The notes beneath the pieces were generated by a model, which worked only from the letters and a program-made list of their open reading frames with translations, was not told the origin of the DNA and ran no database searches. Below, one piece after another: positions 1 through 64,000 of a stretch of DNA of 64,000 nt. The translations under genes were made by a program, and so were the position numbers. The stretch's first letter is position 1; each line of letters opens with the position of its first letter. The DNA is taken from positions 1-64,000 of the forward strand of contig JAEUIH010000038.1 of the NCBI GenBank assembly GCA_016795105.1, read 5' to 3'. The DNA comes from Planctomyces sp. GTDB taxonomy: Bacteria; Planctomycetota; Planctomycetia; Planctomycetales; Planctomycetaceae.

Positions 1-1157
1 GATTCGTGATTCGACGGGGAATGAAAACCTCGGTCGAATGAGAGACTTTGGATTCGGTCAGGAAACCGATCCTTCAACACAGCCGTCTCTGCAACGGCAA
101 CGCCGGAGTCACAGTCATCGCGCTTCATGAATTTGCGGTGGATGATGAATCCGGATGCATCTTCGAAGACCAGAATCTGACGCCCGAACTGAATTGGCTC
201 TCCCGCTTTGCCGCGTTTATACAGTTGTGTGTGTGGCTCAAAGATACTGAAGAGCTTATCACTGTTTGGAACTGTTTCACCGAGTAGAACTCTGCGTTTC
301 GTTGTGTCCATGATCTGTTCAGTACGAGCGATAAAGGCCTGCAGAGTATCCGGCCCAAAGACATCCCCGGGGTTCGCCTGTGGCAGACCAAGGTCAGCGC
401 ATAATATGCGTGCTCTCGCAACAATTTGCTGTGTTTTCTGCAAGAGTGCGCGGTATGGCTTCTTCAGCTTCAGGGCGTAACCTTTCCCTTTCTTTGTCGC
501 GATGCGATCAATTTTTCGTGCCAGCTGTTTCACAGACTTCCACAGAAACTGATGCTGTCGCCAGCCGCTGAGTTGATGTGCCTTCGCAAGGAGAATGCAG
601 AGTTCCAAGATCTTTCGGTAGCCATCACGAAGAAGCGAACTCTCGGTGGGGTGATGAATGTTTGTTTCCATCAAAAAGGAATCAGCACGCACACGATTGA
701 TTGCATCAGGAGCAATCTGATGTCCTTCGGAGACAATGATCTGACTGATCGCGTCAATGGTGGATGGCTCCAACAGGCAAATGTTGTTTCGAATCGTTCG
801 CCACGAAAAATTCTTATCACCATCCCATTCACCGATGCCCATAATGGCTCTCAGACGTCCATGATTTTCTGCAAGGTCCTGCAGATGATCGTATGTTACG
901 TTGCATCCGAGCCGGACACTCATGAGCACCAGGATTTGCCAGTAGTCCATTCCGTTCCTCCCACAGTCCTTGCGGGATTCACCATTCACATCGTTTTCGA
1001 TGTGTTTCATGATGGCCGCTGTGACGTCCTGTTTGGAGTACACCTTCTGCAAGGCTCGAAGAATGGGAATAATCCGGTCACGACATTCGTAATTCAGAGG
1101 AACCTGATCAATTGGCAGGCTATCCAGTCGAAGTTGGCGTGAGTATCCTTTTCGCAT
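1..1157 (-). CDS. ISNCY-family transposase, C-terminus beyond window edge
   Basis: Reading the minus strand from ATG at 1157 gives an uninterrupted frame of about 385 codons to the window edge, starting MRKGYSRQLRLDSLP. Typical ISNCY-family blocks are seen: RADSFLMETNIHHPTES, which carries the first catalytic Asp region, then KLFSIFEPHTQLYKRGKAG, and SLSFDRGFHSP with the second Asp. The third acidic residue would lie off the left edge. Proteins of this family run about 430-500 residues, so most of the gene is present and no frameshift is visible. The plus-strand reading frames over this stretch are shadows. It acts in cut-and-paste transposition of its own element. Confidence 0.85.
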   Translation of the reverse strand, partial: MRKGYSRQLRLDSLPIDQVPLNYECRDRIIPILRALQKVYSKQDVTAAIMKHIENDVNGESRKDCGRNGMDYWQILVLMSVRLGCNVTYDHLQDLAENHGRLRAIMGIGEWDGDKNFSWRTIRNNICLLEPSTIDAISQIIVSEGHQIAPDAINRVRADSFLMETNIHHPTESSLLRDGYRKILELCILLAKAHQLSGWRQHQFLWKSVKQLARKIDRIATKKGKGYALKLKKPYRALLQKTQQIVARARILCADLGLPQANPGDVFGPDTLQAFIARTEQIMDTTKRRVLLGETVPNSDKLFSIFEPHTQLYKRGKAGEPIQFGRQILVFEDASGFIIHRKFMKRDDCDSGVAVAETAVLKDRFPDRIQSLSFDRGFHSPSNHE

Positions 1158-1307
1158 CCTTTGGCTCCTCGAAGATTTGAGTATCGAAACTCCGTTTTGC
1201 TGACCTTTTCAATCAACACTACGGATTTCGTGCTATCTTCGTGGAGCCTTTTTATTACTTTTACCAGTGTTTTGTCTGCTCAAACACATTTCCGGACAGA
1301 CACTAGC
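1..1307 (-). mobile_element. ISNCY-type insertion sequence, right part (continues beyond left edge)
   Basis: The element is defined by the transposase reading frame on the minus strand plus a likely terminal sequence. The minus strand reads TAGTGTCTGTCCGGAAA inward from about 1307, roughly 150 bp upstream of the transposase start, and homology of the neighbouring PAS gene is lost at exactly this point. The opposite end lies outside the window, so neither the matching inverted repeat nor a target duplication can be checked. The end position is inferred to within a few bases. Confidence 0.65.
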
Positions 1308-1568
1308 TTCTGTATGTCGTCCACCGCGAATGTGGCGAATCATCACGGGTTTGCGAGTAGCGATCACTTCTCGAATGAGTGCCATACGTTCAGCGGCGAA
1401 CTCCGGCCCCTCGATCTCTTCGATGGTCTTGCCAACAGGATTGAAGTCATCGCCGTAGTAAATCTTCTTTGCCTGTTCGTTACAGAACAGCACAACACCA
1501 TCGATGTCGATGATCAGAATTCCGACACCTGGCTGACTTTTCAGCAGCATCCAGAATTCGTCGTTCAT
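1308..1568 (-). pseudogene. PAS-domain protein fragment cut by the insertion sequence
   Basis: From ATG at 1568 the minus strand encodes a canonical PAS sensor core: QPGVGILIIDIDGVVLFCNEQAK, NPVGKTIEEIEG, then ERMALIREVIATRKPVMIRHIRGGR. PAS homology stops near residue 87. The frame then runs about 75 bp into insertion-sequence DNA, ending in unrelated residues with a stop at 1233. PAS domains bind small ligands or cofactors and signal to attached output domains. Whatever output domain this gene had is now displaced beyond the insertion. A very short PAS-only protein could still be made, but truncation is the simpler reading. Confidence 0.7.
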
Positions 1569-1638
1569 GAACTAAGCCCTGCAATGACTTTCAGAGACAT
1601 TTGAAACCATCAATACCATGCCTGACAATTTAGTACCG

Positions 1639-1714
1639 TGCTTAACGACCAACTCTATATTTAACGAACAACACTATATTTAACGATCAACACTGTACAT
1701 TACGATCAAAACCG
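1639..1714 (-). repeat. Four tandem 19-bp repeats upstream of the PAS gene
   Basis: On the minus strand four 19-bp units follow each other without gaps. The two central units are GTGTTGATCGTTAAATATA and GTGTTGTTCGTTAAATATA; the flanking units are more diverged. The array ends about 70 bp upstream of the PAS start codon, so an operator array or decayed promoter region is plausible. It is also downstream of the convergent-side secreted-protein gene, so it could be unrelated to either gene. Confidence 0.75.
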
Positions 1715-1794
1715 TGGCCTGAAACTTCTGCGGAACCACAATGAGGGTAGAGGATAATGTCGGCAGGTGGTCTGGCGAAAGGATCCTGTTGACC

Positions 1795-4700
1795 TCAGTT
1801 TGAGATTTCGCCTGATGCCCTGGCATCTGCGGAGCGCCGAGCGGGCGGATCGGTCGATTCTTTGGTGTCGCCGGTGAGCGTCAATGGGACGGCGGGACCA
1901 ATCGGGGGCACAGTGGTGATCCGAGTGACGCTTAAGTCATCGAGCTGGACTTCTCCCATACCATTGAGTGCTGCGGAGATGGTGAACGTGTTGCTGCCAG
2001 GCGCAATTTCCCGCACCATTTCAAATGACTGCCACTCTGATTCGAGCCGGAATCGGAGTCCTGATTCGGGCCCCAGCTCCGAATCAAAGATCAACAGAGG
2101 AAGTGGAACCTGCGACTGTATCGAACGTCCGCGACGAAATCGCCCACGAATTCGTATGATTTCTCCACCCTGCACCGCCACGGCCGGAGACGTAACCACA
2201 ATCGGGGTGACTTCAAATGACCGAACCAGTGGTTCGCCCTGTGGCGAATTTGGCAGCCACGCTGACATTCGAAGGACAGAATTTCGTTGAGAACCTTCGG
2301 TGACGACATCAGCAGAGCATGTATAGCCGGAATCAGACGCCTCATCAAATCGCCATCCACTGGTGCTGAGCTCTCGCAGGTTTTCAAAACTTCCCGTGGG
2401 CAGCTGGTTGATTGATTCGCGAGCATTGGTGTCGGCCATGCGGGCTCGCATTTCGAAATGGGAAGGCAGCGTCATGAATGAAACGGTATGAGGATAAGAG
2501 ACTGGAGAATCCACTCCTTTCATTGCAGCCTGCCATGCAAGTACCTGAATCTGTCTCAGATACTGCAGCGATGTTCTCGCGTAGTCTGCTGTTTCAGGGT
2601 AGTCCTTTTGCCGAAACTGTTCCTGAGCACGGTCGTTTGCTTCCTGAGCGAGGGCAAACAGCCGATCTGCTTCCGGAGGAGCACCGTTATATTCCCTGAG
2701 TATCTCTACAGTCTGGAGGACTCGACGATACTTCAGCGACGACAGGCGAGTGAGAATCTCGGCAGCTCGTCCGGAGATTTGATGAATTCTCTCCTCCATC
2801 GATCGAAGCATGCCAAGATCAGAGGCGACAACAACCATTGCACTTCGATCAAAGTTTTTAAGAGTCACTTTCAGGCCACCCGCGCGAACTTCTCTCGGCA
2901 ACCCGCGAATTCCAGTTGTTGAAATGAGATATGGTGACGCCGTCTCTGAAGCAGCCACAACCAGACTCAATTCCGGAGAGTACATCGTCGAAGGCACGAA
3001 CTGAGACGTCTTGTCCCAGTGTGTGACCAGGATCAGCATCGAGCCACCGGCAGTGATCACTGCCGCATCGGGCCCTTCAGGCTGTTCAAGCCCCATCACA
3101 CTTGCGGAAAGTCGCGGGCTGCTGAATGCCTGCTGAAGCCAGGGCTGCTTATTGTTTTTTAGCGAATCCTTCAGCGAACCTTTTCCAACCTCAGGCTCCT
3201 TAGGCTGCATGCTCAAATGAGTATCGACTCGTCCTCGGGCCAGAAATGGCTCAATCAACATCAATTCCAGATTCGCCAGCTCAATCGCCAGAAGGGTTTC
3301 TTCGTCGAGAGGATTCTGTGGATCGAATTGACGAGTTTTCCAGTAACCGACGCCTTTACATCCCGAAGACATTGCTGCGTTCACCTGAAGCAGGATCTGT
3401 TCGGGCTCCACAAACGGCATTGGTGACGACATTCGCTCACGCCATTGCTGTTGAAAACCAGACGGTTCAACCTGAACCCAGGTCCACGGAGCTGACAGTT
3501 GTCCGGCGGTTCTGTGCCGGCGAAACAACTGATTACGGAGTTCCCCAATCGATTCTGCGCGTCCAATCACATGCCGGCCAATACCAACCAGATCGATCTC
3601 TCGAGAAACCACCCCTTCAAGTCCGATCACATCCGCCATCTGAACACGATCCAGATTTCGGTCTGCGCTTCGAGTCTCCCTGGACCAGGCCAGAAAATGC
3701 GGCAGCTGATCGGGCGCAATTCGCGTTCCCATGTACCATGCTGAAGCGTTCGGACAGACAACGTCCAGCGGCGGAAGTGAACTCAACAACTGAAACTGTT
3801 TGCCTGGCTCGAACTCCGGATGCGGAGGGGTCGCTAAGACAGCAAGACCACTTTCATAGAGGGCCCTGGCACGGTCAGTCTCCCGACAGTCCGGAATCCA
3901 AACTGAATTCAACTTCAACTGCTCAACCAGATCCATCGATTCACCGTGGTCCGGAAGGAATCTGAGCAGCACCGGCTTTTTGTTTAGCAGAATCTGGTTC
4001 AACTCAACCTGCAACGGAACAAATTGCAATGTCGAATCCTGAGACATGTCGGATGTGACAGACGACACGGGGACGATCGGGACCGTGACCGAAGACGGAA
4101 TTGCAACTTCCGGACCCGATCGTGATTCCCCCACATCAACGAATGTTTCGCCGGAAACAGTCTCCACCAGCAACACGATTCCGCTGACAATTGGCTGACG
4201 AACATCCAAATCCGATCGATGCAGTTCCGCTCGCAACAACCTCAATTGAGTTTCCAGTCGTCGCATCGGATCCGAAAATCTCAATGTCTGCCATTCACCC
4301 TCGCGCTTGTAACTGTCTCCTTCAAGCAATGTCTCCAGTGGTTGCCTCGTTCGTGGATCCAGTTGATGAGGAAACACGACTCGTAAAGCCACTCGCACGC
4401 CCGGTCGCGTCGCCTGGATCTGCACCGATGCGTTGTACTCTTCATGAAGCAGCGAAGGTGTCACGAGCGAAGAAATCTGCACTGTCTCAGCGGTGCCATC
4501 ACTCGTGATCTGAAATCGCTCAATCGTTCTCGAGCGTTCCACAATCCGGGATGCAACAACCCGATTTTCCGGACGCTTCGCCTGCCCCTGCCATTGAGCA
4601 GTTCCCGGTACACTGGCGACCTCGGTCGTTCCTGGTACCGACCTCAAACCTACACGTGATCCGGACTGCTGCGGACCCTGGCTGCGTCCTTCTGATCGAT

Positions 4701-4839
4701 TCTGTCCGAAACACTGTGCCGGTGCGTAAAGGGACGGCGCAAAGAGCACGCACGCAATCAGCGCCGGCGCAAAGATCACCGAGCCTGCCATGATCGACAG
4801 GACCAAAACCCGACGCACAATGAAACACATGCCAACCAT
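1795..4839 (-). CDS. Large secreted protein with TIM-barrel-like middle and C-terminal carbohydrate-binding-like domain
   Basis: The 1014-residue product starts with an N-terminal hydrophobic export segment (residues 8-35), followed by a low-complexity Gln/Ser/Arg linker. Residues about 90-240 look like a beta-sandwich. Residues about 290-560 resemble a glycoside-hydrolase-type TIM barrel (NKKPVLLRFLPDHG, LKLNSVWIPDC, GLAVLATPPHP, CKGVGYWKTRQ), but I see no certain catalytic pair. A helical stretch (about 720-800) and a jelly-roll-like end (SGWRFDEASDSGYTCS to GMGEVQLDDLSVTRI) complete it, and that end resembles carbohydrate-binding modules. The function is unknown; an extracellular or periplasmic polysaccharide role is inference. 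It is transcribed alone. Confidence 0.75.
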   Translation of the reverse strand: MVGMCFIVRRVLVLSIMAGSVIFAPALIACVLFAPSLYAPAQCFGQNRSEGRSQGPQQSGSRVGLRSVPGTTEVASVPGTAQWQGQAKRPENRVVASRIVERSRTIERFQITSDGTAETVQISSLVTPSLLHEEYNASVQIQATRPGVRVALRVVFPHQLDPRTRQPLETLLEGDSYKREGEWQTLRFSDPMRRLETQLRLLRAELHRSDLDVRQPIVSGIVLLVETVSGETFVDVGESRSGPEVAIPSSVTVPIVPVSSVTSDMSQDSTLQFVPLQVELNQILLNKKPVLLRFLPDHGESMDLVEQLKLNSVWIPDCRETDRARALYESGLAVLATPPHPEFEPGKQFQLLSSLPPLDVVCPNASAWYMGTRIAPDQLPHFLAWSRETRSADRNLDRVQMADVIGLEGVVSREIDLVGIGRHVIGRAESIGELRNQLFRRHRTAGQLSAPWTWVQVEPSGFQQQWRERMSSPMPFVEPEQILLQVNAAMSSGCKGVGYWKTRQFDPQNPLDEETLLAIELANLELMLIEPFLARGRVDTHLSMQPKEPEVGKGSLKDSLKNNKQPWLQQAFSSPRLSASVMGLEQPEGPDAAVITAGGSMLILVTHWDKTSQFVPSTMYSPELSLVVAASETASPYLISTTGIRGLPREVRAGGLKVTLKNFDRSAMVVVASDLGMLRSMEERIHQISGRAAEILTRLSSLKYRRVLQTVEILREYNGAPPEADRLFALAQEANDRAQEQFRQKDYPETADYARTSLQYLRQIQVLAWQAAMKGVDSPVSYPHTVSFMTLPSHFEMRARMADTNARESINQLPTGSFENLRELSTSGWRFDEASDSGYTCSADVVTEGSQRNSVLRMSAWLPNSPQGEPLVRSFEVTPIVVTSPAVAVQGGEIIRIRGRFRRGRSIQSQVPLPLLIFDSELGPESGLRFRLESEWQSFEMVREIAPGSNTFTISAALNGMGEVQLDDLSVTRITTVPPIGPAVPLTLTGDTKESTDPPARRSADARASGEISN

Positions 4840-4898
4840 GAAACATCCGTGTTTAGATTGGTTTACAACTCTGCCCGCAGCAGGAATTCGTGATCAAA

Positions 4899-4922
4899 GA
4901 ATGATAACAATTCTTGTCATTC
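4899..4922. promoter_or_regulatory. 24-bp imperfect palindrome in divergent intergenic region
   Basis: GAATGA at the left and TCATTC at the right are exact inverse complements. The interior pairs as well except at two symmetric positions, giving 10 of 12 matched pairs. It lies about 60 bp before the start of the secreted-protein gene and about 220 bp before the small plus-strand gene, which suits a dimeric regulator site. The rest of the 4840-5142 gap shows nothing I recognise. Confidence 0.4.
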
Positions 4923-5142
4923 AGATGGAGTCCAAATCGCCAACCGAAACCCACATACCGCAAACACCCCATATTCACATCTGTCAGAACAGTGAAGGTC
5001 GCCGACCAGCCTGAAATGGAACTCACAATTTTCTGTCAGAAGACGGAGAAATCCTTGAGACCAGTGGATCTGATGCACAGAATCGACATCCATACGACTC
5101 TTCAAATTGCCAACCGCGATCCCCCTCATCCGGATTTCAGAT

Positions 5143-5436
5143 ATGTCAAACGCCAAACGATTCAATGAAGCCGAGATCGAATCATTGCCTTCGGAAATGG
5201 TCGAACTTGAGCGGCTGATTCAGTCAAGCAATGCACCGGACAGGGCTGAGTTGATCCAGGCCTGGCAGAAAGTAGCGGATTCTTTCCACCGCCGCCGCCG
5301 CATTCTGAACCTCGTTCAGGAAGCACTTTCACAGCTGCGACTAGATGTGAAGTATCTGATGTTTGACCTCGAGACGACTCGCCGCGAACGCGATCAGCTT
5401 CAATCTCAGCTGGAAGAAGAAGATAAGGGCTTCTGA
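5143..5436 (+). CDS. Small helical (coiled-coil-like) hypothetical protein
   Basis: A protein of 97 residues starting MSNAKRFNEAEIESLPSEM. It is almost wholly charged and helical, with a C-terminal heptad-like stretch (VKYLMFDLETTRRERDQLQ, then SQLEEEDKGF). An upstream in-frame ATG at 5107 would add twelve residues, but the internal start begins the conserved-looking part. It has no transmembrane segment or signal peptide. The RRRRILNLVQEALSQLRLD segment suggests a small regulatory or scaffold protein. I do not recognise the family. Confidence 0.7.
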   Translation: MSNAKRFNEAEIESLPSEMVELERLIQSSNAPDRAELIQAWQKVADSFHRRRRILNLVQEALSQLRLDVKYLMFDLETTRRERDQLQSQLEEEDKGF

Positions 5437-5505
5437 GTCTTCGGCAGCTCGGTGAATTCGACGAATATCGTCTGCAGCAGGTTCAGCGTATGCGGAGCAT
5501 GTCAC

Positions 5506-5532
5506 GAACGGCACTCGCAGAGTGCCTGCTAC
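5506..5532 (-). repeat. REP-like palindrome, GTAG head, copy A
   Basis: Read on the minus strand it begins GTAGCAGGCACTCTGCGAG and closes a perfect 7-bp stem (GGCACTC/GAGTGCC) with a 3-nt loop. A GTAG tetranucleotide followed by a short palindrome is the layout of REP elements mobilised by RAYT-type (TnpA-REP) transposases. Its head abuts the head of the next copy, which has opposite orientation. Confidence 0.7.
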
Positions 5533-5556
5533 GTAGGATCGGCATTCCTGCCCGTC
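5533..5556 (+). repeat. REP-like palindrome, GTAG head, copy B (inverted partner)
   Basis: Reads GTAGGATCGGCATTCCTGCC on the plus strand, head to head with copy A (CTAC directly followed by GTAG at 5529-5536). It closely resembles the 36-bp-spaced copies at 37.7 kb, with a different stem sequence from copies A and C. An inverted pair of REPs is the BIME arrangement known from enterobacteria. Confidence 0.65.
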
Positions 5557-5575
5557 CCGCCCACTGCCGCATAGC

Positions 5576-5602
5576 GGACGGCACTCGGAGAGTGCCTGCT
5601 AC
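5576..5602 (-). repeat. REP-like palindrome, GTAG head, copy C overlapping a stop codon
   Basis: It differs from copy A at only a couple of positions over 27 bp and has the same 7-bp stem. The TAG of its GTAG head, read on the minus strand at 5601-5599, is the stop codon of the downstream-facing kinase gene. The messenger would therefore carry this hairpin immediately after the stop codon. Confidence 0.7.
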
Positions 5603-7185
5603 TTTGGGCGAACGTGTTTGAGTTCTTCATTATCAAAGTTCTCGAACTCTCGAAGCTGGTATTCGGCAACTTCAACTGTTGCGTCAGACGCATCTTTTCC
5701 CAAAGCGGCTCGCTTCTGGATCCTGTTTGTCAGCGTCTGAATGTCGGCATCGAACCAGAGTATCTGGAACGGAATGCCAAGTTCTTCGGCGAGCTTTCGA
5801 AAGGGCAATCGCTGGCTGCGTTTGAGAAACGTCGCATCAATCAGAACGGAATGGCCATCCTGAAGCAGTTGCTTCGCCACATTCATCAGATGCAGATAGA
5901 CACGTTCTGTTGCTTCGGATGAATAGATGCCCTGAGAAAGCGCCGCAGTCGCTGACTGACCTTTCTCCAACCCTGCCAGGCGTTTGCGTTCCACATCGGA
6001 TCTGAGCCTGATGAGTCCAAGCTGTTCCACCAGCGACTGAGATCCAAATGTCTTACCGCTTCCTGAAACACCGCAGGTGATCCACAAACATGGTTGTCCC
6101 TGAACTGTATAGGACTCCGCCAGCCCCACATACCCACTCACCTCTTTGACCAGTGACGACATCAATGCCTGATCTGAGCCGTTTTGACCCGCTTCTGAAT
6201 TGGCCTGTTGCAATCGGATGATGCCGACTTTTGCACGAACCATGGCTCTGTAGGCGAGGTAGAACCTAAGGAGAGCGAGTCCTTCAAAGTCGCCGGTGGA
6301 TTCGAGCCATCGATTCAGGAATCTCCAAGCCAGACCGGGAAATCCGCGATCAGCAAGGTCCATCATTGTAAACGCGGATTCGCACATAATGTCGATCCAC
6401 CGCAACTCTTCACAGAACTCGATGCCGTCGAAAATCACGATACGCCCCTCCGGGGTCAGGAACATGTTTCCGAGGTGAAGGTCTCCATGGCATTCCCGGA
6501 TCATTCCACGAGCACCCCGGCCTTCAAACACAGCTCGGCGCCGCGACACTTCGGATTCTGTCCAGCGACGCAGTTGAATCAACCGAGGCAGTTCCATGAC
6601 TTGCGGAGGTTCACCAGGACGAGGCAGCCCAAGAGGTCCCTGGTCATTCAATTCTCTCTGCAACTTTAGGATGGCCGTGAAGTTATCGAATGCCGGCTGA
6701 ACCGCGGCGGCGACTGAGATCCATGGCGTCGCAGAATCAGCAACAGCGGCTCGACGATGAAAGGCCGCAATTTCATCTGCCAGCAGATCGACATGTTCAG
6801 GCGTTATCTGATTTCTCGCGGCAAGCCGACTGAGTAAGTTCTTATCGTTGAACTGAGTCATCTTTACAGCATAGTCGAGAATTGGCCCATCGCCTCCAAT
6901 CTGAGGCCTAAGTCGTGAGCCGCGAATCGTTACAACGTCGAGGTAGAGATGTTCGGAGAACCTGCGATTGAGCCGAAGCTCTTCTTCACAGTAGTACTTT
7001 CGCATTTCGAGTTCAGTGAAATTCACAAACCCCAGATCGACGGGCTTCTTGATTTTATACGCGTACTTACCTGTCAGAATTACCCACGAAATATGAGTTT
7101 CCACAAGCTTCAGAGCTTCAACCGGATGTGGCCACGCCTCTGCCGAAAGCAGATTCTCAATCCATGCTTGATGTTCTGCGGACAT
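5599..7185 (-). CDS. Bifunctional aminoglycoside-phosphotransferase-like / P-loop kinase protein
   Basis: The product has about 528 residues from ATG 7185 (MSAEHQAWIENLLSAEAWPH), with GGAG 11 bp upstream. A longer frame to 7371 exists but would overlap the rhomboid gene. The N-terminal two thirds is an APH-type kinase fold: the Brenner motif ECHGDLHLGN and the metal-binding IFDGIEF are present. The C-terminal third is an AAA_33-type P-loop domain with Walker A GVSGSGKT and LIDATFLKRSQR. This two-domain arrangement is a known conserved family with no firm substrate. Small-molecule phosphorylation is likely; an antibiotic-resistance role should not be assumed. It sits 20 bp after rhomboid. Its stop codon is supplied by a REP element. 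Confidence 0.88.
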   Translation of the reverse strand: MSAEHQAWIENLLSAEAWPHPVEALKLVETHISWVILTGKYAYKIKKPVDLGFVNFTELEMRKYYCEEELRLNRRFSEHLYLDVVTIRGSRLRPQIGGDGPILDYAVKMTQFNDKNLLSRLAARNQITPEHVDLLADEIAAFHRRAAVADSATPWISVAAAVQPAFDNFTAILKLQRELNDQGPLGLPRPGEPPQVMELPRLIQLRRWTESEVSRRRAVFEGRGARGMIRECHGDLHLGNMFLTPEGRIVIFDGIEFCEELRWIDIMCESAFTMMDLADRGFPGLAWRFLNRWLESTGDFEGLALLRFYLAYRAMVRAKVGIIRLQQANSEAGQNGSDQALMSSLVKEVSGYVGLAESYTVQGQPCLWITCGVSGSGKTFGSQSLVEQLGLIRLRSDVERKRLAGLEKGQSATAALSQGIYSSEATERVYLHLMNVAKQLLQDGHSVLIDATFLKRSQRLPFRKLAEELGIPFQILWFDADIQTLTNRIQKRAALGKDASDATVEVAEYQLREFENFDNEELKHVRPK

Positions 7186-7205
7186 GTGACGTTGTGCTCC
7201 TGAAG

Positions 7206-7793
7206 TCAGGTTACGTCTGCGACTTCGATCTTCTTCTTTCGATTTCTGCGGCGAATCATTAACCAGGATACGAATGCGCCTGCGGCGATCCCTGCGAGGT
7301 GAGTATCCCATGCAATCTGACCGGAACTTAGAGGAAGAACGCCCCAGAGGAGCATTCCGCCGTAGAGGCATCCGACAACAATCGCAACGGTCATCGACAT
7401 CAGCCTGCGTTCCCGAATTCCGGTGACAATCAGAAATGTCATGAGTCCGTACACGAGGCCGCTTGCGCCAACGTGGACGCCCGGCATTCCGGCGACCCAG
7501 ACAATCAGGCCTGAGATGAACAATATCAACAGCACGACTCGCACATGCTTATCTCTGGAACCGGTCAGCAGGACCAACATCAGTCCCAGGGCGACTGTGT
7601 TGCTCCAGAGATGCCCCCAGCTGTTATGAAGCAGCGGCATGAACAGGACTCCCCCAAGAGAATCCAGTTTTCGGGGTTCCAGCCCCCACGAGGTAAAGTC
7701 CCACGGGAGGAGAAGATCGACCACGAAAACGATCCACATCGCGCCGAGCACGACCAGGATTCGGATCAATTCTTCTCGCATTGAGTACTTCAT
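7206..7793 (-). CDS. Rhomboid-family intramembrane serine protease
   Basis: The start is ATG 7793, preceded by AAGGGAC at good spacing; the upstream in-frame TTG at 7811 is less likely. The product has 195 residues with six hydrophobic segments. The family signature is complete: HLWSN (the His/Asn of TM2), HVGASGLVYG with the catalytic Ser in the GxSG loop, and DTHLAGIAAG with the catalytic His. It ends in a basic cytoplasmic tail (RRRNRKKK). Rhomboids cleave single-pass membrane proteins within the bilayer; the substrate here is unknown. It lies between a PaaK-like ligase and the APH/P-loop gene, on the same strand and within 70 bp, so co-transcription is likely. Confidence 0.93.
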   Translation of the reverse strand: MKYSMREELIRILVVLGAMWIVFVVDLLLPWDFTSWGLEPRKLDSLGGVLFMPLLHNSWGHLWSNTVALGLMLVLLTGSRDKHVRVVLLILFISGLIVWVAGMPGVHVGASGLVYGLMTFLIVTGIRERRLMSMTVAIVVGCLYGGMLLWGVLPLSSGQIAWDTHLAGIAAGAFVSWLMIRRRNRKKKIEVADVT

Positions 7794-7862
7794 AATGTCC
7801 CTTACACGCAAATCCGTTCAACATTGACGATACTTGCGGAATATTGGTGAGTATCGGAACGG

Positions 7863-9239
7863 CTAAGATTCCTCACGAAACAGTCTTCGTCCTTTAAGTT
7901 CAAATCTTGGAAGTTCTCCCGGGGCAACGTGCCGGACTTCACATGAAAAGCCAAGTCGCTTTCGCAGAGCGGCTTCAACCTGCACGCGGAGTGCTTCAAT
8001 GGCATCGGCTGCTGCAGGGACGGGTTCGATTGTAATCACAAGTTCCTGCATTGCGCGAATCGTCTTGACATCAATACGAAACTCGGCGACTTCCGGAATC
8101 TCCCGAACCACCGCTTCAATGCTGGATGGAAACACGTTGTTGCCTCGAACGATTACCATATCGTCCGATCTTCCGAGGATTCCTCCATCGAGCCACGTCA
8201 GCTGGCGACCTGCGGGGTCGGGTTCGGTTGAAGCACGAACAAGATCGCGAGTTCGATAACGGATCATAGGTGTCCCGATCCGCCCAAGATTGGTGATGAC
8301 CAGTTCCCCAAGTTGGCCATGCTGAACGGGTTCAAGTGAATCCGGGTCCAGAATTTCTGCGATACATTCGGTTTCGAGAAGGTAAAGTCCACCGGGGCGG
8401 TCTTCACTTTCGACACCGAGCGAAGCGATTTCCGTCATGCCCCAATGATCGATCACACGTGCCTCCCACACATCCTCCAGCCGTGCGCGAGTTGCTGGAA
8501 TTGCACCTCCAGGTTCTCCGGCAACAATCAGCATGCGCACCGAAGATTCTCGAAGATCAATCCCCTGCTCTTCCGCAACTTCGGCCATTCTCATGGCATA
8601 GGTGGGAGTACAGCAGATCACAGTGGCTTCATTTTCGATCATCGCCTGAAGCCGCACTGTGGTACTCATCCCGCCGCCTGCAATACAAAAGTTCCCGAGT
8701 CTGCAGGCTCCTTCAAATGCAGCCCAGAATCCAATGAACGGACCAAAGGAGAAAGGGAAAAACAATCGATCATCCGATCGCATTCCGGCCAGCAGATAGA
8801 TCTGCCGCCAACACTCCATAATCCAGTCCCAGCTTTCCTGCGTATCCATCCACCTCAATGGTCGACCGGTTGTCCCGGAAGTCTGATGCAGGCGACGATA
8901 CTTCGTGGATGGGTAAGTCAGATTTGCGCCATACGGCGGTTGTTGAGTCTGGCTGTCGACGAGTTCCTGCTTTGAAGTCAGCGGCAGCGTTTTGAGGTCA
9001 CTCAGGCGTTTGATACCGCGGGTATCGATCCCGGCCTGAGTATATTTGTTTGTCCAGAACCGATTTCTGGGAATGATTGTTTCGAGAAGATGGAGCAGAC
9101 GCCGTTCCTGAATCGCCTCAATTTCCGATCGATTTTTCCAGACGTCCACAATTGAAGGTTCCACGAACAGCCTCTTTTCAGATTTCTGCAGGAAAATAAC
9201 CCGAGCCCTGGGAAAAGAGTGTACAAACTTCTGTTCCAT
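7863..9239 (-). CDS. Phenylacetate-CoA ligase-like AMP-forming enzyme
   Basis: A member of the acyl-adenylate-forming (ANL) superfamily, PaaK-like branch, at about 458 residues. The phosphate-binding loop is LHQTSGTTGRPLR. The aromatic/adenine motif region is HWGMTEIASLGVE, and the Asp/Arg hinge region is MIRYRTRDLVR, followed by a GRSDDMVIVRGNNVFPS-type C-terminal subdomain. It would activate a carboxylic acid to an acyl-CoA through an acyl-AMP; the acid cannot be told from sequence. ATG 9239 was chosen over the GTG one codon upstream. The N-terminal 30 residues are unusual, and a later start near 9150 is possible. Confidence 0.88.
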   Translation of the reverse strand: MEQKFVHSFPRARVIFLQKSEKRLFVEPSIVDVWKNRSEIEAIQERRLLHLLETIIPRNRFWTNKYTQAGIDTRGIKRLSDLKTLPLTSKQELVDSQTQQPPYGANLTYPSTKYRRLHQTSGTTGRPLRWMDTQESWDWIMECWRQIYLLAGMRSDDRLFFPFSFGPFIGFWAAFEGACRLGNFCIAGGGMSTTVRLQAMIENEATVICCTPTYAMRMAEVAEEQGIDLRESSVRMLIVAGEPGGAIPATRARLEDVWEARVIDHWGMTEIASLGVESEDRPGGLYLLETECIAEILDPDSLEPVQHGQLGELVITNLGRIGTPMIRYRTRDLVRASTEPDPAGRQLTWLDGGILGRSDDMVIVRGNNVFPSSIEAVVREIPEVAEFRIDVKTIRAMQELVITIEPVPAAADAIEALRVQVEAALRKRLGFSCEVRHVAPGELPRFELKGRRLFREES

Positions 9240-9370
9240 CACACTGCGGCAGAGTCGTCAGGAGATTCGATTTTCTGCGCCCTGAGATCAAGCTGTCGAA
9301 CATGTTCAGACGATCTCTCACCTGAACGCAGTCATCTGCGTCGATCCGGGACGGATTCTCGGATCCTCAG

Positions 9371-9393
9371 AAATCGGCAGATTCTGCCGATTT
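9371..9393. promoter_or_regulatory. 23-bp perfect palindrome upstream of the small gene/SNF2 pair
   Basis: Arms AAATCGGCAGA and TCTGCCGATTT are exact inverse complements around one central base. The palindrome lies 58 bp before the next start codon (9451). The one-base centre suits a protein-binding operator better than a terminator, although TTTGTT follows the right arm. Nothing else was recognised between 9240 and 9450. Confidence 0.5.
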
Positions 9394-9450
9394 GTTCTGT
9401 TTGCCGGCAGAGCTACGCCTGCTGGCTGGTTCACAGTGGAAAGTACAGGG

Positions 9451-9987
9451 ATGTCGGGGGCTACGAAGACTGATCAACTTCGTCTGGGCTTTCTGGAAAC
9501 CTTGGAAGTCGAAGGACGAGGGCACGTCGGGGGACTGCTGATTACCAATCAGCATGGTCGTCCTCTTGAGTTTCAGTGCACAACACCGGTGAAGCCTAAT
9601 CGCACACAGGAGATCCTCTACGGCGATACGCTTCGACCGTGGCTGCTGGGTGAACTGATTGGCGGGACACTCCTTGAACGAGTTTCCATCAAACCGGATG
9701 TTGTAATCACCAGCGATGAAAATCTGCTGGAACTCAGAAACCACACCTCAATCCCGGTCGCATTTGCTGAAGAACAAAAAAAATCGACTTCGAAACCTGA
9801 AGTTGGCCAACCCGCAGTATTCCGATTTGGAACCCAGAACCTCCGTTTCCATGGTGCACATCAAAAGGACGCGGACGTACTTTCAAAACAAAAACATCTG
9901 ATCCCGGATCAGGCCGATCTGCAGGAACCCCTCGAGCGAGTTCGAGAAGCTCTTGCAGAAACAGTTAAAACTGTGTTTGCACGTTGA
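9451..9987 (+). CDS. Conserved-looking hypothetical protein paired with SNF2 helicase
   Basis: A 178-residue soluble protein from ATG 9451 (MSGATKTDQLRLGFLETLE); a GTG at 9436 would add five residues. The first 110 residues alternate beta strands (GHVGGLLITNQHGRPLEFQ, then TLLERVSIKPDVVITS). The rest is charged with a helical C-terminus (LERVREALAETVKTVF). I do not recognise a domain. It is 25 bp upstream of the SNF2 gene on the same strand, so the two probably form an operon and may act together on DNA or a nucleoprotein target. That link is inference from position only. Confidence 0.7.
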   Translation: MSGATKTDQLRLGFLETLEVEGRGHVGGLLITNQHGRPLEFQCTTPVKPNRTQEILYGDTLRPWLLGELIGGTLLERVSIKPDVVITSDENLLELRNHTSIPVAFAEEQKKSTSKPEVGQPAVFRFGTQNLRFHGAHQKDADVLSKQKHLIPDQADLQEPLERVREALAETVKTVFAR

Positions 9988-10012
9988 TGATGATCGTGTT
10001 TGACCACCGAGC

Positions 10013-11959
<1,947 letters not shown>

Positions 11960-12021
11960 CTCGAACGCGATGCGTCGATTCCATACTCATCGCAGCCAGC
12001 ACGCAGCCAGCGTGATTGGTC

Positions 12022-12137
12022 ACCACGAAATACACGAACCACACGAAAAAAACTCGATCGAGCACTTCTGCGATTCTTCCGTCTATTCCGTGTCTTCCGT
12101 GGTCAAAACGCGAGTCCTGCCGGCGATTTGAATTCAA
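12022..12137 (+). repeat. MITE-like dispersed repeat, copy 1 (most complete)
   Basis: The left arm starting ACCACGAAATACACGAACC is roughly inverse-complementary to the right arm ending TTCCGTGTCTTCCGTGGT, enclosing about 40 bp. The conserved 68-bp block at 12070-12137 (GCGATTCTTCCGTCTATTCC to ATTTGAATTCAA) recurs twice more in this gap. It has no coding content. The inverted-repeat arms without a transposase suggest a non-autonomous element. Confidence 0.65.
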
Positions 12138-12222
12138 AGCCACAAACTCTGTCCTGGTGTATTCTCAGTTGGCAAGAGAATGGGGGCAGAAGAATGCAGG
12201 ACTCTACCATTCTCCTGACCCT

Positions 12223-12290
12223 GCGATTCTTCCGTCTATTCCGTGTCGTCCGTGGTCAAAACGCGAGTCCCGCCGGCGATTTGAATTCAA
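12223..12290 (+). repeat. 68-bp dispersed repeat, copy 2
   Basis: Nearly identical to 12070-12137, with only a few substitutions (for example GTCGTCC for GTCTTCC and CCCGCC for CCTGCC). It lacks the left arm seen in copy 1. The sequence just after the copy (ACTACGAACTCTG) also resembles that following copy 1, so the duplicated unit may extend about 15 bp further. Confidence 0.7.
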
Positions 12291-12333
12291 GACTACGAAC
12301 TCTGAGGTTGAATCTTCTCTGTTGGCAGGTTCA

Positions 12334-12518
12334 GGCCCAGCGGGCCGGTACTTCGTCAGCCGGGGTCGCAAGGCCCCGACACACCAGCACTCCCCGGTTT
12401 CGAGATATAGTACCCACCACAGTCGCTATGTGTCAGCCCTCCGGGCTTTTGTGCTGCGGTCTGGTTCTAAAGCCCGTGACTTGCGCCACGGGCTGACGAT
12501 GTATCGGCCCCCCGGGCC
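12334..12518 (+). other. Five consecutive GC-rich hairpins in a non-coding stretch
   Basis: Five short stems follow each other: 12334-12346 (GGCCC/GGGCC), 12361-12378 (CGGGG/CCCCG), 12435-12447 (AGCCC/GGGCT followed by TTTTG), 12471-12494 (AGCCCGTG/CACGGGCT, perfect 8 bp) and 12506-12518 (GGCCC/GGGCC). No reading frame with coding character covers it. This could be a structured RNA or a dispersed intergenic repeat. The third stem with its short T run could terminate the SNF2 transcript. Confidence 0.45.
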
Positions 12519-12613
12519 TGAATCGCTGGCAGTGTCTATCCTGACGTTTTACAACTGACCACTGTCTCAAGCAGCTCGATTGGTAACCATGAAATACACA
12601 GCCGAGCACTCAC

Positions 12614-12681
12614 GCGATTCTTCCGTCTATTCCGTGTCGTCCGTGGTCAAAACGCGAGTCCTGCCGGCGATTTGAATTCAA
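12614..12681 (+). repeat. 68-bp dispersed repeat, copy 3
   Basis: Matches copies 1 and 2 over the full 68 bp with only a few differences. It is preceded by a decayed left arm (ACCATGAAATACACAGCC near 12586). The remaining gene-free sequence up to the moxR start at 12853 shows no further recognisable feature. Confidence 0.7.
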
Positions 12682-12852
12682 ATTGATCGAACTCAAGCTG
12701 GTCACGGCGGAGCGAAGCCGCGTCGGGTATTCTGTACACGCAACCCATTCGCATTGGCAGGACCTCGTCGATATGATTCGGCGCTGGTTTCATGAGAAAG
12801 CCTGTCGAAGAACAGACGTCGTGGACATATGCTGTCGGCCCAGGGGTGAAGA

Positions 12853-13842
12853 ATGCAGGAAGAAGTACAACTGAAGGAGCAACTTGAACAGTTTCGCCAG
12901 GACTTTCAGCAACTGCAGTCTGAGATCTCGCGAGTCATTGTTGGTCAGCAGCAGGTGCTGGAGGACTGCCTGATTGCAATGATTGCCGGAGGCCACGTGT
13001 TGCTGGAAGGCGTTCCAGGACTTGGAAAGACGCTGATTGTCCGCACTCTGGCGGAAGCACTGCGGCTGCAGTTTCGTCGGATCCAGTTTACCCCCGATCT
13101 CATGCCGGCAGATTTAACGGGAACAAATGTTATCGCGGAAAAACAGGATGGGCATCGAGCCTTTGAATTTCAAAAAGGGCCCGTCTTTTCAAATATCCTG
13201 CTGGCCGATGAAATTAACCGAGCAACGCCTCGAACCCAGTCAGCCCTTCTGGAAGCCATGCAGGAACACTCCGTCACAGTCGCCGGAGTGACACATCGTC
13301 TGGCGGAGCCATTCTTTGTGATGGCAACGCAGAATCCACTGGAGATGGAAGGCACATACCCTCTGCCGGAAGCCCAACTCGATCGATTCTTCTGCAAACT
13401 GATTGTCCCGTTTCCGTCGGTTGCTGAACTGGAGACCATTCTGGATCGAACCACAGAAGCGACGCATCCGGTTGTAAGTCCTGTGCTTGAGGGAAGCCGT
13501 ATCATCGAAATGTCGCATTTGTCGAGACAGGTACCGATAGCATCCGAAGTTCGTCGCTATGCAATTGACCTCACCCTGGCGACACACCCGAACCATGCTC
13601 AGGCCCCGGAAATGGCTCGACGATTTGTCCGCTACGGCGCCAGTCCCCGCGGTCTGCAATCCATGATCCTTGGAGCACGAATCCGGGCGATCCTGAAACA
13701 TCGATACCATGTCGCTCGAGAAGATCTCAGAGCAATGGCTCACCCAGCTCTGAGACATCGACTCATCCTCAACTTTGAAGGTCAGGCGGAAGGGATTACG
13801 GCTGACCAGATTGTCGATCAGATTTTGTCATCACAAACATGA
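12853..13842 (+). CDS. MoxR-family AAA+ ATPase
   Basis: A 329-residue protein, the family's usual length. The start ATG is preceded by AGGGGTGAAGA. Walker A is GVPGLGKTLIV (near residue 55), Walker B is ILLADEINRATPRTQSALLEAMQE, sensor 1 is FVMATQNPLEMEGTYPLPEAQLDRF, and a C-terminal lid follows (SPRGLQSMILGARI). MoxR ATPases act as chaperones that mature or activate complexes together with VWA-domain partners. The next three genes encode such partners and overlap it, starting with a 4-bp ATGA overlap. Family and operon are clear; the client complex is unknown. Confidence 0.95.
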   Translation: MQEEVQLKEQLEQFRQDFQQLQSEISRVIVGQQQVLEDCLIAMIAGGHVLLEGVPGLGKTLIVRTLAEALRLQFRRIQFTPDLMPADLTGTNVIAEKQDGHRAFEFQKGPVFSNILLADEINRATPRTQSALLEAMQEHSVTVAGVTHRLAEPFFVMATQNPLEMEGTYPLPEAQLDRFFCKLIVPFPSVAELETILDRTTEATHPVVSPVLEGSRIIEMSHLSRQVPIASEVRRYAIDLTLATHPNHAQAPEMARRFVRYGASPRGLQSMILGARIRAILKHRYHVAREDLRAMAHPALRHRLILNFEGQAEGITADQIVDQILSSQT

Positions 13843-14726
13843 GCCCGGCGATGCTGTTCCCAGCCGACTTCCTGAAACGCGTAGAATACCTTTCGATCAT
13901 TTCGAAACGTGTATTTCAGGGGACACTGCTGGCACAACGAAGATCGCGGCAGACCGGTACCGGTGTGGAATTCGCCGACCACCGGGAATATGTTGCAGGT
14001 GACGATCTGCGATATCTGGACTGGAACGTCTACGCACGTCATGGGTCGCTGTTGATTAAGCGTTTTCAGGCCGAAACGGATCTCAGAATTTTTATATTGC
14101 TTGATTGTTCCGGAAGTATGCAAACCGGTTCGCCGTCAAAATTCGATCTTGCCAGACAACTTGCAGCGGCATTGTCGTATATCGCACTGAGTGACCTCGA
14201 TCGCGTCTCAATCATTCCGTTTGCAGATACAGCTTTCCGCGAGTTCCCTCTGACACGTGGCAAGGCTCGAATCGTCCCGGTAATGAATTTCCTGAGCCAG
14301 CTCAGCGCTACCGGAAACAGGACTCAGCTTCGAAGTGCTGTCGATTTTCTTTTGACGCGACACGCTGAACAGGGTCTCGTGATCCTGATCAGTGACTTCT
14401 TTGACGACACGGGCTTTGAGCACAGTCTTGATTTGCTTCGCTGCAGTCCCATGGAGACCAACGTCGTTCAGATTTATGCCGCTGAGGAAGCCAATCCGGA
14501 AGTCACTGGAGATGTGGAACTGGTCGATTCTGAGACCGGTGCGACACGAAGAATCAGAGTAACCGAAAACACTCGCAGTGAATACCTTCGGCGATTTCAT
14601 GCACATCTGTCGTCTCTCGCTGCGTACTGTGTCCGACATCGGATCAGTTGTGTGCAGGCTTCGAGCGATTCCCGTTACGATGAGCTGATCGTGAATATGA
14701 TGAAGACCGCGGGAGTCGCACCGTGA
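13839..14726 (+). CDS. DUF58 / VWA-domain protein
   Basis: A protein of 295 residues. The DUF58 signature is GVEFADHREYVAGDDLRYLDWNVYARHG. It is followed by a von Willebrand A fold whose MIDAS motif DxSxS is present (LLDCSGSM), and by LSDLDRVSIIPFAD and LVILISDFFDD. It is a soluble protein and the standard partner encoded next to MoxR, thought to present metal-dependent binding to the ATPase or its target. It overlaps moxR by 4 bp and is itself overlapped by the next gene (GTGA), which implies translational coupling. Confidence 0.93.
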   Translation: MSPAMLFPADFLKRVEYLSIISKRVFQGTLLAQRRSRQTGTGVEFADHREYVAGDDLRYLDWNVYARHGSLLIKRFQAETDLRIFILLDCSGSMQTGSPSKFDLARQLAAALSYIALSDLDRVSIIPFADTAFREFPLTRGKARIVPVMNFLSQLSATGNRTQLRSAVDFLLTRHAEQGLVILISDFFDDTGFEHSLDLLRCSPMETNVVQIYAAEEANPEVTGDVELVDSETGATRRIRVTENTRSEYLRRFHAHLSSLAAYCVRHRISCVQASSDSRYDELIVNMMKTAGVAP

Positions 14727-16861
14727 TCTCGTTTGCGAACCCGGCAGCATTTCTGCTGTTCTTCCTTACGGTTCCAATTGTCGCACTCTACTTCAAACGT
14801 CCGGCCCCCCGTCGGATTTCGGTTTCATCCAGCATGTTCTGGAATGCCTTTGAAGGCGAAGCAGCCGATTCGAAATGGCAGACGCTCCGCCATCCACTCT
14901 CACTGATTCTGCAGTTATTGTTGCTCTGCATTCTCATCCTTGCGGCAGCGGCCCCAACATGGACACGCAGCGGCGCTCGTCCGGTATCAATGGTGATCGT
15001 CCTCGACAACTCGGCCAGTATGAAGGCGACTGATGTCAAGCCAAATCGATTTGGAATTGCGAAATCCCTGATTCGAAATCGAATTCGAAATATGAACGCG
15101 GGCGATACAGTTACACTGATCCCCATGATTCCGACAGGCTCCCCCTTCCAGCTTTCCTATAACAATCATTCTGCAGGCAATGCTCAACAGGCCGAAGAAT
15201 GGCTCAATCAAGTCGTCGCGACAGACGTCCCGGAATCACCCGAGCTTATCGATCAGCTCGTCCAGCGCCTGCAACGAATCGACACACCCAACAACATTGC
15301 CATTTACTCAGACAGCCAGCAGCTTGTTTCAGGTGTCTCAGGTGCTTCAGGCCAGACAAATATTTCAGACCTGGCAAGGGGTTCAGACTCATTAAACAGG
15401 CGAGAACCAGATGAAGACAAGTCCGGCCGGCAGATTGAGTCACACATCATCAGTCGCACTGGTGCGAATGCGGGAATTACATCCTTTCGAGTCATTCGCG
15501 ACACCACGGGTGCTCCGGAAATCACCGTGACTCTTGAAGTCTTCAATGCTTCTCAGCAGGCAAGTCAGTTAACGTTGCTGGCCACGCTCAAAACCAACTC
15601 AACGGTACTGGAACTTGACCAACAACGACTCGAATTGAAACCCGAAGAACGTCGCAGACTGACGTTAAATCTGAGATCGGTGTCTGGCGGAATTCTCACA
15701 GTATCTCTTTCGCGTTTTGCAGATTCAGAAATGAACTGTCTGAATACCGACGACACCGCCAGTGGATTTGTCGATGCAGCAGAACCAGTGAAAGTGATGG
15801 TCGTTTCAAGGAGCGTGTTTCTGCGCGAAGCAACCGCCGCGATCACATGGGCTCTTCCCATCTTTATTGAATCAACACCAGACCTTGAACAGTTCCTCGT
15901 GAATCACACCGCAACGATTGCAGCGGTTCAGCCTGATGTCATCATTCTTGATTCAGCTGTTGATGTCCGCATCAACGAAATTGCAGCGGCTCTGTATGCG
16001 GAAGATCCTCAGAAACCTGTGATTCTCGCCGGTCCTCAGGCCTCCACCGAATTCTGGAGAATCGGCCCTTCGATTGAAGCCGTACTTCCTGACAAGTCTG
16101 AATCGCACTCGACGTGGTATTCCAATGCAGGCTGGTGCGAAGGTCTCAGCGACGAAGAGACAACTTTCAATGACGTGCGAGAAATCCAGTTTCTCTGCCC
16201 ACATCGAACACTGGTCGGCGGCGTTTCAGATTCCGGTAGCAGGATCCCTCTGATTTCTGCACTGGACCACGGCAATGAGACCTCCTTTGTCCTGAACATG
16301 CACCTCTCGAAGACCGACTTCGTATTCCGGGCGGCTTTCCCGATCGTCATCTCAAGACTGATAGCTGATGCTCATGGTCGACCCGAGGAACTCATTCCTG
16401 TGCTGTCAACGGGGACAACTGCAACTATTCGTTCTTCGTCAGCCGTACACTTGATGAAAAGTCCTGTCATCAGAGCTCCGGATGGGACGCCGTTCACTCA
16501 GGCTCGCTGGTTGCGGCCGTTCGAATACCAAAATGAGCAATGGGCAGACCTTGGACCATTTCAACACGTGGGCGTCTGGAAAATCGAGGAAATCCGTTCA
16601 GGAACTTCTGGTGCTGACTCGCAACCCGAAATGGCTGGATACCTTTGTATCAATCTCGACTCACCTGAAGAATCTGACTTGCGGGATGCACCTTCACCAG
16701 AATCCTCGCAAGAGTTCGCTGGCTCCGATGTCCAAATCGAAGCCAGTTCAGGAACAGCGTTTTCCGAAAACACTACCGCGCTGGCGAGTTTACTGTGCAT
16801 TGTTGGAGCCATTGCGATGTGTGTTGAGTGGACTTTGTTTCAGCGTCAGTTGATTCAGTAA
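14723..16861 (+). CDS. BatA-type membrane protein with VWA domain
   Basis: The GTG start at 14723 overlaps the DUF58 stop. Of 712 residues, the first 90 form the BatA N-terminal module: TM1 (PAAFLLFFLTVPIVALYFKR), a cytoplasmic strip, and TM2 (LSLILQLLLLCILILAAAA). A VWA domain with MIDAS DNSASM follows. A beta-rich middle and a glutamine-amidotransferase-like Rossmann part are followed by a final TM near the C-terminus (LASLLCIVGAIAMCVEW). It is likely anchored in the cytoplasmic membrane with the VWA outside. Residues about 200-215 are low-complexity (VSGVSGASGQ). The operon suggests envelope stress or complex-assembly work with MoxR. Confidence 0.88.
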   Translation: MISFANPAAFLLFFLTVPIVALYFKRPAPRRISVSSSMFWNAFEGEAADSKWQTLRHPLSLILQLLLLCILILAAAAPTWTRSGARPVSMVIVLDNSASMKATDVKPNRFGIAKSLIRNRIRNMNAGDTVTLIPMIPTGSPFQLSYNNHSAGNAQQAEEWLNQVVATDVPESPELIDQLVQRLQRIDTPNNIAIYSDSQQLVSGVSGASGQTNISDLARGSDSLNRREPDEDKSGRQIESHIISRTGANAGITSFRVIRDTTGAPEITVTLEVFNASQQASQLTLLATLKTNSTVLELDQQRLELKPEERRRLTLNLRSVSGGILTVSLSRFADSEMNCLNTDDTASGFVDAAEPVKVMVVSRSVFLREATAAITWALPIFIESTPDLEQFLVNHTATIAAVQPDVIILDSAVDVRINEIAAALYAEDPQKPVILAGPQASTEFWRIGPSIEAVLPDKSESHSTWYSNAGWCEGLSDEETTFNDVREIQFLCPHRTLVGGVSDSGSRIPLISALDHGNETSFVLNMHLSKTDFVFRAAFPIVISRLIADAHGRPEELIPVLSTGTTATIRSSSAVHLMKSPVIRAPDGTPFTQARWLRPFEYQNEQWADLGPFQHVGVWKIEEIRSGTSGADSQPEMAGYLCINLDSPEESDLRDAPSPESSQEFAGSDVQIEASSGTAFSENTTALASLLCIVGAIAMCVEWTLFQRQLIQ

Positions 16862-16935
16862 GAGAAAGAATTCTGTTGTCGAGTGACCTGCTCCGTCGTT
16901 TCGTCGTTTAGCACATTTAAGCCAAATCGAATTCC

Positions 16936-19485
16936 GTGCATCTGACCCATCCAACTTCCCTGATTCTGCTGCTCCCGGCATTGGCCTGGGTGATGTGGAC
17001 TGCGCAGCGATCGCTTGTGCAGGGACGTGCTGTTTGGTCTCGACTGGCACTCTCGTTGCGATGCGCTGGAGTGACTCTGGTGATCTTCGCACTCGCCGAT
17101 CCTCAATTTCGTCAATTGAGTCACCAGAAACAGTTCGTTGTTGCGGTGGATTCAAGCATCAGCGTTCAGCCGGACGCCACCACGATCGGAGCTGCATTTG
17201 CCGGGCAACTTCAAAATCTCAGTCGAGAAGAAGTCCGCATCTTCAGTCCGACCGTCCCCAATGATGCGTCAGGACGGGGCTCTCACCTTGAGTCCATGCT
17301 GACTTCCGCTGCCAGTCAGTTTGACGCAGATAAAGCTCCGCATCTGATCTTTGTCTCAGATGGCGTTGAAACATCGGGTGACGTTGTTGCGGAAGCAAGC
17401 AGAACTGGATACCCGATTTCGGTGATTCCAGTTGCTTCATTTCAGACTGAAGAATATGGCATCAGCGGCATCGAAGCGCCGACCAGACTTCGGGAAGGTG
17501 AAGCCACCTCACTGAGAATCAAGTGGTATTCAAGTGAAGCTGGCCGTTTTCGAATCAATGTGTATGCCAACTCAATTCGCATCTTTGGAGAAACCGTCGT
17601 AGCGGAGGCTGGTTTCTCTGACACTGAAATCCAATGCATGATCCCTTCCGGGAAGCTTCTTTACATTGATGCCGACATGAGCGCTGACACTGGTGTGAGC
17701 ACTGACGCTGGTGTGAGCACTGACGGCGGTGTGAACACCAAGCTCAACTCGCACGTGAAGGACCACTGGCAGGAGAACAATCGTATTTCACGCGTCTTCC
17801 CGGTGACTGCTCGTCCTCGGGTACTGCTCATCTCGACCAGTTTCGACCACGTTCGAAATCTTGAAAACGCCCTCAGGTCTCAGTCAATGGAAGTCGATGT
17901 CCGGACTCCCGAGACGATCCCGAACAATCTGCTCGCACTTTCGGAATTCGAAGCTGTGCTTCTGTCCAATGTTGCTGTCGCTCAGTTGCCGGAGCGATCC
18001 CTGGGACTCTTTCAGCAGTATGTCTCTGAGCTTGGAGGAGGACTTGTTGTCTGTGGAGGCGATCAATCGTTTTCAGCGGGTGGCTATGCGCAATCAAGCC
18101 TTGAAGAAATGCTTCCGGTCAGCAGTCGCGTATCCGAAGATTCGAATGGTCCATCTCGTGCCGTCGTACTGTTGATCGACAGATCCAGTTCAATGAATGG
18201 TGAGAAGCTTGAAATGGCACAAGCCTCTGCTGTTTCGCTTCTGAATCATCTTTCGCGTTCCGATGAACTTGGGGTCATAGCTTTCGATGCACAGCCACAC
18301 GAGGTGAGCGCACTTCGAACGGTAAACGACGGGGCAGCAATCCACGATGAGATTCTGACCATCACAGCAGGCGGTGGGACAACGCTCGAACCAGCAATCT
18401 CTGCTGCTGGTCGAATGCTGGAGCCATCGAAAGCCAGCCTCAGACACATCATTCTGCTGACGGATGGAGTTACGACAGATTCCAATCCCGAATATGCGGT
18501 TCAGATTCTGAAAGAACAGGGAATTAGCTTCTCTGCCATCTCGATTGGAGAAGACGCCGAAACGGCATTGCTGGATGCACTTGCAGCCGCTGGCCGCGGA
18601 CGTTCATGGCACACATCGGTTCCGTCTCAGATTCCGGAACTTGTACTTCAGGAAGCGGATGGGCTCGCGAACAACGCGATTCAGGAGGAACCGGTTGATG
18701 TTCAGATTGCCATGACGACGAACGTGCTTCGTAGTCCCGACTTTAAAATGTATCCTCCTCTGCTGGGTTTTGTTCAAACCACTGCCAAGCCAGGCAGTGA
18801 TCTGATTCTGAAAACTCAGGATGGTCGTCCGCTGCTGGCATGGTGGCGATTTGGAATGGGGACGGTGATCGCGTTTACTTCGGATGCCTCAGGTCGATGG
18901 ACCTCGGAATGGACAACCTGGCCCGCATTTCCACGATTCTGGTCGCAGGTGATTCGCCATTCGATGAGGAATTCAGATTCCGAACTCGTGGCCATACGGA
19001 CGATTCAGCGGAACGACCGAACCGACATCAAAATAGAAACGGACCCGCTCCTTGTGGATGACCTGCAGATCGTCGATGCGGGTTTAACAATTTTAGACCC
19101 TCAATCGAGAATCAGTAGTGTCCAACTGCAACCAACAGCCGCAGGCAGTTTTGGTTATCGACTGCGGACATCGGAGCCAGGCCCTTGGCTGATGGAAGGG
19201 TGGGTACGCACTTCGGACACGCTTGAACGGAGTCATCAGGCGATCGTGATTCAGGACTCGGTTCCGGAACTTCGCCCCCTGCCCGTCTCTGAAAATACAC
19301 TCAGGCAAATCGCCAAAGCAAGTGGAGGACTTTATCATCCATCTGCGGCTGATGTATTCCGAATGTCACAGCCTCCAGTGTCTCGTTTTGAGTCACTCCG
19401 AGAGGAACTGCTGTGTCTTGCGTCCCTGCTATGGGGATGTGATGTCTTTGCCAGGAAACTCGGCCGCCGCAACGAAAGCTGCTGA
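16936..19485 (+). CDS. Membrane VWA protein with glutamine-amidotransferase-like region
   Basis: An 849-residue protein, GTG start at 16936, with no clear ribosome site. Two N-terminal membrane segments (LILLLPALAWVMWTA and ALSLRCAGVTLVIFALA) precede a degenerate first VWA (FVVAVDSSISV). A class-I-GATase-like Rossmann segment (RPRVLLISTSFDHVRNLENAL to GGGLVVCGGDQSF) lacks an obvious catalytic Cys. A full VWA with MIDAS DRSSSM and LTDGVTTDSN follows. A three-fold VSTDAG-type repeat lies near residue 250. It is the last gene of the moxR operon, 74 bp after batA-like. The role is presumably as a binding partner in the same envelope assembly. Confidence 0.88.
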   Translation: MHLTHPTSLILLLPALAWVMWTAQRSLVQGRAVWSRLALSLRCAGVTLVIFALADPQFRQLSHQKQFVVAVDSSISVQPDATTIGAAFAGQLQNLSREEVRIFSPTVPNDASGRGSHLESMLTSAASQFDADKAPHLIFVSDGVETSGDVVAEASRTGYPISVIPVASFQTEEYGISGIEAPTRLREGEATSLRIKWYSSEAGRFRINVYANSIRIFGETVVAEAGFSDTEIQCMIPSGKLLYIDADMSADTGVSTDAGVSTDGGVNTKLNSHVKDHWQENNRISRVFPVTARPRVLLISTSFDHVRNLENALRSQSMEVDVRTPETIPNNLLALSEFEAVLLSNVAVAQLPERSLGLFQQYVSELGGGLVVCGGDQSFSAGGYAQSSLEEMLPVSSRVSEDSNGPSRAVVLLIDRSSSMNGEKLEMAQASAVSLLNHLSRSDELGVIAFDAQPHEVSALRTVNDGAAIHDEILTITAGGGTTLEPAISAAGRMLEPSKASLRHIILLTDGVTTDSNPEYAVQILKEQGISFSAISIGEDAETALLDALAAAGRGRSWHTSVPSQIPELVLQEADGLANNAIQEEPVDVQIAMTTNVLRSPDFKMYPPLLGFVQTTAKPGSDLILKTQDGRPLLAWWRFGMGTVIAFTSDASGRWTSEWTTWPAFPRFWSQVIRHSMRNSDSELVAIRTIQRNDRTDIKIETDPLLVDDLQIVDAGLTILDPQSRISSVQLQPTAAGSFGYRLRTSEPGPWLMEGWVRTSDTLERSHQAIVIQDSVPELRPLPVSENTLRQIAKASGGLYHPSAADVFRMSQPPVSRFESLREELLCLASLLWGCDVFARKLGRRNESC
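17680..17733 (+). repeat. Three tandem 18-bp repeats inside the VWA gene
   Basis: Three in-frame 18-bp units (AGCACTGACGCTGGTGTG type) with only a few differences encode S-A/T-D-T/A/G-G-V hexapeptides. A multiple-of-three unit keeps the frame if copy number changes. The repeat falls in a loop between two domains. Confidence 0.85.
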
Positions 19486-19573
19486 GTTCGTTGCTGGCGA
19501 CTGACCTGATTCTTCGGTAGGATCGAAACATTGAACTCCTGTTTTTCAATATGAACCCTGGAAGGTCAGGAAA

Positions 19574-19942
19574 ATGCCATTTATCGACATCAATTCAGTT
19601 CCGGCGGTTGAACCGGTACCGGGTTGCCGCCTCAGGACGCCATACGGCCAGAATCTGATGTTGTCCTACCTTGAAATGGATGCAGGCGCAGAGATTCCAA
19701 TGCACCACCATCCACATGAACAGGGTGGTATATTGCTGAAGGGCAGACTGCAGTTAACGATCGGAGATGAGACGCGAGTCGTTGATGCCGGTGCCATGTT
19801 TCTCATCCCGCCGAATGTCCCGCACCGCGCGGTTGCGGTAGAAGGACCTGCTGTGGTGATGGACGTCTTCAGTCCGGTACGTGAAGACTATGCGGAACTG
19901 CTGAATCGATACATTCCACCAATTGCATCTCCCGGCGCCTGA
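19574..19942 (+). CDS. Small cupin-domain protein
   Basis: A 122-residue single-domain cupin. Motif 1 is MHHHPHEQGGILLKG, with the His-x-His and Gln/Glu metal ligands, and motif 2 is PPNVPHRAVAVEG, with the final His. This double-stranded beta-helix binds a metal, usually Fe or Mn. Stand-alone small cupins include dioxygenases, isomerases and sugar or signal sensors, so the activity is open. ATG 19574 is preceded by GGAAGGTCAGGAAA. It sits alone between the VWA gene and the RNA methyltransferase, all on the plus strand. Confidence 0.88.
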   Translation: MPFIDINSVPAVEPVPGCRLRTPYGQNLMLSYLEMDAGAEIPMHHHPHEQGGILLKGRLQLTIGDETRVVDAGAMFLIPPNVPHRAVAVEGPAVVMDVFSPVREDYAELLNRYIPPIASPGA

Positions 19943-20018
19943 GTCATCGGAACAATCGATCAAGCGCACCGGCAATCAAGGCAGAAGCAGCAGGCGGTAA
20001 CAGCGGCGACAGACAGGC

Positions 20019-20861
20019 ATGGTAATCGAAGATATTGACTCACTGGATGATTCCCGTCTGGATGTTTATCGGGACCTCAAAACACGAAACGTTGTCCGTG
20101 ACGCGAATTTGTTTATCGCTGAGGGACCAACCGTTGTTGAACGACTGTTGCGAAGTCGTTTTGAAGTGCAGAGTGTGCTGATCAGCGAACGCAAGATGGA
20201 GAGCTTCGGCGATCGACTGCCGGCAGATATCCCCATCTATCGACTGCCCCACTCTCTGGCCCAGCAGCTCGTAGGTTATTCGTTCCACAGTGGAGTTATG
20301 GCAAGTGGAGTCCGCCAGACACTGGTCTCGCTGCCTGTGGAGCCGGAGGAGCGTCTATCTTCTGAAAACAGAAAGCTGATTCTTGCCGGAGATCGAATTG
20401 TTGATCCAGAGAATGTTGGGGCACTGATTCGGATCGCTTCAGCATTTGGAGCGGCGGCTGTGATCTTTGGACCTGGAAGCGCCGACCCGTTTTCGCGACG
20501 AGTCCTGAGGGTCTCCATGGGCAACGTCCTGTTTTTGCCGGTCGTTGAAACCCCGGATCTACCCGCAGAACTTGCCCGCCTAACTTCCCTGAACTACGAA
20601 GTCTGTGCGACGATCCTTGATCCTCTCGTCACTCCACTGCATGAGCACAATTTCCATGATCACACGGCCCTTGTGTTTGGCAACGAGTACGATGGTGTGT
20701 CGGCAGAAGTCCTGGCGAGTTGCCGGAAGCGACTTACCATTCCAATGCTGAACGGGACCGATTCCCTGAACATCGCTGTGTCAGCCGGGATTTTCGCACA
20801 CGCATTTCGTGCTCAGCATTATTCTCCCGTGCAGCCGTCTGAACCTGGCCCCAGCCGATAA
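20019..20861 (+). CDS. SPOUT (TrmH/SpoU-type) RNA 2'-O-methyltransferase
   Basis: A 280-residue protein. The N-terminal RNA-binding/substrate domain is seen as VYRDLKTRNVVRDANLFIAE and FHSGVMASG. The C-terminal knotted SPOUT domain carries motif 1 DPENVGALIRIASAFGA, motif 2 ALVFGNEYDGVS and motif 3 IPMLNGTDSLNIAVSAGI. These transfer a methyl group from S-adenosylmethionine to ribose 2'-OH in rRNA or tRNA. The motif 1 Asn-x-Gly-Ala-x-x-Arg is intact, so it should be active. The target nucleotide cannot be assigned. It is 11 bp upstream of the acylphosphatase gene. Confidence 0.9.
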   Translation: MVIEDIDSLDDSRLDVYRDLKTRNVVRDANLFIAEGPTVVERLLRSRFEVQSVLISERKMESFGDRLPADIPIYRLPHSLAQQLVGYSFHSGVMASGVRQTLVSLPVEPEERLSSENRKLILAGDRIVDPENVGALIRIASAFGAAAVIFGPGSADPFSRRVLRVSMGNVLFLPVVETPDLPAELARLTSLNYEVCATILDPLVTPLHEHNFHDHTALVFGNEYDGVSAEVLASCRKRLTIPMLNGTDSLNIAVSAGIFAHAFRAQHYSPVQPSEPGPSR

Positions 20862-20872
20862 GGAACTTTCAT

Positions 20873-21151
20873 ATGGCGGACGACGTTTGTGAGCGAGTGG
20901 TTTTTGCGGGGTTGGTTCAGGGGGTCGGATTTCGCTGGACAACGGAGCGATACGCGCGTCGCCGATCGCTGTGCGGAACCGTCCGAAACCTGCCAACGGG
21001 AGAGGTGGAAATGTACGTGACGGGTCCATCGAGCGAGATCGAGGGTCTGATTGGGGACCTGAATCAACACTTTTCCGGACAGATTCGGTCAATTGAGCGT
21101 GCGATTCCGGAGGAAAAAGTGGAGTTTTCCGATTTTCGGATCCTCAGATAG
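20873..21151 (+). CDS. acyP: Acylphosphatase
   Basis: A 92-residue stand-alone acylphosphatase. The phosphate-binding loop VFAGLVQGVGFRWTTERYA carries the catalytic Arg, and the conserved Asn is in GTVRNLPTGEVEMYV. It hydrolyses the carboxyl-phosphate bond of acyl phosphates such as carbamoyl or 1,3-bisphosphoglycerate. It shares its fold with the N-terminal domain of HypF, which is encoded at 53-55 kb in this window. It probably shares a transcript with the methyltransferase and is followed by a likely terminator. Confidence 0.95.
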   Translation: MADDVCERVVFAGLVQGVGFRWTTERYARRRSLCGTVRNLPTGEVEMYVTGPSSEIEGLIGDLNQHFSGQIRSIERAIPEEKVEFSDFRILR

Positions 21152-21155
21152 CGTC

Positions 21156-21186
21156 AGCCGGGGAAACTCCGGGGCTTTTTCATTTT
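21156..21186 (+). terminator. Probable intrinsic terminator after acylphosphatase
   Basis: AGCC-GGGG-AAA-CTCC-GGGGCT forms an imperfect GC-rich stem just after the stop codon, directly followed by TTTTTCATTTTT. The stem has a small bulge, so strength is uncertain. Confidence 0.55.
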
Positions 21187-21331
21187 TCCTGGCGACGGCC
21201 CGCGTTAAATTGTGCCGTGAAAATGAAATGTCCCAACGACCGGCAGTTTGCCATCGTAACAGGTCGTGGAGCATTGCCATCTGAAATTTCTTCGGCCCTG
21301 AGAACAGGGGATCCGAGAGAGGACTGGAACC

Positions 21332-22324
21332 GTGTTGAATTTTGTCGGAATGCTGGCTCAGCAGGAAACGGTTGTTGAAGCGGAACCAACCAGTTGGTTA
21401 TTCGCCTGGATCTTTGTATTTGTAGCAGCCGCCGGACTCGTTGCATTTGCGTACGGAACGCGAGGGGGAGTCATTGCGAGGGCGACCACCAAGGAAGCGA
21501 TCCGACAGCCGCTGTTCCCATTGATTCTGGTGATCTCGATCGCAGTGCTTTGCCTGAACACCGTCATGCCATTCTTCACACTTGAAGACGACGTGAAGAT
21601 GCTCAAGGAATGTGGACTCGCCACACTGCTGATTTCAGGAGCACTGCTTGCGGTCTGGACAGCCGGAACGAGCATTACGAGCGAAATCGAAGGCAAGACA
21701 GCCATGACTCTGCTGTCGAAGCCCATCAATCGCCGTCAGTTTATTGTTGGCAAGTATCTGGGGATTGTGCAGACGGTCATCTGGTTGTTTGTCGTGTTGA
21801 CAATTGTGTTTGGCAGCCTGATTTTCATTAAGGTCGGGTATGACCAGCGAGAACGATCTGAAGAAGTAACTCCACGCTGGGAATGGAAGAAGATTGGCGG
21901 AACGTTTGATGTTCCGACCCCTCACCCGGAACGCATGAAAGTCGTGAATCAGGTATTGCCAGGTGTAGCACTCGCGTTTCTTCAGGTCTGTGTTCTGGCA
22001 GCGATCAGCGTTACCATTGCAACTCGACTTCCTATGATCTTCAATCTTGTCGCATCGTTTGCCGTGTTTGTGGTTGGGAACCTGACGCCTCTGATGGTTC
22101 AAAGAAGTGACACTGTGATTCAGAACGAAGTTGTCACCTTTATTGCTCGACTGATCGCCACAATTCTGCCATCTCTCGAAGCCTTTAATATTTCTGCTGC
22201 CGTGTCAACGGGTGCCGAGGTTCCTCCGTCATATCTTGGGATCAGCTTTCTCTATGCGGCCGCCTATTCTACAGCAATGATCCTGCTTGGATTCATTCTC
22301 TTTGAAGACCGCGACCTTGCGTAA
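21332..22324 (+). CDS. ABC-2 type transporter permease
   Basis: The product has 330 residues from GTG 21332, with GAGAGGA nine bases upstream. It has six or so hydrophobic segments (for example SWLFAWIFVFVAAAGLVAFAY, LFPLILVISIAVLCLNTVM and LVASFAVFVVGNLTPLMV). The EIEGKTAMTLLSKPINRRQFIVGKYLG stretch is characteristic of ABC-2 permeases of the NosY/YfiM type. No ATP-binding partner with intact motifs lies beside it; the ABC protein downstream is an exporter-type fusion, not a matching cassette. The substrate is unknown. Confidence 0.88.
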   Translation: MLNFVGMLAQQETVVEAEPTSWLFAWIFVFVAAAGLVAFAYGTRGGVIARATTKEAIRQPLFPLILVISIAVLCLNTVMPFFTLEDDVKMLKECGLATLLISGALLAVWTAGTSITSEIEGKTAMTLLSKPINRRQFIVGKYLGIVQTVIWLFVVLTIVFGSLIFIKVGYDQRERSEEVTPRWEWKKIGGTFDVPTPHPERMKVVNQVLPGVALAFLQVCVLAAISVTIATRLPMIFNLVASFAVFVVGNLTPLMVQRSDTVIQNEVVTFIARLIATILPSLEAFNISAAVSTGAEVPPSYLGISFLYAAAYSTAMILLGFILFEDRDLA

Positions 22325-22371
22325 ACTGGGCTAACGTGGCCTGAATGGTGTAAGTAACGAATCGAAGGGCC

Positions 22372-22407
22372 CGACGAACAAATGCAGAATGACTGCATGG
22401 ATCGTCG
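22372..22407 (+). other. Two-tier hairpin between the ABC genes
   Basis: The outer stem is CGACGA/TCGTCG and the inner stem ATGCAG/CTGCAT, with a five-base loop and a small internal loop between. No T run follows. It lies about 110 bp before the next start codon. It may be a leader structure or chance; the rest of this 195-bp gap is unremarkable. Confidence 0.35.
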
Positions 22408-22519
22408 TTGTGAACTGTTGAAACCGTGAGTAATCTCTGCAGTGGGATGCGACAGGAATCGCACACCCGTTGTTTGCACTCAGACTCAGCAGCCTTAAGG
22501 CCTTTCGGAGACAGACGCC

Positions 22520-24412
22520 GTGGCAGAATCCAACTCCCCGATTACTCAGAAGCTGTTTTCTCTGAGCATGTTTTTTCGGGCGCGTCTGCTGCCGGCATTG
22601 GCATTTGGCATTCTGTCCGCCACCCTGCTGGTCGTGGCTATTGGTGCCGCTGGCCTTGGCGCCGAAATTCTGGCGTCCTCTGCTGCAACAAACCCTGCAG
22701 ACGCCGCTAAGACAGGAAGCACGGGCCTTGGGACATTCCTGAAGCGGCTGGAGACGACACCGTTTTCTGCTGCCGCCGTCCGAGTTCGCGCTGACTTCCC
22801 ATGGTTACTCGATGGGCTTCGCTCATTCTATCTGGTCACCTTGATCATTGCGTTCTGCCTTCCGCTTCGCTGGCTGTTGTCGTCCGGAGCGATGTCGTTC
22901 GTCCAGCACCACTGCGCAACAGAAGTTCAGAAGCTTAGGCAGGCAATTCACCGAAAGGCCATTCGCCTCGAGCCCGCAGACTTAACTGCTGAACATTCAC
23001 GATCCACGGATCGACTATTTGGAGAGACCGCAACGGAACTGGAAGCCTGTGCGAGTGACTGGGGGCAGCGATGGATTTCCGGGCTTCCCGATCTGGTAAT
23101 GTGCCTGACCCTCGCGTTGGTCGTGGATTGGCGAATCGGACTACAGGTCATCATACCAGTGATCCTTTGCTGGTTCGTTCTCGGACTTGAGTTCCGTCGA
23201 ACCGAATCTTCGTCTCGATTGCTTCTTGAACAGGTGGATCGAGGTCTGCGACGACTTGCAGAGAGCCTGCGAAAAGCCAGAATCGTTTGTGGATTTTCGA
23301 TGGAGCAAACAGAACAGCATGAATTCGAAAAGAACCTGAATCAATATCAGCAGCGGAAGAGATTACTTGAGCACCAAACGCGCTCCGGCTGGTGGGCCAG
23401 GCGATTCCTGCTGCTGTTCTGCGTTGTGGTTCCAGGCATGCTGCTGGCTCGGCAAATTCTGGTCCATGGCCGACTGTCCGTTGCTGCGGCGGTGATCATT
23501 GGACTGTGCGCATTGTTCGTCTATCGAAGTCTTACAACACTTCGAAGTACGGGACAAAGTTATGTAGAAGCCATCGAGAAAGTCGAAGAAATCGGAGCAT
23601 ATATTTCTCGGGTTCCCCTGGTGAGTCAGGTCGCCGGAGCCAGATTCCTGGAACCGATGACTCGCAGTCTGCAGTTTGATCAGGTGAATCTCAGCATGCC
23701 TCAGCAGCCTGCCCTTCTCAGAAACCTGGACCTCCGAATCAGCGCCGGTGAAAGAATTGCGTTGCTGTCGCTCAATCCAGTATCTGCCTACGCGCTTGCA
23801 AGTATGATCCCCCGATTCGCCGACCCCGACTCAGGACAGGTTTTGATCGATGGTCAGGATATTCGACAAACGACGCTGGAATCGCTGAGAGCGGAAGCGA
23901 TCTTCGTTGGAGGAAACGACTCTGTTTTCAACGCCACCGTGCTCGAGAATATCTCCTGTGGCCAGGCCGACATTACTCGACAACAAGTGCAGGATGCCTG
24001 CAAACTGGTTCATGCAGACAACTTCATTCGCCAGTTGCCGAAGGGATATGAGGCCGTTGTCGGCGAACATGGACTTCCACTAGACGTTGGGCAGGCGTTC
24101 CGATTGAGTCTGGCCCGCGCGGCAGTACGTCAACCTGCGATTCTGATGATCGAAGAACCCGACGCGGTTCTCGATCAGGAAACAAAGGCCATGCTGGACG
24201 ATGCCTATCAGCGGCTTTGTCAGGGACGAACCGTCATCTTTCTTCCGACACGTCTGTCAACAGTGAAACGATGCAGCAGGATCGTGTTCATTCACGAAGG
24301 CCGAGTCGTTGCGGATGGGCCCCATGAGTCGCTGGTTCGGTCGAACGATCTGTACAGGCACTGGGAGTATATCCACTTCAATGAATTCAGGACCGACGCG
24401 GTGGCGGAGTAA
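22520..24412 (+). CDS. ABC exporter-like protein with degenerate nucleotide-binding domain
   Basis: A 630-residue protein with an ABC type-1 exporter layout: membrane helices in residues 1-340, then an ABC cassette. The cassette aligns along its length (SAGERIALLSLNPVSAYALASMIPRFADPDSGQVLIDGQDIRQ) but its motifs are broken. Walker A has no GxGKS/T and no lysine (SLNPVSAY). The Q-loop reads IFVGGNDSVFN. The signature is LDVGQAF rather than LSGGQ. Walker B keeps a Glu (ILMIEEPD). The H-loop His is Thr (FLPTRLST). The frame is intact with no stops. It is probably unable to hydrolyse ATP alone; it may be a half-site partner or a non-transport sensor. Confidence 0.85.
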   Translation: MAESNSPITQKLFSLSMFFRARLLPALAFGILSATLLVVAIGAAGLGAEILASSAATNPADAAKTGSTGLGTFLKRLETTPFSAAAVRVRADFPWLLDGLRSFYLVTLIIAFCLPLRWLLSSGAMSFVQHHCATEVQKLRQAIHRKAIRLEPADLTAEHSRSTDRLFGETATELEACASDWGQRWISGLPDLVMCLTLALVVDWRIGLQVIIPVILCWFVLGLEFRRTESSSRLLLEQVDRGLRRLAESLRKARIVCGFSMEQTEQHEFEKNLNQYQQRKRLLEHQTRSGWWARRFLLLFCVVVPGMLLARQILVHGRLSVAAAVIIGLCALFVYRSLTTLRSTGQSYVEAIEKVEEIGAYISRVPLVSQVAGARFLEPMTRSLQFDQVNLSMPQQPALLRNLDLRISAGERIALLSLNPVSAYALASMIPRFADPDSGQVLIDGQDIRQTTLESLRAEAIFVGGNDSVFNATVLENISCGQADITRQQVQDACKLVHADNFIRQLPKGYEAVVGEHGLPLDVGQAFRLSLARAAVRQPAILMIEEPDAVLDQETKAMLDDAYQRLCQGRTVIFLPTRLSTVKRCSRIVFIHEGRVVADGPHESLVRSNDLYRHWEYIHFNEFRTDAVAE

Positions 24413-24836
24413 CGTTGCTGAGGGGATTTCCACCCAGTCGCTGAGCAGCCGTCACAGGGTCCATGTTAAAGAGGACTCGCCCTCCCGTGCCCCACGCTCC
24501 GTTCTGGTAGTGAAAGACTGCTGAGGCGTCTCGAAGATCGCCGGCGGCAGCCACATTTTCCATATCACTTCCTTCAATCGCCTCGAAGGCTACGGAAACA
24601 CCTACCACCAAAGTCAGCAGTCCTGAACCAGGTTCCGTGAAGATTGCTCGCTGCTCCTGCCAGTCGCAACGCACCCATCGAAGTCCCCGGGGTTTCCCTG
24701 AGTTGGCAGCCAGTTCGAAGAATGACTTCTGGAGCTGCGCCGCGTGTCGGTCAAATCGCATTAATGCGACATCAGGCCCGGCACCACGAAGGCGCTGGAC
24801 GAACGAATTGAATGAGCTGAATATGGATCGAAACAC
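24387..24836 (-). CDS. Hypothetical protein, convergent with the ABC-like gene
   Basis: A 149-residue minus-strand frame from GTG 24836, overlapping the end of the ABC-like gene by 26 bp tail to tail. The composition looks coding: an amphipathic N-terminus, a globular beta-rich centre (PRGLRWVRCDWQEQRAIF, then GSGLLTLVVGVSVAFEAIEG), and AGDLRDASAVFHYQNGAWGTG near the end. It has no signal peptide or membrane segment and no domain that I recognise. The tail-to-tail overlap would let the two transcripts pair. Confidence 0.65.
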   Translation of the reverse strand: MFRSIFSSFNSFVQRLRGAGPDVALMRFDRHAAQLQKSFFELAANSGKPRGLRWVRCDWQEQRAIFTEPGSGLLTLVVGVSVAFEAIEGSDMENVAAAGDLRDASAVFHYQNGAWGTGGRVLFNMDPVTAAQRLGGNPLSNVTPPPRRS

Positions 24837-25188
24837 TGAACCGGCAATTTCTGCGAGAGTTGGCTGACTGAGTGAACACTGTCCAGGATTGTAGACGATC
24901 GTTAAGCCCTTCCCAACTTACCTGTGCCGAACGATTTCATAATACATTCAGGCAGAATTCCGGATCGACATCGTTTGTATTTTGGAGAGCAAATGGTCTG
25001 ACCGAAGAACACAGAAGCCTATGGCTGAAAGAAAGCCGTGTTTTCTGAGAAAACCCTGGCCATGGCCTGGCAAACAACGAACGTTCCGATTCAGGACGAT
25101 TCATTCAGAACGAAATAGACAGTTGCCGCTGTCCGGCATGAAGTGAATCATGTGATCTGGCAACACAATGGCGATCAGGGAGGGTGTA
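24837..25188. other. Gene-free stretch, about 350 bp
   Basis: It separates the divergent hypothetical gene and the exported protein gene, so it should hold both promoters. No convincing -35/-10 pair, terminator, repeat or small reading frame was recognised. Confidence 0.5.
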
Positions 25189-25710
25189 ATGAAGAGAATG
25201 CTTGTTAAATCGCTGTACTTCATGTCCGCGATTGGAATGGTCCTTTCGACAGTACCTGCAATTGCGGCTGAGCCTTTGACGGTGAAAACAGCTGACGTAG
25301 CATTGTCGAGTGACGGCGTGTTGAAGGGTACTGTACTTACAGCCGAAGCTCAGCCAATCAGTGGAGCCACCATTGAGGTCCTTCATGGCGACAAGAAGAT
25401 CGCATCCGTCGTAAGCGACGAAGAAGGTCAGTTTGCCGTCAAGGGACTTCGAAACGGCGCTCACGTGATTCAGTGTGCGAACGTCCAGCAGCCCGTTCGA
25501 TTCTGGACAGCAACCGCCAGTGCACCTCCCTCAGCAATTCGCTCAGTATCACTTGTTGTCAACGAAAATACCGTGCGTGGACAGCAGGCAGGGGGCGGGC
25601 TGGCAATTGGCAATCTGGTGCCTTTCGCAGTCATTGGCGGCGTCACAGCGATTGTTGTTGGAACAACGTTGGACGAGTCAGGTTACCCAGCGCCTCCAGC
25701 CAGTCCGTAG
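25189..25710 (+). CDS. Exported protein with carboxypeptidase-regulatory-like fold
   Basis: ATG 25189 is chosen because GGGAGGGTGTA lies just upstream; an ATG seven codons earlier is weaker. The 173-residue product has a Sec signal peptide (MKRMLVKSLYFMSAIGMVLS, with cleavage near PAIAA|EP). It carries one CarboxypepD_reg-like beta-sandwich (LKGTVLTAEAQPISGATIEV, then SDEEGQFAVKGLRNG), and a hydrophobic, Gly-rich C-terminal segment (NLVPFAVIGGVTAIVVG) that may anchor it. Such domains act as structural or binding modules in envelope proteins. It is monocistronic, bounded by a strong terminator. Confidence 0.8.
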   Translation: MKRMLVKSLYFMSAIGMVLSTVPAIAAEPLTVKTADVALSSDGVLKGTVLTAEAQPISGATIEVLHGDKKIASVVSDEEGQFAVKGLRNGAHVIQCANVQQPVRFWTATASAPPSAIRSVSLVVNENTVRGQQAGGGLAIGNLVPFAVIGGVTAIVVGTTLDESGYPAPPASP

Positions 25711-25783
25711 TTTGGGAATGAGTGGAGTCGTTGTCTGGATTGATTGAGTGAAATTCAGCGCTGCGACGTGATTCAAAAATACT

Positions 25784-25816
25784 AAACGCCGTTCGAGAAA
25801 TTCGAACGGCGTTTTT
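25784..25816 (+). terminator. Strong intrinsic terminator
   Basis: AAACGCCGTTCGA and TTCGAACGGCGTTT form a perfect stem of about 12 bp around a short AGAAA-type loop, ending in a T run. It lies 75 bp after the exported-protein stop codon. The right part of this gap (25817-26060) has only a small hairpin at 25954-25975 (CATCCAC/GTGGATG) ahead of the secretin gene. Confidence 0.9.
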
Positions 25817-26060
25817 TGCTGCGCGCTGCTCTGAAATTATGGAGCCCGCAAAGTTTCACTGATTAGATCGTCCGGCAGAACCCGATAAAACCATAAGTCC
25901 GGTATTTCCCGATACTGCGGATTGAACTGCGCTGCTTTGGCACCGCGGTATGACATCCACCTCAAGTTGTGGATGGTCAGCATCAATCAAAGGGGGCATC
26001 GATCGGGAGCACTGCGACGGGGGGATTTTCGAAAGCCTGCATTTTCGAAGGATCACTGCG

Positions 26061-29000
26061 GTGAGACGACACGGCTTTCTGGCGGCGGTTGTGCTTGGAA
26101 CAGCAGCAACAACCGGCTGGCTGGTATACAACGACGGCGATCTTGGAGCATCTGAGGAAACAGGAAAGTCCTTCCGGGAAGCGATGACACGCGCTTCTGA
26201 GAATGCGACTCCGGTCGAGGATCCGAATGGGATCCGGCTCAGATACTATGATGAAAAATGGGACCGAGTTCTGAAGAACTTTTCAGAGCAGGCGGAACTG
26301 TCACTCATCATGAAGGAAGTTCCACCGGGCCGATTTGCCCGGCTGGACGGAACTCGGTATGAGCTCGAATCTGCATTGAGAATCCTCAACACAGAGCTCG
26401 AACCACAGGGCTATCGCCTTCTCCATCAAAATCAGTTCCTGATTGTTCTGAATCTGGATGAAGCCCGAACGGAATATGCACGCCCTCGCGTTGGAAGTGC
26501 AACACCAACTCCAACAGTTCCAATCTCGGATCGAAATCGAACGGATGAAGGTGCCGAGCGACTGATTAAGTCGTCTTCGGATCGACTCACCGCGTCGTCT
26601 CCGAATTCGCGAGCAAGCCGCATACAGCCGGTGAGTGGCCAGGAGCGACGAGACCGTACGGAGAAGGTGCCTGTCTGGACAACATCTCATTCAAGACCGC
26701 TGGATGAAGAAGTCACTGAACAGGAAACCGAGCAATCAACAGATGCTCCGCTGACTGTCGCCGTAGACTGCAGACATACTCGGGCAGCCGATCTGGCCAG
26801 AAACATCTACCTTGTCTTTGAGTCCCGCGCCGATCTGCAGAAGACTGGGGGAGTCAATAACCTTCCGACCTTTGCGGTGTATGAACCGACGCAAAAAGGC
26901 AAGCTGGCAGCAGAACGCAAGCTTGCATTTCGCATGGGCATTGATCAGGGAAACAATCAACTGATCATTGAGGCGTCATCTGATCGCATGCCTCATATTC
27001 AGACACTGATCTCTGAACTGGATAAGCCTGTCACGGACCCGGAATCTGAAGTCAGACTTCTGCCGAATAATGGTCTGTCCGCCAAGACAGCCAAAGATCT
27101 GAATGAACAAATTCAGCAGATGATCGAACTGCGGGCAACACCGACTGTGCTGCCTCGAACATCGTCGCCTCGTCAGGCTGCAAACCCGTTTGCTCAGCAG
27201 GCAGACGAACCAGGACAACAGCCAACAGCCGAGGGCACCGAGCCACCGGCGGCCGGCGAAGGCACCGGCAATTCATTAAATCTGCGTGGTGAAGTCAACG
27301 TGCAGGCGATGTCTGACCTGCAGGTCCTGATCCTTAAGGGGAACAGGGAAGACGTTGAAAAGGTCGCCGAAATCATCGCCAGACTCGAGAAGATGAGTGT
27401 CGGATCGCTTGCTGGCGTTTATCTGGTTCCTCTTCAGAACGTCAACTCGGAAGCGATGTCAGTCGTCATGACATCGGTCTATGAGCAGCTTGCGGAACTT
27501 CGACAGCGAGGCGGAACGGCAACGAACCGAAAGTCTGCTGCTTTCGTCGCAGTTGTGCAGCCAAACGCCCTGCTCGTGATTGCATCCGAACTTGAGATGG
27601 AAGACGTTCGAAAGCTGGTGGTGGATCTTGATAAGCCACTGGACCCTGAATTCGAATTTCAGGTGTACTCGCTGAAAAATGCGATCGCTTCTCAGGTCGT
27701 CACGGCTTTGGAGAGCTTCTACGAAGAGCCTCAGGGCCTTCGAACACGACCTCGGGCAATTGCCGATGTTCGTACGAACTCTGTGATCGTTCAGGGGCGT
27801 CCCAACGACCTGAAAGAAGTTGAAAAACTGATTGAGCGAATCGACCTGGACACTCCAGGAGCGGTCCATCGTGTCCAGATCTTCCCGCTGAAGAATGCAT
27901 TAGCAGAAGAACTCTCCACAACCATCAGCACAGCAATCCAGTCTGTCAGCAACCCGCCTCAGCAGGTTGGACAGGGTGGCCAGGGAGGCTTTGGTGGAGG
28001 CTTCGGCGGAAACCAGGGCGCACAGGAGCTGCGAGACAGCAAGTCTGTCGCACTTGAGTTCCTGACCACTGATGGAAACGCCAGACAACTCATTAAATCC
28101 GGCATTTTGGCCGATGTGCGAGTCAACGCTGATGTTCGATCGAACAGCCTGATTATCTCGGCACCCGAAGCCAGTATGGGATTGATGGAAGCCTTGATTC
28201 GTCAGTTGGACCGGGCACCTTCCGCAATCGCAGAGATCAAGGTCTTCACGCTGAGAAATGCGGATGCTGAACAGTCAGTCGAACTGCTGCAGACGCTGTT
28301 CGAAAATCAGAATCAGGAAGACCAGCTGGGAATTCAGATTGCCGGAGCTGAGGATGCGGGAAGCAGCCTCGTCCCCCTGACGTTCTCTGCGGATATCAGA
28401 ACGAATACTGTACTTGCGGTAGGAAGTCCTGAATCGCTGAGTGTTGTTGAGGCAATCCTGTTGCGACTGGACTCCGAGAATACTCGTCAACGTACCACGG
28501 AAGTCATTCCTCTGAGGAATGCACCTGCGGATGTTGTGGCCGACGCATTGACTCGATTCCTCGATCAGCAGGCAGCTCTTCAGGACAGCAGCGAAGACCT
28601 GATCAGCAACATTGAACGACTGCGACAGGAAGTCATTATTGCGGAAGACACGAACAGTAACTCACTGATCATCAGTGCGTCGCCTCAGTACTTCTCACAG
28701 ATTGATCGCATCGTTGAATCTCTCGATGCAACTCCTCCGGAAGTGGTCATCCAGGCACTGATTGTCGAAGTCACTCTGGACCAGACCGATGAATTCGGTA
28801 TTGAACTTGGATTCCAGGACCCGCTGCTTCTGAAGCGAAGCGTTGCCTCGGTCCCCGGGCTGAACTTCAACACCACGAACATCGGACTCGGAAATAACAC
28901 GACCACGACGAACAACGGTCTGGTGGGAACACAGGGAATCAGCAACTTCTCGCTGGGCCGTCAGAACACTGACCTCGGCTTTGGGGGATTTGTATTCTCA

Positions 29001-29957
29001 GCTCAGTCCGATGCGGTCAACGTTCTGCTGCGAGCACTGGCCGCAAAGCGTTCTGTTCAGATTCTGAGCCGTCCGCAGGTGCGAACGACCAACAACAATC
29101 TGGCTCTGGTACGAGTTGGACAGGAAATCCCTGTCACGGACGGTGTTACGATTACCCAGAACGGTACAGTACAGCCAAACGTCAGCCGACAGCCAACCGG
29201 TATTATCCTGGAAGTTACTCCACGAATCACGCCGGATGGGATTATTGCCATGGCCGTCTATGCGGAGAAAAGCAGCCTCGCAGACGGTGGTGTTCCAGTG
29301 TTTATCGATGCAACAACCGGGAATACAGTGGAAAGTCCAATCATCAATCAGGCCATTGCAGATACCACTGTCAACGTGCCTAACGGCCAGACGATTGTCA
29401 TCGGGGGTATGATCACCAAGACCGATTCGACTCTGGAACGTAAGGTGCCATGGCTGGGTGACATTCCGTTCGTGGGACAGGCGTTCCGATATGACGGCAC
29501 GACCATCAGCAGAACAGAACTTCTGATCTTCCTGACTCCACGCATCATTCTGAATGATCTCGATTCTGAACTGATCAAACAGATTGAAGCTGAACGAATG
29601 CACTTTATCGAATCGGACGCCGAACAGTTGCATGGCCCGCTTTACAGTGTGCCACCTGCGCAGCACTCTGGTCAGGGCCAACCGGTCATAAATGGGCAGA
29701 TCATTGAAGAACGTGTCTTCGAAGGTCAGGTCATTGAAGGGCAGCCACTTCCTGGCGGCGAGCCAATTGTTGATCCAGTCCCGCAGATTCAGATCGACGA
29801 CCAGTCCGGAACTGATGCCGGCGGGCTTGTGGATGAGCGAGATGCGATCCGAAGAGTGCGAGCTGAGCAGGCAGAAATTCTGCGTCGCAGAAAAACGGCA
29901 GCGGCCGAAAGTTCTGAAACAACTGAGTCTGCTGCATCCGGTACTAAGCAACGCTGA
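26061..29957 (+). CDS. Very long secretin (type II secretion GspD / type IV pilus PilQ-like)
   Basis: The GTG start at 26061 has GAAGGA about ten bases upstream and opens an export signal (VRRHGFLAAVVLGTAATTGWL). The frame extends to 25950, but those codons do not look coding. At about 1298 residues it is roughly twice the usual GspD length. Residues 60-140 form an STN-like N0 domain, followed by at least five N1-type secretin repeats (SLKNAIASQVVTALESFYEE, IFPLKNALAEELSTTIS and VFTLRNADAEQSVELLQTLF). A Gly/Gln loop (GGFGGGFGGNQG) lies between repeats. The C-terminal secretin beta-barrel ends VPWLGDIPFVGQAFRYDG and TELLIFLTPRIILND. A 120-residue polar tail follows. It forms an outer-membrane export channel. 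Confidence 0.93.
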   Translation: MRRHGFLAAVVLGTAATTGWLVYNDGDLGASEETGKSFREAMTRASENATPVEDPNGIRLRYYDEKWDRVLKNFSEQAELSLIMKEVPPGRFARLDGTRYELESALRILNTELEPQGYRLLHQNQFLIVLNLDEARTEYARPRVGSATPTPTVPISDRNRTDEGAERLIKSSSDRLTASSPNSRASRIQPVSGQERRDRTEKVPVWTTSHSRPLDEEVTEQETEQSTDAPLTVAVDCRHTRAADLARNIYLVFESRADLQKTGGVNNLPTFAVYEPTQKGKLAAERKLAFRMGIDQGNNQLIIEASSDRMPHIQTLISELDKPVTDPESEVRLLPNNGLSAKTAKDLNEQIQQMIELRATPTVLPRTSSPRQAANPFAQQADEPGQQPTAEGTEPPAAGEGTGNSLNLRGEVNVQAMSDLQVLILKGNREDVEKVAEIIARLEKMSVGSLAGVYLVPLQNVNSEAMSVVMTSVYEQLAELRQRGGTATNRKSAAFVAVVQPNALLVIASELEMEDVRKLVVDLDKPLDPEFEFQVYSLKNAIASQVVTALESFYEEPQGLRTRPRAIADVRTNSVIVQGRPNDLKEVEKLIERIDLDTPGAVHRVQIFPLKNALAEELSTTISTAIQSVSNPPQQVGQGGQGGFGGGFGGNQGAQELRDSKSVALEFLTTDGNARQLIKSGILADVRVNADVRSNSLIISAPEASMGLMEALIRQLDRAPSAIAEIKVFTLRNADAEQSVELLQTLFENQNQEDQLGIQIAGAEDAGSSLVPLTFSADIRTNTVLAVGSPESLSVVEAILLRLDSENTRQRTTEVIPLRNAPADVVADALTRFLDQQAALQDSSEDLISNIERLRQEVIIAEDTNSNSLIISASPQYFSQIDRIVESLDATPPEVVIQALIVEVTLDQTDEFGIELGFQDPLLLKRSVASVPGLNFNTTNIGLGNNTTTTNNGLVGTQGISNFSLGRQNTDLGFGGFVFSAQSDAVNVLLRALAAKRSVQILSRPQVRTTNNNLALVRVGQEIPVTDGVTITQNGTVQPNVSRQPTGIILEVTPRITPDGIIAMAVYAEKSSLADGGVPVFIDATTGNTVESPIINQAIADTTVNVPNGQTIVIGGMITKTDSTLERKVPWLGDIPFVGQAFRYDGTTISRTELLIFLTPRIILNDLDSELIKQIEAERMHFIESDAEQLHGPLYSVPPAQHSGQGQPVINGQIIEERVFEGQVIEGQPLPGGEPIVDPVPQIQIDDQSGTDAGGLVDERDAIRRVRAEQAEILRRRKTAAAESSETTESAASGTKQR

Positions 29958-29978
29958 TCGAAACGGGAGGACCATACG

Positions 29979-30647
29979 ATGAAGTCCACAGGTTACTTTT
30001 TCCTGACAGCAGCCCTCTCGATCGTGACTCTCTCCGGATGTGTGTCGACACCCACATCCACCCTTCTCAAAGATCCGGGACGGCTGGTGGGGCGACCAAG
30101 AACGGAGAAGAACGTCGTCAAAGTCCTGTGCCTTTGGGAACCATCTCAGGGCACAGGTGTTGATGGGAAGCCAAGCCGAGGATTTGCGGGACAGATTCTG
30201 TTCTTCGGCCCCAAAGACAAAGCTGCTGTCAGAGCTGCTGGCGAAGTTCGGATCACCGAATACGAGCCGTACGATCCTGAGGATGAAGAACTTCCGGAAC
30301 CCCTGCACACATTCAACTTCTCCGCCGAAGCCTGGGATGTGCACTGCACAGAGGGTTCGCTGGGCTATTCCTACAGCGTATTTATTCCGTACACGAAAAA
30401 ACATCGTGATGTGGCACACTGCGGCCTGAAGGTGGAATTCATTGGCGAAGGAGGCCGCACAGTGTCCTCAGACATCACTGCCGTGATCCTGCCTGCCAAA
30501 GGAGCTTCTTCGACGACGGCCCTGAAGCGCAACGTCGTGAAAAATGTTCGTCCGGCATCGAAATCCGAAGTCCGGGAGGACAGCAATTCGACATCGCATT
30601 CACCGAAGAATTCACTGAATTCCGAAACCATCGCCCTTCCCCGCTGA
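29979..30647 (+). CDS. Lipoprotein co-transcribed with the secretin
   Basis: A 222-residue protein. The signal peptide ends in a lipobox LSGC with the acceptor Cys at residue 21. The mature part is a single beta-rich domain (VVKVLCLWEPSQG, GFAGQILFFG, AGEVRITEYEPYD and YSYSVFIPYTKKHRD) with a disordered Ser/Asn tail. The start is 21 bp after the secretin stop, with GGGAGGAC upstream. The position suggests a secretin-associated lipoprotein, perhaps pilotin-like, but there is no sequence match that I recognise, so this is inference. Confidence 0.8.
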   Translation: MKSTGYFFLTAALSIVTLSGCVSTPTSTLLKDPGRLVGRPRTEKNVVKVLCLWEPSQGTGVDGKPSRGFAGQILFFGPKDKAAVRAAGEVRITEYEPYDPEDEELPEPLHTFNFSAEAWDVHCTEGSLGYSYSVFIPYTKKHRDVAHCGLKVEFIGEGGRTVSSDITAVILPAKGASSTTALKRNVVKNVRPASKSEVREDSNSTSHSPKNSLNSETIALPR

Positions 30648-30719
30648 GTTGAGTCACTTGCAAAATGCGTGAAACTTGACGAATCGTCGCCGGGACACGA
30701 AGCTACCTCCGCATACGGG

Positions 30720-30753
30720 CGGGTCGACAGGGAGTCTGCGACCCGGCTCCCTG
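30720..30753 (+). promoter_or_regulatory. Two interleaved inverted repeats (alternative hairpins) ahead of the kinase gene
   Basis: Arm order is CGGGTCG (30720-30726), CAGGGAG (30728-30734), CGACCCG (30739-30745), CTCCCTG (30747-30753). Each 7-bp pair is perfect, and the two hairpins overlap, each with a 12-nt loop. They are mutually exclusive as simple hairpins. A pseudoknot using all pairs would have one-base loops and is sterically doubtful. The element ends 39 bp before the sensor-kinase start codon. It could be an RNA switch, a nested operator or a dispersed repeat. Confidence 0.55.
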
Positions 30754-30792
30754 TAATGATGTCCGGGCACGACCCTGCGGCGGGAACAAAGG

Positions 30793-33363
30793 ATGACTGA
30801 ATCAGAGAGTGGTGTCAGGAATTCGCGACCATGGTCTTCGCTTGCCACTGCTCCGGAGGAAACCGCCGGCTGGACAAATGAACTCTCCCAGCTGAAGCTC
30901 CAGATCCGTCAGCTCAATGACCAGTCTGTTCACGGACTCGCAGAGTATTTGATGGAGCATCCTGAAGACTTGTCTGTTCTGCTCTCAGCAATCAATACCA
31001 CTCAGGTCAATGCGGCCGCGTGCGAACTGTTTGATGCCGGATCTCCAGAACAGCTGATCAAACACTTTTGGACGCTCATTCTTCCCGAAACGTTGCCAGC
31101 GCTGCTGCGATTTATTGAAGCGATCGCCGAGTGCCGTGAACATGTCCGATACGTGCTTCTGAGCCAGACCCTGAATGGGCGGATACTTCGTCTCGAAATC
31201 GAATCAACCATCGAGTACTCACCGGAGCGAGTCATTGAATCGTGTCGCGTTCAAAGTGTGACTCGAAACACATCAATGGAGACTCGACAGGATCGACTGC
31301 GACTGATTCGATCTCTGGCGTTGGAAGCTTCCGCGGTTGGCTGCTGGCAATGGGATATTCAGGATGACAGACTGATCTGCGACGAGACAATTCAGCACCT
31401 GATGGGAACGGGCGATTCACAGAACCCGATCTCTGCATTCGCGAACCTTTCTCGAGTTCACCCGGATGACCTTCAACGGTGTGAACCATTTGTGACGGAA
31501 CTGAAATCCGGCGCGCTGCAGGAATTTCAGCTGGAATGCAGATTTCTCGACATGAACAACTGCTGGAGATGGCACCAGGTACGAGGCAGAACGTTCGGAT
31601 ACACGGCCGAAGGATATCCCACAAGCGTCATTGGTACATTGCACGATATTGATGACACTCGGAAACCGGAGCAACTGCTGAGACTTGAACGAGAAGTTCT
31701 GTCGATGGCTGAAACGGTGTCGTCATTTGATGAAAGTATGACACATCTGGCGAAGGGGCTGGAACGCATTTGGCCGGGAGTGCGGTGTGGTGTGAATGTT
31801 TTCGATTCGGCAACTGGCCGATGTCGGGTCGCTGCAGCCCCGTCAATGCCACAGGATTATGTGAACGCCGTTAATCAGTATCGAATTGGCAACTATCCAT
31901 CTGCCTGTGGAACAGCAGTGACCTCGCGAAAGTGCTGTTTTATTAACGACATTCACACTGACGCGCGTGTGAGTGAGTCCAGCCGACTTTACGACGCATG
32001 GAAAGTGCGATCCTGCTGGTCATTGCCAGCTGTGATCGGAAATGGTGAAGCGGTCGCAACGCTGTGTCTGATGTTTGAAAGACCCTGCATTCCGCGACCT
32101 TCTGAACAGGCTGCTCTCGAACGAGTCGGGCAGACGATTTCGCTGATCATCCGGAACGACATGAGTGAGAAACAAAGGAGACTTCTGGAGTCAAGAATTC
32201 AGTTTCGTGAAAAACTGGAATCTCTCGGAACACTGGCCGGTGGCATTGCCCATGACTTCAACAACCTGCTCACGGTCATTATTGGGCATGCTGAACTGCT
32301 CAGGAACTCAAGGCACGGAGATTCAGAGGTGATCTTCGGAGCCAGCCGTATTCTTGATGCGTCTCGGCTCGCAGCCGATTTATGCAAACAGATGGTGACT
32401 TTCGCCGGACAATCCGAGAATGTCTTCGAGCCAGTCGACTTACCACGTGTTGTCAGCGAGGTCTGCAACCTGCTGAGAACTTCGCTGCCGCAGGGAATTA
32501 CCCTTCACACCAGCATTCCAGGCAATGCCTGTCTTGTGCGGGGTGACCGAAGCATGCTGTCGCAGGTGATTATTAACCTGATCACCAATGCATCTGAATC
32601 GATTCGAGGCCGGAGCGGTCAAATTCAGGTCACCCTGTCAACGTTTGTCATCAGTTCGTTCGATCGACCGGAACTGTATGACTCTGCGATTTTGGCTGAT
32701 GGCCACCACGCCTGCATCGAGGTTGTGGATACAGGTAAAGGAATGTCGGTTGAGGAACAACGGCGACTGTTTGAACCGTTCTTTACCACAAAAGATACCG
32801 GCAAGGGACTTGGACTCGCGACGGTGATGGGCATTGTCAGACGACATCATGGTGGAACTGCGGTTACATCCGCAGAGGGACGAGGAAGTCAGTTCAGAGT
32901 GTATATACCGATGATCCAGGCACCTGTAGAACAGAATCCTGTTCGAAGCGGAACACCGACAGAGCCCCAGATTCCTGAGCTTGCTCCAAAGCCGGGGAAA
33001 TCCAGAGTTCTCCTGGTTGATGATGATGACTCCGTCCGAAATTCGATCGCAATGATGCTCCGTTATGATGGACACCCGGTCGAAACATTTGCACGGGGCT
33101 CGGACCTTATTCTCTTTGTGCCTCAGGTGAACCCTGACGACATTCTGATTCTGGATCATCAGATGCCGGGCATCAAAGGAGCCGAATTGCTTCTACAGCT
33201 TCGACAGACAGGCATTAATAACTCGGTCTGCTTTCTCAGTGGCTACACGGGAGAACTGAGAAAACAAGTTGATGTCTCAGACTCCGTCCAAATCCTTGAA
33301 AAGCCCGTATCATTCTCGACACTTCGCCAGACAGTTGCCGAATTGAATCGGTGTCGAGCCTAG
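30793..33363 (+). CDS. Hybrid sensor histidine kinase (PAS, GAF, HisKA, HATPase, receiver)
   Basis: An 856-residue cytosolic protein with no membrane helices. There is an N-terminal helical/PAS-like region, then a PAS fold (VGCWQWDIQDDRLICDE to TLHDIDDTRKPEQ) and a GAF domain (residues about 310-450, with MTHLAKGLERIWPGVRCGV). HisKA has the phospho-acceptor His near residue 487 in LAGGIAHDFNNLL. HATPase has N-box NLITNASESI, G1 VVDTGKGMS and G2 TGKGLGLATV. A C-terminal receiver has its Asp near residue 788 (ILILDHQMPG) and Lys in ILEKPVS. No output domain or cognate regulator lies nearby. It probably senses an intracellular signal through GAF/PAS. Confidence 0.93.
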   Translation: MTESESGVRNSRPWSSLATAPEETAGWTNELSQLKLQIRQLNDQSVHGLAEYLMEHPEDLSVLLSAINTTQVNAAACELFDAGSPEQLIKHFWTLILPETLPALLRFIEAIAECREHVRYVLLSQTLNGRILRLEIESTIEYSPERVIESCRVQSVTRNTSMETRQDRLRLIRSLALEASAVGCWQWDIQDDRLICDETIQHLMGTGDSQNPISAFANLSRVHPDDLQRCEPFVTELKSGALQEFQLECRFLDMNNCWRWHQVRGRTFGYTAEGYPTSVIGTLHDIDDTRKPEQLLRLEREVLSMAETVSSFDESMTHLAKGLERIWPGVRCGVNVFDSATGRCRVAAAPSMPQDYVNAVNQYRIGNYPSACGTAVTSRKCCFINDIHTDARVSESSRLYDAWKVRSCWSLPAVIGNGEAVATLCLMFERPCIPRPSEQAALERVGQTISLIIRNDMSEKQRRLLESRIQFREKLESLGTLAGGIAHDFNNLLTVIIGHAELLRNSRHGDSEVIFGASRILDASRLAADLCKQMVTFAGQSENVFEPVDLPRVVSEVCNLLRTSLPQGITLHTSIPGNACLVRGDRSMLSQVIINLITNASESIRGRSGQIQVTLSTFVISSFDRPELYDSAILADGHHACIEVVDTGKGMSVEEQRRLFEPFFTTKDTGKGLGLATVMGIVRRHHGGTAVTSAEGRGSQFRVYIPMIQAPVEQNPVRSGTPTEPQIPELAPKPGKSRVLLVDDDDSVRNSIAMMLRYDGHPVETFARGSDLILFVPQVNPDDILILDHQMPGIKGAELLLQLRQTGINNSVCFLSGYTGELRKQVDVSDSVQILEKPVSFSTLRQTVAELNRCRA

Positions 33364-33423
33364 CCAACAGATCGTACAGCCAGCGTCATCGCAGCATTCT
33401 TCCAGCATCAGGAACACAAATCC

Positions 33424-34602
33424 GTGGTATTCAGGATTCACACGCAGAACGCCATTCAACGACTAATGAAACTGCTCTCGATCCCAGGAGGCAGCGGGCA
33501 TGAACTGGCCGTCAGTGAACATCTTCGCGAAGCCCTGAAGGGAGCTGGAATTCCGGATTCAGCATTCACGATCGACAATGCCAACAAACTCAGCCCTGCC
33601 GGAGGAGAAACGGGGAATCTGATTGTTCGACTGAAAGGGACAAAGAAGGGGCCTCGCAGAATGTTGATGGCCCATATGGATACGGTCCCCATTGCTGTCG
33701 GATGTCAACCCGTGATTGATGGAGAGTGGATTCGACCACAATCCTCGACCACCGCACTTGGCGGCGACAACAGAGGTGGGTGTGCAGTTGTTCTGACAGC
33801 AGTCCTTGAGGCAATTGAACAGGGCCTCTCGTACCCGCCCCTGACACTGCTGTTTACGGTGCAGGAAGAAATCGGACTTCGAGGCGCCAAAAGTGTCAAC
33901 GTTTCAAAGCTGGGCAATCCGGAACTTTGCTTCAACTGGGATGGACGCGTTCCGGCGACATTGATCCTTGGCGCAGTGGGAGCCAGCAATCTCACGATCC
34001 GCATCGATGGAATTGCCAGCCATGCAGGCGTCCACCCGGAACTCGGCGTAAACGCACTCTGCGCCGCTTCGCTGGCAGTGACAGACCTGCAGCAAAATGG
34101 CTGGCACGGACTTGTTGTGAAGGGCAAACGCCGGGGGACCAGCAATATTGGGGTCGTACGCGGCGGCGATGCGACCAATGTAGTCATGCCGGAGGTTGTG
34201 CTTCATGCCGAATGCCGCAGTCATGATTCCGCGTTCCGAGAGAAAATCGTCAGTGAGTTCAGAAAAGCGTTTGTTCGTGGAGTGAAGGGAATCAAGTCAG
34301 CAGACGGTAAATCGGCGAAACTGACATTTGAGGAAGAAGTTCGATACGAAGCGTTTCGAATCGATGCCGAAGCGGAATGCGTGAAAGCCGCAAAGACCAT
34401 CGCGGAATCGCTCGGCCTGCCCTGCGAAACTCGAATCAGCGATGGCGGTCTTGACGCAAACTGGCTGTTTCAGCATGGCCTGCCAACAGTCACTCTGGGA
34501 TGTGGACAACACCAAATCCATACCGTGAGTGAAAGGCTGAACATCGCCGAATATCTGTCCGCCTGCCAAATGGGGCTTGGACTTGCCACAGCCGCACTTT
34601 AG
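33424..34602 (+). CDS. M20/M42-type metallopeptidase (tripeptide-aminopeptidase-like)
   Basis: A 392-residue protein from GTG 33424. The di-zinc set is visible: AHMDTVP (His and catalytic Asp), LGGDNRGGCA (bridging Asp), TVQEEIGLRG (general-base Glu plus ligand Glu), NWDGR (Asp ligand) and CGQHQIHTVSE (final His). A dimerisation-type insert (IRIDGIASHAGVHPELG) separates the halves, as in PepT and similar M20 enzymes. It probably removes N-terminal residues from small peptides in the cytoplasm. It stands 42 bp upstream of the prenyl synthase and may be transcribed with it. Confidence 0.9.
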   Translation: MVFRIHTQNAIQRLMKLLSIPGGSGHELAVSEHLREALKGAGIPDSAFTIDNANKLSPAGGETGNLIVRLKGTKKGPRRMLMAHMDTVPIAVGCQPVIDGEWIRPQSSTTALGGDNRGGCAVVLTAVLEAIEQGLSYPPLTLLFTVQEEIGLRGAKSVNVSKLGNPELCFNWDGRVPATLILGAVGASNLTIRIDGIASHAGVHPELGVNALCAASLAVTDLQQNGWHGLVVKGKRRGTSNIGVVRGGDATNVVMPEVVLHAECRSHDSAFREKIVSEFRKAFVRGVKGIKSADGKSAKLTFEEEVRYEAFRIDAEAECVKAAKTIAESLGLPCETRISDGGLDANWLFQHGLPTVTLGCGQHQIHTVSERLNIAEYLSACQMGLGLATAAL

Positions 34603-34643
34603 AACCTGTCCGACAAACCGGAACTCTGCTATCATTGCGGCAT

Positions 34644-35669
34644 ATGAATTCTGACAGGTTTCAACATCACCTGGCCTCAATGCGAACTTCCGTGGAGGAA
34701 GCTCTGGCGGTTGCCGTTGCGCAAACTGATTGGCCCGAATCGCTGGAAGACGCAGTACGCTACAGTTTGCTGGCCGGAGGTAAACGACTGCGGCCCTTAC
34801 TGGTGTTGCTGGCTTCTGAAATGTTTGGCGGACGTATGGAAGATGCCATGCCCGCAGCATGTGCCATCGAAATGATCCATACCTATTCTCTGATCCATGA
34901 TGATCTGCCGTCGATGGATAACGACAACTACCGTCGAGGTCGATTAACGAACCACCGAATTTACGGGGATGCGATGGCAATCCTCGCCGGTGACTGCCTG
35001 CTCACTCGTGCATTTGAACTTCTTGGCGGAACCCCTGGACCGCCCGACAGAATGATTCGAATGGTGCAAATTCTGGCTGCCGCAGCCGGCGGAGCAGGAA
35101 TGGTGGGTGGACAGGTTCTGGATCTGGAAGCCGAACGAGGCCCCCTCAGGGGGCCCGATTTTGCTGAAGAGCGAGATTCTTCTTCACAAACCTGTGGTGA
35201 ATCAGCAGAAAATACGGAAATCAATGGGACAAAAGCATTAAAACCCCCGAATTTCTTCGGAAAGCAGGCCAACTGTTCGGACTCAAATCTCGTAGATCAG
35301 TTGATCCGCATTCATACTATGAAGACGGGAGCACTCATTTCCGGAGCGCTGGATCTGGGAGCAACTTCAGCTGGAGCAGAACCGCAGGACTGCGACAGGC
35401 TGAAACAATATGGATATCGAATTGGACTCGCATTTCAGATCGCTGATGACCTGCTGGACATCACCGGCGATCAAGCTCGACTTGGCAAAACGCCGGGACG
35501 GGACGTTGACCTTGGAAAACTCACATACCCAGCCTTTTGGGGAATTGACGAAAGTCGCCAGCGTGCGAAAACTCTGATCAGCGAAGCCTGCGGATTACTC
35601 GACATCTATGGCGAGCGAGCGGTTTGGCTGAAAGAACTGGCGAATTTCATAGTGGAAAGAGATCACTGA
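34644..35669 (+). CDS. ispA: Polyprenyl (farnesyl/geranylgeranyl) diphosphate synthase with in-frame insertion
   Basis: It condenses dimethylallyl or longer allylic diphosphate with isopentenyl diphosphate. The first Asp-rich motif is IHDDLPSMDNDNYRRGR, the second is FQIADDLLDITGD, and the substrate Lys/Arg are in LLAGGKRLRP. At about 341 residues it is about 40 longer than bacterial IspA. The excess is one polar stretch (residues about 166-212, GPLRGPDF to DSNLVD) placed between GGQVLDLEAE and IRIHTMKTGALI, which are adjacent in relatives apart from a short loop. ATG 34644 is used; a TTG at 34635 is possible. It overlaps dxs, so both isoprenoid steps are coupled. Confidence 0.9.
   Translation: MNSDRFQHHLASMRTSVEEALAVAVAQTDWPESLEDAVRYSLLAGGKRLRPLLVLLASEMFGGRMEDAMPAACAIEMIHTYSLIHDDLPSMDNDNYRRGRLTNHRIYGDAMAILAGDCLLTRAFELLGGTPGPPDRMIRMVQILAAAAGGAGMVGGQVLDLEAERGPLRGPDFAEERDSSSQTCGESAENTEINGTKALKPPNFFGKQANCSDSNLVDQLIRIHTMKTGALISGALDLGATSAGAEPQDCDRLKQYGYRIGLAFQIADDLLDITGDQARLGKTPGRDVDLGKLTYPAFWGIDESRQRAKTLISEACGLLDIYGERAVWLKELANFIVERDH
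35139..35155 (+). repeat. Perfect hairpin at the start of the ispA insertion
   Basis: GGCCCCC-TCA-GGGGGCC is a perfect 7-bp stem with a three-base loop, inside the coding sequence and exactly where the extra protein segment begins. A second small stem (CCGAA/TTCGG near 35247-35262) lies toward the other end of the insertion. Confidence 0.55.
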
Positions 35670-37564
35670 TGTCGTTTGAACTCCTGAGCCGGATTCAGTC
35701 TCCAAAAGATCTGCGGGGACTTAGCGAAACCCAGCTCGAACAACTTGCCGCTGAAATTCGTGAAGCATTGCTCTCGATCGTTTCCGATCGCGCAGCCCAT
35801 TTCGCGAGCAATCTTGGAGTCGTTGAACTCTGTATTGCACTGCATCTCGTCTATGACTTCTCCGTCGACCGACTGATCTGGGACACTGGCCATCAGATTT
35901 ACCCCCACAAGCTGGTGACCGGACGATTCAATCAGTTCTCCACAATCCGTCACCGCGGAGGCCTGATGGGCTATCCGAATCCCGCGGAGAGTGAATATGA
36001 CCTGTTCGTGACAGGCCACGCTGGCAGCAGCGTATCGACCGTACTTGGAATGAAGGCTGCGGACGATCTGCTCTTCAGCGATGGTCGAAAATCGGTGGCC
36101 GTGATTGGTGACGGTGCCCTGCCCTCCGGAATTGTGTTTGAGGCCATGAATAATGCGGCCGGTCTCAACAAAGACCTGCTCGTTATCCTGAACGACAACA
36201 AGATGGGTATTTGCCCTCGAGTCGGTGGCGTCGCCAGCTATCTGGACAAAGCGCGAGTCGCCCCGTTTTATAACGGTCTGAAACGAGATGTATCATGGCT
36301 GCTGAATAAAGTTCCGCTCGTTGGTGAATCCACCGAAAAGATGCTGAGCAGTTTCAAAGATGCCGTGAAGTCGTTTCTGCACGGTGGAATGCTGTTTGAA
36401 GAGATGGGGTTTCGCTATGTCGGTCCGGTGGATGGCCACGACATTCGGTCCCTTCGTCAATATCTCGAACTTGTTCGTGATGTGAAAGGCCCGGTTCTGC
36501 TGCATGTCTTTACAGAAAAGGGGCATGGCTTTGAGCCCGCCTGTAAAGACCCTGTGAAATTCCATACGCCCTCCCCATTCCGACGCGATGGTGACAACGA
36601 AATTGTTCCTGTGAAGAAGTCATCTGTGATCTCTTACACGGAAATCATGTCCGACGCGATCTTTGATGCAATGCATGAGGACTCAAAAGTCTGTGTCATG
36701 ACGGCCGCTATGTGTGCGGGTAACAAGCTGGAACGAATTCGAGACGAATACCCGGATCGCTTCTTTGATACAGGCATTTGCGAAAGCCATGCGGTCGCAT
36801 TCGCCGGAGGCATGGCCAAGTCCGGCATGCGACCGATTGTTGATATCTATAGTACGTTTCTTCAGCGGAGCTTTGACCAAATCTTCCAGGAAGTGGCGTT
36901 ACAGAATCTGCCTGTTGTCTTCACTATGGATCGAGCTGGACTTTGCGGACCCGACGGACCAACACATCATGGGGTGTTCGACAATTCTTACATGCGCATC
37001 TTCCCGAACATGATTGTGATGGCCCCTGCAGATGAGCTTGAAGTCCGCCCAATGCTCGACTTCGCACTGAACGCATCCTCTCCGGCTTCAATCCGCTACC
37101 CGAAAGCAAACACAGAGCAGATTCAGCGTGACCCTGCCGAAATCCAGCTTGGCAAGGCCGAAGTTCTGTCGTGGGGCACGGATGGGAACATTATTGCCTG
37201 TGGCACGATGACCTGCCGAGCCGTTGAAGCTGCTCGAATCCTCCAAAACGAAGGCCTCAGCGTCGGCGTCGTGAATGCTCGATTCGTAAAGCCAGTCGAT
37301 GAACTCGTCATCGCCAGAGCAGCCGAAGCGGGATTCGTGATTACGATCGAGGAAAACGCCTTGATGGGTGGCTTTGGCAGCGCGGTGCTTGAAGCTGCTG
37401 CTCGTCGAGGCCTGAACACGGAACGATTCCGCATCCTCGGGATACCGGACGCCTTCGTTGAACACGGAGACCGCGACGCGCTCCTCGCCGATCTCGGCCT
37501 CGACACCGAAGGACTCTGCCGCACCGCCCGCCAACTCACCCCCCGCCCCGCCACCGTCTCCTAA
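35669..37564 (+). CDS. dxs: 1-deoxy-D-xylulose-5-phosphate synthase
   Basis: Catalyses thiamine-diphosphate-dependent condensation of pyruvate and glyceraldehyde 3-phosphate, the first step of the non-mevalonate isoprenoid pathway. ATG 35669 overlaps the ispA stop (TGATG). The product has 631 residues, the usual length. The ThDP-binding GDGALPSG region ends with NDNKMGI. The second domain has the conserved DRAGLCGPDGPTHHGVFD; relatives often have E/D where P is seen here. The transketolase C-terminal domain carries VVNARFVKPVDE and ITIEENALMGGFGSAV. The order ispA-dxs is a common isoprenoid pairing. Confidence 0.95.
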   Translation: MSFELLSRIQSPKDLRGLSETQLEQLAAEIREALLSIVSDRAAHFASNLGVVELCIALHLVYDFSVDRLIWDTGHQIYPHKLVTGRFNQFSTIRHRGGLMGYPNPAESEYDLFVTGHAGSSVSTVLGMKAADDLLFSDGRKSVAVIGDGALPSGIVFEAMNNAAGLNKDLLVILNDNKMGICPRVGGVASYLDKARVAPFYNGLKRDVSWLLNKVPLVGESTEKMLSSFKDAVKSFLHGGMLFEEMGFRYVGPVDGHDIRSLRQYLELVRDVKGPVLLHVFTEKGHGFEPACKDPVKFHTPSPFRRDGDNEIVPVKKSSVISYTEIMSDAIFDAMHEDSKVCVMTAAMCAGNKLERIRDEYPDRFFDTGICESHAVAFAGGMAKSGMRPIVDIYSTFLQRSFDQIFQEVALQNLPVVFTMDRAGLCGPDGPTHHGVFDNSYMRIFPNMIVMAPADELEVRPMLDFALNASSPASIRYPKANTEQIQRDPAEIQLGKAEVLSWGTDGNIIACGTMTCRAVEAARILQNEGLSVGVVNARFVKPVDELVIARAAEAGFVITIEENALMGGFGSAVLEAAARRGLNTERFRILGIPDAFVEHGDRDALLADLGLDTEGLCRTARQLTPRPATVS

Positions 37565-37696
37565 AAGGGGTCAGGACTCGTTCTCCCGGCAAATAGGGCA
37601 AAATGGGCAGGAATCTGTTGGGGGACTTTGGAGGGCTGGTTTAAGTGGGAGTTGCGAGGAACAGTGTGCGCCCCCACTGAGGAACGGTGTGGCGTG

Positions 37697-37792
37697 GTCG
37701 GGCAGGAATGCCCAACCTACATTTGTTTTGATGTCGGGCAGGAATGCCCAACCTACATTTGTTTTGCTGTCGGGCAGGAATGCCCAACCTAC
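37697..37792 (-). repeat. Three REP-like palindromes in 36-bp tandem array
   Basis: Copies at 37697-37720, 37733-37756 and 37769-37792 are identical over 24 bp and spaced exactly 36 bp. On the minus strand each begins GTAGGTTGGGCATTCCTGCC, with stem GGGCA/TGCCC. The spacers (ATTTGTTTTGATGT or similar) are also conserved, so the array grew by tandem duplication. The GTAG head of the third copy supplies the TAG stop codon of argC (37791-37789). Confidence 0.85.
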
Positions 37793-38808
37793 TTATGGGG
37801 CAGCATGCCGGTTCTTTGATCGAGTCCGAGCATGAGGTTCATGTTTTGAACGGCGACGCCGCTGGCACCTTTAATGAGATTATCGAGAGCCGCGAATACG
37901 ACAAGTTGACTGCGATTCATGCGGACGCTGATATCGCAGAAGTTTGTGTGAGCCACGTCCTTTGTGTTTGGAATGTGATCAACGATTCGCATAAAGGGCT
38001 GGCCCGCATAGAAGGTGCGGTAGACCGCCAGGAGATCTTCTGCGGTTACTGAATTCTTCAGGCGAGGATAGATGGAACACAGAATACCTCGGTCCATCGG
38101 CATGAGATGCGGATTAAAGGCGACTTGAACTTTGCAGTTGCCAACATCAGAAAGCACCTGTTCGATTTCGGGTGTATGTCGATGCGATCCGATGCTGTAA
38201 GCAGTGACCGATTCGTTGCATTCGGAGAACAGGTTTGAGAGTTTGGGCGTCCGCCCTGCGCCGCTGATACCGCTCTTTGCGTCGATCACAATGCCATCGG
38301 ATTCGATGAGACCATGTTGAATGAGTGGAGCCAGCGCCAGAATCGAAGTGCTGGTATAGCAGCCTGGATTTGCGATTAGATCTGCTGATGGAATTTGATC
38401 GCCATAGATTTCCGGAAGACCATACACAGCCGTGCGAAGCCGAGTCGGATCGGTGTGAACATGACCATACCACTGTTCATAGACGCCGGGATCTGTGAGA
38501 CGGTAATCGGCACTCAGATCGACCACACGGCAACCTGCATCCAGCAATTGAGGTACAGCTTCCATACTGGCAGTATGCGGCAGAGCACAAAACACAAGAT
38601 CACTGCGTTCCCCAACCTGTTCCGTTGTCAGGTTTTCGCAGCGTAAATCGATGAGACCTGTCAAAGAGGGGTGAATCGATGAGATTTTCGGGTTTCCATC
38701 CTGACGTGTCGTCAGAGCCGACACTGTGACGTGCGGGTGTTGCACGAGAATTTTCAGGAGCTCGAGAGCCGTATATCCGGTTGCACCGAGGATTGAGACG
38801 CGAGTCAT
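37789..38808 (-). CDS. argC: N-acetyl-gamma-glutamyl-phosphate reductase
   Basis: NADPH-dependent reduction of N-acetylglutamyl phosphate to the semialdehyde in arginine synthesis. The start is ATG 38808 ([19 protein letters not shown]), which begins directly at the Rossmann GATGYT motif; a longer frame to 38844 has no family support. The product has about 339 residues. The catalytic Cys is in [16 protein letters not shown], and the conserved [25 protein letters not shown] and [12 protein letters not shown] blocks are present. No other arg gene is adjacent, which is common outside enterobacteria. The stop codon lies in a REP-like repeat. Confidence 0.95.
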
Positions 38809-39118
38809 GAGCACGATACTTGTGGCGAAAGGAGCGTTGCGCAAAAAAACGGGGACCGGTATTCTAGGGGTGCTTCATCGGGTCACAATCTCTCCATGCC
38901 CTGGGAGCGTTGTTTTTGCCAGATCCGGATTCGTTGCAAAAATCGCTACTCGCTTTTCAAAACGAACTTCCGGCGTCAATATGCGCAGGTGGACAGGAAT
39001 CGAGCAGCAGGTGTTCACGCCTTTTTCCGGGAAAGTCGATTTCCCCGGTTTGAAGTCACTTATTCGAAGTCATGTGATCGTCACATTCTCTTTGTGTTCA
39101 GGAATTGGTTTTGACTCT
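38809..39118. other. Divergent intergenic region between argC and the sugar operon
   Basis: 310 bp that must hold both promoters. The only distinct element seen is the palindrome at 39072-39086, listed separately. A loose stem CCGGGAAA/TTTCCCCGG lies near 39036. No clear -35/-10 pair was found. Confidence 0.5.
39072..39086. promoter_or_regulatory. Perfect palindrome before the sugar operon (possible operator)
   Basis: ATGTGA-TCG-TCACAT is a perfect 6-bp inverted repeat with a 3-bp centre, 33 bp upstream of the start codon. The TGTGA/TCACA halves recall CRP-type sites, but the usual spacing is six bases, so a different regulator is more likely. Confidence 0.4.
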
Positions 39119-40336
39119 ATGGCCAATGTCGCTCAACTTGCTTCGGATGCACTGACGGCGGGAAACGGAATTCTCCGACTCTCCCCGACATGGGTTCCCC
39201 GATCATTTCTGCAGCCGGGACGTCGCCTGAAGCTCCATCCCGACGACTATTATGCGCTCGGAATGAATCGTGGTGGTATTGATGAACGCTGGTTCGCATC
39301 CACAACCGAAGCAGCCAACGAAAATCGAAATCACGATGAAGGTTTGTCGTATTGTGTTCACAACGGACAGCGGTTCCTCCTGCGAGACGTCGTCGCTGAA
39401 CTGAAGGGTGAGGTGATTGGGGATCATATCTGGAAGGCCTTTGGCAAATGGCCAGTGTACTCAAAGTTCTTCGACAACATGGGGCCGATCCCTCATCACA
39501 TGCATCAAAATGCGGAACAGGCTGCGAAGGTTGGCCAGGAAGGAAAGCCTGAGAGCTATTATTTTCCGCCGCAGATGAATCAGATTGGAAACAACTTCCC
39601 ATATACGTTTATGGGTCTTGAGCCGGGGACATCGAAGCAGGATGTCATTGACTGCCTCGACCGCTGGAACAAAGGCGAGAACGGACTTCTGGACCTTTCG
39701 AAGGCATATCGTCTCAAGCCTGGCACTGGCTGGTTGATTCCTCCATGTGTACTCCATGCTCCCGGTTCATTCGTCACCTACGAGCCTCAATGGGGCAGTG
39801 ACGTATTTGCGATGTATCAGAATCTGGTTGAAGGTCGAGTGGTTCCGCGTTCGTTGTTGACCAGGGACTTCCCCGTTGAGTTCCATAACAACAATGAGTA
39901 TCTCGTCGATGCGCTCGACTGGGACAAGAACGTAGATCCAAACTTCAAAGCCAGTAACTACCTCGAACCGATTGTCAGCGAACAGGGGCCGGGCTGGATT
40001 GACAAGTGGATTGTTTACGGCAAAGTCGATGGCAGGCAGTTGTTCACTGCCAAAGAACTCACTTTGCAGCCTGGCGCAAAATGCACCATTCGGGATGGTG
40101 GGGCCTATGGTCTGATCACCGTTCAGGGCTATGGTCGAATTGGCAGAATGACTCTGCAGTCGCCGAGCATGATCCGGTTTGGCGCGATGACGGAAGACGA
40201 AGTGTTTGTAACCGCCAAAGCTGCGGCAAGTGGTATTGAATTCGAAAACACGGGTACAGAGCCGCTGGTGAGCCTGCGTTACTTTGGCCCGGACGCCCAG
40301 CCTGCTGCACCTGCAATCGGCAGCTTCCGCAAGTGA
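39119..40336 (+). CDS. Large cupin-fold protein of a sugar-metabolism operon
   Basis: A 405-residue protein from ATG 39119 (MANVAQLASDALTAGNGI). The frame is open further upstream but runs into argC. It has two cupin-like beta-helix regions. The first has GPIPHHMHQNAEQAA, with His metal ligands, and PPCVLHAPGSFVTYEP with a further His. The second has LTLQPGAKCTIRDGGAYGLITVQGYGRIG. The overall plan resembles phosphomannose-isomerase-like cupins. It is followed at short distance by a TIM-barrel sugar isomerase and a Gfo/Idh dehydrogenase, so it probably handles an uncommon sugar or sugar acid. The exact reaction is unknown. Confidence 0.82.
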   Translation: MANVAQLASDALTAGNGILRLSPTWVPRSFLQPGRRLKLHPDDYYALGMNRGGIDERWFASTTEAANENRNHDEGLSYCVHNGQRFLLRDVVAELKGEVIGDHIWKAFGKWPVYSKFFDNMGPIPHHMHQNAEQAAKVGQEGKPESYYFPPQMNQIGNNFPYTFMGLEPGTSKQDVIDCLDRWNKGENGLLDLSKAYRLKPGTGWLIPPCVLHAPGSFVTYEPQWGSDVFAMYQNLVEGRVVPRSLLTRDFPVEFHNNNEYLVDALDWDKNVDPNFKASNYLEPIVSEQGPGWIDKWIVYGKVDGRQLFTAKELTLQPGAKCTIRDGGAYGLITVQGYGRIGRMTLQSPSMIRFGAMTEDEVFVTAKAAASGIEFENTGTEPLVSLRYFGPDAQPAAPAIGSFRK

Positions 40337-40354
40337 GCCGCCAGTCGCCTGACA

Positions 40355-40399
40355 GCCCTGTGCTGCATTCTGTCATCCGGACGGAATGCAGCACAGGGC
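40355..40399 (+). promoter_or_regulatory. 20-bp-stem hairpin between the first two sugar-operon genes
   Basis: GCCCTGTGCTGCATTC pairs perfectly with GAATGCAGCACAGGGC. The stem continues through a T-G pair and GTC/GAC to a five-base loop. It begins 19 bp after the cupin stop. AAATTTCC follows, with no T run, so it is not a standard intrinsic terminator. An intercistronic stability or processing element that sets different levels of the flanking genes is plausible. Confidence 0.75.
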
Positions 40400-40462
40400 A
40401 AATTTCCTGCCCAAATATTTCTGTGCCCTACCTGTACATTTTCTGTGGAATGAGGAACTGCC

Positions 40463-41494
40463 ATGACGAATTCTGCTCCAAAGCTCCATAATGCCATGTG
40501 GCCGGGTCTGGTTGGAAAGGGAGATGGCCCTGGCCAGGAACCACCAATCAGTCTCGAACGAATGCTGCAGCTGACAGCGGCCGCCAATGTGAATGGCCAG
40601 AAGTTTGAAGGTATTGACTACTTCCTGTTCCTGCCTCACACGAACCCCGAAGCAAGTGATTCTGAGATCATGAAGATCGCGGATCAGATCGCGGGCTATG
40701 GTTTCAGTGTCGGATCGCTCGTTGCTCCGGTCTGGCCCGGAACTGTGGGAGATTCCGCAATGGGCGACGACGCAGCCCGCGAGAAATTTCTGAATGCTGT
40801 CCGTATGGCCTGCCGAATTGCGGGGCTGTTTGAGAAGCATGGGGTTCGCAAGTACGGTGTCATTCGAATTGACTCTGCAGAATTCGGCGTGTCCAAATGG
40901 CGTGAAAACCCCAAAGTGAGCACTTCGAAGATTGCCGGTACATTCCGAGAAGCGGCGAAGATCGCGGCTGGTCACGGCCAGCGACTGGCAGCGGAAGGTG
41001 AAATCTGCTGGGCCGGTATGCACAGCTGGAAAGACATGCTCAACCTTCTCGAAGAAGTGGGCATGCCTGAGTCACTCGGTTTCCAGGCCGACCTCGCCCA
41101 CACGTACCTTTATCTTCTGGGCTACAACGCACCGGAATGTGCACTCGTCAAAGAAGGTTATTCTGACGCCGAGTTCTGGGAGGCATACCAGGTTATGACC
41201 GACAAGCTGCGTCCATGGACCATTGACTTCCATGTCGCCCAGAACGACGGTCACGTTCATGGGGCAGGTTCACATGACAAGACGGGCAAGCATTGTCCGG
41301 CCGATGACCCGAATGGGAAACTGGATATCGTGAAATGCTCCAGCTACTGGCTCAAAGATGCCACCAGTCGCGGCATCAAACATATTTGCTGGGACGGCTG
41401 TATGTTCCCGAACGCTGTGCTGGAAAACGGAGCGACCTGGAACACAATTCTTGACACGATGATCAAGGTCCGTAACGCACACGGATGGAACTAG
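40463..41494 (+). CDS. TIM-barrel sugar isomerase/epimerase (AP-endonuclease-2 superfamily)
   Basis: A 343-residue protein, ATG preceded by GAGGAA. It has an xylose-isomerase-like barrel. Metal-ligand candidates are the Glu in [16 protein letters not shown], the Asp/His in [12 protein letters not shown], the His/Asp stretch [20 protein letters not shown] and the terminal CWDGCMFPN. It would isomerise or epimerise a keto/aldo sugar through an enediolate or hydride shift. The neighbours (cupin, Gfo/Idh oxidoreductase) point to one catabolic route. The substrate is not assignable. Confidence 0.85.
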
Positions 41495-41548
41495 TTCAAC
41501 GGCTGAAATGACTCCGGCATAAACCAACTTTGTAAAAGGAACATATTG

Positions 41549-42694
41549 ATGACGAATCTGAAACCACTGAACATTGGCCTCATCGGCTACGGCTTCATGG
41601 GGCGTACTCACAGCAACGGCTACAAACGAGTCAACGACTTCTTCCCGGAACTAAAACACCGTCCGGTTCTGAAGGCAGTCTGTGGACGAAGTCCGGATAA
41701 ACTGCAGGCATTTGCAGATCAGTGGCAATACGAGTCCACTGAGACGGACTGGAGGAAGCTGATTGCCCGCCCGGACATTGACGCAATTGATATCTGCACA
41801 CCCAATAACTCGCATGCAGAAATCGCAATTGCGGCTGCAGCCGCCGGCAAGATGATCCTCTGCGAAAAGCCTCTGGCACTGAACCCTGTCGAAGGCATGA
41901 AAATGGTCGAGGCCGTGGAAAAGGCTAAAGTCGCCAATACGGTCTGGTACAATTATCGCCGAGTACCGGCGGTGTCACTGGCGAAGCAACTCATTGATGA
42001 AGGTCGACTCGGGCGAATCTTCCACTATCGAGCCAACTTTCTTCAGGACTGGACCATCAACGCAGATTTGCCCCAGGGTGGCACGGCACTGTGGCGACTC
42101 GACGTCGAAGCCGCAGGATCCGGAGTCACCGGAGACCTGCTGGCTCACTGTATTGATACCGCCATCTGGCTGAACGGTTCAATGACGTCCGTCACCGCCA
42201 TGACCGAGACATTCGTAAAAGAGCGCATGCACAACCTCACAGGTAAGGTTGAAAAAGTTGGGATCGACGACGCTTGTGCCTTCCTCTGCCGATTCCAGAA
42301 CGGATCACTGGGGCTGTTTGAATCAACTCGATACGCCCGAGGTCATAAGGCTCTGTATACGTTTGAGATCAACGGTGAGCACGCTTCGATTAAGTGGGAT
42401 CTCCATGACCTGCATCGGCTCGAATACTTCGACCATAAAGATAATTCCCTGATTCGTGGCTGGCATGCTGTTCATGTGACCGACGGCGACATGCCATACA
42501 TGAGCAAATGGTGGGTTCCTGGCCTGCAGATTGGATATGAGCACACGTTCGTGCATCAGGTTGCCGATTTCATCAAAGGAATTGAGTCCGGCACACCGTG
42601 CGGCCCAACCTTCCGCGATGCTCTCGAAACCCAGAAGATTTGCGAAGCCGTACTGGAAAGTGCGAAATCGAAACAGTGGAAGGAAATTGCGTAG
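41549..42694 (+). CDS. Gfo/Idh/MocA-family oxidoreductase
   Basis: The start is ATG 41549 with AAAGGAACATATTG upstream; a TTG one codon earlier is ignored. The product has 381 residues. The N-terminal NAD(P)-binding Rossmann fold shows [16 protein letters not shown], and the catalytic Lys motif is CEKPLALN. The C-terminal substrate domain has [20 protein letters not shown], with the conserved Asp/His pair. It oxidises a sugar, inositol or sugar-acid hydroxyl. It is the last gene of the three-gene operon, and its substrate is probably produced or consumed by the adjacent isomerase. Confidence 0.93.
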
Positions 42695-42745
42695 CGACTC
42701 AGGAAAAATACAGGTATAATTCCGCGTCCTGATTTTTGAACTCAC

Positions 42746-42778
42746 CGGCGGTTGGAGGTCTCATTCCTCCAGCCGCCG
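42746..42778 (+). terminator. Strong hairpin between the oxidoreductase and greA
   Basis: CGGCGG-T-TGGAGG and CCTCCA-G-CCGCCG pair over 13 bp (one U-G) around a seven-base loop. It is followed by TTCCCTTTG, a weak U tract. The hairpin ends 13 bp before the first usable greA ATG at 42791. It is either the terminator of the sugar operon or a greA leader attenuator. Confidence 0.65.
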
Positions 42779-42805
42779 TTCCCTTTGCTAATGGTGCAAC
42801 TGGTC

Positions 42806-43285
42806 ATGGAACGTCAGCCCATTTCTCGAGAAGGTTACGAAAAGATTCGAGATGAAATCCGCGTCCTCGAAGAGACGGACATGCCGGCAGTTGCCGAACG
42901 TATCAAGGTTGCACGCGAAGAGGGTGACCTGAAGGAAAATGCGGAGTATCACGCTGCGCGCGAACAACAGGGATACCTTCAGGCCAAAATAAATCAGCTG
43001 AAGTCAAAACTTGCAGGCTGCTATATCGTCGAAAAATCAAGCGGTCCTCGCGACGTCGTTGGTTTTGGAGCGAGAGTGACCGTCAAAGATCTTCGCGATG
43101 ATATGGAAGAAGCCTACGAACTTGTTGGCCCCGGGGAAGAAGACTATGACGGCGACGTCATGAAAATCCTGACCTCCAGCCCAATTGCTCAGGCAATGAT
43201 CGGAAAAAAAGTGGGCGATCAGGTTCAGGTCGATATCCCCGCAGGGCGAATCACTCTGGAAATCGTCGCCATCGACAATCCATAG
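42806..43285 (+). CDS. greA: Transcription elongation factor GreA
   Basis: Rescues backtracked RNA polymerase by stimulating its RNA cleavage. ATG 42806 gives [19 protein letters not shown], 159 residues, the usual length. ATG 42791 is five codons upstream and possible; the 42752 frame start lies inside the hairpin stem and is rejected. The N-terminal coiled coil carries the acidic tip in [20 protein letters not shown]. The C-terminal FKBP-like domain has [22 protein letters not shown] and [18 protein letters not shown]. It is monocistronic, convergent with the M56 gene. Confidence 0.95.
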
Positions 43286-43322
43286 TCGGCAGCTCAAAAA
43301 CGGCTGCCTCGTTGAGCCCGGC

Positions 43323-46076
43323 TCACTGGTTGAGTGATTCACCGCCATCGCGTGTCAGGATGTTTCTGAGTACCTTCCTGTCGATCTGCGTTGAGATGAA
43401 TCGCACAGAGCCGTCTGCAAAGCCCGTATACCAGCCCTCGGGATAGAAGCCGCCGAACTCCGGCAGATCCTGATCCTGAACATGAATTGAGATATCCTCG
43501 GGCTTTGTCCAGGGGATATCGCTTTTCATTTCAAAGACTGCAATGGTATTTGACGTTCCATCCAGGATTTTGCTTATCGGCATCCCATCAGGTACGCCAG
43601 GGTCAAAGAGAAGACCGCGTCCAAATGCCGCAACAACCGACGTCGTTGTGGATGTCGCAGACTGAGAGGGATGCCGATAGACGTCCGGCATCTTTGCAAG
43701 AACTGCCCGATTTGCTTCACTATCCCAGGGCTCGTTCTTTCGATACTGCGAATACAGCTGACCGTTCTGCTGTGTATCTTCCAGAAAAGGCAGAAGCTCG
43801 ACTCGCCAGCTGCGAGCAATCCCTGACTCCGAATCGATCACTACGGCTGGCGGAAAGTGATTATAAGCAGCATGGTAATTGTGCATCGCCAACATGATGT
43901 GTTTCAGTTGATTTGATTGCCGACTCCGCTGTGCTGCCCCTCTGGACTGTTCGATGGCCGGAGTCACTACGCCTGCAATCAGCTGCCGAGTATCCTTCGC
44001 ATCTCCACTCAGGACCAATGTCACCGTTTTGTCATTTCGGCTCAGAGTTCGTGTCGTCAGGAACTTCCCGAGAACTTCCACACTCTCTTTTTGGGACGGT
44101 GGTGCGGCTGTGGCCAGGTTTGACGCCATTCCTTCCAGCATTGTCAGAATTGCTCTGATCGATGATTCCAGAATTTCACCGCTTTCCTCATCTGAACTGC
44201 TGGAAACCAAACGAATCTCACTCTCGTCACGTAATGTGATCGACATCGTATGGTTGCTGGCATGCAGCCAGAGCGGAGAAACCAGTCCAGTGATGGGATT
44301 GGGGGGAAGTTCTGACATGAAGCTCCTGATCGCAGTCGGATCAACGGCGATGACTGCGGTCGAGTTCGCTGCGGACTTCCAGGCAACTGTACGAGTGAGG
44401 GGAGACAACGAATCCGGACCAACTAACACCATTCGCTTCACCGTATCGGTGTCTCCAAGAATCAATGTCCGTTCATCGGCAAAGTAACGAGCATCAGACG
44501 CCCGAATTTCCAGGTCCACGAGAAGGAACTTCTCCTTCTGGTATTCGCTCGAAGGCGCAAATCTCTCCGCAGCCGAATCTCGACTTTCCTGATTTTCAAA
44601 CGACAGCACGACTGCGACTGGTGGTTGTCCGCCATGGCGAAGCGGGCCAACAACGACTGTTGCCTTTTGACACAGCTTCATCAAATCAATCGCTGCCTGC
44701 TCGCTCTGTGCGATTGCCGAACCAGGCTGAATTTCAGGTTGATGTCCCGACGCGGCAATCATCGCCTGATAGACAGGAAACAACTCTGATGGCCGAACAA
44801 CCGCAACCGCGACAGCATCGGCCGGGATAAAACGATCTGCGGACGCCACTGACTGAGGCTCGCTGACTTTGGACTCGCCACTTGATCCCGTAGACGATGT
44901 TTCAGCTGCAAACGACTCGGCACCCGCCTGAAGGACAGGTGGACGAATACCAACAGCCACGATCGCCGCCGTCAGTACCGCCGCCACAGTTCCGAAACGC
45001 AGCAGTAATGGTGTTGACTCAACATCTCGTTTCTTTTCTCGAAGCATTTCAATTCTCCTCAAAAACGTCCTTCGGGTCGGTAAAAATGCATGAGCTGGCC
45101 AGTTCACTGGTTCTTTTGACTGAGCCAGTGCCAGCTCGCCAATTGCTCTTAGATACTGCTGAGGCCCCCCCACGACCTTCGCCGCGAGTGCATCTGCTGC
45201 CAGTTCCTGTTCAAGTCGCAGTCGACCGACGATCCAGTGAACGAGCGGGTGATAGAAGTGAAGGATCAAACTCACCTGAGCCGCAAGGGTGAGCCCGAAA
45301 TCGCCTCGCACAATATGGGCAACTTCATGAGCCAGTACACTCCTGAGCTGCTCCTCGGGCCATGTCTTCCATTCGCTCGACAACAGGATAACAGGACGCC
45401 AGTAGCCAACTGTCGCTGCTGTTGACAAACGACTGCTTTCACGGAGTTCAATATCTACAGGACACTGCAGCTGCGTCCGCACGACATTCAGTTTCCCGGA
45501 CAGTTCTCCCTTGCTCAAAGGCCGACTTGTACTCACAAGGAGGCGAACACTGATGAGCCCTCCTGCCATTCGCAGAACTCCCAGCACAATTCCTGCTGCA
45601 AACACAATGAAGAATCTGTACGGCCATGGGTTCTGCCAGCTGACCAGACCACCTGCGTTCGCTGTTGACTCCTGCAATGACTCAGACTGAGGAGCATTGA
45701 GATTGTGTACTCCCTCCCACCCGGCAGAAATCAACTCAGAAAAGCCAGCCCATGTCTGCGGCTCTGCAGCTGGCACGTCGGAAGCGACACCCAGGCTGGC
45801 TTCCTGAGCGAGGATCGTTTCGTCTCCATCGCCCGAGGACAGCGGCACAGAAATCTCTGTCACTGTCGATAAATTATCGCTGCGAGTCAGCCAGCTGGGC
45901 ATTGAAACAAATGTAAGTACCGTCAATACAATGATCGACATTAATGCCCAGACCGCCGGGCTCACTGCTGCGTTACGCCCCCATCGACTGCAGACCGCAG
46001 TTGCGATGAGCCCCACTGCTGCCACCAGTGTGACCTGCAAGACTCCACACACCAGCAAATTCCCCATTGCGTTCAT
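43323..46076 (-). CDS. Fusion of BlaR1-type M56 metallopeptidase with a DUF1559 module
   Basis: A 917-residue protein. The N-terminal part is membrane M56: TM helices (GNLLVCGVLQVTLVAAVGLIAT and ALMSIIVLTVLTFV), the zinc motif VLAHEVAHIVRGD (HExxH) and the downstream EQELAADALA. A periplasmic domain (residues about 410-720) has alternating beta strands and no penicillin-binding SxxK site. The end is DUF1559: SRQSNQLKHIMLAMHNYHAAY, ILDGTSNTIAVFE and GFADGSVRFIST, but without the usual prepilin helix before it. It lies 99 bp after a BlaI-type repressor gene, so it likely cleaves or inactivates that repressor upon an envelope signal. Confidence 0.9.
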   Translation of the reverse strand: MNAMGNLLVCGVLQVTLVAAVGLIATAVCSRWGRNAAVSPAVWALMSIIVLTVLTFVSMPSWLTRSDNLSTVTEISVPLSSGDGDETILAQEASLGVASDVPAAEPQTWAGFSELISAGWEGVHNLNAPQSESLQESTANAGGLVSWQNPWPYRFFIVFAAGIVLGVLRMAGGLISVRLLVSTSRPLSKGELSGKLNVVRTQLQCPVDIELRESSRLSTAATVGYWRPVILLSSEWKTWPEEQLRSVLAHEVAHIVRGDFGLTLAAQVSLILHFYHPLVHWIVGRLRLEQELAADALAAKVVGGPQQYLRAIGELALAQSKEPVNWPAHAFLPTRRTFLRRIEMLREKKRDVESTPLLLRFGTVAAVLTAAIVAVGIRPPVLQAGAESFAAETSSTGSSGESKVSEPQSVASADRFIPADAVAVAVVRPSELFPVYQAMIAASGHQPEIQPGSAIAQSEQAAIDLMKLCQKATVVVGPLRHGGQPPVAVVLSFENQESRDSAAERFAPSSEYQKEKFLLVDLEIRASDARYFADERTLILGDTDTVKRMVLVGPDSLSPLTRTVAWKSAANSTAVIAVDPTAIRSFMSELPPNPITGLVSPLWLHASNHTMSITLRDESEIRLVSSSSDEESGEILESSIRAILTMLEGMASNLATAAPPSQKESVEVLGKFLTTRTLSRNDKTVTLVLSGDAKDTRQLIAGVVTPAIEQSRGAAQRSRQSNQLKHIMLAMHNYHAAYNHFPPAVVIDSESGIARSWRVELLPFLEDTQQNGQLYSQYRKNEPWDSEANRAVLAKMPDVYRHPSQSATSTTTSVVAAFGRGLLFDPGVPDGMPISKILDGTSNTIAVFEMKSDIPWTKPEDISIHVQDQDLPEFGGFYPEGWYTGFADGSVRFISTQIDRKVLRNILTRDGGESLNQ

Positions 46077-46175
46077 GGCTTGCCTCTATGCGATTCAGGA
46101 TAGTCGTACCCACGCAACAACAGTCAGCTCTTGTTGTCCTGCCGACTTCTCAGACGCGTCAGCGTTCGAAAGATC

Positions 46176-46571
46176 TCAGTCACTGCCCTGCTTCTTCATC
46201 GAATCGAGAATCTCCTGCAACCTTGACTGCTCGGCCTTCGTCAGCTTCTTTTGATCGAAGAGCCTCTGAAGCAACTGCATTCGAGAACCAGAGAATACTT
46301 TTTGAACGAGGTCACCCAGCAAACTTCCGGAGACCTCTTCGTATGTGCGATCAGCCACGAACCGGAACGGTCGCTCCTCATTCGTCTGGCGGAGAAATCC
46401 CTTCTCAAGCAGAATTCGCACCAGCGTTGCCACTGTTGTATAGGCCAAGTCTCGCCCCTGAATTTCCAACACTTCTCGCACATCGGCCGCCGTAGATTCA
46501 CCTCGATCCCAAAATACATGCATCACTTCCAGCTCTCGTTCGGTCAGTTCCCGAGCCTTTGGACGAGCCAT
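46176..46571 (-). CDS. BlaI/MecI/CopY-family transcriptional repressor
   Basis: The start ATG 46571 has AGGAGGA upstream; the frame extends 18 codons further without support. The product has 131 residues. The winged-helix DNA-binding domain is LTERELEVMHVFWDRGESTAADVREVLE and AYTTVATLVRILLEKGFL. The C-terminal dimerisation helices include VQKVFSGSRMQLLQRLF, near where BlaI is cut by BlaR1 in relatives. It should repress its own promoter and the co-transcribed M56-DUF1559 gene until that peptidase is activated. The inducing signal need not be a beta-lactam. Confidence 0.93.
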   Translation of the reverse strand: MARPKARELTERELEVMHVFWDRGESTAADVREVLEIQGRDLAYTTVATLVRILLEKGFLRQTNEERPFRFVADRTYEEVSGSLLGDLVQKVFSGSRMQLLQRLFDQKKLTKAEQSRLQEILDSMKKQGSD

Positions 46572-46660
46572 TCGTTGATCCTCCTGTCTCTTCGATTTCG
46601 CTGCAGGACAAATTTGTCTGAGCATCTCCGAATAATGTTTGGTTTTTTAGATTTGGTTTT

Positions 46661-46689
46661 ATAGTAGTCGTAGCCGCAGGTCACGTCAA
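46661..46689 (-). promoter_or_regulatory. Sigma-70-like promoter of the repressor/M56 operon
   Basis: On the minus strand TTGACG (46689-46684) and TACTAT (46666-46661) are separated by exactly 17 bases, 90 bp before the repressor start. Downstream the untranslated leader is A-rich, with two AAAACCAAA-type repeats where a repressor could bind. No classical TACA/TGTA Bla box is evident. Confidence 0.6.
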
Positions 46690-46741
46690 GCTGTTACCTG
46701 TGGAATATGGCAGGTCGTGTTGGGTGCGACTGTCGCTCAGC

Positions 46742-47941
46742 TCACAGCAGGATTCGCGGAGCTTTCAGCGTCACATTCACTGAGAATTCCGTACCTTCGC
46801 GAATCAGCGTGACGCGGACCATGTCCCCGGGCGCACGGCTGGAGAGTGCAGCAGTCAGGTCTTCAAACGTCCTGATGCGGACATCGTCGATTGAAATGAT
46901 CTGATCACCAAGCCTGAAGCGGTAGCCCTGAAGAGGATGATATGAGAGTTGAGTTTCCTGCAGCTTTGCTTCGGCCGCAGCCGACATCGGGAAGACTCGC
47001 CGAATGATCGGGCCCTGACTGTAGAGCTCCTTAGACAGGCCGATCGTCTGAGCGGATTCTTCCGTCAACAGTGCGATTCCCAGCGCCGCTGGCTGCTTCT
47101 GCCCGGCTTCTGACAAGACACGATTGACTGAGTCCATGACATCTTTTACCGGCACAGCAAAACCCAGACCAGCGGATTGCCCTGAGTTACTGACAATTGC
47201 AGTGTTGACCCCAATCAGTCGCCCTGAACTATCCAGCAAAGGTCCGCCCGAATTTCCGGGGTTAATCGCAGCATCAGTCTGAATCAGCCCTTCCAGAAAC
47301 TCAGATGTCTCAGCGTTGATCACCATACTACGGTTCAGGCCACCAATAACTCCTGAAGACAGAGTTCGATCAAAGCCAAAAGGATTTCCAATCGCGTGAA
47401 CTCTCTGACCAACCTTGAGATCATTCGAAGTCCCCAGAGTGATTGGGTGCAGCTCTGAGGGTTTTACTTTGATTCTGAGAACCGCAATATCGTGTTGGTA
47501 AACGCCCCCAATGAACTCCGCTTCGACCGGAGCAGCATCTCCAAGTGCAACCTCAAGGGCTGTCTGATCCGTCTCAAGCGCCTGCTGAATCACATGCAGA
47601 TTTGTGACGATATGCCCTTCCTCATCCCAGACGAATCCTGTCCCGGAAGACAACTCCTCAGTCGGAGCATTGCCAAACTGCATTGGCTGATAGCCCTTCG
47701 TTTTTACAAAAACGACTGACTGTGATGCCTGCTCAAAAACCTGTATCGTCGACTGTTCCTCAGCCGCAAGTTCACCCCGAGGAGTCACGGTTCTCGGAGT
47801 ATAGTCCGATCGGTTGCTCAGGGTCTCATTGACTGTCCGGAACATCAGCACTGCAAGCAGGACGACCAGTACGACAACCAGCCATCCGTTTGCTGCAGCC
47901 CCCGGAGAATGCCTCCGATGCAAATTATCCGATTCCGCCAT
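46742..47941 (-). CDS. HtrA/DegP-family serine protease with PDZ domain
   Basis: A 399-residue protein with one N-terminal membrane anchor (GWLVVVLVVLLAVLMF). The trypsin-like domain has the full triad: His in IVTNLHVIQQA, Asp in YQHDIAVLRIK and Ser in AAINPGNSGGPLLD. A single C-terminal PDZ domain (YRFRLGDQIISIDDVRIRTFEDL) recognises C-termini. It is a DegS/HtrA-like layout, placing the protease in the periplasm for quality control or stress signalling. It sits beside the M56/BlaI pair but has its own start region, divergent from the phosphoesterase gene. Confidence 0.95.
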   Translation of the reverse strand: MAESDNLHRRHSPGAAANGWLVVVLVVLLAVLMFRTVNETLSNRSDYTPRTVTPRGELAAEEQSTIQVFEQASQSVVFVKTKGYQPMQFGNAPTEELSSGTGFVWDEEGHIVTNLHVIQQALETDQTALEVALGDAAPVEAEFIGGVYQHDIAVLRIKVKPSELHPITLGTSNDLKVGQRVHAIGNPFGFDRTLSSGVIGGLNRSMVINAETSEFLEGLIQTDAAINPGNSGGPLLDSSGRLIGVNTAIVSNSGQSAGLGFAVPVKDVMDSVNRVLSEAGQKQPAALGIALLTEESAQTIGLSKELYSQGPIIRRVFPMSAAAEAKLQETQLSYHPLQGYRFRLGDQIISIDDVRIRTFEDLTAALSSRAPGDMVRVTLIREGTEFSVNVTLKAPRILL

Positions 47942-48061
47942 CGCTCTCTGTCCCGGTAATCCGTGGTGTTAGACCCATGGTCATTCTGACGTAATTCGTT
48001 CCCTGGAATCAAGGATGCCCAACATTCCTTATCTCGGAGGATTGGCATTCCCGATTCGCTT

Positions 48062-50503
48062 TTGACACACTTTCCCTGGTTCCGAAGCGTGAATTCCGTG
48101 AGAAATGAATTGAATACCCCCAATCACAAAAATTCTTCATGGGTCGGGTCACTTGTGCCCCCGTCCGGTCGACGACTCTACTTTCTGATCGCAGTCTGGC
48201 CTGCTTTTCTTGCTCTATTAGCACCTTTCACAGAAGGTGAAATCCGAGGCAGGCTTGGTTTTCTTCTCGCGATCACAGCACTACTGGAGTTCATTCACGG
48301 TTTTCGCCGAGCCACATGGGCGGATCAAAAGTCTGCATGGGCGAACGCAACAATTTCACTGACTCTCGGGGCATTGCTCCTGAGCGCTCCCTCGTTTGTC
48401 TCCCGTGCCTTTCAATTACTGGTAGCCGCATGGCTTGGAATTGATGTCGCCCGCAATCTTCTGATCACAGTCCGACCATCAACTCCAATAAATCGTCGAC
48501 TCACATCGGGAATTTCGTTCGCTGGTTATCTCGCAATCGTATTCGCAATCCTCCTGGTTCCCGACTCAATGCTTCAGTGGGCACTGGCGGCAGTCGTTGC
48601 AACGAGAATCTTCTTTGCGGCCTGGTCTGCAACAATGGCGCCTCTGATCGACGCTGACACATCTGCATCTTCGATCTCGGAAGATTTTGGATTTCCGCCA
48701 ACGTCACCACTTTATTCGATGATCGAGAAACTCAGTAGTGAAGAGATCGCGAGGCGTGCGATTGACCGGGGCTGGATCTTCAGCTTCCTGCTGACGTTGT
48801 TGGCCATTCATGTTGGTCGCATGGGATTCGACCGGACGTTTTTGGGATTAATGTCGCCGTTGTTCGCAGTTCTTGGTGACACTTTTGCCGCACTCCTGAT
48901 TTCATTTCTCATCATTATCCCTGTGATTGCTGCCTCGAACAGGATCACGCGACCCATTGAAGCTCTCCTGTGGAAATTTTGCGATCGCCCAAATAAGACA
49001 AACACAATTCCAGTGCGACTGCTTTCTGCAATGCTGACCATGCGCCTTAGAATGGCGGTCCGTCTTCGACTGGCGCGATGTTCACTTTGGCTTGCAATCA
49101 GCCGCGGACTGCAGATGGGACTTCCCACTGTTGCATTTATTGCAGCCATCGCGCCGATGTGGGGAATGAGCTGGTATTTCGATACTGAAAACTGGGCTGC
49201 CGGTGTCTGGAATTCATGGGCCGCCCACCGCACAGATACATGGCGAGCTGCCATGGTTGAAGCCGTCATCAGCGAATCTCCCTCAATCGCATTCAAAGAT
49301 CGCTTTCATGTACATCCCCCGGAGACCATCTCCGGACCTGACTTCGCATTTCTCGTAATCGGTGATCCGGGCGAAGGTGATGCATCTCAACACATTCTCC
49401 GCAGTGAATACCTCCGCACAGTTGAGAGAGACGATGTCCGATTCGTCGTGATCTCTTCAGATGTCGTCTATCCCACAGGAGCGATGCGTGACTACGAACG
49501 CAACTTCTGGCTACCGTTCATGGGAACCACAAAGCCAGTCTATGCGATTCCCGGGAATCACGACTGGTACGACGCGCTCGAAGGATTTGCAGCTACGTTC
49601 TTTGAACCAAAGTCCGCCGCAATCGCCATGCGAGCTCGCGTTGATGCCGACAGGAGTTTGTCTGCCTCAACAGATTCGTACGTGGATGGACTTGTGCATC
49701 AGGCCAGTCAGCTTCGAAAACACTATCAGATCCCCACCCAGCAGCAGCAAGCCCCATACTTTCAGTTTCAGACGGAAACATTTGCATTCTTTGCAGTTGA
49801 TACCGGGGTCACCAGGAAGATCGACAATATTCAACTGCAATGGCTCACGGAATCACTCGAAGCGGCTCATGGAAAAACAAAAATGGTTGTCCTCGGACAT
49901 CCATTCTATGCAGGCGGACGAGATACAACCGTGAACGACGAAGACTTTCAGAGTCTTCGTCAGCTCCTGCAGAAACACGACGTCGCAGTGATCATGGCTG
50001 GAGATACTCATGACCTGGAATATTATCGAGAAGACTCAGACACTCTACACTTTGTGAACGGCGGAGGCGGTGCGTACCTCAGCTTCGGGACGTCCCTGGA
50101 CTGGCCGGAACAGCCGGTAACAGACGCATGGTCATATTATCCTCGTCGTGATGCGGTCATCTCGAAGATTGAGGCCACAACGCCCTTTTGGAAGCGTCCT
50201 GTCTGGATTTGGACGAAGGAAATGGGTGGATGGCCATTCTCTGCCGAGTGGCTTTCCGCAGCCTTTGATGTCAATGCAGCACCATTCTACCAGAGCTTTG
50301 TTGAAGTTCGGGTCGAACCGTCTCAACAGCGGCTTCGGATTGTCCCCCATGGAATTCACGGCCCGCTTCGGCGACGAGATTTTGACTCTTCAGATACCAA
50401 ACCAGACCTGAAGAATGAAATTGAAAGCTCCGACGATCAGGAGAACGATCTTGTTGAGTGGGTGATTCCTATGCCTGCAGTCTCAAAGTCAGATCCTGAC
50501 TGA
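48062..50503 (+). CDS. Membrane protein with C-terminal calcineurin-like metallophosphoesterase
   Basis: The product has about 800 residues. The start is uncertain: TTG 48062, GTG 48089 and GTG 48098 are all in frame and no ribosome site decides. Residues about 40-400 hold at least eight hydrophobic segments (LYFLIAVWPAFLALLAPF, AALLISFLIIIPVIAASN and others). A soluble phosphoesterase domain then has VIGDPGEGD, SSDVVYPTGAM, IPGNHDWYDALEG, VLGHPFYAGGRD and MAGDTHDLEYY, the two-metal ligand set. The first GD/GN motif variants look functional. It is probably tail-outward in the membrane; the phosphoester substrate is unknown. Confidence 0.85.
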   Translation: MTHFPWFRSVNSVRNELNTPNHKNSSWVGSLVPPSGRRLYFLIAVWPAFLALLAPFTEGEIRGRLGFLLAITALLEFIHGFRRATWADQKSAWANATISLTLGALLLSAPSFVSRAFQLLVAAWLGIDVARNLLITVRPSTPINRRLTSGISFAGYLAIVFAILLVPDSMLQWALAAVVATRIFFAAWSATMAPLIDADTSASSISEDFGFPPTSPLYSMIEKLSSEEIARRAIDRGWIFSFLLTLLAIHVGRMGFDRTFLGLMSPLFAVLGDTFAALLISFLIIIPVIAASNRITRPIEALLWKFCDRPNKTNTIPVRLLSAMLTMRLRMAVRLRLARCSLWLAISRGLQMGLPTVAFIAAIAPMWGMSWYFDTENWAAGVWNSWAAHRTDTWRAAMVEAVISESPSIAFKDRFHVHPPETISGPDFAFLVIGDPGEGDASQHILRSEYLRTVERDDVRFVVISSDVVYPTGAMRDYERNFWLPFMGTTKPVYAIPGNHDWYDALEGFAATFFEPKSAAIAMRARVDADRSLSASTDSYVDGLVHQASQLRKHYQIPTQQQQAPYFQFQTETFAFFAVDTGVTRKIDNIQLQWLTESLEAAHGKTKMVVLGHPFYAGGRDTTVNDEDFQSLRQLLQKHDVAVIMAGDTHDLEYYREDSDTLHFVNGGGGAYLSFGTSLDWPEQPVTDAWSYYPRRDAVISKIEATTPFWKRPVWIWTKEMGGWPFSAEWLSAAFDVNAAPFYQSFVEVRVEPSQQRLRIVPHGIHGPLRRRDFDSSDTKPDLKNEIESSDDQENDLVEWVIPMPAVSKSDPD

Positions 50504-50519
50504 GCCGATTATCCACGAT

Positions 50520-51581
50520 TCAACAAATTCGCGGCAGAGGTGCACCCGATGGTTCGTCGAGTGGCAGGTCAATGCCCATCGCCCGTCGAATTGTCACTGG
50601 GCAGCTGCCGGCTTCGCAGACTTTTCCAATCACGGTGGCACCTTCACATCCTGGTACCTGCCGCAGAAGGTCGACGACCGCTTTCGCCGAAGCTGAGTCA
50701 ACAGCAATGACGATCGTGCCCTCATTCGCAATATACAGCGGATCAAGTCCCAGAATCTCGCATGCACCCCGAACTTCGCGGCGAACAGGAATCCAGTTCT
50801 CCTCAAGCGAAATTGTCACCCTTCCGTCTTCCGACCATTCATGAAGAACTGCCGAGACACCGCCCCTTGTAGCGTCTCGAACGCATCGAACTGCGTTTTC
50901 AGAGCATTGTCGAACGGCATGCATCATGGACTGAACAGAACCCGAATCACTCTTCACCGGTAGTTCCGTCTGCAGGATCCCTCTGGCATTCAACATCGCG
51001 ATACCATGCCGCCCGATGTCACCTGAAACAACAATACTGTCTCCAGGCCTCAGGAAGGCTGGCCCAGGTGGCACCGGTGAAACCAACTCCCCAACACCAG
51101 CGGTATTAATAAACAGCTGATCGACACATCCTTTGGGGACTACTTTCGTATCGCCTGCAATAATTTCAACACTGCATCGTCGAGCAGCCTCGGCGGCACT
51201 TTCGAGAATTGCTTCAAGGAGGGTTAGAGGCAGCCCTTCTTCTATCATGAGTGAAAATGTAAGCCATCGCGGCTCTGCACCCGCGACAACAAGGTCGTTG
51301 ACTGTACCGTAGATCGACAGCGAACCAATGTCACCACCGGGGAAGAACAATGGAGAAACCGTATAGCTGTCGGTCGTGACAGCAATTCGAGCATCTCTCA
51401 GCGAACGAATGGCTGCATCACCGAATTCGGATGAACTCCCCGAGTCGCGAAATCGTGACGTAATCGTATCCCGAATCAATCGTCGACTCAAACGCGCTCC
51501 TTCACCATGAGCCAGCAACACCTGACCTGCTGTCCCAGCCATGGGTATCGGACACTGGGCGGACCATTCGAAGGAGTTCAT
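50520..51581 (-). CDS. hypE: Hydrogenase maturation factor HypE
   Basis: A 353-residue PurM-like ATPase that dehydrates the carbamoyl group placed on its C-terminal Cys by HypF, making the thiocyanate donor of the Fe cyanide ligands. The C-terminus is PRIC, which is the essential ending. The ATP-binding blocks FGDAAIRSLRDARIAVTTDSY, GTVNDLVVAGAEPRWL and IIAGDTKVVPKG are typical. It is the last gene of the hydrogenase operon, 21 bp after hypD and 16 bp from the convergent phosphoesterase stop. It is intact, so a complete Hyp set is present. Confidence 0.97.
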   Translation of the reverse strand: MNSFEWSAQCPIPMAGTAGQVLLAHGEGARLSRRLIRDTITSRFRDSGSSSEFGDAAIRSLRDARIAVTTDSYTVSPLFFPGGDIGSLSIYGTVNDLVVAGAEPRWLTFSLMIEEGLPLTLLEAILESAAEAARRCSVEIIAGDTKVVPKGCVDQLFINTAGVGELVSPVPPGPAFLRPGDSIVVSGDIGRHGIAMLNARGILQTELPVKSDSGSVQSMMHAVRQCSENAVRCVRDATRGGVSAVLHEWSEDGRVTISLEENWIPVRREVRGACEILGLDPLYIANEGTIVIAVDSASAKAVVDLLRQVPGCEGATVIGKVCEAGSCPVTIRRAMGIDLPLDEPSGAPLPRIC

Positions 51582-51602
51582 CTCAAAGTTCCCACAAACA
51601 AA

Positions 51603-52730
51603 TCAAGACCCAATCGATCTCAAGCGATAACGGAACCAGGCAGCACAGGCGCCTTCGGACGACACCATTGGTGCACCGAGCGGATGTTCCGGTGTACATC
51701 CACTTCCGAATTCACCACATGCGCATGGCTGAATCCGCCCGGAAAGAACTTCACCTGCTCGACACGTCGAGAAAATAACCGGAGTAACGGCCTTGCCACT
51801 GGCTTCCGAGGCCTTTCCGGATTGTTCCGGAAATCGGAACTCGGCATCAAACTCCCGGTACTCTTCTCGAAGCCGAAATCCGCCCTCGCACAGAACACCA
51901 AGTCCGCGCCATCGACTCTCGCAGACCTCATACACATCATCCACAACGGACTGAGCATTCCTGTTTCCTTCAAGCGCTACAGACCGTCCAAAGCAATTGG
52001 CGACTCCGGATTTCTGATGTTCGAGACGGTCCACACATTCTGCGATGCCCAACAACAAATCAACCGGCTCGAAACCAGTAACAACCACAGGCACACCCCA
52101 GCGTCCTGCAAAGTCTTCATAGGGGGCAAAGCCTGTCACGCAGCAAACGTGCCCTGCGGCGAGGAAACCTTCAACACGATTTGCTTCGCTGGCCATGATT
52201 AACTCCATCGCCGGCTGAACCCGCACATGGGATACAAGCAATGAAAAATTCCGGAGTCCCCTCTTCTTTGCCTGAAGTACGGCGAGCGATGTCGCCGGCG
52301 CCGTTGTTTCAAATCCCACGGCGAAAAACACAACGTGCTGATCGGGGTTTTCCGCGGCATAAGTCACCGCATCCGTCGGCGAATAGAACTCTCGAACACT
52401 TGCACCCTCGGCTCTGGCTGCCGCAAGAGACAGACTCGTCCCGGGGACTCGCAACATGTCACCAAACGATGCCAACAGAATTCCGGGTGTCATTGAAAGT
52501 CGGACCGCACGGTCGATCTTCGCTTCGTCGGTCACACAGACCGGACACCCAGGTCCGTGAATCAGTTCAATGGTATCCTCCAGCGCCAAATCGATTCCGT
52601 GGCGCAGAAGTCCGTGAGTCTGCCCCCCGCAGACTTCCATAATCACCCAGCGTCGAGTCGTCTGTCGGCGAATCTGGTCAAGAAGAGATCTCGCTCGCGA
52701 GGGATCGCGAAATTCGTCAACGTGCTTCAT
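51603..52730 (-). CDS. hypD: Hydrogenase maturation factor HypD
   Basis: A 375-residue iron-sulfur protein that forms the HypCD complex on which Fe(CN)2CO is built. The conserved Cys-rich motifs are IMEVCGGQTHGLLRHGI, IHGPGCPVCVT, AGHVCCVTGFAPYEDFA and the C-terminal FSTCRAGEVLSGRIQPCACGEFGSGCTPEHPLG. Its start codon shares a base with the hypC stop (TAATG), so translation is coupled to hypC, its direct partner. Confidence 0.97.
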   Translation of the reverse strand: MKHVDEFRDPSRARSLLDQIRRQTTRRWVIMEVCGGQTHGLLRHGIDLALEDTIELIHGPGCPVCVTDEAKIDRAVRLSMTPGILLASFGDMLRVPGTSLSLAAARAEGASVREFYSPTDAVTYAAENPDQHVVFFAVGFETTAPATSLAVLQAKKRGLRNFSLLVSHVRVQPAMELIMASEANRVEGFLAAGHVCCVTGFAPYEDFAGRWGVPVVVTGFEPVDLLLGIAECVDRLEHQKSGVANCFGRSVALEGNRNAQSVVDDVYEVCESRWRGLGVLCEGGFRLREEYREFDAEFRFPEQSGKASEASGKAVTPVIFSTCRAGEVLSGRIQPCACGEFGSGCTPEHPLGAPMVSSEGACAAWFRYRLRSIGS

Positions 52731-53020
52731 TAGTTCAGTTCCTCAGCCTCGCCCACTGCCTCGCCCACTGCGTCGCTCCCGCCAGACTCATGGAACTCTG
52801 CAAGAGACCGGAGCTCCTCAAGAGTTCGCAACGCCTCCTGCTCATTGACGCGTGCAATCGCTATTCCAGCATGAACGATGACAAAATCTCCGATGTTCGC
52901 CTCCGGAACACAGGCCATCTGGATGCGACTTCGAATCCCTTCAAACTCAACCAGAGCACACGCCGAGACTGATTCTCGACAAATCCACTCGATGACTCGT
53001 CCCGGAATTCCCAGACACAT
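52730..53020 (-). CDS. hypC: Hydrogenase maturation chaperone HypC
   Basis: A 96-residue HypC/HupF chaperone beginning MCLGIPGRVIEW, with the essential Cys2. It carries the Fe(CN)2CO unit with HypD to the large subunit. The core ends by IGDFVIVHAGIAIARVNEQEAL. The tail (ESGGSDAVGEAVGEAEELN) is longer than usual and contains an AVGE duplication. It lies 18 bp after hypF and is coupled to hypD. Confidence 0.96.
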   Translation of the reverse strand: MCLGIPGRVIEWICRESVSACALVEFEGIRSRIQMACVPEANIGDFVIVHAGIAIARVNEQEALRTLEELRSLAEFHESGGSDAVGEAVGEAEELN

Positions 53021-53038
53021 AGTGTGCTCTCAACTCTG

Positions 53039-55411
53039 CTACACAAACAGTTGACTCGTGGTTACCACATATTGCCCAACAGAAAGACCTCCGTCATTCG
53101 GGGGAATCCAACCCGGAAGGTGCAGCCTGCTCCGATCTGTCCCCGCTTCCCCGAGAATCCATTCTGTCAGAATTCGATTCTGAAAACAGCCTCCGGATAT
53201 AACGACATCGAGATCATGGTATGTCCTCGCAAATCCGAGAACGATTCGTGCTACAGCTCGATGAAAACGAGCAGAGATCACGCCTGCAGTTCTTCCTGAC
53301 TGGATGTCCATTACAACCTGTCGAATCATTGGACGCCAGTCGATCCAGTCAACCCCGCTGTTCGAAGTCATCACGGGAAACTCATAGCTTCCCGGATCGG
53401 CCCGATCACAGAGTGTCTCCAGCATGAGGGCCAGCTCACCGTCGTAGTCAGCTCGACTAATTCCCGTTACAAGGCTGGCAACCCCGTCGAAGAGCCGCCC
53501 CATACTTGACGTCATCACAGAGTGTTCGAGTATTTCACTCTGGAGTGCAGATGTGATCGGACAGTAACCATCAACTGCAAGGGGTATCCGTTCATGGCAT
53601 CCCCGGTTCCGTTCGCGCAGGAACTCCGCGACCACGCTTGCCGACCATTCCGGAAATGCACTGCGTAGCAAACTGCCTGCAATACGCCAGACCTCTCGAA
53701 CCGCCCTTTCCCCACCTTGCAACGCAAATGGAAGCAAACCTGCGATCCGTTGGGATTCTCTCCGCGTTGCGATGAGTAATTCTCCGCCCCAGATTGTTCC
53801 ATCGTCGCCAAGTCCTGTCCCATCAAATGCCACACCGAGGACTGTTCGATCGAGTAATGAGTGCTCCAGCATACCAGCTGCCACGTGAGCATGATGATGC
53901 TGAACCCGATGGACTCTCACACCCTGCCCTTCTGCCCATTGAGACGTAAAGTAATCCGGATGCAGATCACAGGCGATGACTTCGGGCCGACATCCATACA
54001 ATTCCATCAGAGACTGTACTTCGTTTCGATAGCGGTTCCGGGACTCCAGCGTTCGCAGGTCGCCAATATGAGGACCGCTGACTGCCTGCTGTCCGTTGGA
54101 AACAACAATCGCAACTTTCTGCTCTCCCCCAACAGCCAACAACGAATGTCCCTGAGCGAGCAATGGCAGTGTCGCTGGTGCAAGTCCTCTGCCTGAACGA
54201 ACCGTAACAGAACGACCGCCAACAACTCGCACAACACTGTCATCGACTGGTCGGATAATCGTACGGTTGTGTTTCAGACAACCGTCGGCCACACCCCTCA
54301 GATCCTCAATTGCTGACTCATCAGAGTACTCAATCGGTTCGCCATCCCGATTTCCACTTGTCACGACCAGAGGTCGCCTGACCTTCTCAATGAGTATTGC
54401 GTGAAGAGGAGAGGAAGGCACCATCAACCCCAACGCTCCGTTCCCGTGAACAACCGATGCGGCGAGGTCAGCAACCTCAAATTCTTCTGCGATCACAATC
54501 GGATTTGCACGGGACAGACAGGCTTCGACAGCAGTACCGCCATTCGAATAGTTCTTCATAAAGTCTGAAACGCTCACCATAACGGCCAGAGGTTTACGCA
54601 TCCGATTCTTCGCCAATCGAAGCCTGCAAACCGCTGTTTCGTTCGTGGCATCACAGACGAGCTGATAACCACCAATGCCTTTCAAAAGGAGAATTCCGCC
54701 CGCCGACAAGAGCTCTGCACCTGAGTCCAGAGCAGATTCAGCATTTGTAAATTCCTGCGGACACTCGTCTCCACCCTGCCAGCGGATATACTCAATGTCA
54801 GGTCCGCAATCTGCACAGGCAATTGTCTCTGCATGGCATCTGCGGTCTTGCGGATCATCAAACTCTTCCTGACACTCACTGCACAACGGAAACTCGTTCA
54901 ATGATGTGAACTGACGGGAATACGGCATACCGTAAAGGACGCTGTACCGCGGTCCACAAGTCGCACAACCTGTCAAAGCATACTGGAATCGCCGATTTGA
55001 ATTCTCCTCGATATCCCTCAAACAGTCCCTGCAGATGACTGTATCCAATGGCACTTCAGCCAGGAGTGGTCCGCTTGATTCAACAGTAAGAATCCGAAAC
55101 TCGTGAAATCCCCTCGCAGGAATCTTTGTCATCCTTATGTCACGAATACTTGCCCCATGTGGAAGAACCTGAAGCAACATTTGCTTCCACGTTGCGATAT
55201 TTCGTGGGCTTCCCTCAATCTCAACTCGAATGCCATCGCGAGTGTTACAGACGCTTCCGAAAAGCAGCAGAGAATCAGCCAGCCCGGCAATGGCGGGTCG
55301 AACCCCAAGTCCCTGAAGTCTCCCTCGTATGTCTATCTGCCAGGACTCGACTTCGCTTAGAGACGCCTCTCCTGAGTCTGCAGACTCAGGAGACTCAGGA
55401 GACGCGTCCAT
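53039..55411 (-). CDS. hypF: Carbamoyltransferase HypF
   Basis: A 790-residue protein that makes carbamoyl-adenylate from carbamoyl phosphate and ATP and transfers it to HypE. Domains in order: acylphosphatase (IDIRGRLQGLGVRPAIAGLA), two CxxC-type zinc fingers (CRDCLRDI, CATCGPRYS, CSECQEEF and CADCGPDIE), YrdC-like (RLAKNRMRKPLAVMV), and a Kae1-like domain with VQHHHAHVAAGMLEH and VAFDGTGLGDDGTIWGG. The first 20 residues (MDASPESPESADSGEASLSE) are low-complexity and overlap the end of hypB by 17 bp. A later start is possible, but the catalytic domains are complete. Confidence 0.96.
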   Translation of the reverse strand: MDASPESPESADSGEASLSEVESWQIDIRGRLQGLGVRPAIAGLADSLLLFGSVCNTRDGIRVEIEGSPRNIATWKQMLLQVLPHGASIRDIRMTKIPARGFHEFRILTVESSGPLLAEVPLDTVICRDCLRDIEENSNRRFQYALTGCATCGPRYSVLYGMPYSRQFTSLNEFPLCSECQEEFDDPQDRRCHAETIACADCGPDIEYIRWQGGDECPQEFTNAESALDSGAELLSAGGILLLKGIGGYQLVCDATNETAVCRLRLAKNRMRKPLAVMVSVSDFMKNYSNGGTAVEACLSRANPIVIAEEFEVADLAASVVHGNGALGLMVPSSPLHAILIEKVRRPLVVTSGNRDGEPIEYSDESAIEDLRGVADGCLKHNRTIIRPVDDSVVRVVGGRSVTVRSGRGLAPATLPLLAQGHSLLAVGGEQKVAIVVSNGQQAVSGPHIGDLRTLESRNRYRNEVQSLMELYGCRPEVIACDLHPDYFTSQWAEGQGVRVHRVQHHHAHVAAGMLEHSLLDRTVLGVAFDGTGLGDDGTIWGGELLIATRRESQRIAGLLPFALQGGERAVREVWRIAGSLLRSAFPEWSASVVAEFLRERNRGCHERIPLAVDGYCPITSALQSEILEHSVMTSSMGRLFDGVASLVTGISRADYDGELALMLETLCDRADPGSYEFPVMTSNSGVDWIDWRPMIRQVVMDIQSGRTAGVISARFHRAVARIVLGFARTYHDLDVVISGGCFQNRILTEWILGEAGTDRSRLHLPGWIPPNDGGLSVGQYVVTTSQLFV
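55369..55392. repeat. 24-bp perfect palindrome at the hypB/hypF junction
   Basis: CTCCTGAGTCTG is followed directly by its inverse complement CAGACTCAGGAG, and ACTCAGGAG is then repeated once more (55393-55401). It lies inside the first codons of hypF, just past the hypB stop. It could fold in the messenger near the initiation region. Confidence 0.7.
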
Positions 55412-56099
55412 CGACGACTTCTCCTCGCCGGCGTTCCGGATTCAGATGCTGCATTCGATAATGTTCCAGATAATCACACAGCTGTTCGACGCCGTTCCCG
55501 GAGATGGCGCAGGTCACAAACGAGCTGAGAGTCGGCTGAATCCGCTGAGCATCTTCAATTGCAGCCTCCACCCGAAACGGTACATATGGCAGGAGATCCG
55601 ACTTTGTGATCACCATGATTTGACTGGTACGGAACATCTTCGGGTATTTTCCAGGCTTATCGTCTCCCTCCGTCGAACTCAACGCCACAACGCGAAGATG
55701 CTCACCAAGATCATGTGATGCCGGGCAAACAAGGTTACCGACGTTTTCAATCACCAGAACCTCGAATGGCTGGGACGGCAACTTCCGCAACCCATGCTGA
55801 ACCAGCGACAACTCAAGATGGCAAGCGCCTCCAGTCGTCAGCTGTTCGACAGGAACAAGCGGTCTGAGTCTCTCGGCATCGCGATCTGTAGCGAGATCTC
55901 CCACGAGGACTCCCATACGCACACGACCGCTCCAGTAACGCGCCATCGACTGCAGCAAACTGGTCTTTCCCGCTCCGGGAGAAGAAACCAGATTGATCAC
56001 GAGTATCCCCTGTTCAGTCCATTCTCTGCGCTGTAATTCCGCAGCAGCGCGTCGATCTGCCAGAACATCCTGATTTACGTTGATCGTCTTCATCGGCAT
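55395..56099 (-). CDS. hypB: Nickel-insertion GTPase HypB
   Basis: A 234-residue GTPase that drives nickel delivery with HypA. The P-loop is LVSSPGAGKTSLLQ, the metal-site block is LTTGGACHLELSLV, the switch is VIENVGNLVCPASHDLG, and the guanine motif is VITKSDLLPYV. It has no His-rich or CCxxC nickel-storage N-terminus (MPMKTINVNQDVLADRRAAA), so it is a minimal form. ATG 56099 shares a base with the hypA stop; an ATG two codons in is also possible. Confidence 0.96.
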   Translation of the reverse strand: MPMKTINVNQDVLADRRAAAELQRREWTEQGILVINLVSSPGAGKTSLLQSMARYWSGRVRMGVLVGDLATDRDAERLRPLVPVEQLTTGGACHLELSLVQHGLRKLPSQPFEVLVIENVGNLVCPASHDLGEHLRVVALSSTEGDDKPGKYPKMFRTSQIMVITKSDLLPYVPFRVEAAIEDAQRIQPTLSSFVTCAISGNGVEQLCDYLEHYRMQHLNPERRRGEVVDGRVS

Positions 56100-56470
56100 C
56101 AGATAACTCCGGAATTTTCCGGTTCAGGAAGTTCGAGAACAACACTCAGAAGTCGGACACTGTCACCACTGATGACATGCAACCGTCTTCCTTCACATTG
56201 AGGACAGACAAAACGAAAATCTCTGACCTCAGATTCTGAACCACAATCTTCACAACATGCTGTGAGCAACGACACTGTCACGTTCAGACTCGCGGCCGGA
56301 AATGCCGACTGACCGACTAACCGCTTGAATGCGGAGAATAGCAGCTCCGGCTCAACACCGCTCAACGTGCCGATCTCGACATTGATCTCTCTGGCGGTAA
56401 CACCACAGTTCTTCTCAACCAGCCTGTCCACCTGCTGAAACAGACCTCTTACGAGGGACTCTTCATGCAT
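56099..56470 (-). CDS. hypA: Nickel metallochaperone HypA
   Basis: A 123-residue protein starting MHEESLVRGLFQQVD, whose His2 and N-terminus bind nickel. The zinc site is two CxxC pairs (CCEDCGSESE and CPQCEG). It hands nickel to HypB for the large subunit. It overlaps the upstream protease gene by 22 bp, a larger overlap than elsewhere in the operon, and touches hypB. Confidence 0.96.
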   Translation of the reverse strand: MHEESLVRGLFQQVDRLVEKNCGVTAREINVEIGTLSGVEPELLFSAFKRLVGQSAFPAASLNVTVSLLTACCEDCGSESEVRDFRFVCPQCEGRRLHVISGDSVRLLSVVLELPEPENSGVI

Positions 56471-56985
56471 TCCAGCACCCCCTGCTGAGCGATCAGACTG
56501 GCTCGCACCTCCGTGCTCAACGATTCGATCACTTCATTTGCGGCATCAACAACCCGATTCGCAATTTCAGTTCCTGGTTCAAATTGACTCGACTCAACTG
56601 CCCAGACCACAACACGAGACGGTAGCTGACCAAGTCGCCTCGCAAGATCAAGAACATCAGGAAGGCTCCAGCCATGAGTTCCGGATGCGTGGCGAGTAAC
56701 GATTCTTAGCGAATTATCGGCGCCCGTACCTTCTGCTGTATCGGAGCAGTCAATTCTCCGCCAGCAGGGACCTGCAAAGTCTGACGCACAGGCATCGACT
56801 ACGTGAAGCGTTTCAAAGTCACCGATCCAGTTCATGAGATCCAGCGGCACCTGAGCTGTCCTGACACGAACCTCGGCAGACTCAATTCCGGTTTCAATGA
56901 GACGTCGTGCAACGTACCACCCGACACGATCATCACCATGAAAGCTCCCGACTCCCACGATTAGAATTCCACCTCTGCTACTCAT
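56449..56985 (-). CDS. Hydrogenase maturation endopeptidase (HycI/HyaD family)
   Basis: A 178-residue protein that removes the C-terminal tail of the large subunit after nickel insertion. The conserved ligands for probing nickel are in GVGSFHGDDRVGW (Asp), LHVVDACAS (Asp) and RHASGTHGWSLPDVL (His). It starts with a 4-bp overlap on the large-subunit gene, so enzyme and substrate are made together. The C-terminal 25 residues are less typical. Confidence 0.93.
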   Translation of the reverse strand: MSSRGGILIVGVGSFHGDDRVGWYVARRLIETGIESAEVRVRTAQVPLDLMNWIGDFETLHVVDACASDFAGPCWRRIDCSDTAEGTGADNSLRIVTRHASGTHGWSLPDVLDLARRLGQLPSRVVVWAVESSQFEPGTEIANRVVDAANEVIESLSTEVRASLIAQQGVLECMKSPS

Positions 56986-58280
56986 GAGTGGCGATCCACT
57001 GTCAGCTTAAGAAAGTGAGTTGAACAACTGATACAAGGGTCGTAGCTCCGAATGAGTCGTTCACATTCATCAGCAGTGTGAGCATCGTCGTCAGTGAGAA
57101 TCCGGGGCAACCATTCTCGCAGGTCTTCTTCAATTTGTCTTTGGTTCTGAGATGTAGGTGGAACAATCTTCGCGAGACCAACCTTCCCTTTGCTGTCAAC
57201 CTGATATCGATGATAGATTAACCCGCGAGGAGCCTCCGTGGCTGCACAACCTTCTCCGTCCTGGTATGCATAACTCATCCTCGCCGGTTTCAGTATTTTC
57301 AGTGATTTCAGAATCTCCAGTCCTTCTTCGAATGCATGCACCAGCTCAAGCCCCCGAGCGATGATTGCCTTAAACGGGTTCAAACACGGAATCGCAAATC
57401 TGATTTCATCGGCAACTTTCCGGGCAGATTCTGATAATCGATCGCGATTCAGGTTGACTCGGGCGAGTGGACCAACGTGGTAACAGGCGTCGTTAGAAGT
57501 TCTCAGTGAATGGAGTGCTGTGCTGTGAGCGACGTGGTGCTCGGCGAATTCCTTTTCGTAGTCCTCCACTGGAATCCGCTGACCGGCAGTCGAAGCCACG
57601 ACCCCTTCGTTCATTGGATATTCATCAGGATGCAGCAATGAGACCATTTCGTAGCTGCGCGAGAAATCAGGAAACGGGAAACCGGCAACCCATCTGGTGG
57701 CATCGATTGCAGCCTGAAGGCCCCATTCAAACTTCGGAATCAATAATTGCAGGTCATCAATACGCGGAGCTCTGTAGAATCCTCCAACAGCGACATTGAT
57801 GGGGTGAATGGCCCGGCCGCCGAGGATTTCCAACAAGTCGTTTCCTAGTTTCTTCAACTGCAGCCCGCGTTGAATCTCCTGGGGGAATTTCTCCGCAAGT
57901 TCGATCCCGCTGGCAGCACCAAAGAAATCCGGTGCCTGCAGAAGGTGCATATGCAGACCGTGGCTCTCAATCCATTCTCCGCAATACAGCAAACGTCGCA
58001 GGCGACGAATATCTGCGGTAACCCGCACGTTCAGTGCCTGTTCGAGCGCGTGTACCGCACTCATCTGGTAGGCCACCGGGCAGATTCCACAAATTCGTGC
58101 GGTGATGTCCGGTACGTCTTCAAGAGATCGACCTCTCAGAAACGCTTCAAAGAAACGTGGTGGCTCATAGATTGTCAGTTTCACATCTTCAATGACACGA
58201 CCAGCCATTCGAACATACAATCCGCCTTCGCCCTCAACACGAGAAAGTGCTTCAACTCGAATTGTCCGTTCTTCAGACAT
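56982..58280 (-). CDS. hydA: [NiFe] hydrogenase large (alpha) subunit, group 3b-like
   Basis: The start ATG 58280 gives MSEERTIRVEALSRVEGEG, overlapping the small-subunit stop by 8 bp; the 74 codons upstream belong to the small subunit region. The product has 432 residues. The nickel ligands are all present: L1 ARICGICPVAYQ and L2 YDPCISCSTH. A short tail (FLKLTVDRHS) follows the L2 His and is the likely piece removed by the protease. The conserved RGLELVHAFEEGLEIL and AATEAPRGLIYHRY blocks fit cytosolic bidirectional enzymes. It catalyses reversible H2 oxidation linked to NAD(P). Confidence 0.96.
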   Translation of the reverse strand: MSEERTIRVEALSRVEGEGGLYVRMAGRVIEDVKLTIYEPPRFFEAFLRGRSLEDVPDITARICGICPVAYQMSAVHALEQALNVRVTADIRRLRRLLYCGEWIESHGLHMHLLQAPDFFGAASGIELAEKFPQEIQRGLQLKKLGNDLLEILGGRAIHPINVAVGGFYRAPRIDDLQLLIPKFEWGLQAAIDATRWVAGFPFPDFSRSYEMVSLLHPDEYPMNEGVVASTAGQRIPVEDYEKEFAEHHVAHSTALHSLRTSNDACYHVGPLARVNLNRDRLSESARKVADEIRFAIPCLNPFKAIIARGLELVHAFEEGLEILKSLKILKPARMSYAYQDGEGCAATEAPRGLIYHRYQVDSKGKVGLAKIVPPTSQNQRQIEEDLREWLPRILTDDDAHTADECERLIRSYDPCISCSTHFLKLTVDRHS

Positions 58281-59100
58281 GTTGCGAACCTTCGGATTCT
58301 CTGGCGTCTGCTGAGGAGAGCCTGTCTGATACAGCAGCAAACTGCGGAGCTGCCGCGTTGAAGTTTCGAAGGAGCGGAAGTAGTACCTCTGATGTATGAC
58401 CAACGGACTGGTAGTGATCGACGAGCCCATCGCAGTTCGCCTGCATGACGGGACCAAAACACCCATAACAGCCTCGGTTGAAGTCAGGACAGATTGCACC
58501 ACAACCGGAATGGGTTACAGGACCAAGACACGGAATTCCCTGAGCCACTTCAACACAGACCGTCCCGCGAATCTTGCAGTCAAGGCACACCGAATGGTTC
58601 GGAATCCGGGGTTTTCTTCCGGCAGCCAGCGCAATAATCACCTCAAGCAACTGGTGTCGATTGATCGGGCAGCCTCTAAGTTCGAAGTCTACCGGGATGT
58701 GGGCTGAAATTGGTGTTGAAGTCGCAAGACTCGAGATGTATTCAGGGCTGGCATACACACATTTCAGAAACTCCTCGTGGTTTCCCCAGTTCCTGAGCGA
58801 TTGAATTCCACCTGCGGTGGCACAAGCACCTATCGTGACTACTACAGCCGACTGTTGACGAACGAATTGAATCCGTTCAACATCATGCGGAGTCGTAATC
58901 GACCCTTCGACCAGGGACACATCATACGGTCCCTCGCGCATGTCACTGCTCGCTTCAGGGAAGTACGCGATCTCAATCGCGCTCGCGACACTCAGCAATT
59001 CATCTTCACAGTCCAACAGGGACAATTGACATCCATCACAGGATGCAAATTTGAAGACGGCCACTCGGGGCTTCTTTGGCCGACCAGCATTGGACGCCAT
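58273..59100 (-). CDS. hydD: [NiFe] hydrogenase small (delta) subunit
   Basis: The start ATG 59100 has AAAGGTG upstream; GTG 59124, overlapping the gamma stop, is the alternative. The product has 275 residues. The proximal cluster Cys set is KFASCDGCQLSLLD, TIGACATAGGIQ and ELRGCPINRHQLLEV. Two further [4Fe-4S] sites are suggested by CLDCKIRGTVCVEV, CLGPVTHSGCGAICPDF and GCYGCFGP. It has no twin-arginine signal, so it is a soluble cytoplasmic enzyme. It passes electrons between the nickel site and the gamma subunit flavin. Confidence 0.95.
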   Translation of the reverse strand: MASNAGRPKKPRVAVFKFASCDGCQLSLLDCEDELLSVASAIEIAYFPEASSDMREGPYDVSLVEGSITTPHDVERIQFVRQQSAVVVTIGACATAGGIQSLRNWGNHEEFLKCVYASPEYISSLATSTPISAHIPVDFELRGCPINRHQLLEVIIALAAGRKPRIPNHSVCLDCKIRGTVCVEVAQGIPCLGPVTHSGCGAICPDFNRGCYGCFGPVMQANCDGLVDHYQSVGHTSEVLLPLLRNFNAAAPQFAAVSDRLSSADARESEGSQHV

Positions 59101-59120
59101 GGATGTGTCACCTTTGCCAC

Positions 59121-59954
59121 TCACAGGTCAGATATCCTCAAAATCGAAGCAACCTTATCAAACCTGAATACAGGTCCGTCCTTGCAGAGAAAATGAGGTC
59201 CAAACTGGCAATGTCCGCACAGACCAATCGCGCAGTTCATGTTGCGTTCCAGTGAAACGTAGATTGACTCCTCGGCGATTCCTCTGGCAACCGCAGTTTG
59301 GGCCGTGTACCACATCATGACCTCGGGACCGCATGTCATCAGCAGTGCGCTGGCGGGGTCCGGCAGTGGAAGACGATCCAGAAGTGTTGTAACGACCCCC
59401 ACATTTCCATGCCAGCCGTCTGCAGGTCGATCGGATGTTACAAGTACATCAACTCCGCGTCGCTTCCAGTCCTCATAGTCTGACTCATAAAGCAACCCCG
59501 ATGGGTCTCTGGCTCCCATCAATACCGTGCATCTCCGATATCGATCACGATTTGAGAGCATATCAAAAATGACTGGGCGGAGTGGTGCCAGCCCAATTCC
59601 ACCGGCCACCAGAATCACATCGCGATCTTCACAAAGTTCCGTGGGCCACGAAGAACCAAACGGACCACGTAGCCCCAGAGTATCGCCGGTCGACAATGAT
59701 GAAATCGCATGAGTGACATTTCCCGCCTCGCGAATTGTGTGAGGAATCAACCCCTCCTGAATCGGATTGCCGCTAATAGAAATCGCGGCCTCTCCCAGCC
59801 CCGGCACATACAGCATATTGAACTGACCGGGACGAAACTGAAACCGTCTTCGCAGGGAATCATCAGTCAGTTGGAGGACGTATGTTGCGACACCGGGAGT
59901 TTCAGCGGTCTTCTCAACAATTCTTGCCGAACTCAACTGCCAGGGATTACTCAT
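59121..59954 (-). CDS. hydG: Hydrogenase gamma subunit, FAD/NAD(P)-binding
   Basis: The start ATG 59954 ([18 protein letters not shown]) overlaps the beta-subunit stop by 8 bp. The product has 277 residues of the ferredoxin-reductase fold. The flavin-binding strand is FRPGQFNMLYVPGLGEAAISISG. The nucleotide-binding blocks are VAGGIGLAPLRPVIFD and LLMTCGPEVMM. A C-terminal [2Fe-2S] Cys set is NCAIGLCGHCQFGPHFLC. It exchanges electrons with NAD(P)H. It is close to the dihydroorotate-dehydrogenase electron-transfer subunit, but context makes the hydrogenase role clear. Confidence 0.95.
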   Translation of the reverse strand: MSNPWQLSSARIVEKTAETPGVATYVLQLTDDSLRRRFQFRPGQFNMLYVPGLGEAAISISGNPIQEGLIPHTIREAGNVTHAISSLSTGDTLGLRGPFGSSWPTELCEDRDVILVAGGIGLAPLRPVIFDMLSNRDRYRRCTVLMGARDPSGLLYESDYEDWKRRGVDVLVTSDRPADGWHGNVGVVTTLLDRLPLPDPASALLMTCGPEVMMWYTAQTAVARGIAEESIYVSLERNMNCAIGLCGHCQFGPHFLCKDGPVFRFDKVASILRISDL

Positions 59955-61098
59955 GATTCGTCCCCCGATCCACTGACTCGACGGTTGCCGCTGCTTCACG
60001 AATCGCAAGGACTTCAACAGTCAGATCGATGCCGGTCGGACACCATGTGATGCAGCGTCCACAGCCAACACAGCCGGAAGTGCCGAACTGGTCATGCCAG
60101 GACGAAAGCTTGTGCGTCATCCATTGGCGGTATCGACTGGGGATACTGTCTCGAGCAATGCCGCTATGCATGTAACTGAATTCGGGATTGAAACACGAGT
60201 CCCACCGTCGCTCTCGATTGATGTGATCACCATTCAGATCAGCAACTTCGGTGACCGAAGAACAGAAGCATGTGGGACAGACCATTGTGCAATTGGTACA
60301 AGAAAGACAACGTCGCCCAACATCGTCCCAATGCGAACTGCGGAGATTTTGCTTCAGCAGATTCGGTAGCCCGTCTGTTTCCAGAGTTCTATGAATCTGA
60401 TCCGCGGCTTGCTGTCTTCTGAGGTCACCCTCAGCCATTTCTGCCGCAGTTGTCGGACGCAGTGAAAGCGACCTGGACAACTGTTGCCCGCGTTCAGATC
60501 CAATCTCAAGAAGAAATCCGTCTTTCAATTCCGTCAGCCCGAGGTCATATCCACTCTGACAGCGTGGACCGGTCTTCATGGAAGTACAGAAACAGGTGGA
60601 TGCCGCCTGAGTGCAATTCACTGCAATCAGAAATGCAGACTCTCGCCGCCGCTGATAGATGGGATCAACGTAAGGCCCTTTGAGGAACACCTGGTCCTGT
60701 ACTCGAATTGCTGCAAGTTCGCAGGCACGAACACCGAGAAAGGCAAACGGGCGTTGTGGTTCTTCCGGTGTGGAAAACTCCCAATGTCCCTCTATCCGAT
60801 CTGCCGCGGCAACCACCGAGATCGGCGGAAACAGGAACTTCTTCCAGGAATGCGGCCCAACGACATAGCCGAAGAGCGATTCATCATTACGCTTCTCCAG
60901 CCGGTAACTTCCGGCCTCCTGAATATCCGTCAGCCCCTTCGGCAGATCCTCTGCGCTTTGGATGGATGCATAGACAATTGCTCCCTGATCAACTGTTGGG
61001 CCGATCACATCGAAGCCGTCTTCCTGAAGAACGCGGATCAGTTCTGTGAGTCCGTCCTTCGGAAAATACCACACATCGGATGTCGCTGGCTGATTCAT
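59947..61098 (-). CDS. hydB: Hydrogenase beta subunit, 4Fe-4S dicluster protein
   Basis: A 383-residue protein of the HydB/sulfite-reductase-A-like family. Two C-terminal ferredoxin motifs are [18 protein letters not shown] and [16 protein letters not shown]. Mid-protein Cys ([20 protein letters not shown]) typical of this family may hold another cluster or zinc. It adds a cluster wire in the heterotetramer and in some archaeal relatives supports sulfur reduction. It overlaps the cyclic-nucleotide gene by 4 bp and gamma by 8 bp. Confidence 0.94.
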
Positions 61099-61577
61099 CG
61101 CGAATCGCCCCCCGGACGGAAGAGATCCAGCAGTTGAAGCCGAGTCGCCAGAATGCGTTGAGAAAGGACACGAGCAAGACGAATCATCAGCACATATCCC
61201 AGTTGAGGATCTGTTTCGCAGAGTTCGCGTACTCGTTTTCCTGAAAGTGCCACAAGAACACAGTCATCTGCAGCAACCGCAGTAGCCGTCATTCGGCCAT
61301 CCGAAATCAGCCCGGACCAGCCGACCAAATCTCCTGGACCTGAAGTGAGCAAAACAACGTTCCCCCTGCCAGGGACTGACATTGAGAGGCGAACATGGCC
61401 GGATGATATGACAAATACCTCATCTTCCAGTTCGCCTTCCTGAAACAGAATTGTTCCTGCAGGCAGACTATGAACACGCGAAGCACGACACAGAGACTGC
61501 AACTGTTGATTATTCAGATTCTCTGTGAACCGGGATTCTGACAGCATCTTGAGTATATTTGGCTGCTGATGAATCAT
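61095..61577 (-). CDS. Cyclic-nucleotide-binding-domain protein of the hydrogenase operon
   Basis: The start ATG 61577 overlaps the CoA-transferase stop by 4 bp (ATGA). The product has 160 residues. The Crp/Fnr-type sensor fold has LPAGTILFQEGELEDEVFVISSG, GPGDLVGWSGLISDGRMTAT and a C-terminal dimer helix (LGYVLMIRLARVLSQRILA). The helix-turn-helix of true Crp is absent, so it is not a DNA-binding regulator by itself. Such a gene directly ahead of hydB is a known companion of group 3b hydrogenases. It may gate the enzyme in response to a ligand. Confidence 0.9.
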   Translation of the reverse strand: MIHQQPNILKMLSESRFTENLNNQQLQSLCRASRVHSLPAGTILFQEGELEDEVFVISSGHVRLSMSVPGRGNVVLLTSGPGDLVGWSGLISDGRMTATAVAADDCVLVALSGKRVRELCETDPQLGYVLMIRLARVLSQRILATRLQLLDLFRPGGDSR

Positions 61578-62875
61578 ATGCGAGCCTCCGGGACAGAATA
61601 AAAGACGGACTTCCATTGACGGAGAAGTTCAGAACGAAAGTCCGGGTGAGCAATCGAAATCAGTCTCTCGCTTCTCTGGCGAAGAGATAATCCATGCAGA
61701 TTGACGGCCCCATACTCCGTGACGACCCAGTGAACATGACCTCTGGTTGTCACGACACCGGCGCCAGGTGAAAGCTCTGCTGTGATACGAGAGAACCGGC
61801 CGTTCCCGGCTGTCGATGGCAGGGCAATGACAGGCAATCCCCCTTTTGAGATTGCAGCTCCACGGATAAAGTCCATCTGCCCGCCGATACCGGAGTAGAT
61901 TCGATGACCAAGTGAATCAGCGCAAACCTGACCTGTCAGATCGATCTGCAGAGCAGAGTTCACCGCGACCAGACGGTCGATCTTTCTCAGCAGATTTGTA
62001 TTGTTAGTAACATCACACGGCAGAAAGATGACTCGAGGATTATCATCCACGAAATCAAATAGACGGCGACTTCCGGACACGAAGCTTGTCACAATCTGGC
62101 CAGTGAAAATTCGTTTTCTGAGGTTGTTGACGTTTCCGGAATTCACAAGGTCGACAATGCCATCAGAAAACATCTCCGTATGAACACCGAGGTCGTTCTT
62201 ATTTTGAAGTCTTCTTAGCACGGCGTCGGGAATTGCACCGATTCCGCACTGCAGAGTTGATCCGTCTTCGATAAGAGCGGCGATTTGTTCGCCAATCCGC
62301 GATTCGACGTCTGACTCTGCACTGCAATGATGTTCGTAGAGCGGGCGATCCGTCTCGACCATGGATGAAAGCCAGCTTTTGTGAAACACGCTTTGGCCGT
62401 GGGTTCTTGGCATTTGCCGATTCACTTCGGCAATTCTTAAAGGGGCAAGTTCCACCGCTGCGCGAGCCGCATCAACAGAGGTTCCGAGCGAGCAGAAGCC
62501 ATGTCGATCCGGTGGAGACATCTGGACCAGAGCTGCATCCAGTCGTATATGACCATTTCGAAACAGATCAGGAATGTCTGAAAGGAAAACCGGGATGAAA
62601 TCGGCCAGACCCTCCTGTACGGCTCTGCGAAGAGGCTCTCCTGTAAACAGCGAAATCGAAGTAAATCGATCGCGACAGTGGTCTGCAAGAAACGGAGCCG
62701 GACCTTCAGTATGCAGGTGATAGAGGCGTATATCCGAAAGATCATTCCGCCGGCACATGGCTTCAAGCAGCGGAGTTGGAGTCGCTGCGGCACCATGCAC
62801 GAATATATTCATACCCGATCGCAGCGATCCGACTGCCCGATCCACTTCAAGAGGGTCAATCATAGGACTACTCAT
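61574..62875 (-). CDS. Acetyl-CoA hydrolase/CoA-transferase family protein
   Basis: The start ATG 62875 overlaps the fhs stop by 8 bp; ATG 62863 is the alternative. The product has 433 residues in two CoA-transferase lobes. The catalytic Glu is in LGVHTEMFSDGIVDL. The oxyanion/glycine-rich region is YSGIGGQMDFIRGAAISKGG and the CoA-site block is VVTEYGAVNLHGLS. The family includes 4-hydroxybutyrate and acetate/succinate CoA-transferases, which swap CoA between carboxylates without ATP. It could link acyl-CoA to acetate or formate in this operon; the substrate is inference. Confidence 0.92.
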   Translation of the reverse strand: MSSPMIDPLEVDRAVGSLRSGMNIFVHGAAATPTPLLEAMCRRNDLSDIRLYHLHTEGPAPFLADHCRDRFTSISLFTGEPLRRAVQEGLADFIPVFLSDIPDLFRNGHIRLDAALVQMSPPDRHGFCSLGTSVDAARAAVELAPLRIAEVNRQMPRTHGQSVFHKSWLSSMVETDRPLYEHHCSAESDVESRIGEQIAALIEDGSTLQCGIGAIPDAVLRRLQNKNDLGVHTEMFSDGIVDLVNSGNVNNLRKRIFTGQIVTSFVSGSRRLFDFVDDNPRVIFLPCDVTNNTNLLRKIDRLVAVNSALQIDLTGQVCADSLGHRIYSGIGGQMDFIRGAAISKGGLPVIALPSTAGNGRFSRITAELSPGAGVVTTRGHVHWVVTEYGAVNLHGLSLRQRSERLISIAHPDFRSELLRQWKSVFYSVPEARI

Positions 62876-64000
62876 CGCCTCCCATACCAACGATTTTTCC
62901 GGCAGCATCAATGTCAATTCGACGAGCGGCAGGATCGCGAGGTAACCCGGGCATCAGACTGATACCTTCTGTCATTGCCAGCACAAATCCGGCCCCCGCC
63001 GAAAGCCGTACGTCCCGCACTGGTACATTGAACCCAGTTGGTCGGCCGAGCTTCTTTGGATCATGCGACAGCGAATACTGAGTCTTCGCGATACATACAG
63101 GCAGACCACCATGCCCCTGGCGTTCGAATCCTTCAAGCAGACACCGGACTTCTCCCGTTAGTGCCACACCATCAGCTCCGTAGACTCTTCTTGCGATCGC
63201 ATTGAGTTTTTCTTCATAACAGGATTCCAGTGAGTAGAGGTGCTGGAAGTGACCGGGCTCCTGACACGCATCGATGACTGCATCTGAAAGCTCAAGCGCC
63301 CCCTCACTGCCCTTGCCGAAGGAATCGATGCGAGCGAATCGCCTGGCACCGGCCGACAGTGCCAATGTTTCTACCAGCTTCAGTTCAGCTTCCGAGTCTG
63401 ACGGAAATTGATTCACGGCCACCACGACCGGGATACCGAACTGACGAACGTTGTCCATGTGGGCGTATAGATTCTGGATTCCAGCCTGGAGAGCATCGAG
63501 ATCCTCACGCAGTAGTGAATCCGGAAGTGGTCTGCCTGGACGCACATCAAATCGACCGCTGTGGTATTTGAGTGATCGAATGGTGCAAACGAGGACTTCT
63601 GCTGCTGGCTGTATGCCGGCGACTCGACATTTCAGGTTGAACAACTTCTCTGCACCGAGATCTGACCCGAAACCACTCTCCGTCACAACATAGTCAGCCA
63701 GATGCATTGCCATTCTGTCTGCAATGACAGAACTGTTTCCATGGGAGATATTGGCGAACGGCCCGGCATGCACGATGGCCGGGGTGTGTTCCGACGTCTG
63801 AACGAGATTCGGCATGATTGCCTGTCGAAGCAGTACAGCCATCGCACCCGCAGCGCCTATTTGGTCTGCTGTAACAACTTCTTTTGCGGACGGCGAAGTC
63901 ACCACGATTCTTCCCAACCGTCTCCGCAAATCCTGAAGATCTGTAGCAAGTGCAAGAATGGACATAACCTCTGACGCTGCCGTAAGGTCAAACCCGGTTT
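62868..64000 (-). CDS. fhs: Formate-tetrahydrofolate ligase, N-terminus beyond window edge
   Basis: ATP-dependent ligation of formate to tetrahydrofolate, giving 10-formyl-THF. The frame is open through the right edge: TGFDLTAASEVMSILALA precedes the internal Met at 63965, so about 377 C-terminal residues are seen of the usual 550-560. Family blocks are present: GPFANISHGNSSVIAD, VVTESGFGSDLGAEKLFN, VVAVNQFPSDSE, GADGVALTG and the final GFVLAMTEGISLMPGLPR. The P-loop lies outside. It is the first visible gene of the minus-strand hydrogenase operon, so the operon promoter is also outside the window. Confidence 0.95.
   Translation of the reverse strand, partial: TGFDLTAASEVMSILALATDLQDLRRRLGRIVVTSPSAKEVVTADQIGAAGAMAVLLRQAIMPNLVQTSEHTPAIVHAGPFANISHGNSSVIADRMAMHLADYVVTESGFGSDLGAEKLFNLKCRVAGIQPAAEVLVCTIRSLKYHSGRFDVRPGRPLPDSLLREDLDALQAGIQNLYAHMDNVRQFGIPVVVAVNQFPSDSEAELKLVETLALSAGARRFARIDSFGKGSEGALELSDAVIDACQEPGHFQHLYSLESCYEEKLNAIARRVYGADGVALTGEVRCLLEGFERQGHGGLPVCIAKTQYSLSHDPKKLGRPTGFNVPVRDVRLSAGAGFVLAMTEGISLMPGLPRDPAARRIDIDAAGKIVGMGGDE

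Follow-up and report, generated by a model that had tools for sequence, protein, structure and literature searches.

A stretch of 64,000 nucleotides of planctomycete DNA, referred to here as the window, carries on its forward strand (positions 22520 to 24412) a full-length ABC exporter gene in whose product most of the residues expected of an ATPase are replaced. Such a protein raises two questions, i.e., whether it is a gene in decay or one whose catalysis was lost under selection, and, in the latter case, what a permanently inactive exporter could be retained for. The first-pass annotation favored selected loss and proposed either a pseudo-transporter used for sensing or scaffolding or a heterodimer subunit that pairs with an intact half encoded elsewhere.

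Fold and nucleotide site of the exporter

The gene starts with GTG and runs without interruption for 630 codons. Both domains of a type IV (ABCB/MsbA-like) exporter are combined in its single chain by homology, with Pfam ABC_membrane (PF00664) at residues 186 to 326 (28.5 bits against a cut-off of 28) and ABC_tran (PF00005) at residues 400 to 548 (48.3 bits against a cut-off of 25). The AlphaFold2 model (mean pLDDT of 90.2, pTM of 0.78) represents a whole exporter half with six long helices and a nucleotide-binding domain (NBD), and the earlier description of a full-length exporter with a clean frame therefore holds. The transmembrane domain (TMD), delimited by the secondary structure of the model and by ABC_membrane, is encoded at 22580 to 23605 (+) (residues 21 to 362) and has a helical insert after TM1 (residues 57 to 97). 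The NBD fold, delimited by ABC_tran and the model, is encoded at 23666 to 24394 (+) (residues 383 to 625) and apparently lacks a usable nucleotide site; its P-loop has shrunk in the model to a short turn (strand at residues 412 to 417, helix at residues 420 to 429). The nearest structures according to Foldseek and VIA-align are ABCB10, MsbA, CmABCB1, TmrAB, and TM287/288, with VIA-align Z scores of about 30 over 560 to 580 residues, most of the chain. The best NCBIfam matches are MsbA-related models, all far under their curated cut-offs, e.g., 198 versus 602 bits and 226 versus 780 bits for the MsbA_lipidA and MsbA_rel equivalogs, respectively. An antisense open reading frame of 149 aa (24387 to 24836 [-]) overlaps the exporter gene at its 3' end by about 26 bp; this frame has no Pfam match and has a homologue near the degenerate exporter in 10 of 61 loci.

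Residue-level alignment with family members, 81 in all, located the losses precisely. The glycines, the lysine, and the Ser/Thr of Walker A are replaced by S417, P420, S422, A423, and Y424 in the segment SLNPVSAY (23768 to 23791 [+], residues 417 to 424), and none of the 81 proteins has the lysine and only two the first glycine. The Q-loop glutamine, which is absent from all 81, corresponds to G465. The signature reads LDVGQ (24080 to 24094 [+], residues 521 to 525) with D522 and V523, and its serine position is occupied by Asp in 62 and by Ser in 2 of the 81 sequences. In the H-loop FLPTRLST (24239 to 24262 [+], residues 574 to 581), T577 takes the place of the histidine, which persists in three family members, and at the A-loop position, where an aromatic residue is rare throughout the alignment, the window protein has M393. 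The losses that had been described for Walker A, Q-loop, signature, and H-loop are thereby confirmed. The wider statement that all ATPase motifs are broken was slightly overstated, since the catalytic-Glu position E546, which follows the Walker B residue E545 in the segment IEEP (24149 to 24160 [+], residues 544 to 547), is Glu in 81/81 members and 74/81 retain the D-loop Asp (D552). Measured against a functional ABC ATPase, the protein accordingly has the catalytic Glu and is devoid of GxxGxGK[ST], LSGGQ, the Q-loop Gln, and the H-loop His. The replacements are themselves conserved in the family alignment (VSLDPLEA, VGGxDP, LDxGQ, and FLP[ST]RLST). Because 81 homologues share the degenerate state, a chance origin of the motif loss is excluded, and the motif pattern indicates that the exporter probably no longer hydrolyzes ATP.

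Purifying selection and ancestry of the degenerate clade

Motif losses alone would speak for simple pseudogenization or a sequencing artifact, but the reading frames are open across 57 genera of the family, the sequences belong to one deep clade, and dN/dS lies far below 1, so that decay was rejected and retains a vanishingly small probability. Nei-Gojobori estimates of dN/dS ranged from 0.05 to 0.18 in unsaturated close pairs, which were drawn from other genera, the congeners of the window genome being too diverged. In most pairs, the values were lower for the degenerate cassette (often 0.03 to 0.07) than for the membrane domain (0.06 to 0.20), and the mean fraction of the majority residue in the family was 0.66 for the NBD versus 0.41 for the TMD. 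The whole exporter, and its cassette most of all, is under strong purifying selection. A search for the signs of pseudogenization named by the first-pass annotation, namely orthologues with an intact Walker A in close relatives together with an elevated dN/dS, came out negative; the same losses are instead fixed in the family (Walker A Lys and Q-loop Gln both 0/81), and its view that catalysis was lost under selection is supported.

Strong matches to the degenerate exporter occur in 158 of 170 genomes and 57 of 58 genera of the family to which the window belongs, and among the named carriers in public genomes are Fuerstiella, Gimesia, Schlesneria, Thalassoglobus neptunius, and Alienimonas chondri, which makes Planctomycetaceae the most likely family and Planctomycetia the most likely class. 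When 397 genomes of this class were searched with a profile, 33 degenerate members were added from other families (f2, f3, f4, f5, f6, f8, f14, f17, f18, and f19), none of which has an intact P-loop, and the clade hence extends over no fewer than eleven families in the class. A maximum likelihood tree of 80 sequences, calculated by a quick search after removal of the motif columns and without two very divergent members, contains a single branch that separates 56 degenerate from 24 intact exporters (SH-aLRT support of 100). The degenerate proteins make up a single ancient clade of half-exporters of type IV (ABCB/MsbA-like). Two still more eroded members that adjoin the permease described below were observed at loci L181 and L199, the latter also without the Glu position and with a score of only 96 bits.

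The order of the losses can be read from families f2, f3, and f8. Most of their members have a Walker A like VALVGPDDMEKHALVY, in which the lysine is present and the P-loop glycines are absent, and most also possess the Q-loop Gln (VLQHNLVF) and the H-loop His (FLPHRLST), while the signature is lost. The glycines and the signature were therefore probably lost first. A single ancestral loss of both near the base of the clade, followed by repeated losses of Lys, Gln, and His, would be the simplest reading. No published account of this family was found in the open-access literature on degenerate or pseudo ABC exporters, planctomycete and general, a scope outside of which most subscription papers fall.

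The linked ABC-2 permease and the search for a motor ATPase

Directly upstream of the exporter, at 21332 to 22324 (+), the window encodes an ABC-2 (NosY-like) permease of 330 aa with the nearly invariant coupling-type motif EIEGKTAMTLLSKPINRRQF and the C terminus FEDRDLA. It matches Pfam PF12679 with 28.2 bits (cut-off of 27.2), as do all 37 permease members (37/37), and EIEGKTAMTLLSKP together with the C-terminal FEDRDLA is almost invariant in the permease alignment. The similarity to NosY is weak in sequence (E = 0.007 against the PDB entry) and was also detected with the structural model (pLDDT of 84; Foldseek E value of 5e-4, TM score of up to about 0.5). Further upstream lies an acylphosphatase gene (20843 to 21148 [+]; PF00708, E = 8e-18), which is matched by a homologue in this position at 30 of 61 loci and is possibly a member of the operon.

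The permease gene precedes the degenerate exporter on the same strand in 57 of the 61 family loci; of the four exceptions (L057, L074, L084, and L089), three have the permease elsewhere in the genome, and in one it was not found. Within matched short flanks, it was present at 9 of 10 degenerate loci versus 0 of 20 loci of intact exporters from class genomes. The suggestion to look for a conserved partner gene proved right, but the neighbor it led to is an ABC-2 permease and not an intact exporter half, and among the conserved neighbors at the 61 family loci there is no intact exporter. The intergenic gap, taken up to the nearest upstream ATG, varies from 18 bp to several hundred base pairs (195 bp in the window), so that translational coupling is not a general feature.

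The permease was detected in 381 of the 397 class genomes and, with E values of up to 1e-25, in 163 of 392 genomes sampled across the phylum, some of which belong to the class. Linkage is absent in f8, most of f3, and a few f1 genera, and families f7, f9, f11, and f15 as well as most of f5 have the permease without the degenerate exporter, which the permease consequently does not need. In some other families (L216, L219, and L195), the permease carries about 200 additional N-terminal residues, and its locus is convergent to genes for a Gfo/Idh/MocA-like oxidoreductase and an LpxA-like protein. Both genes are absent from the locus in the window, and a possible link to lipid A was set aside.

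No ABC ATPase adjoins the permease in any of the class or phylum loci examined. A candidate encoded in the same genome as the window is P0002 (L304, positions 4016 to 4942 [-], on G000:C21), an ABC-2-type ATPase encoded apart from any obvious permease, which is present at high identity in 145 of 148 class genomes. Since G202 and G234 have the permease without P0002 and G082 has P0002 without the permease, its assignment as the motor is a lead only. The apparently orphan ATPase at L301 was discarded; it adjoins a ZnuA-like binding protein and, from a reading of the sequence, probably belongs to a metal importer.

Elsewhere in the window, the translated reading frames at 50520 to 61098 (-) suggest a NiFe-hydrogenase cluster with large, small, diaphorase-like, and FeS subunits, the maturation genes HypE, HypD, HypF, and HypB, and a maturation protease. 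The adjoining region (61095 to 63965 [-]) appears to encode a Crp-like regulator, an acetyl-CoA hydrolase-like protein, and a formate-THF-ligase-like protein.

Possible roles and relation to known ABC systems

Taken together, we consider it an even bet (a probability of about 0.5) that the degenerate exporter was exapted as a noncatalytic accessory subunit of the linked ABC-2 system, with which it would form a complex. After the presumed loss of ATP turnover, the protein would probably still dimerize via its exporter fold, the surface of the NBD fold would serve to hold or to regulate the permease, a separate stand-alone ATPase, or both, and this ATPase, encoded elsewhere, would supply the energy. 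This reading is supported by the fixed motif loss in one clade with low dN/dS, by the exporter fold with its collapsed P-loop, and by the permease, i.e., its upstream position in 57/61 loci, the contrast between 9/10 and 0/20 flanks, and its occurrence in 381/397 class genomes, with no adjoining ABC ATPase at the loci examined. It is weakened by the occurrence of the permease without the exporter in several families and by the unlinked genes in f8 and most of f3. Why a pure scaffold would need E546 in 81/81 members and the D-loop Asp in most of them is not obvious. A still broader proposal, in which the two genes constitute a class-wide module of mixed type IV and NosY-like architecture, with an ABC exporter as the permanent noncatalytic subunit of an unrelated ABC-2 permease and the ATPase encoded elsewhere, is tentative and rather doubtful at present.

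The proposal that the protein is a subunit deficient in catalysis, paired in a heterodimeric exporter with an intact half from another locus of the genome, draws on the well-known heterodimers of type I in which one site is degenerate (PMC7756269), on a structural model that matches TmrAB and TM287/288 in addition to homodimers, and on an intact L003-type exporter. Such a partner would be expected to be universal, and the L003 type was present in 80 of the 82 good genomes of the family, although co-occurrence by itself is no proof of pairing. Against the proposal, one and the same chain has lost both Walker A and the signature Ser (Asp in 62/81), so that neither composite site with an intact partner would be canonical, and the linked gene encodes an ABC-2 permease instead of an intact exporter. 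One near-complete genome (G001) has the degenerate exporter but gave no match of the L003 type at the chosen threshold, and a second, L004-type intact exporter occurs in only 56 of the 82 genomes. The heterodimer suggested by the first-pass annotation is weakened accordingly and appears unlikely. The genome of the window also contains a tandem exporter pair, L002 and L005 (G000:C88), in which the catalytic Glu and the H-loop residue of L002 are replaced by Asp and Asn, respectively; this pair is likely an ordinary heterodimer with one degenerate site.

Conservation of the altered pocket itself could point to a sensor or regulator that binds another ligand, e.g., a nucleotide held in an atypical manner, a lipid, or a small molecule. 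The invariance of E546, the conserved replacement motifs, and the stronger conservation of the NBD compared to the TMD are compatible with such a role, but the side chains that would contact phosphate and adenine have been lost and the phosphate positions are often occupied by Asp or Glu, which leaves it with perhaps a modest outside chance. An ATP-independent transporter or facilitator, i.e., a flippase, passive or driven by a gradient, that makes use of the membrane domain of the exporter, would account for the complete six-helix domain of the model and the near-invariant arginines R140, R145, and R149 in the membrane-domain region. We regard it as improbable, given that conservation is weaker in the membrane domain than in the cassette and that a function confined to it would not preserve the degenerate cassette so strictly.

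ABC exporters are usually viewed as ATP machines with both nucleotide sites intact or one of them degenerate. The homodimeric type IV exporters MsbA, ABCB10, CmABCB1, and Sav1866 share their fold end to end with the AlphaFold2 model (for MsbA 9fur, VIA-align Z of 29.7 and rmsd of 3.1 over 558 residues), but the degenerate exporter differs from them in the lack of Walker A, Q-loop Gln, LSGGQ, and H-loop His and in its linkage to an ABC-2 permease. A conserved and tolerated degeneration of a nucleotide site is likewise found in TM287/288, TmrAB, TAP, and CFTR/ABCC. In contrast to these heterodimeric exporters, which retain one canonical site (PMC7756269), Walker A and the signature are lost from the same chain here, and no intact half adjoins. 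The NosDFY system (permease NosY, ATPase NosF, and partner NosD) resembles the locus as an ABC-2 system with an additional partner protein, but no NosF-like ATPase adjoins the permease of the window and an exporter-fold protein takes the place of NosD. In SbmA/BacA-type proteins, an exporter-type membrane domain works without ATP and the cassette is absent, whereas the degenerate exporter has a cassette, and as its better-conserved half.

The loss of Walker A and signature in every member examined, in a cassette that is still selected, shows that the structural role of an NBD is separable from its catalytic one. The graded series from f2, f3, and f8, which mostly keep Lys, Gln, and His, to the family of the window, which has none of them, makes the order of loss readable, and the family supports an extension of the idea of selected loss to a class-wide clade. 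The finding also identifies an uncharacterized membrane module that is nearly universal in planctomycetes, a group with an envelope biology that still poses questions and with a transposon essentiality map for one species (PMC10632474).
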